A DNA stretch of 35,827 bases, taken from IMG/VR virus record IMGVR_UViG_3300021085_000098, positions 1 through 35,827 of that record, one strand, 5' to 3'. The stretch comes from a virus. Below are positions 1 through 35,827 of the stretch, piece by piece; within the stretch, counting starts at the first letter, position 1; every line of letters begins with the position of its first letter. A model generated the notes under the pieces. That model did not search any database. It saw nothing but the letters and a program-made list of their open reading frames with translations, and had not been told where the DNA came from. The translations under genes and the position numbers were made by a program.

Positions 1-136
1 ACACAAGGTGTGAAATCCGCAAATCTTTTCGAGACAAGTCTTCACGCTGTCGATCAATCTTTGATTGCTGAACAGAAATCACTTTGCGCGCTGCGTTTAA
101 GTTGTCGAGCAACTTATCAATTCGTTGCTGGCTCAT
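1..136 (-). CDS. 5' part of small coiled-coil protein (cut by window edge)
   Basis: This is the first 45 codons of the gene whose full copy is at 35566-35769; the window edge cuts off the rest. The ATG at 134-136 overlaps the TGA stop (133-135) of the tandem-HTH gene in an ATGA arrangement, which implies translational coupling. On the circular genome it is one gene, not two. Confidence 0.85.
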   Translation of the reverse strand, partial: MSQQRIDKLLDNLNAARKVISVQQSKIDRQREDLSRKDLRISHLV

Positions 137-194
137 AATATATCCCACTTCATTCCTGTTACTCTAATATCGCGACGGACAGTCGCCTCGGATA
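1..194. repeat. Left copy of the terminal redundancy
   Basis: This stretch is identical to 35634-35827 except at base 68, which is C here and T at 35701. The difference changes a CAG glutamine codon to CAA in the leftward coiled-coil gene, so it is silent. The repeat starts and ends inside ordinary genes and has no special boundary sequence. It therefore looks like the overlap left when a circular or circularly permuted genome is assembled, rather than a packaged direct terminal repeat. Confidence 0.93.
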
Positions 195-756
195 CGCCAA
201 GCCGTTTGGCTGCTTCGGCGCGTGAAATACCGCACGTAGACATTTCCAGTAGTATAGCGCGGCGCTCTTCCAAAGCCGCTTGATACATAGACGGCTCGTT
301 TTTATTCCCCGCTTTCAGCTTAACGCGCAAAACCTGCGTATCCACACGAATAGTGGTGACAGCTACGTCAAGTATCTCAGCAACCTCAATGGCTGTCAGT
401 TCGCCCTCCTCGGCGTACTGTCGGACCTTTTCACGACGCTCACGGGCAAGCTCTTGTCGCCTAGTGTTGCCCATTGACCGTGCGTGGCTCCACTTGCTGG
501 GGTTGGCGGTGCGAGGGCAGTCTAGTGCCGCCCTCAACATAGCCATGCCAAGCCTTTGCTCGGCGCGTTCCGCTGGCGTTACTGCTGGAGGGACCGCTGC
601 AACATTTCCAGTAGCGCACGCTGCTCTTCCAATTGCTGTTTCAGATTGGGCCTGTCCCTGACTGAGCTTTGTTTCAGCATTATGTCGTTCCCCCGCAAAA
701 GCCTGTTGATAATTATTTGCTCTGACACTTCTAAACTCTCCAAATAAGTTTACCAT
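133..756 (-). CDS. Tandem helix-turn-helix DNA-binding protein
   Basis: This 207-residue protein carries two HTH units. The first spans about residues 108-146, with the core TAIEVAEILDVAVTTIRVD. The second spans about 166-201, with the core SRAEAAKRLGVSEATVRRDI, which resembles DeoR or sigma-region-4 recognition helices. The N-terminal 100 residues are low in recognisable structure and rich in Ala, Gln and Arg. The ATG overlaps the stop of the upstream zinc-knuckle gene (TAATG) and has a GAGGAGG Shine-Dalgarno 7 nt before it. The 3' end is coupled to the coiled-coil gene by ATGA. It is probably a phage transcriptional regulator; the operator is unknown. Its last 62 bases lie in the terminal redundancy. 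Confidence 0.75.
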   Translation of the reverse strand: MVNLFGEFRSVRANNYQQAFAGERHNAETKLSQGQAQSETAIGRAACATGNVAAVPPAVTPAERAEQRLGMAMLRAALDCPRTANPSKWSHARSMGNTRRQELARERREKVRQYAEEGELTAIEVAEILDVAVTTIRVDTQVLRVKLKAGNKNEPSMYQAALEERRAILLEMSTCGISRAEAAKRLGVSEATVRRDIRVTGMKWDIL

Positions 757-905
757 TATTCATCCTCCTCAATTTCGCCAGTGCCGTAGCACCAGTCACA
801 CTCTTCAATGCGGGTTTCTATGAACCCTACATCTCTGCTATTGTTGTGTGGCATGGCATAATCAACTTCCATCTCACCAGTGCCGCCACATTCAATACAT
901 TCCAC
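756..905 (-). CDS. Zinc-knuckle miniprotein (DnaJ-type CxxC pair)
   Basis: A 49-residue protein with two CxxCxGTG motifs, CIECGGTG near the N-terminus and CDWCYGTG near the C-terminus, about 33 residues apart. This is the pattern of DnaJ-type zinc knuckles, so one bound zinc ion is likely. I chose the GTG at 903-905 because GGAGG lies 7 nt upstream. An ATG at 918-920 in the same frame overlaps the primase stop (TAATG) and would add five residues, but it lacks a Shine-Dalgarno. The gene sits in the leftward operon between the primase-helicase and the tandem-HTH gene and overlaps the latter by one base. Function is unknown; such small zinc proteins are common in phage early regions. Confidence 0.75.
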   Translation of the reverse strand: MECIECGGTGEMEVDYAMPHNNSRDVGFIETRIEECDWCYGTGEIEEDE

Positions 906-919
906 AATAAATCCTCCCA

Positions 920-2818
920 TTATTCTTTGTATTTGCCGTTGGTGTCAGTGAACCACATAAACCCGTCATTTATAACAGCGTGGCCTGCCCCGATAAGCGC
1001 GTCCACAGCTTGCTTGTAGACTGACCGTGGATTGGACGATGAGGACACTTTGCCAGCAAAGTGATCCTTCACCGTTTCCTCTTGTATCATCCAGTGCGTG
1101 CGAGGTTCGGGGAATCCTGCTCCGGCAGGGTTAGGCTGGCCTATGCCCTCGCCGCGCAATTGAGTGAACACTTGCCGAATTAGGACTTGATTCTTGCCCT
1201 TGATGCGTGGGCGGTTGGCTTCCTCGATCTCACTCTCGGACGCTTGCTGCACGGTACACGTGGTCACTGCATCGCCATCCTCATCTATTCCAAGCTCAAC
1301 TACGTTCAACTTGAATGAAAACAATGCCCCCGTTTCCATGTCGCGCTGCTTCGTTGCCTTTGCCGTGCGCATACCGTTGTTCTCATCATAGTCTAGTTCA
1401 ATCTCGGTATCCGTTGCCGCTCGAAGTGAGCTGTGACCACGCGCACCCGCGGCCTTGTCCTTGCCTGAGTGGTGAACGATTGCGACGTGTGCGCCCGTCA
1501 TGGTTCTCATCTTGTCACAGTTTCCGATAAAGCGCGTCATATCCTCTGGCGAGTTTTCGTTGCCGCCAGCCATAGACCGACTTAGCGTGTCCACAACGAT
1601 AAGTTTGACTTCGCCGTGGCGACGCGAGACTTCGCGGCAAAGCTTTTCCAATGCGATCATATCGACTTCGCCATCAAGCAAGTTGACGGGCGCTGGTCGC
1701 ACCGCAAGCTTCACGTCTTTATGGTCGGGATACTGCTTGCTTAGCGCAACCACGCGGTTGTGAAACGCCATGCCGCCCTCGGTTGCCAGATACAAAACTG
1801 AGCCGCCTATAACCTTGTGGCCGTTCCATGTCTCGCCACACGACACGTGCCACGACATATCCAAGGCAAAGAATGATTTACCTACGTTGGACGGGCCATA
1901 GATCACTGACATTTGCCCCTCGCCCAGCCACCCCTTCACAAGATAGTTGCGGCTAAGCTGTGGAACGGCGTCCCCAGGCATGAATACTTGATCCATGACG
2001 CTCTCAACAGTGAGGGCTTTCTTTGTCGCCTCTGGGCCTTGCGCAATCCACAAGTCTGAGAAGTCCCACCCGTCCTGCTCCGGCAAAACATGGTCTACGC
2101 CATGCTCTTCAAGGGCGCGCTCACATTCCTTAATTCCGGCGGCGTCATTGTCGCCAGCAATAACTAACTCTGCGCTAGGTTTTACCCTCTGGAGTGCCTC
2201 GACCACCGGGACTATGTTACCCGCGTTCAGTGCAAACACACATGGCTTCCCAGTGGCCTCGTAGACCGTGGCTGCGGTAGCCCAGCCTTCAGCTATATAT
2301 GCGAAGTCATTTATAGGGCCACCGATGACGCTAAAGTTGCCGACCACGGGTAGCTGGTAAGAGAATTTTTTACGGCCTTCTGTGTCGATAGACTGAGACC
2401 CGACCTTGCGACCCGTCGCGTCGATCACGGGGATGATTAGACGGTCGCCCTCAATCTTTGCATTGTGCAGGTTGAGGCGCTTCTTTTCGAGGTACGGGTG
2501 GTTGCTCATAGGGTCGCGCTCCGGCCAATCAATGTCAGTCTTCTTTTCTGCTGACTGAGATACGTGGCCCTCCTCTGGCCATAGTGACATATCGCGGAGC
2601 CTATCCTTGATTGATTTGTAATCGTTGCACTTGCGACAATTGACCATGACTTCACCGTGAAACTCCTTAATCCAGAACCTGTCAGTGCCGGAACATGATG
2701 GGCATGGCCCATGGAACTCGCCTTGCGCGGTTTTCTTTAGGTCCAGATTGGTAATGATGCTGTGGCCAAATTCGCCCCAACTTGCTGTCGGGTATCTGGT
2801 TTCGATTGTGTTTGCCAT
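920..2818 (-). CDS. Bifunctional DNA primase-helicase
   Basis: A 632-residue replication protein. An N-terminal zinc ribbon has Cys39 and Cys42 (CPSCSGTDRF, typical of phage primases) with Cys61 and Cys64. A Toprim domain follows, with Glu177 in YIAEGWATA and the acidic pair in AGDNDAAG (223-225). The C-terminal half is a RecA-fold RepA/AAA_25-like ATPase: Walker A GPSNVGKS (308-315), Walker B LIVVD (Asp410) and the HHSGK motif (449-453). The start at 2816-2818 follows an AGGAAGGG Shine-Dalgarno; a longer reading from 2878 adds 20 residues. It should prime and unwind DNA at the fork. It matters because no DNA polymerase is encoded, so its products must be extended by the host replisome. Confidence 0.93.
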   Translation of the reverse strand: MANTIETRYPTASWGEFGHSIITNLDLKKTAQGEFHGPCPSCSGTDRFWIKEFHGEVMVNCRKCNDYKSIKDRLRDMSLWPEEGHVSQSAEKKTDIDWPERDPMSNHPYLEKKRLNLHNAKIEGDRLIIPVIDATGRKVGSQSIDTEGRKKFSYQLPVVGNFSVIGGPINDFAYIAEGWATAATVYEATGKPCVFALNAGNIVPVVEALQRVKPSAELVIAGDNDAAGIKECERALEEHGVDHVLPEQDGWDFSDLWIAQGPEATKKALTVESVMDQVFMPGDAVPQLSRNYLVKGWLGEGQMSVIYGPSNVGKSFFALDMSWHVSCGETWNGHKVIGGSVLYLATEGGMAFHNRVVALSKQYPDHKDVKLAVRPAPVNLLDGEVDMIALEKLCREVSRRHGEVKLIVVDTLSRSMAGGNENSPEDMTRFIGNCDKMRTMTGAHVAIVHHSGKDKAAGARGHSSLRAATDTEIELDYDENNGMRTAKATKQRDMETGALFSFKLNVVELGIDEDGDAVTTCTVQQASESEIEEANRPRIKGKNQVLIRQVFTQLRGEGIGQPNPAGAGFPEPRTHWMIQEETVKDHFAGKVSSSSNPRSVYKQAVDALIGAGHAVINDGFMWFTDTNGKYKE

Positions 2819-2892
2819 TGTAATGCCCTTCCTGACTGCCTCGTTTCGGTTAAGGGGGTGCCGACTTGTCGAAGTCATTACCCCTTAGTGGA

Positions 2893-2921
2893 TATGTCCC
2901 GACACATAGCGCCGGGACATA
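2893..2921. other. Perfect 9-bp inverted repeat between SSB and primase genes
   Basis: TATGTCCCG (2893-2901) and CGGGACATA (2913-2921) form a perfect 9-bp stem with an 11-nt loop. It lies in the 109-bp gap between the SSB stop and the primase start. Read leftward, in the direction of both genes, no T-tract follows. On the rightward strand a short T-run does follow. It could be an operator, an mRNA processing or attenuation structure between the two genes, or a terminator of rightward readthrough. Confidence 0.6.
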
Positions 2922-2927
2922 ATATTT

Positions 2928-3557
2928 TTAAAATGGAATTTCGTCATCCAAGTCGTTGATTGATGGTGTAGCGGTTGTAGCAGGTAGTCCGAACGGATCA
3001 TCGTTTTGAGCCGAAGGGCTGGTGGTGAAGCCGCCAGCAACTGCGGTGAACGGGTCATCCGCACCTTGCATTTCTGCAAGCTCAAGAACCTGCACAGCAC
3101 GCAAGCGAAGTGAAACTCCGTTGAGGCTTCCCGTATTATACGGGACTACAACCACGGCAATATTGCATTTGCTGCCCGTCGTAAGCATGAAGTCGTCAGG
3201 CAGCTTGTTGCGTGCTGCGTCAACCTGCTTTGGCGGCTGTGTCTTGTCGCCACCATATGCGCCCTTCAGCTTGCACTTGCCGATGACTTCGCCGTCATCG
3301 TTGCGCTTGTACGGAAGGTTAGTTGGCTTCTCTGGCCATTTGCGCTTCGCATCCAAAGCAGATGCGTTCTTGTAGGCTTCCAAGCACAAGTTGTGTAGCT
3401 CTTTGGCTGTCTCGTCTGACATGACGAATGACATTTCGTATGCAGCACCATCATCAAATGGATTACATTTGACTGATTTGTTCTCCATGCTGTCGAAGCG
3501 ATAGGTACTGTTTAGGCGGGGATAGCGGGCCGTAACCCCTGTTAGCATATGTTGCAT
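2928..3557 (-). CDS. Single-stranded DNA-binding protein with SSB-type acidic tail
   Basis: A 209-residue protein resembling the phage ssDNA-binding family of Enc34 gp and DUF2815. Known members have an OB fold and coat single strands during replication and recombination. The body contains KGAYGGDKTQPPKQVDA and the hydrophobic strand CNIAVVVVPYN. The last 60 residues are low-complexity, rich in Ser, Thr and Asp, and end in DLDDEIPF, nearly the DDDIPF tip with which bacterial SSB recruits host replication and repair proteins. The start is the ATG at 3555-3557, with AAGGAG six bases upstream; a TTG six bases earlier is less likely. It lies between the RecE-like nuclease and the primase in the leftward operon. 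Confidence 0.85.
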   Translation of the reverse strand: MQHMLTGVTARYPRLNSTYRFDSMENKSVKCNPFDDGAAYEMSFVMSDETAKELHNLCLEAYKNASALDAKRKWPEKPTNLPYKRNDDGEVIGKCKLKGAYGGDKTQPPKQVDAARNKLPDDFMLTTGSKCNIAVVVVPYNTGSLNGVSLRLRAVQVLELAEMQGADDPFTAVAGGFTTSPSAQNDDPFGLPATTATPSINDLDDEIPF

Positions 3558-3576
3558 TTGCAACTCCTTTTGTTGT

Positions 3577-3593
3577 GCGTAGCACCCCTACGC
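3577..3593. other. Small hairpin in the SSB gene leader
   Basis: GCGTAG (3577-3582) pairs with CTACGC (3588-3593) across a 5-nt loop. It lies between the nuclease stop and the SSB ribosome binding site. There is no T-tract, so a leader or mRNA-stability role is more likely than termination. Confidence 0.4.
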
Positions 3594-3602
3594 TGGGATA
3601 AG

Positions 3603-4400
3603 TTAAAAGGCGGTTTCGCTGTCCATCCATGCAGGAAGGTGAACCGTGCCAAGGTCGGGCCATTGTGTGCCGTAATGGTCCTCGTCTTGCGCCTTTTTAA
3701 TTAGCTGTAGCGTGTCCATCACGCGGTTGTGCGCGTGGCGCAAGTACATTTCGGACAACTCGTAACAGGCTGTGACGTGCGGCTTATCTTTTTCTATGCC
3801 GATGAAGATAAAGTTATCAACACGAACGTCGCAAAGCTTCAAGACATATGTATAGAAAGCGGCCTGCAAATCGTAGCCGAAGTTGCGAATAGTACGATCA
3901 AAGCCTTGCGGTGACACGTCTTGGGTTGTTTTCACGTCTAGCACAATGCCAGAGTCTAAGATCAAGCCGTCTGGGCGCGTCTTTAGCTCCAAGCCCGTCT
4001 CTGGGCAGGTGGCGAAGAATGAAGCCTCGGCGACCATTGCAGGGTTCATCAGCAAGTGATTGGCCATGCGGTTATCAAGGCAAGCGCTGGACATATCCTT
4101 GGCCAAGTCGAAGTCGGATTCGGTCAAGAATATCTTACCGTTTGCCTCGGCTTCAGCCTTGCCCTCAGACCATGCCTTGCCGCGCCGTGTCTCTGGCCCG
4201 CGAACAAGCAATTGCTTTTCTGGCTCAAGTAGCTCGGCGTGTACTGCGCTGCCTAGTGCAAAAGCTGGGCTTTCCTTGCGCACTTGGCCCTTCCAGTGTG
4301 CCAGCGACTTGGTTGCGACTGTTTTGATTGATGATGATCCAAGCGCGTGGTGTGCGTGGTATTGTTCGTTTGACATTCCATCAGATGTTATCATTGTCAT
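3603..4400 (-). CDS. RecE/lambda-exonuclease-like PD-(D/E)XK nuclease
   Basis: A 265-residue protein of the phage RecE-C/DUF3799-type exonuclease group. Visible motifs, in order, are FALGSAVHAELLEP (47-60), which carries the helix-1 glutamate; TRPDGLI with Asp144; IVLDVKTT with Asp155 and Lys157, the catalytic DxK; and the YDLQAAFYTY helix (176-185) typical of RecB-type nucleases. It should resect double-stranded ends 5' to 3' for recombination. No RecT, Erf or Beta-type annealing protein is recognisable nearby, so the SSB downstream or a host protein would have to assist. The ATG at 4398-4400 overlaps the stop of the upstream gene (ATGA) and follows AAGGGAACACA; an upstream reading from 4445 lacks a Shine-Dalgarno. 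Confidence 0.85.
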   Translation of the reverse strand: MTMITSDGMSNEQYHAHHALGSSSIKTVATKSLAHWKGQVRKESPAFALGSAVHAELLEPEKQLLVRGPETRRGKAWSEGKAEAEANGKIFLTESDFDLAKDMSSACLDNRMANHLLMNPAMVAEASFFATCPETGLELKTRPDGLILDSGIVLDVKTTQDVSPQGFDRTIRNFGYDLQAAFYTYVLKLCDVRVDNFIFIGIEKDKPHVTACYELSEMYLRHAHNRVMDTLQLIKKAQDEDHYGTQWPDLGTVHLPAWMDSETAF

Positions 4401-4663
4401 TGTGTTCCCTTCTTTTCGTAGTATGCCATGCTTGCGTCGAGGCATCTTTGATAATGCGCTCCTGCGTCCCCATCAATGTCCTTCCAGATGTCCATTTGCG
4501 CTATATCTCCGCCAACCCAGCGATTGTCGGCGATAAGGCAACCCTCGGCATTGTCTATATTAGCAAGAGCAAGGCCGACCAGTGCAATTCCGTCTGGAAG
4601 CTCGTAGCCAGCTATTTCCTGAATAAAATCGTAATCAACATTTTTCTCCCAATCGTACTCCAT
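4397..4663 (-). CDS. Small acidic protein of unknown function
   Basis: An 88-residue acidic protein with no domain that I recognise. It has a tyrosine- and tryptophan-containing N-terminus (MEYDWEKNVDYDFIQE), a hydrophobic middle (LPDGIALVGLALANID) and a charged C-terminus. It starts with AAGGGG 8 nt before the ATG and is translationally coupled to the exonuclease that follows by an ATGA overlap. That suggests the two are made together, but there is no direct evidence of interaction. A possible promoter lies just upstream. Confidence 0.7.
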   Translation of the reverse strand: MEYDWEKNVDYDFIQEIAGYELPDGIALVGLALANIDNAEGCLIADNRWVGGDIAQMDIWKDIDGDAGAHYQRCLDASMAYYEKKGTQ

Positions 4664-4689
4664 ATTTTAACCCCTTTAATGATTGTTTG

Positions 4690-4717
4690 CATATATATTT
4701 CATATATTCAAGTGCAA
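4690..4717 (-). promoter_or_regulatory. Possible sigma70-type leftward promoter
   Basis: Read on the minus strand, TTGCAC (4712-4717) and TATATG (4690-4695) are separated by 16 bp, in an AT-rich 74-bp gap just upstream of the gene that starts at 4663. A second TTGCAC lies 7 bp further upstream, in tandem. The match to consensus is only moderate. Confidence 0.4.
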
Positions 4718-4737
4718 AGTGCAACTGGAATCCGGTG

Positions 4738-5280
4738 TCACACGTAGTCAATGAAGCGGTTTTGATCCTTGGCCCACATGACATATGAGGGGCGGCGCAT
4801 ACCCACGCGGCCATAAACCTCGGCGCGAGAAACAAGGCCAGCATTAAACGATCGCATAGCGCTATTGCCGACTGTCTTATGTGGCAAATCTAAATGCTCG
4901 CTAATCTCAGAGGTCGTGCAGAAAGTTGTGGCCTCGATAAACTCAAGTACCTTTCCGTCAATTTCCTCGCGAGATAGTTCCTGCGGACGCTCATCATCTT
5001 GATTGATAGGCACTTCAAAAGCGGGTTCATCCTGGTTGTCATTCTCGTTTAATTCGTCGGCATTTAATAGAGAAACCTTAACGGCCATGTATGCCGTGCC
5101 ATTGTTGGACTTGTCCGCATAATTAGGGACAAGCACAGCCTCCACTCGGTCGGATGGCTGCAAATCCATGCCAGCAGCAACGTGTGCCGGAATAAAAACC
5201 TGCTCATTTACAGGCTCAATTGCGTGGCCAAAGCAAAAGCCGCGCGTGTGGCTGTTGGTTATGATTACTGTAGCTTCCAT
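4738..5280 (-). CDS. Possible cold-shock-like domain joined to a winged helix
   Basis: A 180-residue protein in two parts joined by an acidic linker. Residues 1-71 read like a cold-shock/OB-type barrel: TRGFCFGHAI, then VFIPAHV, then DRVEAVLVPN, comparable to the GFGFI and VFVH positions of cold-shock proteins. Residues 72-105 are Asn-, Asp- and Glu-rich. Residues 106-170 look like a winged helix (TTSEISEHLDLPHKTVGNSA, then the wing strand RRPSYVMW). It could bind nucleic acid at both ends and act as a regulator of early genes or replication. The fold assignment of the N-terminus is inference. The start has AAGGAAATACA upstream. It lies in the leftward operon, 13 bp after the PD-(D/E)XK nuclease gene. 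Confidence 0.65.
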   Translation of the reverse strand: MEATVIITNSHTRGFCFGHAIEPVNEQVFIPAHVAAGMDLQPSDRVEAVLVPNYADKSNNGTAYMAVKVSLLNADELNENDNQDEPAFEVPINQDDERPQELSREEIDGKVLEFIEATTFCTTSEISEHLDLPHKTVGNSAMRSFNAGLVSRAEVYGRVGMRRPSYVMWAKDQNRFIDYV

Positions 5281-5293
5281 TGTATTTCCTTAT

Positions 5294-5797
5294 TTATATT
5301 TTAAGATTTGATGTGCGAGCGGCAAACCATAGCCGCTCAAGTGGTGATAGATCATCTTGATCCATGGCCCAGCCTTTGCCGTGGCCTAAATCAAGCTCTA
5401 CTGCCTTTTCCATGAATGTTGCCTTTGATGCGTAGCCAGCAACATTAAACTGGTCTGGTCTTAGCTGGCAGACTAGAACCGCGCAGTCCGCTTTGAATGA
5501 CTCCTTTTTCTTAAACAGTAATCGCCCGCCCTTGTGGAACGTGGCCTTCACATCAACTGATATGTCATCAAGCCAAAGGTCGTGGCCGTCATCCACACCC
5601 ATGGAATAGTCGTGGTCAAGGTTGAAAACCTTGGACACGGCTACCTCCGCTTTAACCCCAAGCAAATCAAGATCAGCATCGCTTCGCCCATTGTCGCGCC
5701 GTTGATTAGCAACACCTGACGCCCTTGCAAGCTGCCAGCGCAATGCCGCCGCCTGATTACACTTGGACATTTCCTTGGGCGAAAGCTTTACCAGCAT
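5294..5797 (-). CDS. PD-(D/E)XK-type endonuclease
   Basis: A 167-residue protein with the restriction-endonuclease-like core: Glu51 in VKAEVAVSKVF, Asp73 in the HDLWLDD strand, and Asp82-Val-Lys84 in SVDVKAT, followed by strand ADCAVLVCQLR. Length and layout match single-domain phage nucleases whose possible roles include junction resolution, host DNA breakdown or packaging trimming. The exact role cannot be told from sequence. The ATG is preceded by AAGGAT. A hairpin with an internal micro-ORF lies upstream at 5835-5878. It is the first of several nucleases in this leftward block. Confidence 0.7.
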   Translation of the reverse strand: MLVKLSPKEMSKCNQAAALRWQLARASGVANQRRDNGRSDADLDLLGVKAEVAVSKVFNLDHDYSMGVDDGHDLWLDDISVDVKATFHKGGRLLFKKKESFKADCAVLVCQLRPDQFNVAGYASKATFMEKAVELDLGHGKGWAMDQDDLSPLERLWFAARTSNLKI

Positions 5798-5834
5798 GAT
5801 TTGATCCTTATTTTAAAGGGGTTTTGTCTAGCGC

Positions 5835-5878
5835 TTATGGAGGAAACTAACGAATTAGGCGGCTCATTACCTCCATAA
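5835..5878 (-). promoter_or_regulatory. Leader hairpin enclosing a six-codon ORF
   Basis: On the minus strand, TTATGGAGG (5878-5870) pairs perfectly with CCTCCATAA (5843-5835). The 26-nt loop exactly holds ATG-AGC-CGC-CTA-ATT-CGT-TAG (5867-5847). The stem's GGAGG is only 2 nt before the ATG, short for a ribosome binding site; the in-frame ATG in the stem is the alternative start. No T-tract follows. The element lies between the gene ending at 5883 and the endonuclease starting at 5797. A translational-attenuation role is speculative. Confidence 0.4.
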
Positions 5879-5882
5879 AAGA

Positions 5883-6146
5883 TTATTCATTAAGTATTCT
5901 GTGAACGATCATGCGGTGGATACCGCTATCCCCGTGTATATCCAGACCTTGCGCCAAGTATTCGTTGTGGATGCGGCGGCGGTCCTTAATCGAGGCTGTT
6001 GAGAATACTTGCTTTTGCGGGTTGGAAATTTTCCAGAACCACGCAATCCCCATGTAGTCGGGCGTGCCAACTAGATTGTGGTCCGCTTCGGTCAAGCTTT
6101 TCAACGCGCCGATGGTTACGTCCGGCAAATCAATATTAATTGTCAC
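5883..6146 (-). CDS. Small protein of unknown function
   Basis: An 87-residue protein with no family that I recognise. It begins MTINIDLPDVTIGALKSL, has a Trp-containing middle (MGIAWFWKISNP) and a basic patch (KDRRRIHNEYL), and ends with a His-rich helix. The start is GTG (6144-6146) with GGAGGG about 9 nt upstream, and it overlaps the end of the preceding gene by 11 bp, indicating coupled translation. Its position among early replication genes is the only clue to its role. Confidence 0.7.
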   Translation of the reverse strand: MTINIDLPDVTIGALKSLTEADHNLVGTPDYMGIAWFWKISNPQKQVFSTASIKDRRRIHNEYLAQGLDIHGDSGIHRMIVHRILNE

Positions 6147-6603
6147 GAACCTTGCCCTCCCATGTTATGCCAAATTCTTCAAAGCGCTCAATTTGGTACT
6201 TGTTTGGCTCACATTTGAGGTACTGAAAGATCATGCCAGAAATGGAGCTGAAGTCTCTGACTTGACGAAGTGAAAGGCGAGCATCGTGCATCTGAATAAG
6301 CGCGGCAAGGTCTGAAGACGTTTTTGATATGCGGCGCTTGTCCTCGCAGAAATCATCAAAAGATGGGTTCCAGTCGAATTGCTCCGAAAGCAACTCAGCG
6401 GACCGGATGAATACAACCAAATCGTCGTATTCAAGGTCTAAGAAATAATCGACTGACTCGGAAAGGCTTGCGCTTGAATGAAACAGGTCGTTCAGTGCTT
6501 CAAGCTCATCGCTGCCAAGCGCGGCAATATCTTTTGCGCGGGCGATATAACCAACCTTAATATCATCCCAGAACTCTTTGGTGTTGTGCGGGTTAGTTGT
6601 CAT
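6136..6603 (-). CDS. Acidic protein of unknown function, first gene of leftward block
   Basis: A 155-residue, mostly helical and acidic protein (a SASLSESVDYFLDLEYDD stretch; SFDDFCEDKRRISKTSSDL further on). No domain is recognisable. I chose the ATG at 6601-6603 (MTTNPHNTKEF) because GGAG lies 7 nt upstream in a leader, GGAGAACACA, shared with other early genes; the ATG at 6615 has none. It is the first gene of the long leftward block, transcribed away from the divergent control region at 6616-6733. Confidence 0.75.
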   Translation of the reverse strand: MTTNPHNTKEFWDDIKVGYIARAKDIAALGSDELEALNDLFHSSASLSESVDYFLDLEYDDLVVFIRSAELLSEQFDWNPSFDDFCEDKRRISKTSSDLAALIQMHDARLSLRQVRDFSSISGMIFQYLKCEPNKYQIERFEEFGITWEGKVRDN

Positions 6604-6636
6604 TGTGTTCTCCATGTTTGTTTGTGTTGTGCTTAT

Positions 6637-6665
6637 CTTAAATCAGAACCGCAATATATTTGCAA
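6637..6665 (-). promoter_or_regulatory. Possible leftward early promoter
   Basis: On the minus strand TTGCAA (6660-6665) is followed after 17 bp by TTTAAG (6637-6642). Downstream is a C/A-rich leader leading to the GGAG of the gene starting at 6603. The -35 resembles the TTGCA hexamers at the other candidate promoters in this genome. The match to sigma70 consensus is modest. Confidence 0.4.
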
Positions 6666-6678
6666 TAGCTTATTTCAC

Positions 6679-6706
6679 TTGCCTGCATATCCCAACAATA
6701 TATGAT
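6679..6706 (+). promoter_or_regulatory. Possible rightward early promoter
   Basis: TTGCCT (6679-6684), a 16-bp spacer and TATGAT (6701-6706) lie 28 bp before the first gene of the rightward operon. TATGAT matches five of six positions of the consensus -10. With the leftward candidate at 6637-6665 it would make a divergent promoter region of about 120 bp. Confidence 0.5.
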
Positions 6707-6733
6707 CGAACCAATGGAAAAAGGGGTTAAGCA

Positions 6734-6895
6734 ATGAATGATGTGAAGAAATTAATCGGGTTCAGCGCCACAGCGAACGCAGCAATCTCGGAAGCCGCGC
6801 TTAAGGTCGGGCTAAGTTTTAGCGCTTTCACACGTAGCGCTGCGCTGAAAGAGGCCAGCAAAATCGTTGAGGCGCAAGAGCCGAAGGTGGACTGA
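6734..6895 (+). CDS. Small ribbon-helix-helix-like protein
   Basis: A 53-residue protein. Its core, EAALKVGLSFSAFTRSAAL, followed by KEASKIVEAQ, matches the helix-turn-helix half of ribbon-helix-helix proteins (compare the GLSLSAFIRxAAL pattern of DUF1778 and MobC-type regulators). Members bind operators as dimers through an N-terminal strand, here perhaps NDVKKLIGFSAT. AAAAGGGG lies before the ATG. The stop overlaps the RuvC start by one base (TGATG), so the two are coupled. As the first gene of the rightward operon, it could autoregulate the divergent promoters or bind the downstream ATTCATAC array; both are inference. Confidence 0.65.
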   Translation: MNDVKKLIGFSATANAAISEAALKVGLSFSAFTRSAALKEASKIVEAQEPKVD

Positions 6896-7362
6896 TGCTG
6901 ATATATGGTATTGATCCGGGCTTTACGGGCGCAATCGCCCTATACTGGCCCGACACCGGCAAGCTGGAAGTCCACGACATGCCAGTGATGAAAAACCCAA
7001 AGGGTAAAACGATCATCAACCCGCACGGCGTCCTGGACATACTCGCAAACGAAGGCGGCAAGTCATTGGCCGTGATCGAGAGCGTGGCGGCCCGGCCTGG
7101 CCAGGGGGTGTCGTCAGTCTTTCGTTTCGGTGAGGGCTACGGGCATTTGCAAATGGCTTGCGCTGCCTGCAAGTTGCCGCTCCAATATGTAACGCCAGCA
7201 ACATGGAAGCGTCATTTTGGACTGACCTCTAGCAAGGGTTTGAGCCGTGGACTTGCGATGCAACGCTTCCCAGATCAAGCCCAGAACTTCAGCCGAGTGA
7301 AGGACGATGGAAGGGGTGAAGCTGCCCTAATAAGCCTGTACGGTGCTGAAAAGCTAATTTGA
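6895..7362 (+). CDS. RuvC-like Holliday junction resolvase
   Basis: A 155-residue protein of the RuvC/RNase-H fold group. Asp7 sits in GIDPGFTGAIAL, Glu62 ends strand SLAVIE, and the C-terminal helix carries an acidic cluster in KDDGRGEAALIS (Asp137, Asp138, Glu142); these give the metal-binding carboxylates of the family. The middle contains the typical FGEGYGHLQM and PATWKRHFGL segments. It should cut four-way junctions and branched replication intermediates before packaging. The length is normal for phage RuvC proteins. It is coupled to the ribbon-helix-helix-like gene upstream and followed by the ATTCATAC array. Confidence 0.88.
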   Translation: MLIYGIDPGFTGAIALYWPDTGKLEVHDMPVMKNPKGKTIINPHGVLDILANEGGKSLAVIESVAARPGQGVSSVFRFGEGYGHLQMACAACKLPLQYVTPATWKRHFGLTSSKGLSRGLAMQRFPDQAQNFSRVKDDGRGEAALISLYGAEKLI

Positions 7363-7386
7363 GGTTTTTCCGGTGTGTAATAATTT

Positions 7387-7528
7387 GTATGAATTAGGGG
7401 GGCATTGTTTTTAAAGGGTTTTATGCTCTGCAATTCATACAATTCATACGAATTATTAAACTATTCATACAATCGGTGCATGTGTATGAATGTATGAATA
7501 TACCTTCAGGTATTCATCCAATTCATTA
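7387..7528. repeat. ATTCATAC iteron-like array (possible origin or operator)
   Basis: Six exact copies of an 8-mer lie in 113 bp: GTATGAAT at 7387-7394, 7484-7491 and 7492-7499, and its complement ATTCATAC at 7433-7440, 7442-7449 and 7463-7470. One-mismatch (7512-7519) and two-mismatch (7521-7528) copies follow. The central copies face each other as two tandem pairs, one in each orientation. The region is AT-rich and noncoding. A small hairpin, ATACC-TTCA-GGTAT, lies at 7500-7513. Arrays of this kind serve as replication initiator sites or as operators. No initiator protein other than the primase-helicase and ribbon-helix-helix-like protein is obvious. Confidence 0.8.
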
Positions 7529-7554
7529 AGCACACGAAAATGAGGTTGATTAAG

Positions 7555-7830
7555 ATGGATCAAGAAAGAGAAAACAAGATCAGGGCATGGATCAACCACG
7601 GAATTAACACGAAGGGAGCAATAGTACATCCTGCCGGAACACATAAGGTTTCGCCAAAGTCCACGTTCCAGCAAAAGCTGGACAGCATCAAAACACTGGC
7701 CGAGCTGGAAGGATTTGCAAATCGTCGCTCGCTCTACGATCCAAGCTTGCCGCGTTGGACAGAAAACGAACGCGCGGCAATCATCCACAAGAAAACAGAA
7801 ATGCAAAACGTGAAGCGCAAGCGCAAATGA
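7555..7830 (+). CDS. Small basic protein of unknown function
   Basis: A 91-residue basic protein (MDQERENKIRAWINHGINT at the start, a C-terminal tail of alternating Lys and Arg). It might bind nucleic acid, but I recognise no domain. I chose the ATG at 7555 because GAGG lies upstream; an in-frame ATG at 7540 has none. It follows the ATTCATAC array directly, which makes a role at that site conceivable. Its stop overlaps an ATG (ATGA) that opens a 13-codon ORF. Confidence 0.7.
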   Translation: MDQERENKIRAWINHGINTKGAIVHPAGTHKVSPKSTFQQKLDSIKTLAELEGFANRRSLYDPSLPRWTENERAAIIHKKTEMQNVKRKRK

Positions 7831-7866
7831 TGCAGGGGCTTGATATTAGCCTCTCTGAAGGGCTAT

Positions 7867-7905
7867 GAAGGGTTGCGGGCATCCTCCCTTCGTCAAACGC
7901 CCGCA
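7867..7905 (+). other. Possible H-type RNA pseudoknot in a 130-bp gap
   Basis: GAAGGG (7867-7872) is complementary to CCCTTC (7886-7891), and TGCGGGC (7874-7880) to GCCCGCA (7899-7905). The two stems interlock in pseudoknot order with loops of 1, 5 and 7 nt. The surrounding gap (7831-7960) is more GC-rich than its flanks and also holds TAGCC/GGCTA (7847-7865) and AGGCG/CGCCT pairs. Two micro-ORFs joined by ATGA overlaps (7827-7868 of 13 codons, 7865-7912 of 15 codons) run through it. A structured RNA is possible; chance is not excluded. Confidence 0.4.
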
Positions 7906-7960
7906 CAACTAGCTAGGCGGCTTCCCACGGTCGTCTAGCGCCTTTGCAAAGGTTGAGCCG

Positions 7961-8167
7961 ATGGCGTTTGAAATTGAATTAAATATCATGCTCTCGAATT
8001 GCAAAGCGGATGAAGAGGCTAATATCGAATTGGATATGCTGGTAGATTACTGCGAGGGTCGATTAGGCGAGACAACACCCGACAGGCTGCTTCAAGCCCT
8101 CGCTGAAGCAATCACGGGGCTTCACGAATCAGAGACGCTCTGGGATAGCACCGAAACAGTCCATTAA
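7961..8167 (+). CDS. Small acidic protein of unknown function
   Basis: A 68-residue, strongly acidic, helical protein (MAFEIELNIMLSNCKADEE, later LLQALAEAITGLHESETLW). No family is recognised. AAAGG lies about 10 nt before the ATG. It ends the short rightward operon, two bases before the bidirectional terminator. Small acidic early proteins in phages often inhibit or redirect host enzymes, but nothing here shows that. Confidence 0.65.
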   Translation: MAFEIELNIMLSNCKADEEANIELDMLVDYCEGRLGETTPDRLLQALAEAITGLHESETLWDSTETVH

Positions 8168-8200
8168 AAAAGCCCCACATGATTGCGGGGCTTTGCTTTA
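8166..8200. terminator. Bidirectional intrinsic terminator
   Basis: AAAGCCCC (8169-8176) pairs perfectly with GGGGCTTT (8187-8194) around a 10-nt loop. Read leftward the stem is followed by a run of six T residues, and read rightward by a weaker T-rich stretch. It lies exactly between the convergent ends of the rightward operon and the leftward small-gene cluster, so it should stop transcription from both. Confidence 0.9.
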
Positions 8201-8410
8201 CTTTGTGGGGCGTGCTTTAGGCCTAAGTGAGCCAGACGGCGTATCTGTGGGGATACATTGCGCCATACTGTCGTGGTGCTGAGTGCGTAACGCCTCAAAC
8301 ATGGGGTCCATTGATGCGGCGCAACTTGGTTGATCCTTGAACGCTATTCGGGAAACATATTCTTCCCCGTTGATCGTGTACGTCAAGACAAGCATATGGA
8401 AGAATATCAT
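8198..8410 (-). CDS. Small secreted or membrane-linked protein of unknown function
   Basis: A 70-residue protein starting with a short hydrophobic stretch (MIFFHMLVLTYTI) and followed by a polar part with two cysteines (PSCAASM and QCIP). The C-terminus is Pro-, Lys- and Arg-rich. The ATG (8408-8410) overlaps the stop of the preceding membrane-protein gene (ATGA). It resembles in style the 54-residue protein at 32612-32776, which also has a hydrophobic start and two cysteines. Function is unknown; an envelope role is plausible. Confidence 0.65.
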   Translation of the reverse strand: MIFFHMLVLTYTINGEEYVSRIAFKDQPSCAASMDPMFEALRTQHHDSMAQCIPTDTPSGSLRPKARPTK

Positions 8411-8529
8411 GCCAGCACCAAAGGCAAGAATAGGGCAAGGCTTGCGGTGATACCCATAAGAGCGCCAATGAAAACATTAGACAGGATTGCGTTGCGTTCT
8501 TTGCGTAGTTTGCGCTGGCGGCTGGTCAT
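8407..8529 (-). CDS. 40-residue single-pass membrane protein
   Basis: A short gene with strong context: its ATG (8527-8529) overlaps the stop of the 106-residue gene (ATGA), and its stop (8407-8409) overlaps the ATG of the next gene (ATGA). The product begins with a very basic segment (MTSRQRKLRKERNA) and continues as one hydrophobic helix, about residues 18-40 (FIGALMGITASLALFLPLVL). The positive-inside rule puts the N-terminus in the cytoplasm. It is too small for most gene finders. It could be a holin-like or envelope-modifying peptide, but the lysis genes lie elsewhere. Confidence 0.7.
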   Translation of the reverse strand: MTSRQRKLRKERNAILSNVFIGALMGITASLALFLPLVLA

Positions 8530-8846
8530 GCTGCTACCTCGCTTGCTTCAAAGATTGACCAAATGGCGGACTGAATACGCGCTTGAATTTCACCATAAGC
8601 GATGATGCTAGCGAGATCGTCATAGGACTTGCCGTGTTCGCTACCATAGCAATCAGACAGGAAATCCTCACCTTGATCAGTGTTGCAATCTAAGCAGAGC
8701 TTGTGCGCCTTATATGTGTAAATTACGTGTTCAGAGCTATCAGCGCTTTCCGTTGCCCAGTCCATAGCTTGGTCAATGTCGGACGCGTCGCGTGCAATAT
8801 CAGTGGCGATGCCGTTGCAGTATTCTGTTAATTGATAATCGTTCAT
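8526..8846 (-). CDS. Acidic cysteine-containing protein of unknown function
   Basis: A 106-residue acidic protein. A cysteine-bearing centre (KLCLDCNTDQGEDFLSDCYG) could bind a metal, and the ends are helical. I recognise it only as similar in style to hypothetical proteins from other phages. Its leader, ACACAAGGAATAAAACAATG, resembles those of other early genes here. It is coupled to the downstream 40-residue membrane protein by an ATGA overlap, so the three genes 8846-8198 form one translational unit. Confidence 0.7.
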   Translation of the reverse strand: MNDYQLTEYCNGIATDIARDASDIDQAMDWATESADSSEHVIYTYKAHKLCLDCNTDQGEDFLSDCYGSEHGKSYDDLASIIAYGEIQARIQSAIWSIFEASEVAA

Positions 8847-8876
8847 TGTTTTATTCCTTGTGTTTTGTTGTGTTGA

Positions 8877-9071
8877 TTAAGCGGCGTGCTTCGCTTCGTA
8901 TTCTACCATACATTCAGCGGCCATCTTGCACATGTTGACCTGCTTGGCTGTCATGCCTTGCGCAATCATTTCAGCGTATTGAATGCACTCACTTGCTTGC
9001 TCTTCTGTGGCGGCTGTGATTGCCAGCTTAAGGGCTAGTGTCAGCGCGTCTTCTTTTGAGTTGATTTCCAT
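8877..9071 (-). CDS. Small helical protein of unknown function
   Basis: A 64-residue helical protein (SKEDALTLALKLAITAATEE, later AEMIAQGMTAKQVNMCKMAA) of a type that I associate with marine and T7-like phage early regions; no function is known to me. It starts with the shared leader ACAAACAAGGAGCAACACAATG. A small hairpin, GGGCAG/CTGCCC (9094-9114), precedes this leader and follows the upstream gene. Confidence 0.7.
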   Translation of the reverse strand: MEINSKEDALTLALKLAITAATEEQASECIQYAEMIAQGMTAKQVNMCKMAAECMVEYEAKHAA

Positions 9072-9121
9072 TGTGTTGCTCCTTGTTTGTGTTGGGCAGA
9101 CTTTGCGCCTGCCCTGATTGA

Positions 9122-9313
9122 TTATGATATAGCTTCTGAAATCTTGTCAAACAACTTGATGGTGATGAATGGTCCGGCAACCATTCCGACACCCAAGCCT
9201 GCTAAGCCCAAATTGGGGCTTATTAAGTATGCGGTCCAAGAAATCAACGCTGGTGATGATATTGTAAGAGCTGATTGAATCAGCGCGATAGTGATTTCGG
9301 ATAGTTTTCTCAT
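9122..9313 (-). CDS. Small two-helix membrane protein
   Basis: A 63-residue protein with two hydrophobic segments, about residues 7-29 and 34-54 (GLAGLGVGMVAGPFITIKLF), separated by an Asn-Pro-Asn turn. It is the first gene of the leftward small-gene cluster, with AAACAAGGAGTTGCACAATG at its start and a promoter candidate about 35 bp upstream. Early expression argues against a lysis holin. It may modify the host membrane or exclude other phages, but that is inference. Confidence 0.7.
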   Translation of the reverse strand: MRKLSEITIALIQSALTISSPALISWTAYLISPNLGLAGLGVGMVAGPFITIKLFDKISEAIS

Positions 9314-9346
9314 TGTGCAACTCCTTGTTTGTCTGTTTGTACCTCA

Positions 9347-9375
9347 TGTATATACAATAGATATACACATTGCAA
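9347..9375 (-). promoter_or_regulatory. Leftward promoter candidate for the small-gene cluster
   Basis: On the minus strand TTGCAA (9370-9375), a 17-bp spacer and TATACA (9347-9352) match four of six positions in each sigma70 element. The transcript would start about 30 bp before the ATG at 9313 and run through a C/A-rich leader with AAGGAG. Confidence 0.5.
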
Positions 9376-9477
9376 CACCTAATTGTAAATAAGATGAATA
9401 AAGTTGTATCAACACACATGCCGAACACATCGCCGCGCATGTGCGCTCGCGTACGGATTAGCCCGCTGCTTGTCAAT

Positions 9478-9500
9478 ATTGGTAAACATATTTGACCAAT
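9478..9500. promoter_or_regulatory. 23-bp palindrome, likely operator
   Basis: The site reads ATTGGT-n-AA-nnnnn-TT-n-ACCAAT, with eight matched bases in each half and the half-sites one to two helical turns apart. That is the form of a dimeric HTH repressor or activator site. The phage encodes at least three candidate binders (133-756, 35211-35579 and 6734-6895). Confidence 0.5.
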
Positions 9501-9545
9501 TGCCTGACAGGTTGCCGATCAAAGACCCCCCCCGTCTCGCTTTTC

Positions 9546-9602
9546 TAGGGGTAGTATTATTATTATACAATTCACGCACACGAAGCACCCCCCCTACCCC
9601 TA
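9546..9602. other. 9-bp inverted repeat with AT-rich loop and C-runs
   Basis: TAGGGGTAG (9546-9554) is perfectly complementary to CTACCCCTA (9594-9602) across a 39-nt loop that contains an ATT repeat and a seven-C run. It lies 54 bp before terS. It may be a protein-binding pair, a pac element or an RNA structure in the late leader. Confidence 0.5.
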
Positions 9603-9655
9603 TTGCCATACATATGTATTTCCATGTAAAAAAATATAAAATAGGAGTTTGACAT

Positions 9656-10165
9656 ATGGCGGGCAATGCTTTGCGGAGGCGTATCCTTGATGACATTAAG
9701 AAGCGTGGAGGCGCAGACTATCTAGCAGACAAAATTGGATCAGGCATGACTGTGACTCAACTGGCTGCTCAGTATGAGTGCAGCCGTTCTTACTTTAGTC
9801 GCTCAGTAAATGAGGTGCCAGAATATGCTGCCGCGATGAGTGACGCGCGGCACAGTTCGGCAGACGCGCTAGTTGAGCAGGGCTTGGAGATGGTTGACGC
9901 GCTTGACGGGGAAAGCACGACGCAGGAAATTGCTGCTACACGCGAGAAGGTTCAGTGGCGCAAGTTTATGGCTGGCTCGTATAACCAGGCGCGCTACGGT
10001 AATCGCCCCCAGACCAACGTGACCATATCTGTGAGTGACATGCACTTAGATGCGTTGCGCAAAGTAAATTCGGATATTGCCGCGCTTGAGGCTGATGATC
10101 GGCAGCGTGAAGCGTCGGCTATTGATGCGGATTATGCGGATTATGAGGATGTGACGGATGACTGA
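9656..10165 (+). CDS. terS: Terminase small subunit
   Basis: A 169-residue protein with an N-terminal HTH (residues 30-53, GMTVTQLAAQYECSRSYFSR), a central oligomerisation helix region (SSADALVEQGLEMVDALDG, then REKVQWRKFMAGSYNQARYG) and an acidic C-terminal tail that would contact the large subunit. The layout matches phage TerS proteins that pick the packaging start on concatemeric DNA. AGGAG precedes the ATG. It overlaps the large subunit by 8 bp. It is the first gene of the late operon and lies beside the noncoding region that may hold its recognition site. Confidence 0.88.
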   Translation: MAGNALRRRILDDIKKRGGADYLADKIGSGMTVTQLAAQYECSRSYFSRSVNEVPEYAAAMSDARHSSADALVEQGLEMVDALDGESTTQEIAATREKVQWRKFMAGSYNQARYGNRPQTNVTISVSDMHLDALRKVNSDIAALEADDRQREASAIDADYADYEDVTDD

Positions 10166-11558
10166 AGCTAACCCGCTAGAAGAGTTTGTGCTGCGTTACA
10201 AGGATGACCCTGTTCTGTTTGTTAAGGAGGTGCTGGGCGCGACGCCGTATGATTATCAGGCTGAGTTCTTGGATGCACTGGCCACTGGTGAGCGTAAAAT
10301 GTCTGTGCGGTCTGGTCACGGTACGGGTAAGTCTACTACGTCGTCATGGGCTATGTTGTGGTATGTTCTGCTGCGCTTTCCGAATAAGGTTGTTGTAACT
10401 GCGCCGACCAGCGGTCAGTTGTTTGATGCGTTGTTTGCTGAGTTGAAGCGCTGGATTAACGAGCTGCCGCCACAGTTGCAGGTTTTGTTGACGGTTAAGT
10501 CTGACCGTGTTGAGCTGGCTGCTGCGCCTGCTGAAGCGTTTATATCTGCGCGTACATCGCGAGCTGAAACGCCGGAGGCATTGGCTGGTGTTCACTCTGA
10601 GAATGTTTTGCTGGTTGTGGATGAGGCGTCGGGTGTTCCTGAGAAAGTGTTTGAGGCTGCTGCTGGTTCGATGTCTGGCCACTCTGCAACGACGATTTTG
10701 CTGTCTAACCCTACGCGGTCAAGCGGTACGTTTTTTGAGAGCCAGACTAGACTTGCAGACACGTGGTGGACACGGCGTTGGTCATGCGTTGATAGTCCGT
10801 TGGTGTCTGAAGAGTTTGTTGACGAAATGCGGCTTCGGTATGGCGAGGATAGCAATGCGTTTCGTATTCGTGTGCTTGGCGAGTTCCCAATGGCCGATGA
10901 TGATACGATTATTCCGTTTCACTTGGCTGACAGCGCGATTAGGCGTGATATTGAGATACCTGAAGACACAAAGCCAATTTGGGGTTTGGACGTTGCACGC
11001 TTTGGCGCGGATAAGACTGCGTTGTGCAAGCGGTACGGCAATGTTGTGACTGAGATTACGTCGTGGCAGGGTTTAGATTTGATGCAGACTGTTGGCCGTG
11101 TGATGGCTGAGTATGAGGGGTTAGCGCCATCTGTGCGTCCCAGCGAGATACTTGTTGATAGCATTGGCGTTGGCGGTGGTGTTGTTGATCGGCTGCGTGA
11201 GCTTGGTGCGCCTGTGCGCGGGATTAATGTTGGCGAAGCGCCTGCTATGGGTAACACGTATATGAATTTGCGGGCAGAGCTTTGGTTTAAGACTAAGGGT
11301 TGGCTTGAGGATCGTTCGTGCAAGCTGCCCAATGACGATCAATTGCTGGCAGAGCTGACGTCGATTAGGTACGGTTTTACGCCTGGCGGCAAAATGAAAG
11401 CTGAGAGCAAGGATGAAATGCGCAAGCGTGGGTTGAAATCGCCTGACTTGGCCGATGCTTTGTGCCTGACAATGGCGTCTGACGCTGCAACGGCTTTGTC
11501 TGGGTCAATGTCTACGTGGAAACAGTCGATTAGGCGCAATTTGCGGGGGATTGCATGA
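10158..11558 (+). CDS. terL: Terminase large subunit (ATPase and nuclease)
   Basis: A 466-residue packaging motor. ATPase motifs: Walker A GHGTGKST (53-60), Walker B VLLVVDEAS with Asp155 and Glu156, and the coupling motif LLSNPT (181-186). The C-terminal RNase-H-like nuclease shows Asp278 in WGLDVARFG, Asp334 in ILVDSIG, and Asp430 and Asp433 in SPDLADAL. All key residues are present, so it should be active. It binds the portal and pumps DNA into the head; with a P22-like portal, headful cutting is most likely. It is slightly shorter than many TerL proteins (about 480-550 residues) but appears complete. Confidence 0.95.
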   Translation: MTEANPLEEFVLRYKDDPVLFVKEVLGATPYDYQAEFLDALATGERKMSVRSGHGTGKSTTSSWAMLWYVLLRFPNKVVVTAPTSGQLFDALFAELKRWINELPPQLQVLLTVKSDRVELAAAPAEAFISARTSRAETPEALAGVHSENVLLVVDEASGVPEKVFEAAAGSMSGHSATTILLSNPTRSSGTFFESQTRLADTWWTRRWSCVDSPLVSEEFVDEMRLRYGEDSNAFRIRVLGEFPMADDDTIIPFHLADSAIRRDIEIPEDTKPIWGLDVARFGADKTALCKRYGNVVTEITSWQGLDLMQTVGRVMAEYEGLAPSVRPSEILVDSIGVGGGVVDRLRELGAPVRGINVGEAPAMGNTYMNLRAELWFKTKGWLEDRSCKLPNDDQLLAELTSIRYGFTPGGKMKAESKDEMRKRGLKSPDLADALCLTMASDAATALSGSMSTWKQSIRRNLRGIA

Positions 11559-11743
11559 AACAGGTGCCGTTTGACAAGCTGACGCCACATTTGAAGAATA
11601 TTGTGATGAATAAGTGGATTAAGCAGTATATTGCGCGAGGTTTGAGCTTAGAAGACGCACAGTATGCCGCGCGATGGCGATCCGGCACTTGGAAGCTAAA
11701 TGACCGTATGAAAAAGGTAATGGCAGCTTTGGACGAAGTGTGA
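11555..11743 (+). CDS. Small basic protein after terL
   Basis: A 62-residue, basic, Trp-containing helical protein (HLKNIVMNKWIKQYIARGLS, then DAQYAARWRSGTWKLNDRM). It is coupled to terL by an ATGA overlap. No family is recognised. Its position suggests a packaging or head-completion accessory, but that rests on neighbourhood alone. Confidence 0.7.
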   Translation: MKQVPFDKLTPHLKNIVMNKWIKQYIARGLSLEDAQYAARWRSGTWKLNDRMKKVMAALDEV

Positions 11744-11782
11744 TACGTTTCCCTTAAATTTATTGAGAAAAGGCGGTTTACC

Positions 11783-12430
11783 GTGAGCAATGGGTTAAGA
11801 AAAGGACTACTTGATTTAATTAACGGCGGCGGAATTGGCGCAGAGGGCGACAAGTTCCAAGGCGGTGGCTTGCTGTCTGTTTTGGCTAACGCTTTTGCGA
11901 CACCGTATGGTTCTGAAGATCGTGCTAAAGAAGCGCTTGCTGCTGGTTTGCTTGGCAAGACACGTCCGCAGATGCGTCCTAATCGCCCAGCGCCTGGCTC
12001 TGCTCCCGCTCCAGCATATACTCAGCCTATTAGTCTTTCTGAAATGTCGCGCAAGTTAGATGTGCAAGACGCGCCTTTGACAAAAATGTCTCAAATACCT
12101 GGCGGGTTTAACCCTGCAAGCGCTGCTCCTGTTCAGGTTGCCAGCCTGGGGGACAATGCTGGATTTGGGTCGGGCTTGCAGGGCGTAGATCAAAGCCCAA
12201 ACTATTTTGCGCCAAAAGACCCTTATATTGCACAAATTTCACCGACCAATCTTCCTAATGCTCCTCAACAGAGCGCGTTGCCGGATATGACGCCATCTAT
12301 CGGAGAATTTGTTGAATTTCTAAACCGACATTATGACCCAGCTTTTGTTAGAAGGGTCACTTTAGACTCGGATCGATTCGAAGACGCATACAGACTGTTT
12401 GTAAACAACGGCGGAAAGTTAACACCATGA
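11783..12430 (+). CDS. Pro/Gly-rich protein, possible virion component
   Basis: A 215-residue protein with a mostly disordered composition. It opens with MSNGLRKGLLDLINGGG, holds a proline-rich stretch (TRPQMRPNRPAPG, residues 60-72) and ends with a folded-looking acidic segment (IGEFVEFLNRHYDPAFVRRV). RPxxRP and RkGLL motifs recur in other virion genes here. The start is GTG with AAAGGCGG upstream; no better ATG is in frame. The position between terminase and the SLT transglycosylase suggests an ejection or internal protein. Function is not known. Confidence 0.6.
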   Translation: MSNGLRKGLLDLINGGGIGAEGDKFQGGGLLSVLANAFATPYGSEDRAKEALAAGLLGKTRPQMRPNRPAPGSAPAPAYTQPISLSEMSRKLDVQDAPLTKMSQIPGGFNPASAAPVQVASLGDNAGFGSGLQGVDQSPNYFAPKDPYIAQISPTNLPNAPQQSALPDMTPSIGEFVEFLNRHYDPAFVRRVTLDSDRFEDAYRLFVNNGGKLTP

Positions 12431-12519
12431 AAGCACCAGTATTTAAGCCGATCAAAGGTTGCCCGACCCCCGCTGCGTGCAAGCGTGAGGGTCAATGTCT
12501 TGGAAAGAAATACAAGTAA
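12427..12519 (+). CDS. 30-residue cysteine miniprotein
   Basis: A short gene coupled to the preceding one by ATGA. The product has three cysteines in GCPTPAACKREGQC, followed by a basic tail. The pattern could bind zinc or form a disulfide. Similar tiny CPTPxxC proteins occur, to my knowledge, in other phages, always without assigned function. Confidence 0.6.
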   Translation: MKAPVFKPIKGCPTPAACKREGQCLGKKYK

Positions 12520-12540
12520 TGTTTAACGAGGGCGCAACTT

Positions 12541-13053
12541 TTGGATAATCTAACTCCATTTGCCAAGTTAATGCAGGCTATTGCTATGCGCGAAAGCAGC
12601 GGCGATCCGACAAAGACGTCTGACGCTGGTGCAATTGGGTTGCTTGGCATAATGCCAAAAGACGCAATGCAAGGTATGCGCAGAAATGTTCCAAACGTGT
12701 TTGACGCTGCAACGGCTCTTGGTTTTGACTTTCCAGACCGTAGCCAGCAAACGGCCGAGGCTTTGTTGCGCGATCCGCAAATTAACAGTATGATTGGTGA
12801 AAAATACCTTACTGAGCTTGCTAATAAGTACCAAGGCGACCCGGAAGCCACATTAACGGCTTACAATGCTGGCCCAGAAAAGTATGACCGTATTGGCTCT
12901 GCTGCTGGTATGGACATACCAGAGCAGCGTGATTACTCAGCAGCGGTTGCGCGTGATTACATGGAGTTGTTTGGTGAGCCTATGCCAGAAAACTTAGCAA
13001 CATTGCAATCGCTTCGCCCGCGATTGCGCCCGCAAAGAGGATTGTTAGACTAA
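12541..13053 (+). CDS. Lytic transglycosylase (SLT family), virion-associated
   Basis: A 170-residue protein with the SLT fold: catalytic Glu18 in MRESSGDP, the GAIGLLGIMP motif (30-39) and TAYNAGP (106-112). It cleaves the glycan strands of peptidoglycan. Its place among virion genes, far from the endolysin, fits an entry enzyme that opens the wall for DNA ejection. The C-terminus is a short tail, RPRLRPQRGLLD, with motifs shared by other virion proteins of this phage. The start is TTG (12541), the only start in frame after a stop, with GAGGG about 10 nt upstream. Confidence 0.85.
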   Translation: MDNLTPFAKLMQAIAMRESSGDPTKTSDAGAIGLLGIMPKDAMQGMRRNVPNVFDAATALGFDFPDRSQQTAEALLRDPQINSMIGEKYLTELANKYQGDPEATLTAYNAGPEKYDRIGSAAGMDIPEQRDYSAAVARDYMELFGEPMPENLATLQSLRPRLRPQRGLLD

Positions 13054-13673
13054 TGGCCATAACAACATACGCAGAGTTGAAAGCGTCAATTACTGACTTT
13101 CTCAACCGCGACGACTTAGACACAGTTACGCCGACGTTTATTTCGTTGGCTGAATCTGATTTGCAGCGCCGCATACGTCACTGGCGCGGCGAAAAGCGCA
13201 GTTCTGCTGAAATTGACACGCAATACAGCGCAATTCCTGCTGATTTCTTGGAAGCCATTCGTTTTTACATCACTGGCGGCGATACGCGCCCGCTTGAGTT
13301 GATTTCGCAGAATGAGTTGCTTGACCGCAAGTTTAAAAACTTAAACACCAGCGGCCAGCCTGCATATTACGCGATTACGGCGGGTGAAATTGAAGTTTAC
13401 CCAGTTCCAGACGCAACTTATACGACTGAGCTGTATTATAACTCCAGAGTACCTGCTTTGAGCGACAGCACGACGACAAATTGGCTTTTGGAGTATTATC
13501 CAGACGCATATTTGTACGGTTCGCTGGTTCACTCGGCACCGTATTTAAAAGAAGACGCACGCCTGCAAACTTGGGCGGCGTTGTATCAAAGTGCAGTTGA
13601 CGCAATCAATAATGAGAGCGAAAGCAGCAAATTTGGCGGTTCTGGCCGCAAACTCAAAATTAGGAGCTACTGA
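13053..13673 (+). CDS. SU10-type adaptor (head-to-tail connector) protein
   Basis: A 206-residue protein matching the SU10_adaptor family. It begins with TYAELKASITDFLNRDDLDT, has SAIPADFLEAIRF, then GEIEVYPVPDATYTTELYYN and the signature PALSDSTTTNWLLEYYPDAYLYGSLVHSAP region (split here for length: PALSDSTTTNWLLEYY, PDAYLYGSLVHSAP). Members form the ring below the portal to which the tail binds. Its presence with an SU10-like capsid protein supports a podovirus assembly. It overlaps the transglycosylase by one base. Confidence 0.85.
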   Translation: MAITTYAELKASITDFLNRDDLDTVTPTFISLAESDLQRRIRHWRGEKRSSAEIDTQYSAIPADFLEAIRFYITGGDTRPLELISQNELLDRKFKNLNTSGQPAYYAITAGEIEVYPVPDATYTTELYYNSRVPALSDSTTTNWLLEYYPDAYLYGSLVHSAPYLKEDARLQTWAALYQSAVDAINNESESSKFGGSGRKLKIRSY

Positions 13674-13675
13674 GC

Positions 13676-14062
13676 ATGAGTTTTTCAAATGCAACAGAAA
13701 CGCTGGTGCTAAACTGGCTTTTGACTACTGGCAGCGCAACGCGGCCTACATCTTGGCACCTTGCGTTGTTTACGAGCAACCCAGCAGAAGATGCGAGTGG
13801 CACAGAAGTTAGCACGTCTGGCACAGCATATGCGCGTCAGTCGGCTGCGTTTACTGTTTCTGGCAACACAGCGTCAAATACGTCTGCGATTGAGTTTCCG
13901 ACAGCCACTGCGTCATACGGCACAGTCAGCCACGTTGGCGTTTATGACGCGTCTACTGGCGGTAATTTGCTTGCATACGCAGCATTGACCACAAGCAAAG
14001 CAATCGACACTGGCGATGTGTTGCGCGTACCTGCTGGCGATCTTGACATCACGCTAGACTAA
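13676..14062 (+). CDS. Tail-fibre-like Gp80-type protein
   Basis: A 128-residue beta-rich protein that resembles a small fibre or attachment family often seen beside tail genes. Typical segments are MSFSNATETLVLNWLL, WHLALFTSNP, GTAYARQSAAF, the strand pair EFPTATASYGTVSHVGVYDA, and GDVLRVPAGDLDITLD at the C-terminus. It is likely a virion component at the tail or head surface. It starts 2 bp after the adaptor gene, so the two are made together. Confidence 0.75.
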   Translation: MSFSNATETLVLNWLLTTGSATRPTSWHLALFTSNPAEDASGTEVSTSGTAYARQSAAFTVSGNTASNTSAIEFPTATASYGTVSHVGVYDASTGGNLLAYAALTTSKAIDTGDVLRVPAGDLDITLD

Positions 14063-14065
14063 TAA

Positions 14066-14791
14066 ATGACAGATGTAGTCTACAGGACTGGATTTGGTAC
14101 TAGCGCTTTCGGTGTCCGAGCTTTCGGCGTTGATGGCGCGACTAAAGCCGTGGCCAGCACTGTTGTTACTGTAAGCGCTACGTCGTCTGCATCTACTCGC
14201 GTTAGGCTATCTGCATCTATTGTTGCGGCGTCTTCGTCAAACACGTCTTCGTCTGCGCGCGTTCGCGAGATTGCAGGCACTGCGTCAACTTCAGCAAGCA
14301 CTGTAAGCGCCGCCCAGCGCGTTAGACTTGCAGATGGCGACGTCAGTGCTTTAGCATCCACACAAAGCGCATGTGAGCGCGTACAGCAGCCCTCTGCGTC
14401 TACTGACGTGTCAGCATCCGCTACGGGCGGTGTTGAGCGCGTAAGGCTATCAGACGGCTCGGCTGCTGCCTTGGCCAGCACATCAGTCAACACGGTGTTT
14501 ATTTATGTGTTTGACGCTGCATCATCTGTATCGGCTGTGTTTACGCCGACTGTTGAGCGTGTGCAGTTTACTGGCTCTAACATTGCGCTGACGTCTGCGT
14601 TTTTGGCCAATGCGGTTGAGAAGTGGGAGCCTGAAGCTGGCACTGATGAAACATGGACTACACTTGCGGGAACACCAGAAATATGGCAGGATGCACCCAA
14701 CGCATCCGGCGGCTGGACGGCGTCTCCCCTCACATCACAGGATTGGACAGCAGCCCCGGCGAGTGCTGACGATTGGATTGCTGCGGCATAG
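14066..14791 (+). CDS. Repeat protein: 20-residue units then a 10-residue Trp ladder
   Basis: A 241-residue virion-type protein built almost wholly of exact repeats. From residue 45 to 184 seven units of exactly 20 residues start at 45, 65, 85, 105, 125, 145 and 165; six begin Arg-Val (RVRL, RVRE, RVRL, RVQQ, RVRL, RVQF) and the fifth boundary at 145 reads FIYV. Units are rich in Ala, Ser and Thr, with an ALAST-like segment. From residue 187 tryptophans fall at 187, 197, 207, 217, 227 and 237, exactly ten apart. Such length precision points to a beta-solenoid or trimeric fibre shaft. Neighbours are fibre genes. I recognise no named family. Confidence 0.75.
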   Translation: MTDVVYRTGFGTSAFGVRAFGVDGATKAVASTVVTVSATSSASTRVRLSASIVAASSSNTSSSARVREIAGTASTSASTVSAAQRVRLADGDVSALASTQSACERVQQPSASTDVSASATGGVERVRLSDGSAAALASTSVNTVFIYVFDAASSVSAVFTPTVERVQFTGSNIALTSAFLANAVEKWEPEAGTDETWTTLAGTPEIWQDAPNASGGWTASPLTSQDWTAAPASADDWIAAA

Positions 14792-14800
14792 GAGAATATC

Positions 14801-17254
14801 ATGGCGGATACAACCACAACAACATACGGCCTAGTTAAACCAGAAGTCGGCGCGTCAGAGGACACGTGGGGCGAAAAAATTAACACAAACCTCGACAATA
14901 TCGACAATCTGCTTGACGGCACGACGCCTGTAACTGGCATTGATATTAACTCTGGTACGATTGGCGGCGTGACTGCTGACGGTAACATTTCGTTTGGCGA
15001 CAATAACAAGGCCATTTTCGGCGCAGGGTCTGACCTACAGATTTACCATGATGGGTCTAATAGTTATATTGATGAAACTGGCACTGGAACGCTTAGAGTA
15101 AGAGGGTATAATCAGGTTCGTATAACAGATACATCTGATAATATTGCGGCTATATTTAAAGGTGATGCTGAAACAACTTTATACCACAACAATGCATCCA
15201 AACTCGCCACCAGCAGCAGCGGTGTAGACGTCACTGGGACTTTGACCAGCGATGGGCTGACTGTGGGTGATGGGCATACGATTGGCGACGATGGATTTGA
15301 CAATCTTGTCATTGCATCATCCGCAGCGGAAAGCATTATTCTGAATAGCAACACATTCCCTACAGTTGTTAAAACAGATGCGGAATTTCGTGTAGAAACA
15401 GACTTTGGAACTGATCGTTTTAAGGTTGATACCTCCACAGGCGACATCAGCTTCTACGAGGACACAGGCACCACGCCAAAGTTCTTCTGGGATGCGAGTG
15501 CGGAGAGCTTGGGGATTGGAAATGCATCACCATCATCTTTCCCATCTGCGGCTAAAGACCTTGTTATTGGCAATACCACTGGCTCTCACGGTATTACAAT
15601 TCAATCTCAAAATTCTAGCAACGGAAACATATACTTTACTGACACTACTACCGCTGCAAGCTACAATGGTTTTGTTCGTTACTATCACGGAGACAATGCA
15701 CTTGGATTTGGAACGAACAACGGCACAGAACGCATGCGCATCGACAGCACTGGTGTAGACATCACAGGCACAGTGACCAGCGATGGGCTGACTGTGGATA
15801 AAGCAAGTTCCCCTGCAATTACTTTACAAGAGACTACAGGCACTTACGGTTATAAAATCCACACAGCCGTTTCGAGTTCAACTGATTATGGCTTGCGATT
15901 GAGAACTTTGGCAAATAAAGAGTTGGCCATTTTTAACTCCAACGGCGACGTCAGCTTCTACGAGGACACAGGCACCACGCCAAAGTTCTTCTGGGATGCG
16001 AGTGCGGAGAGCTTGGGGATTGGTGTTACAGACCCAGATAGTGGGCTTGAAGTTCAATCCTCTGCAAGCGGTACTAACTCTGTGCATCTATCCAACACAA
16101 GTTCAACTGGGTACGGTGCAAAGTTTGTGGGCGGCGGCAATACTTCAACACGATATATTGCAGATTTCCGTGATTACTCTGGTACATCAAAAGTTAAGAT
16201 TGATGGTGATGGTAATGTTGGGATTGGTGTAACATCTCCAGATAATCAACTTTGCATAGCCTCTGGGAGTGACGGTACAGGGGTCGGAGATGGGATTGCC
16301 TTTTACGGAGCGGGGTCTAACAAGCAAGCTGCTATAGAAAGTTATAACGCTGGCAGTTACAGTGGTGACTTGCGTTTTTATACTGTTAATAAAGGACAAA
16401 TTGATACTAATGTGTCAGAAGCCATGCGCATCGACGCCAGCGGTAACTTGCTGGTGGGGACTACTACATTAGGTCTTTATAATCAGTCATCCGAAACAGG
16501 TTTAACATTTGGCTCTAACCTTCAGATTGCCCGTGATGGCGGCACGGTCGGGTATTTCAACCGCCTAACCTCTGACGGCAACATCGTTCAGTTCCGCAAA
16601 GACGGCGCAACTGTGGGGAGTATTGGTGTAATTTCTACTGACAATCTAGGTATTTTTGGGACTGCCTCTAGTCATGCTGGCCTTGTTTTTGGCACCAATG
16701 TAGTTCTTCCTGCTGTTAATAGCACCTATCTTACAAGTGCTGTAGACCTTGGGAATGAAAGCACAAAATTCAAAGACCTCTACCTCTCAGGCGGTGTCTA
16801 CCTCGGCGGCACTGGTTCGGCTAATAAGCTGGAGGACTATGAGGAGGGGACTTGGACTCCGGCATACGCTGGGTCAAGTACTGATGGGACTTACACATAT
16901 AGCGAACAACAAGGACATTACATTAAAATCGGAAATCAAGTCACCTGTTGGTGGAATATGACGAACGTTGCAACAACCACTGAAGGGACAGGAACTGTAA
17001 GTATTGAAAACCTACCGTATGCTGCTAACTGGGCAAGCGGTTTTAACGGCGAGGCGATTGGATCGTGCCAGTTGAATGGGTTTACCAATATTGATGGCGA
17101 TTTTATATCTGTAAAAGTAAATGACGGCGAAACCCGTATTCTAGTCTACAAGCAAACAGGTTCGAATAACAGCACAGAATCTGTATCTATCGGCCATAAA
17201 GTTAGTGGCGGATCGGACGTTAGGGGTTTTGTTACTTACTACGTTGGCGGATAG
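14801..17254 (+). CDS. Tail fibre protein
   Basis: An 817-residue fibre of marine-phage type. The N-terminus ([21 protein letters not shown], with [13 protein letters not shown]) is the usual virion-binding start. The shaft holds many beta-repeat phrases ([46 protein letters not shown]). The tip begins [11 protein letters not shown] and continues with [15 protein letters not shown], a C-terminal adhesin form common in marine phages. It should trimerise and bind the host surface. Two 73-bp identical DNA blocks sit inside the gene. There is no S74 chaperone domain at its end; that domain occurs instead in the gene at 21990. Confidence 0.88.
15447..15519 (+). repeat. Intragenic 73-bp repeat, copy 1
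   Basis: This block is identical to 15951-16023 within the tail fibre gene and encodes a shaft unit containing [15 protein letters not shown]. The identity continues a further 6 bp upstream after one mismatch. Near-perfect DNA identity suggests recent duplication or gene conversion. Confidence 0.9.
15951..16023 (+). repeat. Intragenic 73-bp repeat, copy 2
   Basis: Second copy of the block at 15447-15519, 504 bp away and in frame. Recombination between the copies would remove or add exactly 168 codons and change the fibre length without breaking the frame. Confidence 0.9.
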
Positions 17255-17266
17255 TCGCATAATCAC

Positions 17267-17284
17267 CCCTGTTGGATAACAGGG
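17267..17284 (+). other. Hairpin after the tail fibre gene
   Basis: CCCTGTT (17267-17273) pairs with AACAGGG (17278-17284) around a GGAT loop. No T-run follows, so it may stabilise the 3' end of the fibre message or weakly pause transcription rather than terminate it. Confidence 0.5.
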
Positions 17285-17315
17285 TAGTCAGTCCAACCAT
17301 CAAAGGAGATAAACG

Positions 17316-17567
17316 ATGGCACTAACAGAAACAACAATAGACGATAAGATCGAAGTGGTGGGCGAGTACAAGCACGTACAAGTTCGCACTGCACGGGTTA
17401 TCTACGACAGCGGCACAGAGATTAGCCGTTCATTCTCACGCCGTGTAATTGCACCAGATGCAGTGATCACAGGCGAAAGCACTGAGCTACAGGCTATCTG
17501 CAATGCAGTCCATACACAGGCAGTCAAAGACGCCTACGCAGCACACATCGCTGCACAATCTGTTTAA
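17316..17567 (+). CDS. Conserved small protein following the tail fibre
   Basis: An 83-residue protein (DKIEVVGEYKHVQVRTARVI, then ISRSFSRRVIAPD) of a type that commonly follows fibre genes in marine phages. Composition suggests a short beta sheet with a C-terminal helix. AAAGGAGAT precedes the ATG. It may be a fibre accessory or chaperone, but no function is established to my knowledge. Confidence 0.75.
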   Translation: MALTETTIDDKIEVVGEYKHVQVRTARVIYDSGTEISRSFSRRVIAPDAVITGESTELQAICNAVHTQAVKDAYAAHIAAQSV

Positions 17568-17579
17568 TAGGAGGCTGAC

Positions 17580-17882
17580 ATGCCAAACACACACACTTGG
17601 ACTATCGCAAACATGGAACGCAACGTATCTGACGATACGGTAACTGTCGCTCACTGGCGTTGTGACTCAACTGACGGCACTAACTCTGCTTCAGCATACG
17701 GCACCACAAGCCACACTGGCACACCGTCCGACGACGATTACATTGCTTATGCTTCCCTTACTGAAGCAGACGTATTAGGCTGGGTCCACGATCAAGTTAC
17801 CCAGGCGGATATTGAAGCTGCAAACGATGCAAAGATTGCATTGCTGGCAACACCAGTGTCCACAACGGGTAAGCCTTGGTAA
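17580..17882 (+). CDS. DUF7936-like small protein
   Basis: A 100-residue protein of the pattern HTWTIANMERNVSDDTVTVA-HWRC, then AYGTTSHTG, DDYIAYASLTEADVLGWVHD and a C-terminal GKPW. This matches the DUF7936 phage family, which is usually found beside fibre genes and has no known activity. AGGAGGC precedes the ATG. It is probably cotranscribed with the neighbouring small genes. Confidence 0.75.
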   Translation: MPNTHTWTIANMERNVSDDTVTVAHWRCDSTDGTNSASAYGTTSHTGTPSDDDYIAYASLTEADVLGWVHDQVTQADIEAANDAKIALLATPVSTTGKPW

Positions 17883-17909
17883 TTTAACCCTAACCAAAAG
17901 GAGATCACG

Positions 17910-18122
17910 ATGGCCGAAGATAAAAAGGTAATCACGATCAACGACGTTGAATACACTGAAGACCAACTGACGGATCAGCAAAAGGTGATGATTAATCACA
18001 TCAACTCTTTGCAGCAAAAGATCGGGTCAGCCGAGTTTAACTTGGACCAGCTTAAAGTCGGCAAGGAAGCCTTCGTCAACATGTTGACAGCTTCGCTCGA
18101 TGAGCCAGACGAAGCTGAGTAA
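17910..18122 (+). CDS. DUF6447-like small protein
   Basis: A 70-residue protein whose pattern ITINDVEYTEDQLTDQQKV, then MINHINSLQQKIGSAEFNLD, matches DUF6447, a helical (coiled-coil) protein common in cyanophages and other marine phages. The function is unknown. AAAGGAGAT precedes the ATG. A strong terminator follows its stop codon. Confidence 0.75.
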   Translation: MAEDKKVITINDVEYTEDQLTDQQKVMINHINSLQQKIGSAEFNLDQLKVGKEAFVNMLTASLDEPDEAE

Positions 18123-18143
18123 AGTCAGCGACATAACGCAACT

Positions 18144-18166
18144 GGCCAGCTATAAGCTGGCCTTTT
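18144..18166 (+). terminator. Intrinsic terminator after the fibre block
   Basis: GGCCAGCT (18144-18151) and AGCTGGCC (18155-18162) form a perfect 8-bp GC-rich stem around an ATA loop, followed by TTTT. It divides the late region into a terminase/fibre part and a gp10/ejection/capsid part. Confidence 0.85.
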
Positions 18167-18192
18167 GCATATCTAGCACAATGTGTTATATT
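18165..18192 (+). promoter_or_regulatory. Possible internal late promoter
   Basis: TTGCAT (18165-18170), 16 bp, then TATATT (18187-18192, five of six consensus positions) lie directly after the terminator and 29 bp before the gp10-like gene. The pairing of a terminator and a promoter suggests a separate transcription unit from 18222. Confidence 0.5.
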
Positions 18193-18221
18193 GCCGATAA
18201 CGCAGCACCTAAGGGGCAAGA

Positions 18222-19703
18222 ATGTCACTAATTGATCTTAATATTCCCGCAGGTGTCTATCGCAATGGCACAGACTTGCAGAGCATGGGCCGTTGGCGCG
18301 ATGCAAACCTTGTACGCTGGATCGACGGCACTATGCGCCCACTCGGCGGATGGCGCACTCGATCAGACACGGCAGGAGGTGCAAAGCTGCGCGGTATGCT
18401 TACGTGGTCTGACAACTCATCTGACCGCTGGATTGCTGCTGGGTCATATGACAGCCTCTACATTTGGAATACAGGTGGCACGCGCTTTGACATCACGCCG
18501 ACTGGCCTGACCGATGGCCGCGAAGACGCAATCGCGTTTACTGGCTTTGGTGGCGGTTTATTCGGCAGCTACGGATACGGCGTTGCCCGTCCTGACACTG
18601 TTCGTATTCAGCCAGCGACAAGCTGGGATTTGTCTGCATGGGGCGAGGATTTGCTGGCGTGCAACGAAGATGATGGCAAGATTTATCAGTGGGAACTAGA
18701 CACGGCAACTGCCGCTACTGTTTTGAGCAACGCACCGACTGGCAATCACGGCATTGTTGTAACTGAGGAGCGTTTCTTGTTTGCGCTTGGAGCGGGTGGC
18801 AATCCGCGCAAAGTGCAATGGTCTGACCGTGAAAACAACAACACATGGACGCCAGCGGCAACCAACGAAGCGGGTGATCTTGAGCTAAACACGTCTGGCT
18901 TTTTGATGAAGGGCTTGAATGTTCGCGGGCAGACTTTGCTGCTCACTACACGCGATGCACACGTTGCAAACTATATTGGACCCCCATACGTTTACGGTAT
19001 AGAGCGGGTCGGCACATCTTGTGGACTAGCTGCAAAGCAGGCTGCAATTGTTGTTGACCAGGGTGCATATTGGATGGGTGTAAACTCATTCTACGTGTAT
19101 CAAGGCAGCGGCGTGCAAGAGCTTCAGTCTGACGTGTCGGATTACGTGTTCAACGACATAAACAAAGCGCAGATAAGCAAGGCGTTTGCTATGTCAAACA
19201 GCATGTTTGGCGAAGTTACTTGGTTCTATCCATCGGCAGCGTCTACTGAAAATGACAGATACGTCACGCACAATTACGTTGAGAACACATGGCATATTGG
19301 TGAGCTTGACCGCACTGCTGGTTATGACCGTGGCGCGTTCCGTCAGCCAATGATGATTAAGGCGTCTGACAATAAAATTTATGAGCATGAAATTGGCTTT
19401 GATTACGGCGGTTTAACACCGTTTGCTGAGACTGGGCCATTTATGCTTGGCTCTGGCGATCAGGTTGTGAGCGTTGTTGAAATGCTGCCTGACGAGAAAA
19501 CGCAAGGCGACGTGGACGTTACGTTTAAAACACGCTTTTACCCGAATGGCACTGAAAGAGATTACGGGCCATATAGCATGAGCGCCCCGACAAGTTTGCG
19601 CTTTACTGGGCGTCAAGTTCGTATGCGTATTGAGGGGCAGCGTTTGTCCGACTGGCGTGTGGGCGTAAACCGCATTGATGCAATTGCAGGCGGGCGTCGA
19701 TGA
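18222..19703 (+). CDS. P22 gp10-like packaged-DNA stabilisation / tail hub protein
   Basis: A 493-residue protein with beta-propeller-like repeats (GRWRDANLVRWIDGTMRP, LRGMLTWSDNSSDRWIAAG, KVQWSDRENNNTWTP, then MGVNSFYVYQGSGVQEL). These resemble the family of P22 gp10, which closes the portal channel after packaging and connects to the tail. A C-terminal beta domain ends RMRIEGQRLSDWRVGVNRID. The length agrees with the family (about 470-500). AAGGGGC precedes the ATG. Confidence 0.85.
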   Translation: MSLIDLNIPAGVYRNGTDLQSMGRWRDANLVRWIDGTMRPLGGWRTRSDTAGGAKLRGMLTWSDNSSDRWIAAGSYDSLYIWNTGGTRFDITPTGLTDGREDAIAFTGFGGGLFGSYGYGVARPDTVRIQPATSWDLSAWGEDLLACNEDDGKIYQWELDTATAATVLSNAPTGNHGIVVTEERFLFALGAGGNPRKVQWSDRENNNTWTPAATNEAGDLELNTSGFLMKGLNVRGQTLLLTTRDAHVANYIGPPYVYGIERVGTSCGLAAKQAAIVVDQGAYWMGVNSFYVYQGSGVQELQSDVSDYVFNDINKAQISKAFAMSNSMFGEVTWFYPSAASTENDRYVTHNYVENTWHIGELDRTAGYDRGAFRQPMMIKASDNKIYEHEIGFDYGGLTPFAETGPFMLGSGDQVVSVVEMLPDEKTQGDVDVTFKTRFYPNGTERDYGPYSMSAPTSLRFTGRQVRMRIEGQRLSDWRVGVNRIDAIAGGRR

Positions 19704-20362
19704 CACAGCAGCAGCGCGCACCAGAGCCATACGGAGAAGACTGGAAGACATGGGGTCGACGCCTTATGCAGCACTTGGCTCAGATACGCTCGCCGTTGGT
19801 TCAGCAGACTGGCAATGAGAGCGCAGCCGACGATGGCACGCTTATGTGGGATCGCACAAACAAGTATCCCGTTGTCAGCAAGAATGGCGAGTGGCGTCAG
19901 ATTGTGCTTGAAGATGGCCACGCAGATTACATCATTACGGCAGATGTAACGGCGGCTGCGGCCAATACCGCCTACAAGCTGACTTATGATGCGCTACCGA
20001 CCAATCACGGGATTACTTTGGGTACACCAGCGTCTCGCATTATTGTTGAGGAGGGTGGCCAATACGTTTTTTCATTCTCAGCGCAGGTTTCATCCACCTC
20101 ATCCAGCACGGTTCACTTTTACTTTTGGCCAAGCATTAACGGAACCAACGTGGACGATAGCGCAATGGCAACTGCACTTCACCAGAACAATGCAACGCTG
20201 GTTACGTCAAGAACGCAGGTGTTTACTTTGGCTGCTGGTGATTACCTTGAGGTCAACTGGATGGTTGATAGCACAAGCGGCTTCTTGAATTACACGGCTG
20301 CGGCGACACCTCGCCCTGCTTTGCCAGCTTCAACTTTATCAATAACGAGGCTGCATGGATAA
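19700..20362 (+). CDS. Beta-jelly-roll virion protein
   Basis: A 220-residue protein. A helical N-terminus (GEDWKTWGRRLMQHLAQIRS) leads to a linker, DDGTLMWDRTNKYPVVSKNG, and then a C1q/TNF-like jelly roll (residues about 85-220: RIIVEEGGQYVFSFSAQVSS, FYFWPSINGT, LAAGDYLEVNWMVDS). Proteins of this build occur on phage tails or heads as attachment or decoration proteins. It overlaps the gp10-like gene by 4 bp (ATGA) and the next gene by 8 bp, so it is tightly coupled to the tail-hub genes. Confidence 0.75.
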   Translation: MTQQQRAPEPYGEDWKTWGRRLMQHLAQIRSPLVQQTGNESAADDGTLMWDRTNKYPVVSKNGEWRQIVLEDGHADYIITADVTAAAANTAYKLTYDALPTNHGITLGTPASRIIVEEGGQYVFSFSAQVSSTSSSTVHFYFWPSINGTNVDDSAMATALHQNNATLVTSRTQVFTLAAGDYLEVNWMVDSTSGFLNYTAAATPRPALPASTLSITRLHG

Positions 20363-20717
20363 CGAGTTAAAGCGCTGTAAGGACTGGATTGAGGCTGCTT
20401 TAGAGTATTCTGGCGGCACTCACGACTTCGAAGACGTTGTTCGTGGCGTATATTCTGGTACTATGCAGCTATGGCCAACGCCAAAGGGGTGTATCGTGAC
20501 CGAGATTGTGATATACCCGAAAAAGAAAGTGTTAAATGTATTTTTGGGCGGCGGTGAGCTGGAGCAGATTATGGACATGCACATCGACGTAATAGAATGG
20601 GCCAAAGCGCAGGGCTGCTCTGCCTTGACAATGACAGGACGTCTTGGCTGGAAGAAACCACTGGCAGTACACGGCTGGAAGCCGCTGCACATGTCATATG
20701 TTAAGGATTTTGAATAA
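20355..20717 (+). CDS. T7 gp13-like / GNAT-fold protein
   Basis: A 120-residue protein with the layout of small phage GNAT-fold proteins: GTMQLWPTPKGCIVTEIVIY, KKVLNVFLGGGELEQIMD, AKAQGCSALTMTGRLGW and the C-terminal VHGWKPLHMSYVKDF. Related genes sit before ejection proteins in T7-like and marine phages, where T7 gp13 is needed for proper virion assembly. No catalytic residue can be assigned, so the enzyme activity is uncertain. Confidence 0.7.
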   Translation: MDNELKRCKDWIEAALEYSGGTHDFEDVVRGVYSGTMQLWPTPKGCIVTEIVIYPKKKVLNVFLGGGELEQIMDMHIDVIEWAKAQGCSALTMTGRLGWKKPLAVHGWKPLHMSYVKDFE

Positions 20718-21988
20718 TGTCAGGCGGAAAAGGCGGCGGATCAACCACAACGGTCGAGGTTCCAGAATACATTGAAAAGGCTGCACAGCGTAATTTAAAC
20801 AAGGCCGAGGGTATTTCCCAGATCGGCTACACGCCATACTACGGCCCAGACGTTGCTGCGTTTACTCCAATGCAGCAAGCTGCGTTTCAAAATACAGCAG
20901 ACGCATCAAGTGCATTTGGCATGGCAGCGCCGACAAACCAGCAGGACATCATGGGCGGCATGGGTGCGCCAACTACATACGCAAGCGGCGTATCTGGTTA
21001 CTCGTCTCAACCGATGTTCCGGCAGTCATTGGAACAATTGCAGGCAGAGCGTCCTGGTCAGTTTGATTATATCAACAGCTTCTTTATTGACCCGTTTACT
21101 GGCCAAGCTGGAAGCCGAGTGTCTGCGCCAGTTAATTATGAAAACTACATGACTGCTGCGGAGAGTGGTCGCGTGCAAGCTGATGCTGATCGCGCAAACG
21201 ACTTGGCGATTGCGCAGGCTCAAGCGAGCGCTGGCCCTGAGTCTTATTACAACTACAACAGTGTTGACTACTCCCCAACTTCCAGCGCAAATTCATACAT
21301 CACAAACCCTGCGGATGGAATTACAGACACCTCAGAGCCTAGCTTTGGCGAAGGAGCGTTTAATGATTTCTCGGAGGCATTAGTCGGGATTGGCGGTTTA
21401 TTCGACCCAACCCTAAAGGTTGGAGCAATTAACAATCCAATTAAAACTCCAACTGTAGATGAAATGGTTAGTGCTACCCCATCTGACATGGATTACGACC
21501 CAACAACAGGTGCTTATGTGTCTAGCACCTCTGAGGGGCCAGAAAGCTCACCTCGCCCAGTTATGCGCCCAGCAGAAACAGATGATGAGGTTGACTTGCC
21601 TGGAAACGTAATCTCAAGGGCGTTAAACATTGGCGCGGGTAAAAAAGATGACAGCGATGACGGCTACGTTGGAAGCGCTGACGACGGCTGCGTGGTCGCT
21701 ACTCATGCAGTTGGAAGCGGTGCGTTTACGCCAAGCATGAAGCGTGAAGCTGTTGTTTGGTGCATGAAGGCGCTGCACGGCAAATGGTGGGGTGAAGCTG
21801 TCCGACGCGGATACCGTCACCTTGGCAAGAAAAAAATTGAACAAGGTAAGGCCCGCGAGCATTACCAAGAGTTCCGCCGCTACATTGCGTTTGCAAGCGG
21901 CAAAAAGCGTGACGCTCGCGGCGCAATTACATTCGCACTCCGCACTGCACAGTTTTTCGCAGTCGGCCTAATTAAGAAGGACGCATAA
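20717..21988 (+). CDS. Internal virion / ejection-type protein
   Basis: A 423-residue protein. The N-terminus (SGGKGGGSTTTVEVPEYIEK, then FTPMQQAAFQNTADASSAF) is typical of ejection-type proteins next to T7 gp13-like genes. The centre is low-complexity, with PRPVMRPAETDDEVD. The C-terminus (from about 315) is a basic helical module, GCVVATHAVGSGAFTPSMKR, then WWGEAVRRGYRHLGKKKIEQ, that recurs in marine phages and has an unknown role. It is coupled to the preceding gene by TAATG. Confidence 0.7.
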   Translation: MSGGKGGGSTTTVEVPEYIEKAAQRNLNKAEGISQIGYTPYYGPDVAAFTPMQQAAFQNTADASSAFGMAAPTNQQDIMGGMGAPTTYASGVSGYSSQPMFRQSLEQLQAERPGQFDYINSFFIDPFTGQAGSRVSAPVNYENYMTAAESGRVQADADRANDLAIAQAQASAGPESYYNYNSVDYSPTSSANSYITNPADGITDTSEPSFGEGAFNDFSEALVGIGGLFDPTLKVGAINNPIKTPTVDEMVSATPSDMDYDPTTGAYVSSTSEGPESSPRPVMRPAETDDEVDLPGNVISRALNIGAGKKDDSDDGYVGSADDGCVVATHAVGSGAFTPSMKREAVVWCMKALHGKWWGEAVRRGYRHLGKKKIEQGKAREHYQEFRRYIAFASGKKRDARGAITFALRTAQFFAVGLIKKDA

Positions 21989-21989
21989 A

Positions 21990-23627
21990 ATGGCAGGTTC
22001 AGCATTAGCAGGAGTGGCCCCCGCAGTGGCTGGAAGCCTTCCAGGTCAAGGCCCAATGCGGAACGGGGTGTTTCAAAACCCTAACATTGCGCCTGAACCC
22101 GCCGTGGCGCCACTTCCTCAAAGCACTGCGACTCAACCCGCCGTGGCGCTACTTCCTCAAGCGCCCAGCGTTACGCCTCAATCCACCGTGGCGTCGTTCC
22201 CTTCCATTTCGGGCAAGGGTGGAGCGAGCGGTCAGCCAGCCATGCCAGCGCCGACGCAAGGGCAATATGCTCCGCTGGCCCCGCAAGGCAACTTTAACGT
22301 AAACCAAGCCTCCGCTGGCGCTTTGCAGCAGTCTATGCAGGGTGCGCAGGCTGGCATGGGTTTCCAGCCAGGTACGATCCGTCCAACTGGTTATCAGGCA
22401 AGCACAGCGCAAGCGACTGGATACAATCCAAGCGCGATGAGGTCTCAAGGTTACGGTGCGTCAACAATTGGCTCATCTCCAACTGTTCAGGCTCAAAACG
22501 TGCAGGCGGGCCAGATTGCTGGAAGAGACCTCAGTGCCTACACCAACCCATATGAAGATCAGGTTGTGCAGCAAACATTGTCCGACCTAAAAGGTGCGCA
22601 GGAAAAAGAGCTAAACCTAATGGGTGCGCAAGCAACAGCAGCAAACGCATTTGGCGGATCTCGCCAAGGCATTGCTGAAGCTGAGACGCGAAAGGGCTAC
22701 GCAGACAAGGCGGCGCAAGCTGTATCTGGCCTGCGCCAAGCTGGCTTTACGCAAGCGCAGCAAATGGCTCAAGCTGACATTAGCACAGCGCAACAGGCTG
22801 CGCTGGCCAACCAGCAGGCAAACCTTGCCGCAGGCACGACCAGCGCAGGGTTTGGGCAACAGTCAAACCTGTCAAATCAAGCAGCATTGAACGCAGCATC
22901 CCAGTTTGGTGCGGGTGCAGCAAATCAAGCAGCAGCAACAAACATGGCTGCGCAAAACGCTGCGGCTCAGTTTGGTGCTGGCGCGGCAAACCAAATGGCA
23001 CTGTCCAATATGGGCGCGCTAAATGCTGCATCCCAGTATAACGCTGGCAACGCAATGTCCGCTCAACAGCAAAACATTGCTAACCAAATGGCTGCGCAGG
23101 GTATGCGTATGGGTGCTGGCGCACAACTTGGCCAACTTGGTCAACAGGCGTTCAACACAGGCCAAACGCTTCAGCAGAACCAAGCGCAGCAAGGTCTATT
23201 GCAGCAAGGCTTGCAGCAAGCACTTATTGATGCAGCTCGCGGCCAGTACGCTGGTTACACAGGCGCACCAGGCGCAGCATTAAACGCACCATTGGACGCG
23301 CTTGGCGTAACGCCTACTCCTCAGTCATCGACGCAAACAAACCAGCGCGGCCTGTTTGATTATCTTGGCCTGGCTGCTGGTCTAGGTGGCTTGTCAGACA
23401 CTCGCTTGAAGACTGACATAAAGCCAGTTGGCACGCACAAGGGCATTAACCTTTACACTTGGGACTGGAATGACGAAGGCAGGCACATTGCAAATCCAGC
23501 ACAGCCGACTATCGGTGTCATGGCGCAAGAGCTTCGCGAGACGCATCCGCACTTGGTTAAAGCGGGCGAGGATGGTTATCTGCGGGTTGACTACGTTGGC
23601 CTAAATAGCGAGCTGGAGGCAGCTTAA
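21990..23627 (+). CDS. Ala/Gln-rich virion protein with C-terminal S74 autochaperone
   Basis: A 545-residue protein. The N-terminus has tandem AVAxLPQ-type repeats (about residues 36-71, with a 39 to 45-bp DNA period). The centre is a long Ala/Gln/Asn-rich helical region with repeats such as NAASQFGAGAANQ. The last 77 residues form a compact peptidase S74 intramolecular chaperone: Ser469 and Lys474 in SDTRLKTDI, with the same five-residue spacing as the catalytic dyad of endoNF, then TIGVMAQELRETHP and YLRVDYVGLNSELEAA. In the known family the domain drives trimerisation and then cuts itself off. It is unusual on a helical, ejection-like protein. Confidence 0.8.
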   Translation: MAGSALAGVAPAVAGSLPGQGPMRNGVFQNPNIAPEPAVAPLPQSTATQPAVALLPQAPSVTPQSTVASFPSISGKGGASGQPAMPAPTQGQYAPLAPQGNFNVNQASAGALQQSMQGAQAGMGFQPGTIRPTGYQASTAQATGYNPSAMRSQGYGASTIGSSPTVQAQNVQAGQIAGRDLSAYTNPYEDQVVQQTLSDLKGAQEKELNLMGAQATAANAFGGSRQGIAEAETRKGYADKAAQAVSGLRQAGFTQAQQMAQADISTAQQAALANQQANLAAGTTSAGFGQQSNLSNQAALNAASQFGAGAANQAAATNMAAQNAAAQFGAGAANQMALSNMGALNAASQYNAGNAMSAQQQNIANQMAAQGMRMGAGAQLGQLGQQAFNTGQTLQQNQAQQGLLQQGLQQALIDAARGQYAGYTGAPGAALNAPLDALGVTPTPQSSTQTNQRGLFDYLGLAAGLGGLSDTRLKTDIKPVGTHKGINLYTWDWNDEGRHIANPAQPTIGVMAQELRETHPHLVKAGEDGYLRVDYVGLNSELEAA

Positions 23628-25252
23628 TGAATATCACTGACCGCGAGCTTTTGGCGAGAACGCTGCAAGCTGAAGCTGGCAACCAAGGCTATGGTGGCAT
23701 GTTGGCTGCTGGCTCGGTCATAATGAACCGCGCAAATGCTTCTGGCTACGGGAATGGCCTGCGCGGTGTTATTTTGAACCCAGGCCAGTTTTCCGCTTGG
23801 AATAGCCGTACGGGCTATGCAGGCGGCGAGCAAGGTCAAGATATGGCTAACATGCGCGCCAGTGATGAAGCATATAAAGCGGCAGACGCCCTTATGTCTG
23901 GCGGATATGAGGATGTAACTGGCGGCGCAACTCACTATTACAATCCATCAATTTCACAGCCTGATTGGGGTCAAAAGGCTGGCGGCGATTGGAGGAAAAT
24001 AGGCGATCATGTTTTTGGCTTTGCCAACGCTGGTAAAAAACCAAACTTAAATAAAGCCATTGCCGAAGACACTATGCGCGTTCTGGGCAAGCAACCCAGG
24101 GGTTTGCTGGCAGCAGACCAAACTACAAATAAAGCGGAGACCAAAATGATACCTGAAGAGAAACCAAAGGGTCTGCTCGGCTCGCTCGGAATACAAAAAA
24201 TGGTAGAAGGCGCGGAAGGCGAAGCCGGACAACGCTTCTTCCAGCGTGACACATTCAAAGATACGGCGGCCAGAATGGCACCGCTTTTAGCGGCTATGGG
24301 CAGCAGCCCAGCCTTGCAAAAAGCCACTGCTGGCATTGCAGCACAGCGGACCGAGAAAAACGCGCGGAATAAGACGATTGAATATTTGCGCAGAAACGGA
24401 CGCGACGATTTAGCTGGTATGGTTGAAGACGGCTTAATTGGCGGCAAAGAGGCAGCTACGGTTTTGCTTGGAAAGCCTAAAGCCGGAAAGGTTGCAACTG
24501 CAATCGAAGAATTTGAGTATGCCAAGGCAAATAACAATCTTCCTAAGGGCGTGACTAGTTTGCCTGAGTATAAAAAGTATATTGCTAGGGCTGCACGCAA
24601 TGTGCCTGATGTCACTATGCACCCATCTCTCGACAGGCCATTGTCTCCAATGGAGGTTTCAATAGACAATGAAATCGCCAAAACATTTGGTGACATTGCT
24701 ATTACAGGAATTGGAGCGGCTAACAGAAATGCTGCTACAATCAAGTCCGTAATTGACAGGCTAGGCAATGCTGAAGAAGGTGAGGCTTTAACAGGCCCAT
24801 TAAAAGGTGCGCTTGGCTCCTTTGGTCGTAATATCTTTGCGCCAACTTCTCAAGCAATTTTAGATGACGTTGGTGGGGTTGTTCAGCAGTCCCTCCGTGA
24901 AATTCTCGGCGGTCAATTTGCTAAAAAGGAAGGGGAGCAGCTTATTGCAAGAGCTTACAATATTTCCTCTCCACCAGAGGTAAATGCTGCAAGATTAAGA
25001 GCGCTTTATGCGCAGTTGGAATCTATCTCCGCAAACAAAGCCGCTCTTGTCGATTACGTTAAAGCAAACGGTACTAGCGCAGGGTTTGCTGGAGCTACAA
25101 CAAATCCGAGCGTAGACACATTCTACAATGCAATGAAGCAAGCGGAATCTCAAATGGGTGTAAGCAATGAGCAGGGGCCAAAAACTCCAGAGCAGCAAGC
25201 AGACATTCAGCAGAAGCGTGTTGCGGCAATGCAAAAGTGGCTCAAAAGGTAA
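23627..25252 (+). CDS. Ejection protein with N-terminal SleB-type cell wall hydrolase
   Basis: A 541-residue protein. Residues 1-131 form a Hydrolase_2 (SleB-like) domain: Glu16 in LLARTLQAEAGNQ is the expected catalytic residue, followed by VIMNRANASG, VILNPGQFSAW and GGATHYYNP. The rest is long and helical, with KQPRGLLAAD and KPKGLLGSLG motifs near residue 155 and 180. It is likely an internal virion protein that is ejected and digests peptidoglycan for the DNA channel, as T7 gp16 does with a different enzyme. It is coupled by TAATG with GGAGG upstream. Confidence 0.8.
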   Translation: MNITDRELLARTLQAEAGNQGYGGMLAAGSVIMNRANASGYGNGLRGVILNPGQFSAWNSRTGYAGGEQGQDMANMRASDEAYKAADALMSGGYEDVTGGATHYYNPSISQPDWGQKAGGDWRKIGDHVFGFANAGKKPNLNKAIAEDTMRVLGKQPRGLLAADQTTNKAETKMIPEEKPKGLLGSLGIQKMVEGAEGEAGQRFFQRDTFKDTAARMAPLLAAMGSSPALQKATAGIAAQRTEKNARNKTIEYLRRNGRDDLAGMVEDGLIGGKEAATVLLGKPKAGKVATAIEEFEYAKANNNLPKGVTSLPEYKKYIARAARNVPDVTMHPSLDRPLSPMEVSIDNEIAKTFGDIAITGIGAANRNAATIKSVIDRLGNAEEGEALTGPLKGALGSFGRNIFAPTSQAILDDVGGVVQQSLREILGGQFAKKEGEQLIARAYNISSPPEVNAARLRALYAQLESISANKAALVDYVKANGTSAGFAGATTNPSVDTFYNAMKQAESQMGVSNEQGPKTPEQQADIQQKRVAAMQKWLKR

Positions 25253-25264
25253 GGGGGCAAAATA

Positions 25265-27022
25265 ATGGATTATACATTTGAAGAATTGGTTGATGCAGCA
25301 CTAGCGGCTAAAAATGCTCTTGAGCCAGACATGGAGTCCTATAATATTTTAATGGAAATGGCTTCCGAAATTGCGCCAGAAGAGGCTCAGGTTAAAGAGC
25401 GTCAGGGGTGGGTCAAGGATTGGCTTGGGACGCCGCAATCATTATTTGAGGAACCTCAGACTGCTGGCGGCATTGCGCTAGATACAGCTAAAGCCGCTGG
25501 TGCTGGTCTTTTGCGGGGTGCGCAAGGAATAGCTGAAACTCCTGAACTTTTAATAAAGGGAGCGGGCAGGATTGGGCAGGAGGCCAAGTACGGTCTTGGT
25601 AATGTGCCTGCTGAAGAGGCTATAAACCCATTTAATACTTTTACGGGCGCTGGTGCTGATTTTCTTTTTGACAAAGCAGGTTTAACAAAGGCTAGAGATT
25701 ACCGAAGCGAGGGGGGTTTGGCTTCTCTGGCTGGAGTTGGTGGCGAATTTGGTGCTGCCGGTATTAGCAAAGCACCCAAAACAATGGCAAAAGCGCTTCC
25801 TAAAATGTTTGGCTTTGGAGTAGCAAGCGAGGCTGCGGGGCAAGCACTGGATGAGTCTGGTTATGGCGACGTAGCTAGAATTGGTGTTGGCTTAGCCGCA
25901 CCTAGCACCCTCTCAGCAGTTAGAAGGCCAATCAATCCAATTGACGGTCAAAACTTATCCGACGCAAGGTTCTTGCAGGGTAAAGGGGTAAAATTGGGCT
26001 TGTCCGACATAACTGGAGGTAGACCGGCCCCCGGCGCAAGTGTAGGATTAGAAAAGGGCAAAGATTACACCCGTTCTATTCTTGAAAGTATTGGCATTAG
26101 GACTGGAACAACCATTTCATCATTTGTGGATGACGTGCCAAAATTAATTACTTCTAGGCAGCAGCAACTTAATTCAGAAATGAAAAATGCAACTCAAGGA
26201 CTGAATATAAAGTTTGACGGCTCAGAGCAAAGGCAAATTTCAGCTATTGGCGACAGATTTAAAGCTAACAAAGGGGTAAGCCCTACAGTTGATGAACCGA
26301 ACACTACAATTAAAAGACTGAAAAAAAGGTTTCTGAAGGTAAACGAGCCTATAAGTCGTGATAATTACATGTCCATGCGGTCAGATTTGAGCTTGCTTAC
26401 GACTAATAATAATCCTGCCGTTTCAAGGGCTGCGAACGAAATGTTGCAGGTTTTAGATGACGCTGTTGATAGGACACTTGTTCAGTCTGGAAACGTAGAT
26501 AGTGTTGGTATTTTGGCTAAAAACCGATCAAATTTACGCGACATTTACGCAGTGGTTGATTCGCTTGAGGGCAATAGCACTAAAATTATTGACCCATCTG
26601 CATTAAACCGCTCCTTAAATAGACAAAACTCAAATCAAATGTTTAAAGGTGAGCGCGGAGAACTTGGAGAGCTTGCAAGTGCTGGTGATCGTTTAATTCC
26701 CGGTGTAAGGCCTCCTAAAGGAGATCAAAGCTTTTATGAGGGCGCAAAACAATTTGCCGCAGAGACTAGCCCTTACACAATGTTAGGCGGTGGCGCGACT
26801 CAAATGTTAGTGCAGTCAGGGCAGGGCAATTTAATTGGTCCGGTTCTTATTGCACTTGGTATTGGTTCAGCAGCGTTTAATAAACTTGCAAAAACTCAAA
26901 AGGGCCAAGAGGCTTTGATAAAGAGAGCGTTAAGGTCAGATATGGGAACACTGGGCGAAGACAAAATTAGAACTATAATTGCTACCGCAGCATCCCAAAC
27001 AATAGATGAGGACCAGCAATAA
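25265..27022 (+). CDS. Large ejection/internal virion protein
   Basis: A 585-residue, Ala/Gly-rich, largely helical protein. A region of about residues 60-125 (GGIALDTAKAAGAGLLRGAQ) and the C-terminal part (TMLGGGATQMLV, then NLIGPVLIALGIGSAAFNK) are hydrophobic and could enter membranes. The context between the hydrolase-bearing ejection protein and the portal, and the size, fit a DNA-ejection protein. No catalytic motif is seen. The portal ATG overlaps its stop (TAATG). Confidence 0.7.
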   Translation: MDYTFEELVDAALAAKNALEPDMESYNILMEMASEIAPEEAQVKERQGWVKDWLGTPQSLFEEPQTAGGIALDTAKAAGAGLLRGAQGIAETPELLIKGAGRIGQEAKYGLGNVPAEEAINPFNTFTGAGADFLFDKAGLTKARDYRSEGGLASLAGVGGEFGAAGISKAPKTMAKALPKMFGFGVASEAAGQALDESGYGDVARIGVGLAAPSTLSAVRRPINPIDGQNLSDARFLQGKGVKLGLSDITGGRPAPGASVGLEKGKDYTRSILESIGIRTGTTISSFVDDVPKLITSRQQQLNSEMKNATQGLNIKFDGSEQRQISAIGDRFKANKGVSPTVDEPNTTIKRLKKRFLKVNEPISRDNYMSMRSDLSLLTTNNNPAVSRAANEMLQVLDDAVDRTLVQSGNVDSVGILAKNRSNLRDIYAVVDSLEGNSTKIIDPSALNRSLNRQNSNQMFKGERGELGELASAGDRLIPGVRPPKGDQSFYEGAKQFAAETSPYTMLGGGATQMLVQSGQGNLIGPVLIALGIGSAAFNKLAKTQKGQEALIKRALRSDMGTLGEDKIRTIIATAASQTIDEDQQ

Positions 27023-29106
27023 TGGAACTTAAGCCAAAATCACGCACCGAGGTTGAGGGCATTGTCCAAGACGCAATTTCAAGCGCAGTAGACTTTGTTG
27101 AAAGCGAAATCAGCGAAGACCGCATTAAGGCGCAGCGCTATTACGATGGCGAGGTTGACTTGGGTTATGAGGATGGTCGCAGCAAGGTTGTGGCTACAAA
27201 AGTACGTGATACCGTGCGTGCCGTGAAGCCAAGCCTGATGCGCATATTTCTCAGCACAGCCAAGCCTGTTGAATACGTGCCTCACGGCCCCGAAGACGTA
27301 GCTATGGCCGAGCAGGCCACTGAGTTTATGCACCATGAGTTTGCCCGATTGAGCGGGTATCGCGTGATGAATGATGCGTTTCAAGATGCTTTGGTTAAAA
27401 AGCAAGGCATAGTAAAAGCATACTGGATGACTTACCCAGAGGCTGAGATATACACATTTTCAGACCTGTCAGACGATGAATATGCTTACTTGATTGGTGA
27501 CGACGACGTGACTGTGATTGAGCATAGCACAGAAATATCAATGTCGATTGATGAAATGGGCATGGAAATTGAAATGCCAATCCACACTGTCAAACTTAGC
27601 CGCCAAAAAGAAAAAGGCGAGCTTTGCATCGAAAGCGTACCGCCGGAAGAGTTTTTCGTAGACCGTGATGCGCGCAACCTTAAAAGTGCTTATTTGGTGG
27701 CTCACCGCACAGAAATGCGTGCTGGCGACTTGATCGCAATGGGTTTTGAGCCTGACGATGTGTTGAACTTAGATAGCTTGGAAAGCGGCTCTGAAATGAC
27801 AGAGGCCGAAGTGTTTGAGCGCCGTGGTTACGACATGGACACGTCGGAAAATGACGAACAAGACCCGTCAATGAAAAACGTAACGGTTACTGAAGCTTAC
27901 ATGCGAATTGACGTAGACGGCACAGGCATACCCATCCTGCACAAAATTACTTGTGGCGGCTCTGCGTATGAGTTGCTTGACTTTGAGCCATGTGATGAAA
28001 TCCCATTTGCCAAGTTTGAGATAGACCCAGAGCCTCACACGTTCTATGGCCGTTCATTGGCTGAAATCGTTATGGACGATCAGGACGCGGCAACGTCTGT
28101 GCTGCGTTCTATCCTTGATAACGTGGCGATGACGAACAACCCGCGCTTGGGCATTGTCGAAGGCGCGGTAAACATTGATGACGTGCTTAACAACGAAATT
28201 GGCGCTATTGTGCGGATGCGCCAGCCTGGCGCTGTGCAAGAGCTGTCTGTTCCATTTACTGCGGGCCAAACACTTGGCGCATTAACTTACCTTGATAGCT
28301 TGGTTGAAACTAAAACTGGCGTATCAAGGGCATCTATGGGCCTGGACCCAGACGCAATGCAGTCCACGACTAAAGCGGCAGTCCAGGCCACTGTTCAATC
28401 TGCTGCGGGCCAAGTCGAAGTTATGGTGCGCAACCTTGCAGATGGTATGCGTGACCTGTTTGGCATTATGCTTAGATTGGTAAACAAAAACGTAGACGAA
28501 GAGCAAATGATGCGCATGAACGGCATGTTTGTTCCTGTTGACCCGCGCGTATGGGATTCATCTTTTGACGTAAGCATTAATGTTGGTTTAGGTACTGGCC
28601 GTGAAGAAGAAAAGATCATGGCTTTGACGCAAGCTCTGCAAATGCAAACGATGGTTTATCAGACCTACGGCCCGCAAAATGGGTTAGTAAGCCTGACCAA
28701 TATTCGCAACACGCTTGCGGATCAACTTGCGGCTACAGGTATCCGCAATGCTGACCGCTACTTTGCGCCAATTACGCCTGAGATTGAGGCTCAAATGTTG
28801 CAAATGCAACAGCAGGCTCAAGAAGCTCAAGGCCAGCCAGCCGATCCAAATGCTGCGTTCTTGCAGGCAGAGCAAATGAAGGCTCAAGTCAAGATGCAGT
28901 CGGATCAGATGAAAATGCAACTTGAGGCTCAAAAAGCTGCTGCTGACGATGATTTAAAGCGCGATCAAATGGCGCAGGATTTGCTGGTTGATGCGGCAAA
29001 GATTTACGGCGAATATGGCACGAAAGTTGACGTTGCCAGAGTGCAGGCCGAGCAAGATAAGGTCCGCATGATTGGCGGCATGGCCCAAGGGAACGCACCA
29101 CAGTGA
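27022..29106 (+). CDS. Portal protein (P22-like)
   Basis: A 694-residue portal of the P22 group. Typical features are the N-terminal SEDRIKAQRYYDGEVDLG, KVRDTVRAVKPSLMRIFLST, the wing region (VIEHSTEISMSIDEMGMEIE), and the stem and clip region with RSILDNVAMTNNPRLGIVEG, then VETKTGVSRASMGLDPDAMQ. The last 100 residues are Gln/Met-rich coiled coil (a possible barrel, as in P22). Twelve copies form the DNA channel and docking site for the terminase. It lies far from terL, unlike the usual terminase-portal neighbourhood. Confidence 0.92.
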   Translation: MELKPKSRTEVEGIVQDAISSAVDFVESEISEDRIKAQRYYDGEVDLGYEDGRSKVVATKVRDTVRAVKPSLMRIFLSTAKPVEYVPHGPEDVAMAEQATEFMHHEFARLSGYRVMNDAFQDALVKKQGIVKAYWMTYPEAEIYTFSDLSDDEYAYLIGDDDVTVIEHSTEISMSIDEMGMEIEMPIHTVKLSRQKEKGELCIESVPPEEFFVDRDARNLKSAYLVAHRTEMRAGDLIAMGFEPDDVLNLDSLESGSEMTEAEVFERRGYDMDTSENDEQDPSMKNVTVTEAYMRIDVDGTGIPILHKITCGGSAYELLDFEPCDEIPFAKFEIDPEPHTFYGRSLAEIVMDDQDAATSVLRSILDNVAMTNNPRLGIVEGAVNIDDVLNNEIGAIVRMRQPGAVQELSVPFTAGQTLGALTYLDSLVETKTGVSRASMGLDPDAMQSTTKAAVQATVQSAAGQVEVMVRNLADGMRDLFGIMLRLVNKNVDEEQMMRMNGMFVPVDPRVWDSSFDVSINVGLGTGREEEKIMALTQALQMQTMVYQTYGPQNGLVSLTNIRNTLADQLAATGIRNADRYFAPITPEIEAQMLQMQQQAQEAQGQPADPNAAFLQAEQMKAQVKMQSDQMKMQLEAQKAAADDDLKRDQMAQDLLVDAAKIYGEYGTKVDVARVQAEQDKVRMIGGMAQGNAPQ

Positions 29107-29345
29107 GTACAGAAATCCGCATAAAGGCCGAAGAGGCCAAGCGGCTAAAGAACGACCCCGCCTTTAAAGGGGTTATGGCATCTGTTCGTGAGACACAAAT
29201 TAGTGTATTTATGAACAGTGAGGCAGATGACGTATCTGCCCGCGAAGAGGCGCACGCAATGGTTCGTGCGCTAAACCAGATCGAAGTGAACCTTGACGCT
29301 GCAATTGCGGCAGAGACACTATTAGATCGCAAACAGAGAAAGTAG
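29103..29345 (+). CDS. Small helical protein between portal and scaffold
   Basis: An 80-residue charged helical protein (IRIKAEEAKRLKNDPAFKGV, later EEAHAMVRALNQIEVNLDAA) that often lies between portal and scaffold genes in related phages. The start is GTG overlapping the portal stop (GTGA). It may assist head assembly; no function is established. Confidence 0.75.
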   Translation: MSTEIRIKAEEAKRLKNDPAFKGVMASVRETQISVFMNSEADDVSAREEAHAMVRALNQIEVNLDAAIAAETLLDRKQRK

Positions 29346-29350
29346 CACCG

Positions 29351-30325
29351 ATGGAATCGACTACACTAGAACAAGCGGCTGAGAGCCTGCTATCCACTGC
29401 CCCAGAAGAAGCTGGCGGCGATAATCTGAGCGAAGCAGTAGAAGAGATTACTGAACCTGAAGACGACGGTCCAGGTGAGGAAATTGAGGCTTCTGACGAG
29501 GGCGAAGATGACGTCGATGTATCCGACGAAGACCACGATGATGCAGAAATTGACGACGACCTAGTAGATGTGGAAGCTCAAGACACCAGTTTAATCCCCG
29601 TTAAAGTTGACGGTAAAGAAGAAAACTGGACACTGGATCAGTTAAAGCAATCTGCGGCGGGACAAGCGGCAATTAATAAGCGTTTCCAAGAAATTGCTCA
29701 AGCGCGTAAGCAAATTGAGCAGCAGGCGGAAACGTTAGCACAGCAACGGAAACAAGTCTTGCAGATGCACCAGCAAATGCAGCAAGGCGCTATCCAACAG
29801 CCAACGCCACCATCGCGTGAGCTTTTCGAACAAGACCCAATTGGGTTTATGGAAGAAAAACTCAAGTATGATGAGGCGAAAGCTACATATGACAACAGCA
29901 TGCAGCAAATGCAGGCTATGCAGCAACAGCAACAGCAAACTCAGCAAGCGAATTCACAAGCGTACCTGCAAGAGCAAGCTGAAATTCTGAAGCGACATAT
30001 TCCGGCTTTTGCTGACCCAGAGAAGGGTGCCGCACTGAAAAGTGCGTTGGCCGAGACTGGTATGGCTTACGGGTTCACCCAAGCTGAAATGCAGAACGTC
30101 ATGGATAGTCGTCAAGTATTGGCTCTGAATGACGCACGTAAGTGGCGCGCATTGCAGGCCAGTAAAGGCAAAGCAAAGCAAAAGGGCGAAAAGGCTCGCC
30201 CAGTTGTGAAAGCTGGAGCAAAAAGACGGCAAGATGGAAACGCTGCAACTCGCAAGAAAGCGCAATCGCGCTTGCAGAAAACTGGCTCAATTGACGATGC
30301 AGTCAACTTGATCTTTAACTCCTAA
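29351..30325 (+). CDS. Scaffolding protein
   Basis: A 324-residue protein with scaffold architecture: an acidic N-terminus (residues 1-75, long Asp/Glu runs), a short folded segment (PVKVDGKEENWTLDQLKQSA), a Gln-rich coiled coil (about 115-215), and a very basic C-terminus (KGKAKQKGEKARPVVKAGAK) that would bind the capsid protein. It lies directly before the major capsid gene. It should guide procapsid assembly and leave or be digested; no protease is seen. Confidence 0.88.
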   Translation: MESTTLEQAAESLLSTAPEEAGGDNLSEAVEEITEPEDDGPGEEIEASDEGEDDVDVSDEDHDDAEIDDDLVDVEAQDTSLIPVKVDGKEENWTLDQLKQSAAGQAAINKRFQEIAQARKQIEQQAETLAQQRKQVLQMHQQMQQGAIQQPTPPSRELFEQDPIGFMEEKLKYDEAKATYDNSMQQMQAMQQQQQQTQQANSQAYLQEQAEILKRHIPAFADPEKGAALKSALAETGMAYGFTQAEMQNVMDSRQVLALNDARKWRALQASKGKAKQKGEKARPVVKAGAKRRQDGNAATRKKAQSRLQKTGSIDDAVNLIFNS

Positions 30326-30346
30326 GTCTTTGAAAGGACTAAATAA

Positions 30347-31312
30347 ATGGCACAGCCGACCAACACATTCGACTCATATGATTCCGTAGGCATCCGTGAG
30401 GACTTGTCCAACGTAATCTACAACGTGTCTCCAGAGGAAACACCGTTTTACTCAAAAGCCAAAAAGTCTTCTGCAAAGAACACTTTGACTGAGTGGCAGA
30501 CTGACTCACTTCGTGCATCCGCTGCAAACGCTCACATTGAAGGCGACGCAACTGCTGGCGAAGCTCGCTCTGCGACAACTCGCCTGGGCAACTACACACA
30601 AATCTTCAAAAACGCTGTTGTCGTTCCTGACACAGACGAAGGTTTGGACAAGGCTGGCCGTGCAAAAGAAGTTGCATACCAAACTTTGAAGATCGCTAAA
30701 GAGCAGAAATTGGACATCGAAAAAGCACTTTTCGACAACAATGCTCGCGTTGCTGGCTCTTCTACAGCGGCTCGCGAACTTGCAGGCGCTCCGTCTTGGA
30801 TTGCTACTAACACTGACTTTGTTACTGGCGGCACAACAGACGGTGCAAACCCAACTGGCGACGGTACAGACGCACGTACAGACGCTGTAGGCAGCTTGAC
30901 AGCGTTCTCACAAGCCAAGTTTGACGGCGTTATGCAGTCAATCTGGGAAGAAGGCGGCAAGCCAGACACAGTTTACTTGTCTGCTTTCCAAATGAACAAA
31001 GCTCTCGGCTTCACTGGTAACAACAACCAGCGTTCAGCAGTACAAGCTGGCGACGAGCGCGTTGTTAAATCTTTGGCTGTTTATGTAACACCTTGGGGTA
31101 CTGTTGAGTTCATGCCATCACGCGAAAACCGCGCACGTGACGTGTTCATCATGCAGGACGACATGTGGGAAGTCGCAGTATTGCGTCCAACCAAAAATGT
31201 TGCACTAGCAAAAACTGGCGACAACACAACTCGCCAGGTTGTAACTGAGCTTACACTTTGCGCGAAAAACGAAAAAGCGAACGGCATAATTGCCGATAAC
31301 ACAACTTCTTAA
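30347..31312 (+). CDS. Major capsid protein (SU10/DUF5309 type, HK97 fold)
   Basis: A 321-residue protein matching the SU10_MCP/DUF5309 family. Characteristic segments are the N-terminal TFDSYDSVGIREDLSNVIYN, then VSPEETPFYSKAKKSSAKNT, TRLGNYTQIFKNAVVVPDT, the helix LKIAKEQKLDIEKALFDNNA, the SAFQMNKALGFTG segment, and AVYVTPWGTVEFMPSRENRA near the C-terminus. It forms the HK97-like shell. GAAAGGA precedes the ATG. A terminator-like hairpin follows. Its codon use looks more even than that of its neighbours, as expected for the most expressed gene. Confidence 0.93.
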   Translation: MAQPTNTFDSYDSVGIREDLSNVIYNVSPEETPFYSKAKKSSAKNTLTEWQTDSLRASAANAHIEGDATAGEARSATTRLGNYTQIFKNAVVVPDTDEGLDKAGRAKEVAYQTLKIAKEQKLDIEKALFDNNARVAGSSTAARELAGAPSWIATNTDFVTGGTTDGANPTGDGTDARTDAVGSLTAFSQAKFDGVMQSIWEEGGKPDTVYLSAFQMNKALGFTGNNNQRSAVQAGDERVVKSLAVYVTPWGTVEFMPSRENRARDVFIMQDDMWEVAVLRPTKNVALAKTGDNTTRQVVTELTLCAKNEKANGIIADNTTS

Positions 31313-31325
31313 TTTGTGTTAACTT

Positions 31326-31347
31326 GGGGGCAGCTTATGTTGCCCCC
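31326..31347 (+). terminator. Hairpin after the major capsid gene
   Basis: GGGGGCA (31326-31332) and TGCCCCC (31341-31347) form a 7-bp, GC-rich stem. Only a weak T-run follows (TTACCCTATT), so partial termination that keeps capsid mRNA more abundant than downstream lysis mRNA is the likely use. Confidence 0.65.
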
Positions 31348-31368
31348 TTACCCTATTCGGAGACTGAT

Positions 31369-31596
31369 ATGAAAAAAGTAATTGTAAATTCGATTAAGCT
31401 GATTTGCAGCAAGGGTCGGATTGAAAAGGGCGAAACCGTTGTCCTAGATGACGCAGAAATCGCAAAGATTACAAAAATCAGACCTGACGTTTTGACTGTT
31501 TTGGAAGAAGTTAAGCCAGAGCGCAAAGTCGCCTCTAAACCTGCAACAAAAACAGCACGGAAATCGTCCAATGCAAAAGTCAAATCTATCAAATAA
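31369..31596 (+). CDS. Small basic-tailed protein after capsid
   Basis: A 75-residue protein: a compact N-terminal part (MKKVIVNSIKLICSKGRIEK, then VLDDAEIAKITKIRPDVLTV) and a Lys/Ala-rich tail. The ATG at 31369 has GGAG 8 nt upstream. Small proteins of this type follow capsid genes in many phages and may be head-completion or decoration proteins; this is by position only. It overlaps the next gene by 26 bp. Confidence 0.7.
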   Translation: MKKVIVNSIKLICSKGRIEKGETVVLDDAEIAKITKIRPDVLTVLEEVKPERKVASKPATKTARKSSNAKVKSIK

Positions 31597-31879
31597 AGTT
31601 GATGAAAAGTATTTCTTTGAGGATGATATGCTCCTCATCAAGAAAACTTTTGACGCGAACCCAATGCTTGAGGACGCAAAGCACGCCCGCGAAGTTACAG
31701 AAAATAGCTTTGGCAGCGATTATAAGCATGTCGGCAATGTCGATATGGGCTTGCTGGGCGCTTGGTTGAAAGAGGCTGGCGTATCATGGGATGATACCGC
31801 CGCCGTTAAGGATGTCTTAAAGCGCAAACTTATGTCAAATGAGTTTTCGGCACTTCGCGTATGGGAAGGGACGTACTGA
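31571..31879 (+). CDS. Conserved small phage protein
   Basis: A 102-residue protein (VDEKYFFEDDMLLIKKTFDA, later HVGNVDMGLLGAWLKEAGVS and SNEFSALRVWEGTY). It resembles small proteins found after capsid genes in marine phages, where the equivalent of the YFFEDD segment is present, so I keep the ATG at 31571. An alternative ATG at 31628 has GAGG upstream. Function is unknown. Confidence 0.7.
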   Translation: MQKSNLSNKVDEKYFFEDDMLLIKKTFDANPMLEDAKHAREVTENSFGSDYKHVGNVDMGLLGAWLKEAGVSWDDTAAVKDVLKRKLMSNEFSALRVWEGTY

Positions 31880-31880
31880 T

Positions 31881-32138
31881 ATGACCGAAGATTGGCACCT
31901 ATCAAAGTCAGTACCGATAACCGTTCTTGTGACCATCGCCATGCAGTCACTTGGACTTGTCTGGTATGTGTCAACTCTCGACGCATCGGTGGCAACCAAC
32001 GCCCGCGAGATAGCTCGCCATGAGGTTCGTATTATTGAGATTGAAAAAACGTCTCAGCTACAAGAGGTCATGCTTGGCCGTATAGATGAGAATATAAAGG
32101 CTATACGCATGGTGATCGAGAGTCGAGACAGAAAGTGA
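31881..32138 (+). CDS. Single-pass membrane protein with coiled coil (lysis region)
   Basis: An 85-residue protein: a short cytoplasmic start (MTEDWHLSKSVP), one transmembrane helix (about 12-32), then a coiled coil (REIARHEVRIIEIEKTSQLQ). The form resembles inner-membrane spanin or holin-accessory proteins in phage lysis cassettes. I chose the ATG at 31881; an ORF from 31839 overlaps the preceding gene. It begins the likely lysis block. Confidence 0.7.
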   Translation: MTEDWHLSKSVPITVLVTIAMQSLGLVWYVSTLDASVATNAREIARHEVRIIEIEKTSQLQEVMLGRIDENIKAIRMVIESRDRK

Positions 32139-32144
32139 CCTTGC

Positions 32145-32612
32145 ATGGCAGTCCTTGAAACCATTGCCGCTGCAAACGCGGCTTATTCGGTTATAAAGCA
32201 ATGCCTTCAGAATGGTTCTGAAATCAATGGCCTTGTTGGCCAAGTCGGCAAGTTCTTAACCGCCGAAGATGACCTCAAAGAAGCTGTCAAGCGCAAGAAA
32301 AACTCTCCCATTGCGGCCATAACTGGTGGCTCTGAGGGTGACTGGGAAGAGTTCCAGGCACTAGAAGACCTTAAAAGTAAGCGCAAAGAACTTGAGAGCT
32401 GGTGTAGATTATATGGTCCGCCTGGCACTTGGGATCGCTGGCAGCAGTACCAGGCCGAAGCGCGTAAGGCTCGACGCGCAGCGCAAAGACAAAAAGAAAA
32501 AGAACGCGAGGAACTAATGGAGGCCATTGCTTGGTGCCTTAGTGGGCTGGCTGCTATCGGCGGTGTTGGCGCTCTCTTATATTTCCTAGGCCGATATATG
32601 GAGAAGTGGTAA
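32145..32612 (+). CDS. C-terminally anchored membrane protein (lysis region)
   Basis: A 155-residue protein, helical throughout: an N-terminal part (AVLETIAAANAAYSVIKQCL), a charged middle with a long basic coiled coil (EARKARRAAQRQKEKEREEL) and a C-terminal transmembrane helix (about 127-150, SGLAAIGGVGALLYFLGRYM). Similar proteins stand in marine-phage lysis regions. It may act as a spanin-like or holin-accessory protein; the direct function is not shown. Its stop overlaps the next ATG (TAATG). Confidence 0.7.
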   Translation: MAVLETIAAANAAYSVIKQCLQNGSEINGLVGQVGKFLTAEDDLKEAVKRKKNSPIAAITGGSEGDWEEFQALEDLKSKRKELESWCRLYGPPGTWDRWQQYQAEARKARRAAQRQKEKEREELMEAIAWCLSGLAAIGGVGALLYFLGRYMEKW

Positions 32613-32776
32613 TGTGGGTGCTGGTGTGGATGCAGCTAACCACAGTGGTTAGCCATTTTGAGATTGGGCAGTACACATCTGAGCTTGATTGCTTTGACCA
32701 AAAGAAAAAAGCATCTGTACTTGTGACCAAAAACAATGAGTATCTCCATTGCTTTGAAATAAAAATAGGAGACTAG
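32612..32776 (+). CDS. 54-residue protein with hydrophobic N-terminus and two cysteines
   Basis: A short gene coupled to the preceding one by TAATG. The product begins MWVLVWMQLTTVVS, a weak signal-like segment, and continues with a polar domain with cysteines in SELDCFD and LHCFEI, which could pair in the periplasm. Similar tiny proteins with this start occur in marine phages. It may be an o-spanin-like or envelope protein, but there is no lipobox. Confidence 0.7.
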   Translation: MWVLVWMQLTTVVSHFEIGQYTSELDCFDQKKKASVLVTKNNEYLHCFEIKIGD

Positions 32777-32777
32777 C

Positions 32778-32903
32778 ATGAGCGATGCAGAAATCGTTAA
32801 AGTGTTTGATAATAAATTAGAGGCTATCATTGAAGATTTGGCCTCCAAGTCGGGGCGTGACTTTGCAGAGGTTATAAAACTTTTACAATTGAAGAGGAGT
32901 TGA
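32778..32903 (+). CDS. 41-residue helical protein
   Basis: A small gene, two bases after the preceding stop, whose product is one amphipathic helix pair (IVKVFDNKLEAIIEDLASKS, then DFAEVIKLLQLKRS). No family is known to me. Its context between lysis genes supports it as real, and its stop precedes the holin start by three bases while its last codons supply the holin Shine-Dalgarno (AGAGGAG). Confidence 0.65.
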   Translation: MSDAEIVKVFDNKLEAIIEDLASKSGRDFAEVIKLLQLKRS

Positions 32904-32906
32904 GCG

Positions 32907-33101
32907 ATGACAACTAAACTTGATGAATGGAAAGTCTTGCCGCGTCTAATGATGCTGGTGACAACCATTATGTATATACGCTGCTTAGAGTGGGCGCTGT
33001 CGCAGCCTGACCTTTCTGTATCTCAGGCTGGATTAATATCTGTCGTAACTGGAGCCTTCACTGGCTCGTTCGGCATATGGATGGGAAAGGAGTCTAAATA
33101 A
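32907..33101 (+). CDS. Holin-like two-helix membrane protein
   Basis: A 64-residue protein with a charged start (MTTKLDEWKVLPR), a first membrane helix (about 13-31, LMMLVTTIMYIRCLEWAL), a short loop and a second one (about 39-58, SQAGLISVVTGAFTGSFGIW), then MGKESK. The length and form fit a small class II-type holin as found in marine podoviruses, which would trigger endolysin release. GAGGAG lies upstream and the stop overlaps the next ATG. Confidence 0.78.
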   Translation: MTTKLDEWKVLPRLMMLVTTIMYIRCLEWALSQPDLSVSQAGLISVVTGAFTGSFGIWMGKESK

Positions 33102-33487
33102 TGCTGCAAGCACTATTGGGGCCAATAGGGTCACTGGCAGGCACTTGGTTGTCATCCAAGGTCGAGACCAAAGCCGCTGAGACACGTATGAAGGTGTCGG
33201 AGGCCGACGCAAAGGCAAAGATCATGTTGTCCGCTGCAACGTCTGAGGCTGATTGGGAGCGCATTATGGCTCAAGGCACTCAGAATAGTTGGAAAGATGA
33301 GTATCTTGTGGGCCTCTTCTCCATACCGCTCATACTTTCATTCTGCGGAGAGTGGGGCAGACAAACTGTGGCGGATGGGTTTGAGGCGCTGTCAACAATG
33401 CCAGATTGGTATCAATACACTCTGGGCGTCATTGTCGCCAGCAGCTTTGCCGTGAGATCGGCCACTAAATTCTTTGGGAGAAAGTAA
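33101..33487 (+). CDS. GTA-holin-like (3TM) membrane protein
   Basis: A 128-residue protein. The N-terminus (GPIGSLAGTWLSSKVETKAA) is weakly hydrophobic; a helical charged part contains the SEADWERIMAQGTQNSWKDE motif; two more hydrophobic segments follow (VGLFSIPLILSFCG and YTLGVIVASSFAVRSATKF). This layout resembles the gene-transfer-agent holin family (GTA_holin_3TM). It lies directly after the first holin candidate, so they may be a holin pair or holin and antiholin. Confidence 0.72.
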   Translation: MLQALLGPIGSLAGTWLSSKVETKAAETRMKVSEADAKAKIMLSAATSEADWERIMAQGTQNSWKDEYLVGLFSIPLILSFCGEWGRQTVADGFEALSTMPDWYQYTLGVIVASSFAVRSATKFFGRK

Positions 33488-33739
33488 ATGGCGACACCAA
33501 GAAAAGGCAAAGCCAAGGTTAAGGTTACGGCCAGCGGCAAAAAAGTCAGCTATGGGCAGGCAGGTAAAGCCAAGGGCGGCGGACCTCGCGTAAAGCCAGG
33601 CACGTCAAAAGGTGACGCTTACTGCGCAAGGTCTGCGGGGCAGAAAAAGAGCCACCCAAAAGCAGCGGCTAATCCAAACAGCCCACTCAACTTGTCGCGC
33701 AAACGCTGGAAATGTTCCGGCACGAAATCGAAGAGGTGA
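33488..33739 (+). CDS. DUF6321-like basic protein
   Basis: An 83-residue, strongly basic protein. The C-terminal half (TSKGDAYCARSAGQKKSHPK, then NSPLNLSRKRWKCSGTKS) is the pattern of DUF6321, a family seen in phages with unknown role; two cysteines about 34 residues apart may bind metal. The N-terminal half is a Lys/Gly-rich tail. It may bind DNA or RNA. Confidence 0.75.
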   Translation: MATPRKGKAKVKVTASGKKVSYGQAGKAKGGGPRVKPGTSKGDAYCARSAGQKKSHPKAAANPNSPLNLSRKRWKCSGTKSKR

Positions 33740-33743
33740 CTAA

Positions 33744-33890
33744 ATGAGCTTATATCGCAATATTGCCGCGAAGAAAAAACGCATCAAGGCTGGCAGTGGT
33801 GAAAAGATGCGCAAGCCAGGCACAAAGGGCGCCCCCACAGCAAGCGCCTTCAAGAAGGCTGCGAAAACCGCAAAAGGTAAAAAGAAATGA
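33744..33890 (+). CDS. 48-residue very basic protein
   Basis: A short gene, coupled to the endolysin by ATGA, with GAGG upstream. The product (MSLYRNIAAKKKRIKAGSGE, then KMRKPGTKGAPTASAFKKAA) is Lys-rich, without acidic residues except one Glu. It resembles small MSLYxNI proteins of marine phages. Binding to nucleic acid is likely from charge; the function is unknown. Confidence 0.75.
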   Translation: MSLYRNIAAKKKRIKAGSGEKMRKPGTKGAPTASAFKKAAKTAKGKKK

Positions 33891-34504
33891 GTAACGCAAT
33901 GAAGCGCCTGCAAGAGAAAGCAGGGGTTGGTGCTGACGGAGCCTTTGGCCCCAACACGGCCAGAGCTGTTGCCAAGCATTATGGCCTGTCACCGGAGCGT
34001 GGCGCACACATCCTTGGTCAGTCGCACCACGAAAGCGCAGGCTTTAAGCGTGTGAGCGAGGGGCTGTACTACTCTACACCCGAACGTATCCAAGCTGTTT
34101 GGCCGTCGCGGTTTAAGACTGTTGCCGATGCAGAGCCTTACGCAAAGAACCCAGAGAAGCTGGCCGACAAAGTATATGGTGGTCGCATGGGTAATGATGG
34201 CGAAGGCTATAAATGGCGTGGCCGTGGGTTCCTGCAACTGACTGGCAAGGATAACTACTCTCGCTTTGCCGATGAGATGGGCATTGGCTCCGTTATGGAA
34301 AACCCTGACTTGGTCGAAGACGAATACGCCTTTGACACAGCCGTCTGGTTCTTCAAAACGAACAAGCTGTTTAATATTGCCGATGAGGGTGTGACCGATG
34401 CTGTCATCCGCAAGATTACTAAGCGTGTGAACGGCGGCACACATGGTCTGTCTGACCGCGAAAAACAAACCCACATGATCTATAAGTGGCTTGCAGCCGC
34501 TTAA
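33887..34504 (+). CDS. Endolysin (peptidoglycan-binding plus GH19 chitinase-like)
   Basis: A 205-residue lysis enzyme. Residues 5-31 (RLQEKAGVGADGAFGPNTAR) are a minimal peptidoglycan-binding repeat. The GH19-like catalytic domain follows with Glu49 in GQSHHESAGF as the probable acid, then YKWRGRGFLQLTGKDNY (108-124) and FDTAVWFF. It cleaves glycan strands at the end of infection after holin opening. There is no signal peptide, so it depends on the holin. The start overlaps the preceding stop (ATGA). Confidence 0.9.
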   Translation: MSNAMKRLQEKAGVGADGAFGPNTARAVAKHYGLSPERGAHILGQSHHESAGFKRVSEGLYYSTPERIQAVWPSRFKTVADAEPYAKNPEKLADKVYGGRMGNDGEGYKWRGRGFLQLTGKDNYSRFADEMGIGSVMENPDLVEDEYAFDTAVWFFKTNKLFNIADEGVTDAVIRKITKRVNGGTHGLSDREKQTHMIYKWLAAA

Positions 34505-34522
34505 TTCTGGGCTTAAAAAAAG

Positions 34523-34590
34523 GTGTGGTCGGGTTTTCTTTTAACTCAATCTAGTTGAGCGCTATGCAGAATCCAATACCCCGACCACAC
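34523..34590. other. 11-bp inverted repeat spanning a nuclease start codon
   Basis: GTGTGGTCGGG (34523-34533) is perfectly complementary to CCCGACCACAC (34580-34590); the 46-nt loop holds the ATG of the next gene and a small CTCAA/TTGAG stem (about 34545-34559). GTGGTCGGGTTTT at 34525-34537 recurs directly at 34706-34718, and another GACCAC stands at 34592-34597. The structure could limit translation of the nuclease or act as a weak terminator of the late operon. Confidence 0.6.
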
Positions 34591-34944
34591 GACCACATTG
34601 GCACTGGCCGCGCAGGCGAGTTTTTAGCTGCGTCCAAGATTGAGGCCGCTGGTTTAGAGACTTCCCACACAAATGCCTCATGCGATCTACACGTCACACT
34701 TCCTAGTGGTCGGGTTTTGCGTGTTGAGGTAAAAACTTCATCCAAAATATCAAAATATGGCAGCTACAGGTTTCACCGCGGCGGAAGCAATGCTGAAGTT
34801 TTTGTGTTTGTTTCCTTGCCGCTGTCTTTGATCCGCATATTTGACGTGGCTGAGATCGAAGGTAAAAAAACAATTACTATTCAGCCCACCGATTTCACGC
34901 AGCAGGCTGAAGATGAGGATATAGCAGGTTTATTCTTGCATTGA
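34564..34944 (+). CDS. PD-(D/E)XK nuclease at the end of the late operon
   Basis: A 126-residue protein with the archaeal-resolvase/DUF4365-like nuclease pattern: GTGRAGEFLAASKIEAAG (13-30, Glu19), Asp41 in NASCDLHVTL and Glu55-Val-Lys57 in VLRVEVKTSS, followed by the strand NAEVFVFVSL. All core residues are present. The start is the ATG at 34564 without a clear Shine-Dalgarno; a TTG at 34555 is in frame. It lies inside an inverted-repeat structure and its 3' end overlaps the convergent DUF6378-like gene by 15 bp. It may resolve junctions or cut DNA late; the role is not known. Confidence 0.68.
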   Translation: MQNPIPRPHDHIGTGRAGEFLAASKIEAAGLETSHTNASCDLHVTLPSGRVLRVEVKTSSKISKYGSYRFHRGGSNAEVFVFVSLPLSLIRIFDVAEIEGKKTITIQPTDFTQQAEDEDIAGLFLH

Positions 34945-35214
34945 TATTTCGCCTGCAAGTGCGCAGTAGCCAGCCAGGTCCACATAGTTATCACCATGCT
35001 TACTGTTGCCAGCAATGCGGCCAATCTTGAACAAGGCCATCATCATGGCAACGTCTTCTGGCTTCAACTCGCGATCAATAATATCGCGATTATCGAGCCA
35101 CCATGACCACAGCTTTGCTATCTCTCCGAAGCTGTCCTCTGCATCGCCGTGAGTTGCCGCTCGGTCTACGTTTATGCAGTTCATCGCTTCAGAAAGTATA
35201 ATATCTCTATTCAT
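34930..35214 (-). CDS. DUF6378-like protein
   Basis: A 94-residue helical protein with the pattern LSEAMNCINVDRAATHGDAE, then SFGEIAKLWSWWLDN, LKPEDVAMMMALFKIGRIAG and NYVDLAGYCALAGE. This is the DUF6378 pattern, which resembles the helical MazG/NTP-pyrophosphohydrolase fold and is common in phage early regions. The enzymatic role is unproven. It ends the leftward early operon; the start overlaps the HTH gene by ATGA. Confidence 0.8.
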   Translation of the reverse strand: MNRDIILSEAMNCINVDRAATHGDAEDSFGEIAKLWSWWLDNRDIIDRELKPEDVAMMMALFKIGRIAGNSKHGDNYVDLAGYCALAGEISMQE

Positions 35215-35579
35215 TGTTCTCTCCCATGTTTCTCTTCCTCATACGCATCACGCACCAGCTCTCCTATAAACTCTGCAATAGTCGTGCATCCGCAATCCTC
35301 CGCGTTCTGGAACAACCATTCAACCTGATCTATCGAAAGCTGTTCTTTAATTTGGCCAATGAACCCCCAAATGCAGGGGCTTTTATTGTAAACCGTTGTA
35401 ACAGTTTTCGCTTTCAATTTGGCGTGGCCTGACCTTCGACCTCGATTGATGGCAGCGCTGACAACGGCATTTGATACACCCATTTTTTCTGCAATCTCCT
35501 TTTGACGTGCGCCGCCATTATGCAGCGCCCAAATATCTTTTGTGTGCTGCTTGATTGCGTGGCGTTTACTTTTTGACAC
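35211..35579 (-). CDS. Helix-turn-helix regulator
   Basis: A 122-residue protein. Residues 12-48 (HTKDIWALHNGGARQKEIAE, then KMGVSNAVVSAAINRGR) form an HTH of the homeodomain-like resolvase type. The rest is helical and acidic (QLSIDQVEWLFQNAEDCGC, then IAEFIGELVRDAYEEEK) and could dimerise. The start is GTG (35577-35579) with GGGAGG about 9 nt upstream, overlapping the coiled-coil gene by 14 bp. It is likely a phage regulator; the target is unknown. Confidence 0.75.
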   Translation of the reverse strand: MSKSKRHAIKQHTKDIWALHNGGARQKEIAEKMGVSNAVVSAAINRGRRSGHAKLKAKTVTTVYNKSPCIWGFIGQIKEQLSIDQVEWLFQNAEDCGCTTIAEFIGELVRDAYEEEKHGREQ

Positions 35580-35769
35580 TGTAATGCGCCTCCCGAAGTT
35601 CGTTCAGTTTGGCTGTCATTTCACGCTTATCGGACACAAGGTGTGAAATCCGCAAATCTTTTCGAGACAAGTCTTCACGCTGTCGATCAATCTTTGATTG
35701 TTGAACAGAAATCACTTTGCGCGCTGCGTTTAAGTTGTCGAGCAACTTATCAATTCGTTGCTGGCTCAT
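35566..35769 (-). CDS. Small coiled-coil protein (complete copy)
   Basis: A 67-residue, highly charged coiled-coil protein (SQQRIDKLLDNLNAARKVIS, then QSKIDRQREDLSRKDLRISH). I chose the ATG at 35767-35769 because it overlaps the stop of the tandem-HTH gene (ATGA); a longer reading from 35781 has no support. It lies between two regulators in the leftward operon and could act as their partner, but that is inference. The first 136 bp are duplicated at the window start. Confidence 0.8.
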   Translation of the reverse strand: MSQQRIDKLLDNLNAARKVISVQQSKIDRQREDLSRKDLRISHLVSDKREMTAKLNELREAHYSVKK

Positions 35770-35827
35770 AATATATCCCACTTCATTCCTGTTACTCTAA
35801 TATCGCGACGGACAGTCGCCTCGGATA
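35634..35827. repeat. Right copy of the terminal redundancy
   Basis: This is the second copy of bases 1-194, with T at 35701 in place of C at 68. On the circular map 35633 joins to 1. The last 62 bases (35766-35827) are a cut 3' end of the tandem-HTH gene that is complete at 133-756. Confidence 0.93.

Follow-up and report, generated by a model that had tools for sequence, protein, structure and literature searches.

Which protein, if any, reads the cluster of short repeats in noncoding DNA upstream of a small basic ORF of this phage, and does replication start there? The window, i.e., the whole stretch of 35,827 nucleotides analysed, is a complete circular phage genome of 35.6 kb, the ends of which share a 194-bp overlap containing 1 mismatch. 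A first-pass annotation, made from the letters alone, had proposed a plasmid-style replication origin with its own control gene, or a multi-site operator, and had remarked on the lack of a polymerase, which fits the absence of matches to PF00476 and PF00136, the two families searched. It is considered likely (probability roughly 0.8) that 7377-7528 is an iteron replication origin bound by the winged helix of the helicase-primase that the phage itself encodes, with a host polymerase elongating.

Six exact copies of the 8-mer ATTCATAC, here referred to as the word, are found at 7387(-), 7433(+), 7442(+), 7463(+), 7484(-), and 7492(-), together with two degenerate copies, ATTCATCC at 7512 and ATTCATTA at 7521, which is the count that had been reported earlier. 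Dinucleotide shuffles of the whole window yield the word 0.86 times on average and 3 times at most, i.e., fewer than one copy is expected by chance in the entire 35.6-kb genome, and off the array no 8-mer of any kind exceeds 3 copies per 150 bp anywhere in the window. Outside the array, a search of the whole window returned a single copy of the word, at 21291-21298, which is consistent with chance. Because a variant, GTAATAAT (ATTATTAC reversed), lies at 7377, just beyond the initially proposed start at 7387, the array is better bounded as 7377-7528 (Table 1). The order of the words is reverse-reverse, forward-forward-forward, reverse-reverse, and two degenerate forward copies within a hairpin, for which the earlier description as tandem pairs facing each other was roughly right. 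Arm 1 of this hairpin consists of the reverse words at 7484 and 7492, and arm 2 of the degenerate forward words at 7512 and 7521. As in iteron origins, the array is thus made up of tandem short repeats in AT-rich noncoding DNA.

Table 1. Coordinates of the array, its elements, and the associated genes in the window.
Feature	Position	Strand	Basis or remark
Helicase-primase: Zn ribbon/TOPRIM primase, RepA-type AAA_25 helicase, winged helix	920..2878	-	Pfam; PDB match
C-terminal winged-helix domain of the helicase-primase, proposed iteron reader	923..1213	-	Covariation, AlphaFold2 model
SSSSNPRSV, nine positions holding all word-separating residues, start of recognition helix	1019..1045	-	
53-aa RHH-like ORF, not word-specific	6734..6895	+	Pfam sub-threshold, NikA-like E=0.0017
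RuvC-like resolvase, upstream neighbour	6895..7362	+	phrog_1770, E=1e-33
Iteron array, putative replication origin	7377..7528	.	Repeats; anatomy conserved in relatives
Left reverse words GTAATAAT (7377) and GTATGAAT (7387)	7377..7394	-	Word positions
Spacer element TTTTTAAAGGGTTTTATG	7408..7425	+	Inspection; most relatives have an IHF-like site (AAATCAATGGGTTA) at the same position
Forward words 7433, 7442 (9 nt apart), and 7463	7433..7470	+	
Imperfect hairpin, apex CCTTCAGG	7481..7534	.	Folding as DNA, -9.0 kcal/mol, z -2.2
Small basic ORF7540	7540..7830	+	Stays beside the array family-wide; not word-specific

Relatives were found via homologues of RuvC and ORF7540 in IMG/VR contigs, where the same stretch occurs at the same place, and a nucleotide search returned no named phage relatives. 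The layout is kept in the relatives: two reverse words, a spacer with the IHF-like site, two forward words at a spacing of approximately 9-10 nt, a third forward word, then reverse words, and the hairpin, the apex of which is usually CCTWTAGG-like. Comparison of the repeats in related phages, a check that the first-pass annotation had asked for, shows that this anatomy is conserved and that the word itself varies, e.g., ATTCATAC, ATTATTAC, ATTAATAC, ATTATGAT, ATTAGTAT, AATGTTAT, ATTTATAC, TTTGTAGT, TCGTAC, TTTCATACG, and others, becoming GC-richer farther off. The arrangement of outer reverse words around a forward pair is present in 96 of 102 unique arrays and in 0 of 50 random stretches, a count that measures layout and not presence, because the regions were mostly chosen for a word repeated at least 3 times. 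The IHF consensus occurs on the forward strand of 31 of the 102 arrays and on the reverse strand of 1 (shuffles, 1.2), and the spacer of the window itself matches the IHF-like site only weakly. When scored by folding (an ungapped hairpin counter was too strict), strong hairpins are found for all 42 helix types, with z of -3.0 or lower and a median z of -6; the hairpin of the window is weaker than those of its relatives.

The array is located immediately downstream of the helicase gene in many relatives, including the roseophages CRP-821, -831, -811, and -823, in which it lies directly 3' of the helicase-primase gene. The word is ATTTATAC in CRP-821/831, TTTGTAGT in CRP-811/823, and TTTCCAGCC in CRP-406. 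In the window clade, the array is apart from the helicase gene, by 6.5 kb in the window and approximately 7 kb in L045, and adjoins RuvC/ORF7540 instead. Some arrays (L012, L025, and L056) are of mixed composition, with ATTAATAC on the left side and ATTCATAC on the right, as if the halves had been homogenised separately. Two distant relatives, L084 (upstream of 2514) and L086 (upstream of 7696), have the GC-rich words GCGCTTCAC and TTGGGACAG before an ORF7540-like gene. Related helicase C-terminal domains were also seen in three bacterial assemblies, namely, a Rhodobacteraceae bin (L181), Sulfitobacter dubius (L184), and Silicimonas algicola (L185), with a repeat/hairpin region downstream of the domain in L181 and L185; these contigs are probably prophages or phage contigs with the same system.

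In the window clade, in which the array and the helicase gene are unlinked, it was asked which protein follows the word. Five ATTATGAT genomes were compared with six ATTAATAC/ATTCATAC genomes across 14 proteins. The helicase-primase contains seven columns that separate the word classes, all within residues 594-602 (TTASNKSQV vs SSAANPRST), and zero such columns were found in SSB, exonuclease, wHTH, PDDEXK, RHH, and ORF7540. HTH and x6559 have one separating column each, based on smaller samples (for HTH, just 3 genomes in one class), and in RuvC the one such column results from the array displacing the stop codon. Eleven proteins are represented in every one of the 11 genomes (1,983 columns, of which 520 are variable); in these, the only gap-free separating columns are the seven in helicase residues 594-602, and among the 462 possible label splits only the true one reaches seven separating columns within ten residues, the next best reaching three. 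Outside the helix, the word classes are intermixed, e.g., the genome nearest to L045 is L056, which is of the opposite class; the seven-column pattern is therefore not accounted for by common descent or by linkage. Computationally, the word thus covaries with the start of the recognition helix of the helicase-primase, although the array is some 7 kb away.

The separating residues fall in a C-terminal domain of about 97 residues that no Pfam family covers, and a PDB sequence search with the domain profile gave no credible domain match. The AlphaFold2 model of the domain, built on 38 homologues, is a winged helix (pLDDT 93.5, pTM 0.85) whose modelled recognition helix spans domain residues 62-75, the word-separating residues being 57-65. 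Foldseek with this model returned mainly winged-helix domains (CRP/GlxR, linker histone, MCM, cullin WHB, and PadR), the best match being weak (E 0.027). A model of the whole helicase from a single sequence was unusable (pLDDT 42); for the motor, the nearest solved relative in the PDB sequence match is RSF1010 RepA (E=2e-6).

The C-terminal domain of the helicase-primase tracks the word family-wide too. CRP-823 and CRP-831 have 100% identical TerL, TerS, and portal proteins and differ in word and helicase C-terminus, both of which CRP-823 has in common with CRP-811. Between CRP-811/823 and CRP-821/831, the part of the helicase-primase that changes with the word comprises its final ~110 residues; no such correspondence is seen for SSB, RHH, or terminase, and the ORF after the array shows scattered differences only. 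Within the AATG clade, one column among the compared proteins separates the 8 genomes whose words are of the AATGTTAG/A type, which have W, from the 11 with AATGTTAT, which have N/S; it is the second residue after a conserved Asn and lies at the same helix position. Both sets are weaker than the unlinked test because the array adjoins the helicase gene there, and linkage alone could explain the association in these clades. Across all arrays, with the register set by hand and the last base of the word left free, Arg at this residue goes with C (nine helix types), Asn/Ser mostly with T, and Trp with G/A, the exception being one Ser helix type that goes with T or G.

The genes surrounding the array are as they had been described, namely, an RHH-like ORF, a RuvC-like resolvase, and a small basic ORF. 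The slot after the 53-aa RHH gene varies: RuvC occupies it in the window clade, and a gene for either a PDDEXK endonuclease or a cytosine methyltransferase does so in the CRP phages (L089-L099). ORF7540 has no family match and belongs to a conserved uncharacterised family with the motif LxGFANRR...LP.W...ER..I..RK (window, L004, L045, L061, and L093), which keeps beside the array even where the array has left the helicase gene; the family is possibly a replication accessory protein. As readers of the word, these neighbours were rejected: identical RHH proteins occur beside different words, i.e., the RHH does not follow the word in the manner of a ParG/CopG-like RHH operator, and near-identical copies of RuvC and of ORF7540, the latter with zero separating columns, accompany different words as well. 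The same holds for the wHTH protein at 4738-5280, which is identical in L044/L045 (ATTATGAT) and L052 (ATTAATAC/ATTCATAC), and the HTH protein downstream of the helicase shows no clear tracking. The suggestion that the protein of 6734-6895 or that of 7555-7830 controls the array is therefore not borne out, and since the word changes in step with the helicase-primase domain, the reader is not one of the suspected neighbours. Of the plasmid-style origin with a control gene beside it, the origin is the part best supported, by the conserved anatomy and by a word that follows the helicase helix, and the neighbouring control gene is the part that fell away.

An array placed directly upstream of ORF7540, with this linkage kept among relatives, might also be a multi-site operator through which the helicase-primase or a neighbour controls ORF7540 and the following genes while replication starts elsewhere. 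This is regarded as unlikely: the covarying domain is fused to a primase-helicase, which would be unusual in a protein that only regulates, a promoter search of the array region gave nothing beyond chance, and neither RHH nor ORF7540 tracks the word. It is less likely still that the words covary by pairing with each other in a conserved RNA or single-stranded DNA fold and are not protein sites. The words do make inverted repeats and long hairpins, but in L008 the left word is GTATGAAT and the middle word ATTATTAC, differing within one array, the tight link to seven helicase residues is not predicted by pairing, and Rfam gave no family at the gathering score, with just chance-level miRNA matches below it.

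The cosB site of lambda has repeats and an IHF site, and the array might by this likeness be a packaging (cos/pac) site read by the terminase small subunit. Its location in the replication operon and not beside the terminase genes, together with the identity of TerS and TerL in CRP-823 and CRP-831 despite their different words, makes this exceedingly improbable. It is hardly more credible that the choice of word rests with the host or with a phage protein encoded nearby (RHH, wHTH, RuvC, or ORF7540), for which proximity speaks: CRP-821 and CRP-823 infect the same strain, FZCC0197, and have different words, CRP-811 and CRP-823 infect different strains and have their word in common, and identical RHH or wHTH proteins stand beside different words.

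An origin read by the C-terminal domain of its own helicase-primase would resemble several known systems. In P4, a single polypeptide, the alpha protein, acts as primase and helicase and binds iterons through a winged helix, as outlined in a passage of PMC4234260 that cites Yeo et al. 2002. The phage protein would unite the same three functions in one chain, the winged-helix reading being proposed here, and the 8-bp type 1 repeats of P4 ori/crr (TGTTCACC) form tandem and inverted pairs 9-11 nt apart, like those of the present array. As in the P4 alpha family, a TOPRIM primase is fused to a helicase, and the primase parts are homologous (26% identity, E=1e-16). However, the P4 motor is a D5/pox-type helicase and the motor here is of the AAA_25/RepA type, and the C-terminal domain, a winged helix by model, has no detectable homology to that of alpha (hhalign probability 0.8%). 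In SaPI Rep, the helicase C-terminal domain recognises iterons directly downstream of the helicase gene (PMC7581432), which is the gene order of most relatives described here; its helicase and primase families differ from those of the phage, and the window clade departs from this gene order, its array having been relocated beside RuvC/ORF7540, 6.5 kb from the proposed reading domain. With a P4-type primase but a different motor and a non-homologous C-terminal domain, the phage protein may work like P4 alpha and SaPI Rep and is a member of neither family. RSF1010 uses iterons and stem-loops for priming (PMC4234260), with three separate proteins, RepA, RepB', and RepC, of which RepC reads the iterons, in contrast to the one fused protein here. 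With PLE RepA and ICP1 Odn, a nuclease directed at the origin exerts selection under which the origin words diverge and replication modules are exchanged (PMC8263062). PLE RepA is a RepA_N initiator without helicase, unlike the helicase-primase, and the present analysis identified no nuclease of this kind.

The proposed initiation would proceed as follows. The C-terminal winged helix of the TOPRIM-primase/RepA-type helicase, which computationally behaves as a cognate initiator by covarying with the repeats, would bind the 8-9 bp iterons directly, and in most relatives an IHF-type host architectural protein would probably bend the spacer. The bound complex could then open the AT-rich DNA and load the hexameric helicase, after which the fused primase would start synthesis, possibly via the adjacent hairpin, and the host polymerase would elongate. 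Because the DNA-reading domain of the primase-helicase changes together with the iteron array, the protein is interpreted as a self-loading initiator at its own origin. It might control transcription as well. GC skew, which had been suggested as a check, follows gene strand and has no turning point at the array, most clearly so in the cultured roseophages, whose array is inside an operon; it is uninformative as an origin test.

The replication genes of the window (helicase-primase, SSB, RHH, and the array) are homologous to those of CRP-811/821/831, as in the CRP-822-type family (PMC12629253). The virion genes scanned, a part of the set, comprise an Sf6-like TerS (Pfam PF20901), a portal protein (phrog_1216), and a DNA ejection protein (phrog_4287), unlike the annotation of the CRP phages, whose structural genes include those for a major tail protein, a tape measure, and head-tail joining; the nearest TerL is 62% identical (MW202879). 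The replication module at 920-7830 thus matches CRP-822-group roseophages, the scanned virion genes in 9656-29106 look P22/Sf6-like, and a common replication module is apparently found with different virion types. In a term search of the roseophage paper (PMC12629253), neither repeats nor intergenic regions came up and 'origin' occurred once, and a full-text literature search, with coverage mostly without subscription papers, did not find the combination of a primase-helicase and an iteron array that covaries with its DNA-reading domain described.

It is tentatively put forward, at somewhat less than even odds, that these phages have a modular, switchable origin code, in which a few residues where the recognition helix of the helicase-primase begins, one of them tracking the last base of the word, change repeatedly together with the 5-8 repeat copies of an unlinked array, which would make the origins of phages with a common host orthogonal to each other. 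Competing phages, satellites, or nucleases directed at the origin perhaps exert the selection behind such changes, and the nucleases of ICP1/PLE are one precedent of word change (PMC8263062). For a widespread marine phage group, for which the papers found describe no origin, a testable candidate origin and initiator are now at hand. More than a dozen natural word/helix pairs sit in nearly constant backgrounds, and therefore the DNA-reading rules of a winged helix and the joint change of an initiator and its site become directly testable. The pairs also predict whether one phage would be able to fire the origin of another during co-infection.

Follow-up and report, generated by a model that had tools for sequence, protein, structure and literature searches.

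A two-period repeat protein as the probable string of a beaded tail fibre in a short-tailed phage

In the window analysed here, which is an entire 35,827-base virus record, a gene at positions 14066..14791 (+ strand) encodes a 241-residue repeat protein that is probably the string, or ‘rope’, of a beads-on-a-string tail fibre and as such would thread gp80-like beads. Delimited by its open reading frame, by autocorrelation and by its relatives, this protein combines a 20-residue and a 10-residue period, both of which are conserved; its upstream neighbour is homologous to the gp80 bead of phage GP4 and has the same predicted fold, and the two genes are paired almost constantly across divergent phages.

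Gene neighbourhood and the gp80-like bead protein

The window belongs to a short-tailed phage and encodes a terminase, a portal, a scaffold, a major head protein and an ejection protein; locally, the gene order runs from a lytic transglycosylase through an SU10-type adaptor, the gp80-like bead and the repeat protein to a tail fibre. The tail context is fixed by the adaptor protein at 13053..13673 (+ strand), which belongs to the SU10 adaptor family (PF24175, E 4.8e-36; PHROG 2941; 7z47 adaptor, E 3.4e-12). It is followed by the 128-residue gp80-like fibre bead protein (13676..14062, + strand), with 3 bases between the stop of this gene and the start of the repeat gene. Downstream, positions 14801..17254 (+ strand) encode an 817-residue tail-fibre-like protein with PHROG tail fibre and virion structural matches, and N-termini like its own follow ropes in other loci. 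From this gene context, the repeat protein is a putative virion component. A scan for promoters and terminators gave a result no better than chance.

The identity of the upstream neighbour was determined by sequence and by predicted fold. Its sequence hits the Pfam family ‘Podophage GP4 fiber I protein gp80’ (PF23140; E 4.4e-39) and chain a of PDB 8jou, the latter both with phmmer (E 7.7e-11) and with a profile (E 6.2e-18); the structure is entitled ‘Fiber I and fiber-tail-adaptor of phage GP4’, and the chain a protein is present in it in ten copies. An AlphaFold2 model of the bead protein (pLDDT 90.6) was matched by Foldseek to 8jou_a (E 7.4e-7) and superimposed on it (VIA) with Z 15.7 and rmsd 1.9 Å over 124 aligned residues. 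The next fold matches were the neck proteins 9c39_K and 9mt4_K (Z ~9.8), and the comparison with A511 gp105 (6hhk; Z 6.3, rmsd 3.8, 95 residues aligned) lay within the chance range. The upstream neighbour is therefore a gp80 bead homologue, which moves the likely role of the repeat protein from shaft to string. The GP4 fibre I reportedly consists of five gp80 dimers joined by an elongated rope protein. The GP4 protein has been described as a dimeric fibril joining an adhesin to the tail collar (PMC13243795).

Periodicity of the repeat protein and its pairing with gp80

The repeat protein opens with a conserved motif of aromatic-Gly pentads, a possible anchor (residues 1–24, YRTGFGTSAFGVRAFGVDG; 14066..14137, + strand), continues with the 20-residue repeat region (residues 25–184; 14138..14617, + strand), in which a weaker unit at 25–44 precedes seven units, and ends in the 10-residue Trp ladder with six Trp (residues 185–241; 14618..14788, + strand). 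The translation bears out the unit starts given in the initial annotation (45, 65, 85, 105, 125, 145 and 165), as well as the six Trp placed ten apart (187, 197, 207, 217, 227 and 237) and the unbroken period, residues 45–241 being free of insertions and deletions. Arg-Val, which had been read at nearly all unit starts, is found at six of the seven, the unit at 145 starting with FIYV. The repeats had further been called exact; this holds for their spacing, but within the units the sequence is degenerate, as judged by a consensus of 40 relatives (R 79%, V 80%, R 63%, then alternating residues rich in A, S and T).

Using BLOSUM autocorrelation, we obtained maxima at lag 40 (z 9.1) and lag 20 (z 6.3) for residues 45–184, and at lag 10 (z 7.9) for residues 185–241. 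None of 2000 shuffles matched these values, the 99% limit of the shuffled maximum being ~4. Across the 40 relatives lag 20 exceeds lag 40 (mean z 7.8 vs 6.6), and the window protein shares its lag-40 excess with only some other proteins. A 40-residue super-repeat, with one dimer for every two units, was hinted at by the window alone and was rejected, lag 20 being dominant family-wide. Residues 25–44 are probably an eighth unit. In the N-terminal motif Y6, R7, G11, G16, G21 and G24 are invariant among the 40 relatives, and Y/F-G pentads are present in divergent ropes too.

In agreement with the view that the protein belongs to no named family, it has no Pfam, PHROG or PADLOC match. A PHROG search with the repeat protein returned no family at E 0.1, a baseplate wedge match sought in Pfam and PHROG was not found, and a tblastn search of 50,697 phage records with the repeat protein and the Trp module as queries gave nothing useful. 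Against the PDB, phmmer returned for the repeat protein just Pin1-like chance matches (E 0.4 or more).

Both the number of units and the number of Trp residues vary among relatives, which nevertheless retain the periods of 20 and 10. Protein lengths step by 10 or 20 residues (199, 209, 219, 239; 221, 241; 278, 288), the ladder mostly holds 2, 3, 4 or 6 Trp, and the alignment of 40 sequences is nearly gap-free as far as the ladder.

IMG/VR scans yielded 44 repeat-protein loci and 80 gp80 loci, with 86 distinct gp80 loci after duplicate removal. The repeat gene lies 0–6 bases downstream of gp80 in 73 of these 86 loci, which form a clade of shared ancestry and so are not independent; in a further 7 it is displaced but nearby. 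An insert of ~545 bases directly after gp80 separates the two genes in three of the displaced cases (L081, L082 and L088), and fibre-type genes do so in the others. It is absent from the remaining 6 loci, owing in five of them to a contig that stops no more than 184 bases past gp80.

Several loci depart from the common arrangement in other ways. Two carry, directly after the repeat gene, an opposite-strand open reading frame of 181 residues that resembles an HNH homing endonuclease (L002:2869-3414 and L003:1817-2362, both − strand). Three encode shorter ropes of 196 residues that carry six Trp and whose N-terminus differs (PYYVEPxYWLEGYAVGDA); these sit 1.7–2.3 kb past gp80, beyond a fibre gene, and thus in a swapped gene order (L058, L060, L109). 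In three others the aromatic-Gly motif is duplicated or internal (L016:1979-2860, L042:4995-5780 and L085:4387-5109), which suggests joined strings.

The neighbouring genes of distant gp80 phages were likewise checked for periodicity. A lag-20 signal was found directly downstream of gp80 in MEP401 (z 9.8), C72C1 (5.4), ctjtQ328 (10.3), ct2t2046 (10.9) and Ochrobactrum OH (5.9), phages in which gp80 identity falls below 60% and the repeats have other sequences; four of these five also have ladders of 3, 4 or 6 Trp at a spacing of ten. A ladder accompanied by weak repeats is present in phiM5, while ctvy9321 and Octadecabacter DB2 combine six Trp with repeats of 21 and 22 residues, respectively, two or three genes beyond gp80. 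BcepMigl and Itty13, the nearest to GP4, give a weak 20-residue signal (z ~3) without a Trp ladder. Among the genes inspected in the gp80 carriers Oline (a mycobacteriophage), CcrBL9, Venkman and X1, no repeat neighbour was found. In the Sporosarcina phage Lietuvens, which has a Gram-positive host, ORF27 (L133:5397-6320, annotated DUF2313) directly follows a gp80-like gene, and ~20-residue units can be seen by eye in its N-terminus, the periodicity test being not significant; this protein may be a fusion of a rope and a baseplate protein.

A blind scan at the DNA level, which looked for six TGG codons spaced ten codons apart and made no use of homology to the window, returned 86 open frames, 34 of low complexity and 52 others, some of the latter near-identical to one another. 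Near the C-terminus the Trp count is exactly six in all 52, although longer ladders would also have matched, and nearly all show lag 20 or a multiple ahead of the Trp. For 29 of the 52 a gp80 gene lies within 20 bases, and for 7 more elsewhere in the locus. A strict ceiling of six Trp was rejected, since a scan for seven found L342 with about ten Trp and a short open reading frame in L275; a strong tendency remains. Some ropes with a Trp ladder lack a recognised gp80, and a comparison of a small protein upstream with gp80 gave an hhalign probability of 1.3% (E 0.04), too weak to accept the bead-like proteins upstream of other ropes as distant gp80 homologues. The gene product gp11 of Octadecabacter DB virus 2 (L046:7065-8591), annotated as ‘ribonuclease E’, consists of an N-terminal region, 22-residue repeats and a six-Trp ladder, and is a misannotated rope-like protein.

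A proposed string threading beads and its alternatives

We infer that the repeat protein binds gp80 as a string. The N-terminal Tyr/Phe-Gly pentad motif would anchor it at one end, and the 20-residue units would run extended through successive gp80-like beads, with one unit for each bead site rather than one for each dimer. Each unit would probably add a beta strand to a bead, the Arg-containing stretch lying between beads, and the C-terminal Trp ladder might dock onto another component of the tail or adhesin. On this reading, both bead number and fibre length would be dictated by how many 20-residue units the string has; if unit number equals bead number, a ruler function follows. More tentatively, and with somewhat less than even confidence, the family as a whole could be viewed as an encoded ruler of one bead per 20-residue unit, combined with a near-universal six-Trp plug by which very different strings would attach to one common type of partner.

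Structure prediction bears on these readings to a limited extent. The AlphaFold2 monomer of the repeat protein, modelled with 40 homologues, has a mean pLDDT of 45.8 and a pTM of 0.42; residues ~70–160 are predicted as strands (pLDDT 50–70), and the Trp ladder stays at about 27–34. The model is poor, yet it does not indicate disorder with high certainty. Its poor quality would fit a string that needs its beads in order to fold, but is weak evidence for any reading. Similarly poor beta-helix predictions were obtained by workers on phage LSH1 for an adhesin spacer whose gene adjoins a gp80-like gene, and they wondered whether this spacer holds a repetitive motif. Two stacked elongated folds had been proposed in the initial annotation; an elongated virion component with two modules is supported, whereas a stand-alone solenoid with a Trp-stacked tip is left unsupported by the low-confidence monomer.

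A self-standing fibre would nonetheless account for the strict period, the strand-like alternation and the strands predicted at pLDDT 50–69 over residues ~70–160, the units forming a beta-solenoid or a trimeric beta shaft with two strands per turn, the Trp ladder a stacked tip and gp80 a separate base or cap. We consider it unlikely, given that confidence stayed low despite 40 diverse and almost gap-free homologues, that the Trp ladder reached a pLDDT of only about 30, and that the near-constant pairing with gp80 would go unexplained. Still less probable is a flexible Ser/Ala/Thr-rich linker, a tether between the tail and an adhesin, without repeat-specific contacts, in which the period would reflect duplication history. 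The composition, the low pLDDT and records in which such proteins are called ‘serine-rich adhesin’ are in its favour, but homologues of 31–85% identity have no insertion or deletion in the repeat region except in one column, the R-V-R positions are conserved, and the exact 10-residue spacing of Trp recurs in unrelated sequences. Drift would break the register of a free linker, and its retention argues against one.

Placing the string on the head, as a capsid or head-side fibre, would change the location and leave the mechanism the same. The GP4 fibre I is said to run along the head edges, the next-best fold matches of the bead are to neck proteins (9c39_K and 9mt4_K; Z ~9.8), and PHROG 240 falls in the category head and packaging, gp80-like families being filed as ‘head protein’. 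The order adaptor, gp80, repeat protein and tail fibre points instead to the tail or neck, and we regard a head-side position as highly improbable.

Known systems and the scope of the putative string family

The closest known counterpart is Fiber I of the Ralstonia podophage GP4 (PDB 8jou), whose bead is homologous to the window bead and has the same fold, and in the window a second gene likewise adjoins gp80, the elongated shape of its product being deduced from the repeats. The GP4 rope is reportedly a described structure. Searches of the PDB with the rope profile, BcepMigl gp57 and the Itty13 protein matched no rope chain, and the comparison was made through GP4-like relatives rather than through the rope of GP4 itself. 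In GP4-like phages of Burkholderia and Pseudomonas, gp80 is followed by a virion protein gene whose product has weak repeats of ~20 residues. PHROG 19041, the GP4-like branch, is matched by BcepMigl gp57 and Itty13 and not by the window protein, which has no detectable sequence match to it. Members of this branch, like the window protein, stand directly after gp80; they are virion-associated and have a weak ~20-residue period, but they differ at the C-terminus and lack the strong 20-residue units and the Trp ladder, both of which the window protein has.

Dimeric beads on an extended chain, the principle proposed here, are also found in A511 gp105 and T4 gp8, where BW3TFN is carried on a BW3 chain. 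In the A511 baseplate, BW3TFN (gp105) dimers are chained by an extended BW3 chain that crosses each of three dimers, so that there are three bead dimers per chain (PMC10811340). Unlike the window phage, which has a podophage portal and adaptor, A511 and T4 use this arrangement in a myophage baseplate, where the string belongs to a protein of the baseplate wedge. The Milano gp125/gp127 garland is listed with these bead systems; Milano gp126 was rejected as a repeat string, its sequence having no 20-residue units. Short repeats in an elongated viral fibre also make up the triple beta-spiral shafts of adenovirus. Triple beta-spiral repeats are about 15 residues long, whereas the units here have 20 residues (21–22 in some relatives) and come with a paired bead gene.

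The beads-on-a-string principle is already known, and what is new is a widespread string family with a two-period signature and a pairing rule. This family has no Pfam model, and PHROG covers just its GP4-like branch. The combination of a gp80 neighbour, a 20-residue register and Trp at every tenth residue provides a signature for candidate string genes in many phage records, and helps to name genes annotated as ‘hypothetical’, ‘serine-rich adhesin’ or ‘ribonuclease E’. It also makes a length-ruler model of the tail fibre directly testable, in which the string protein may set the length of the fibre.
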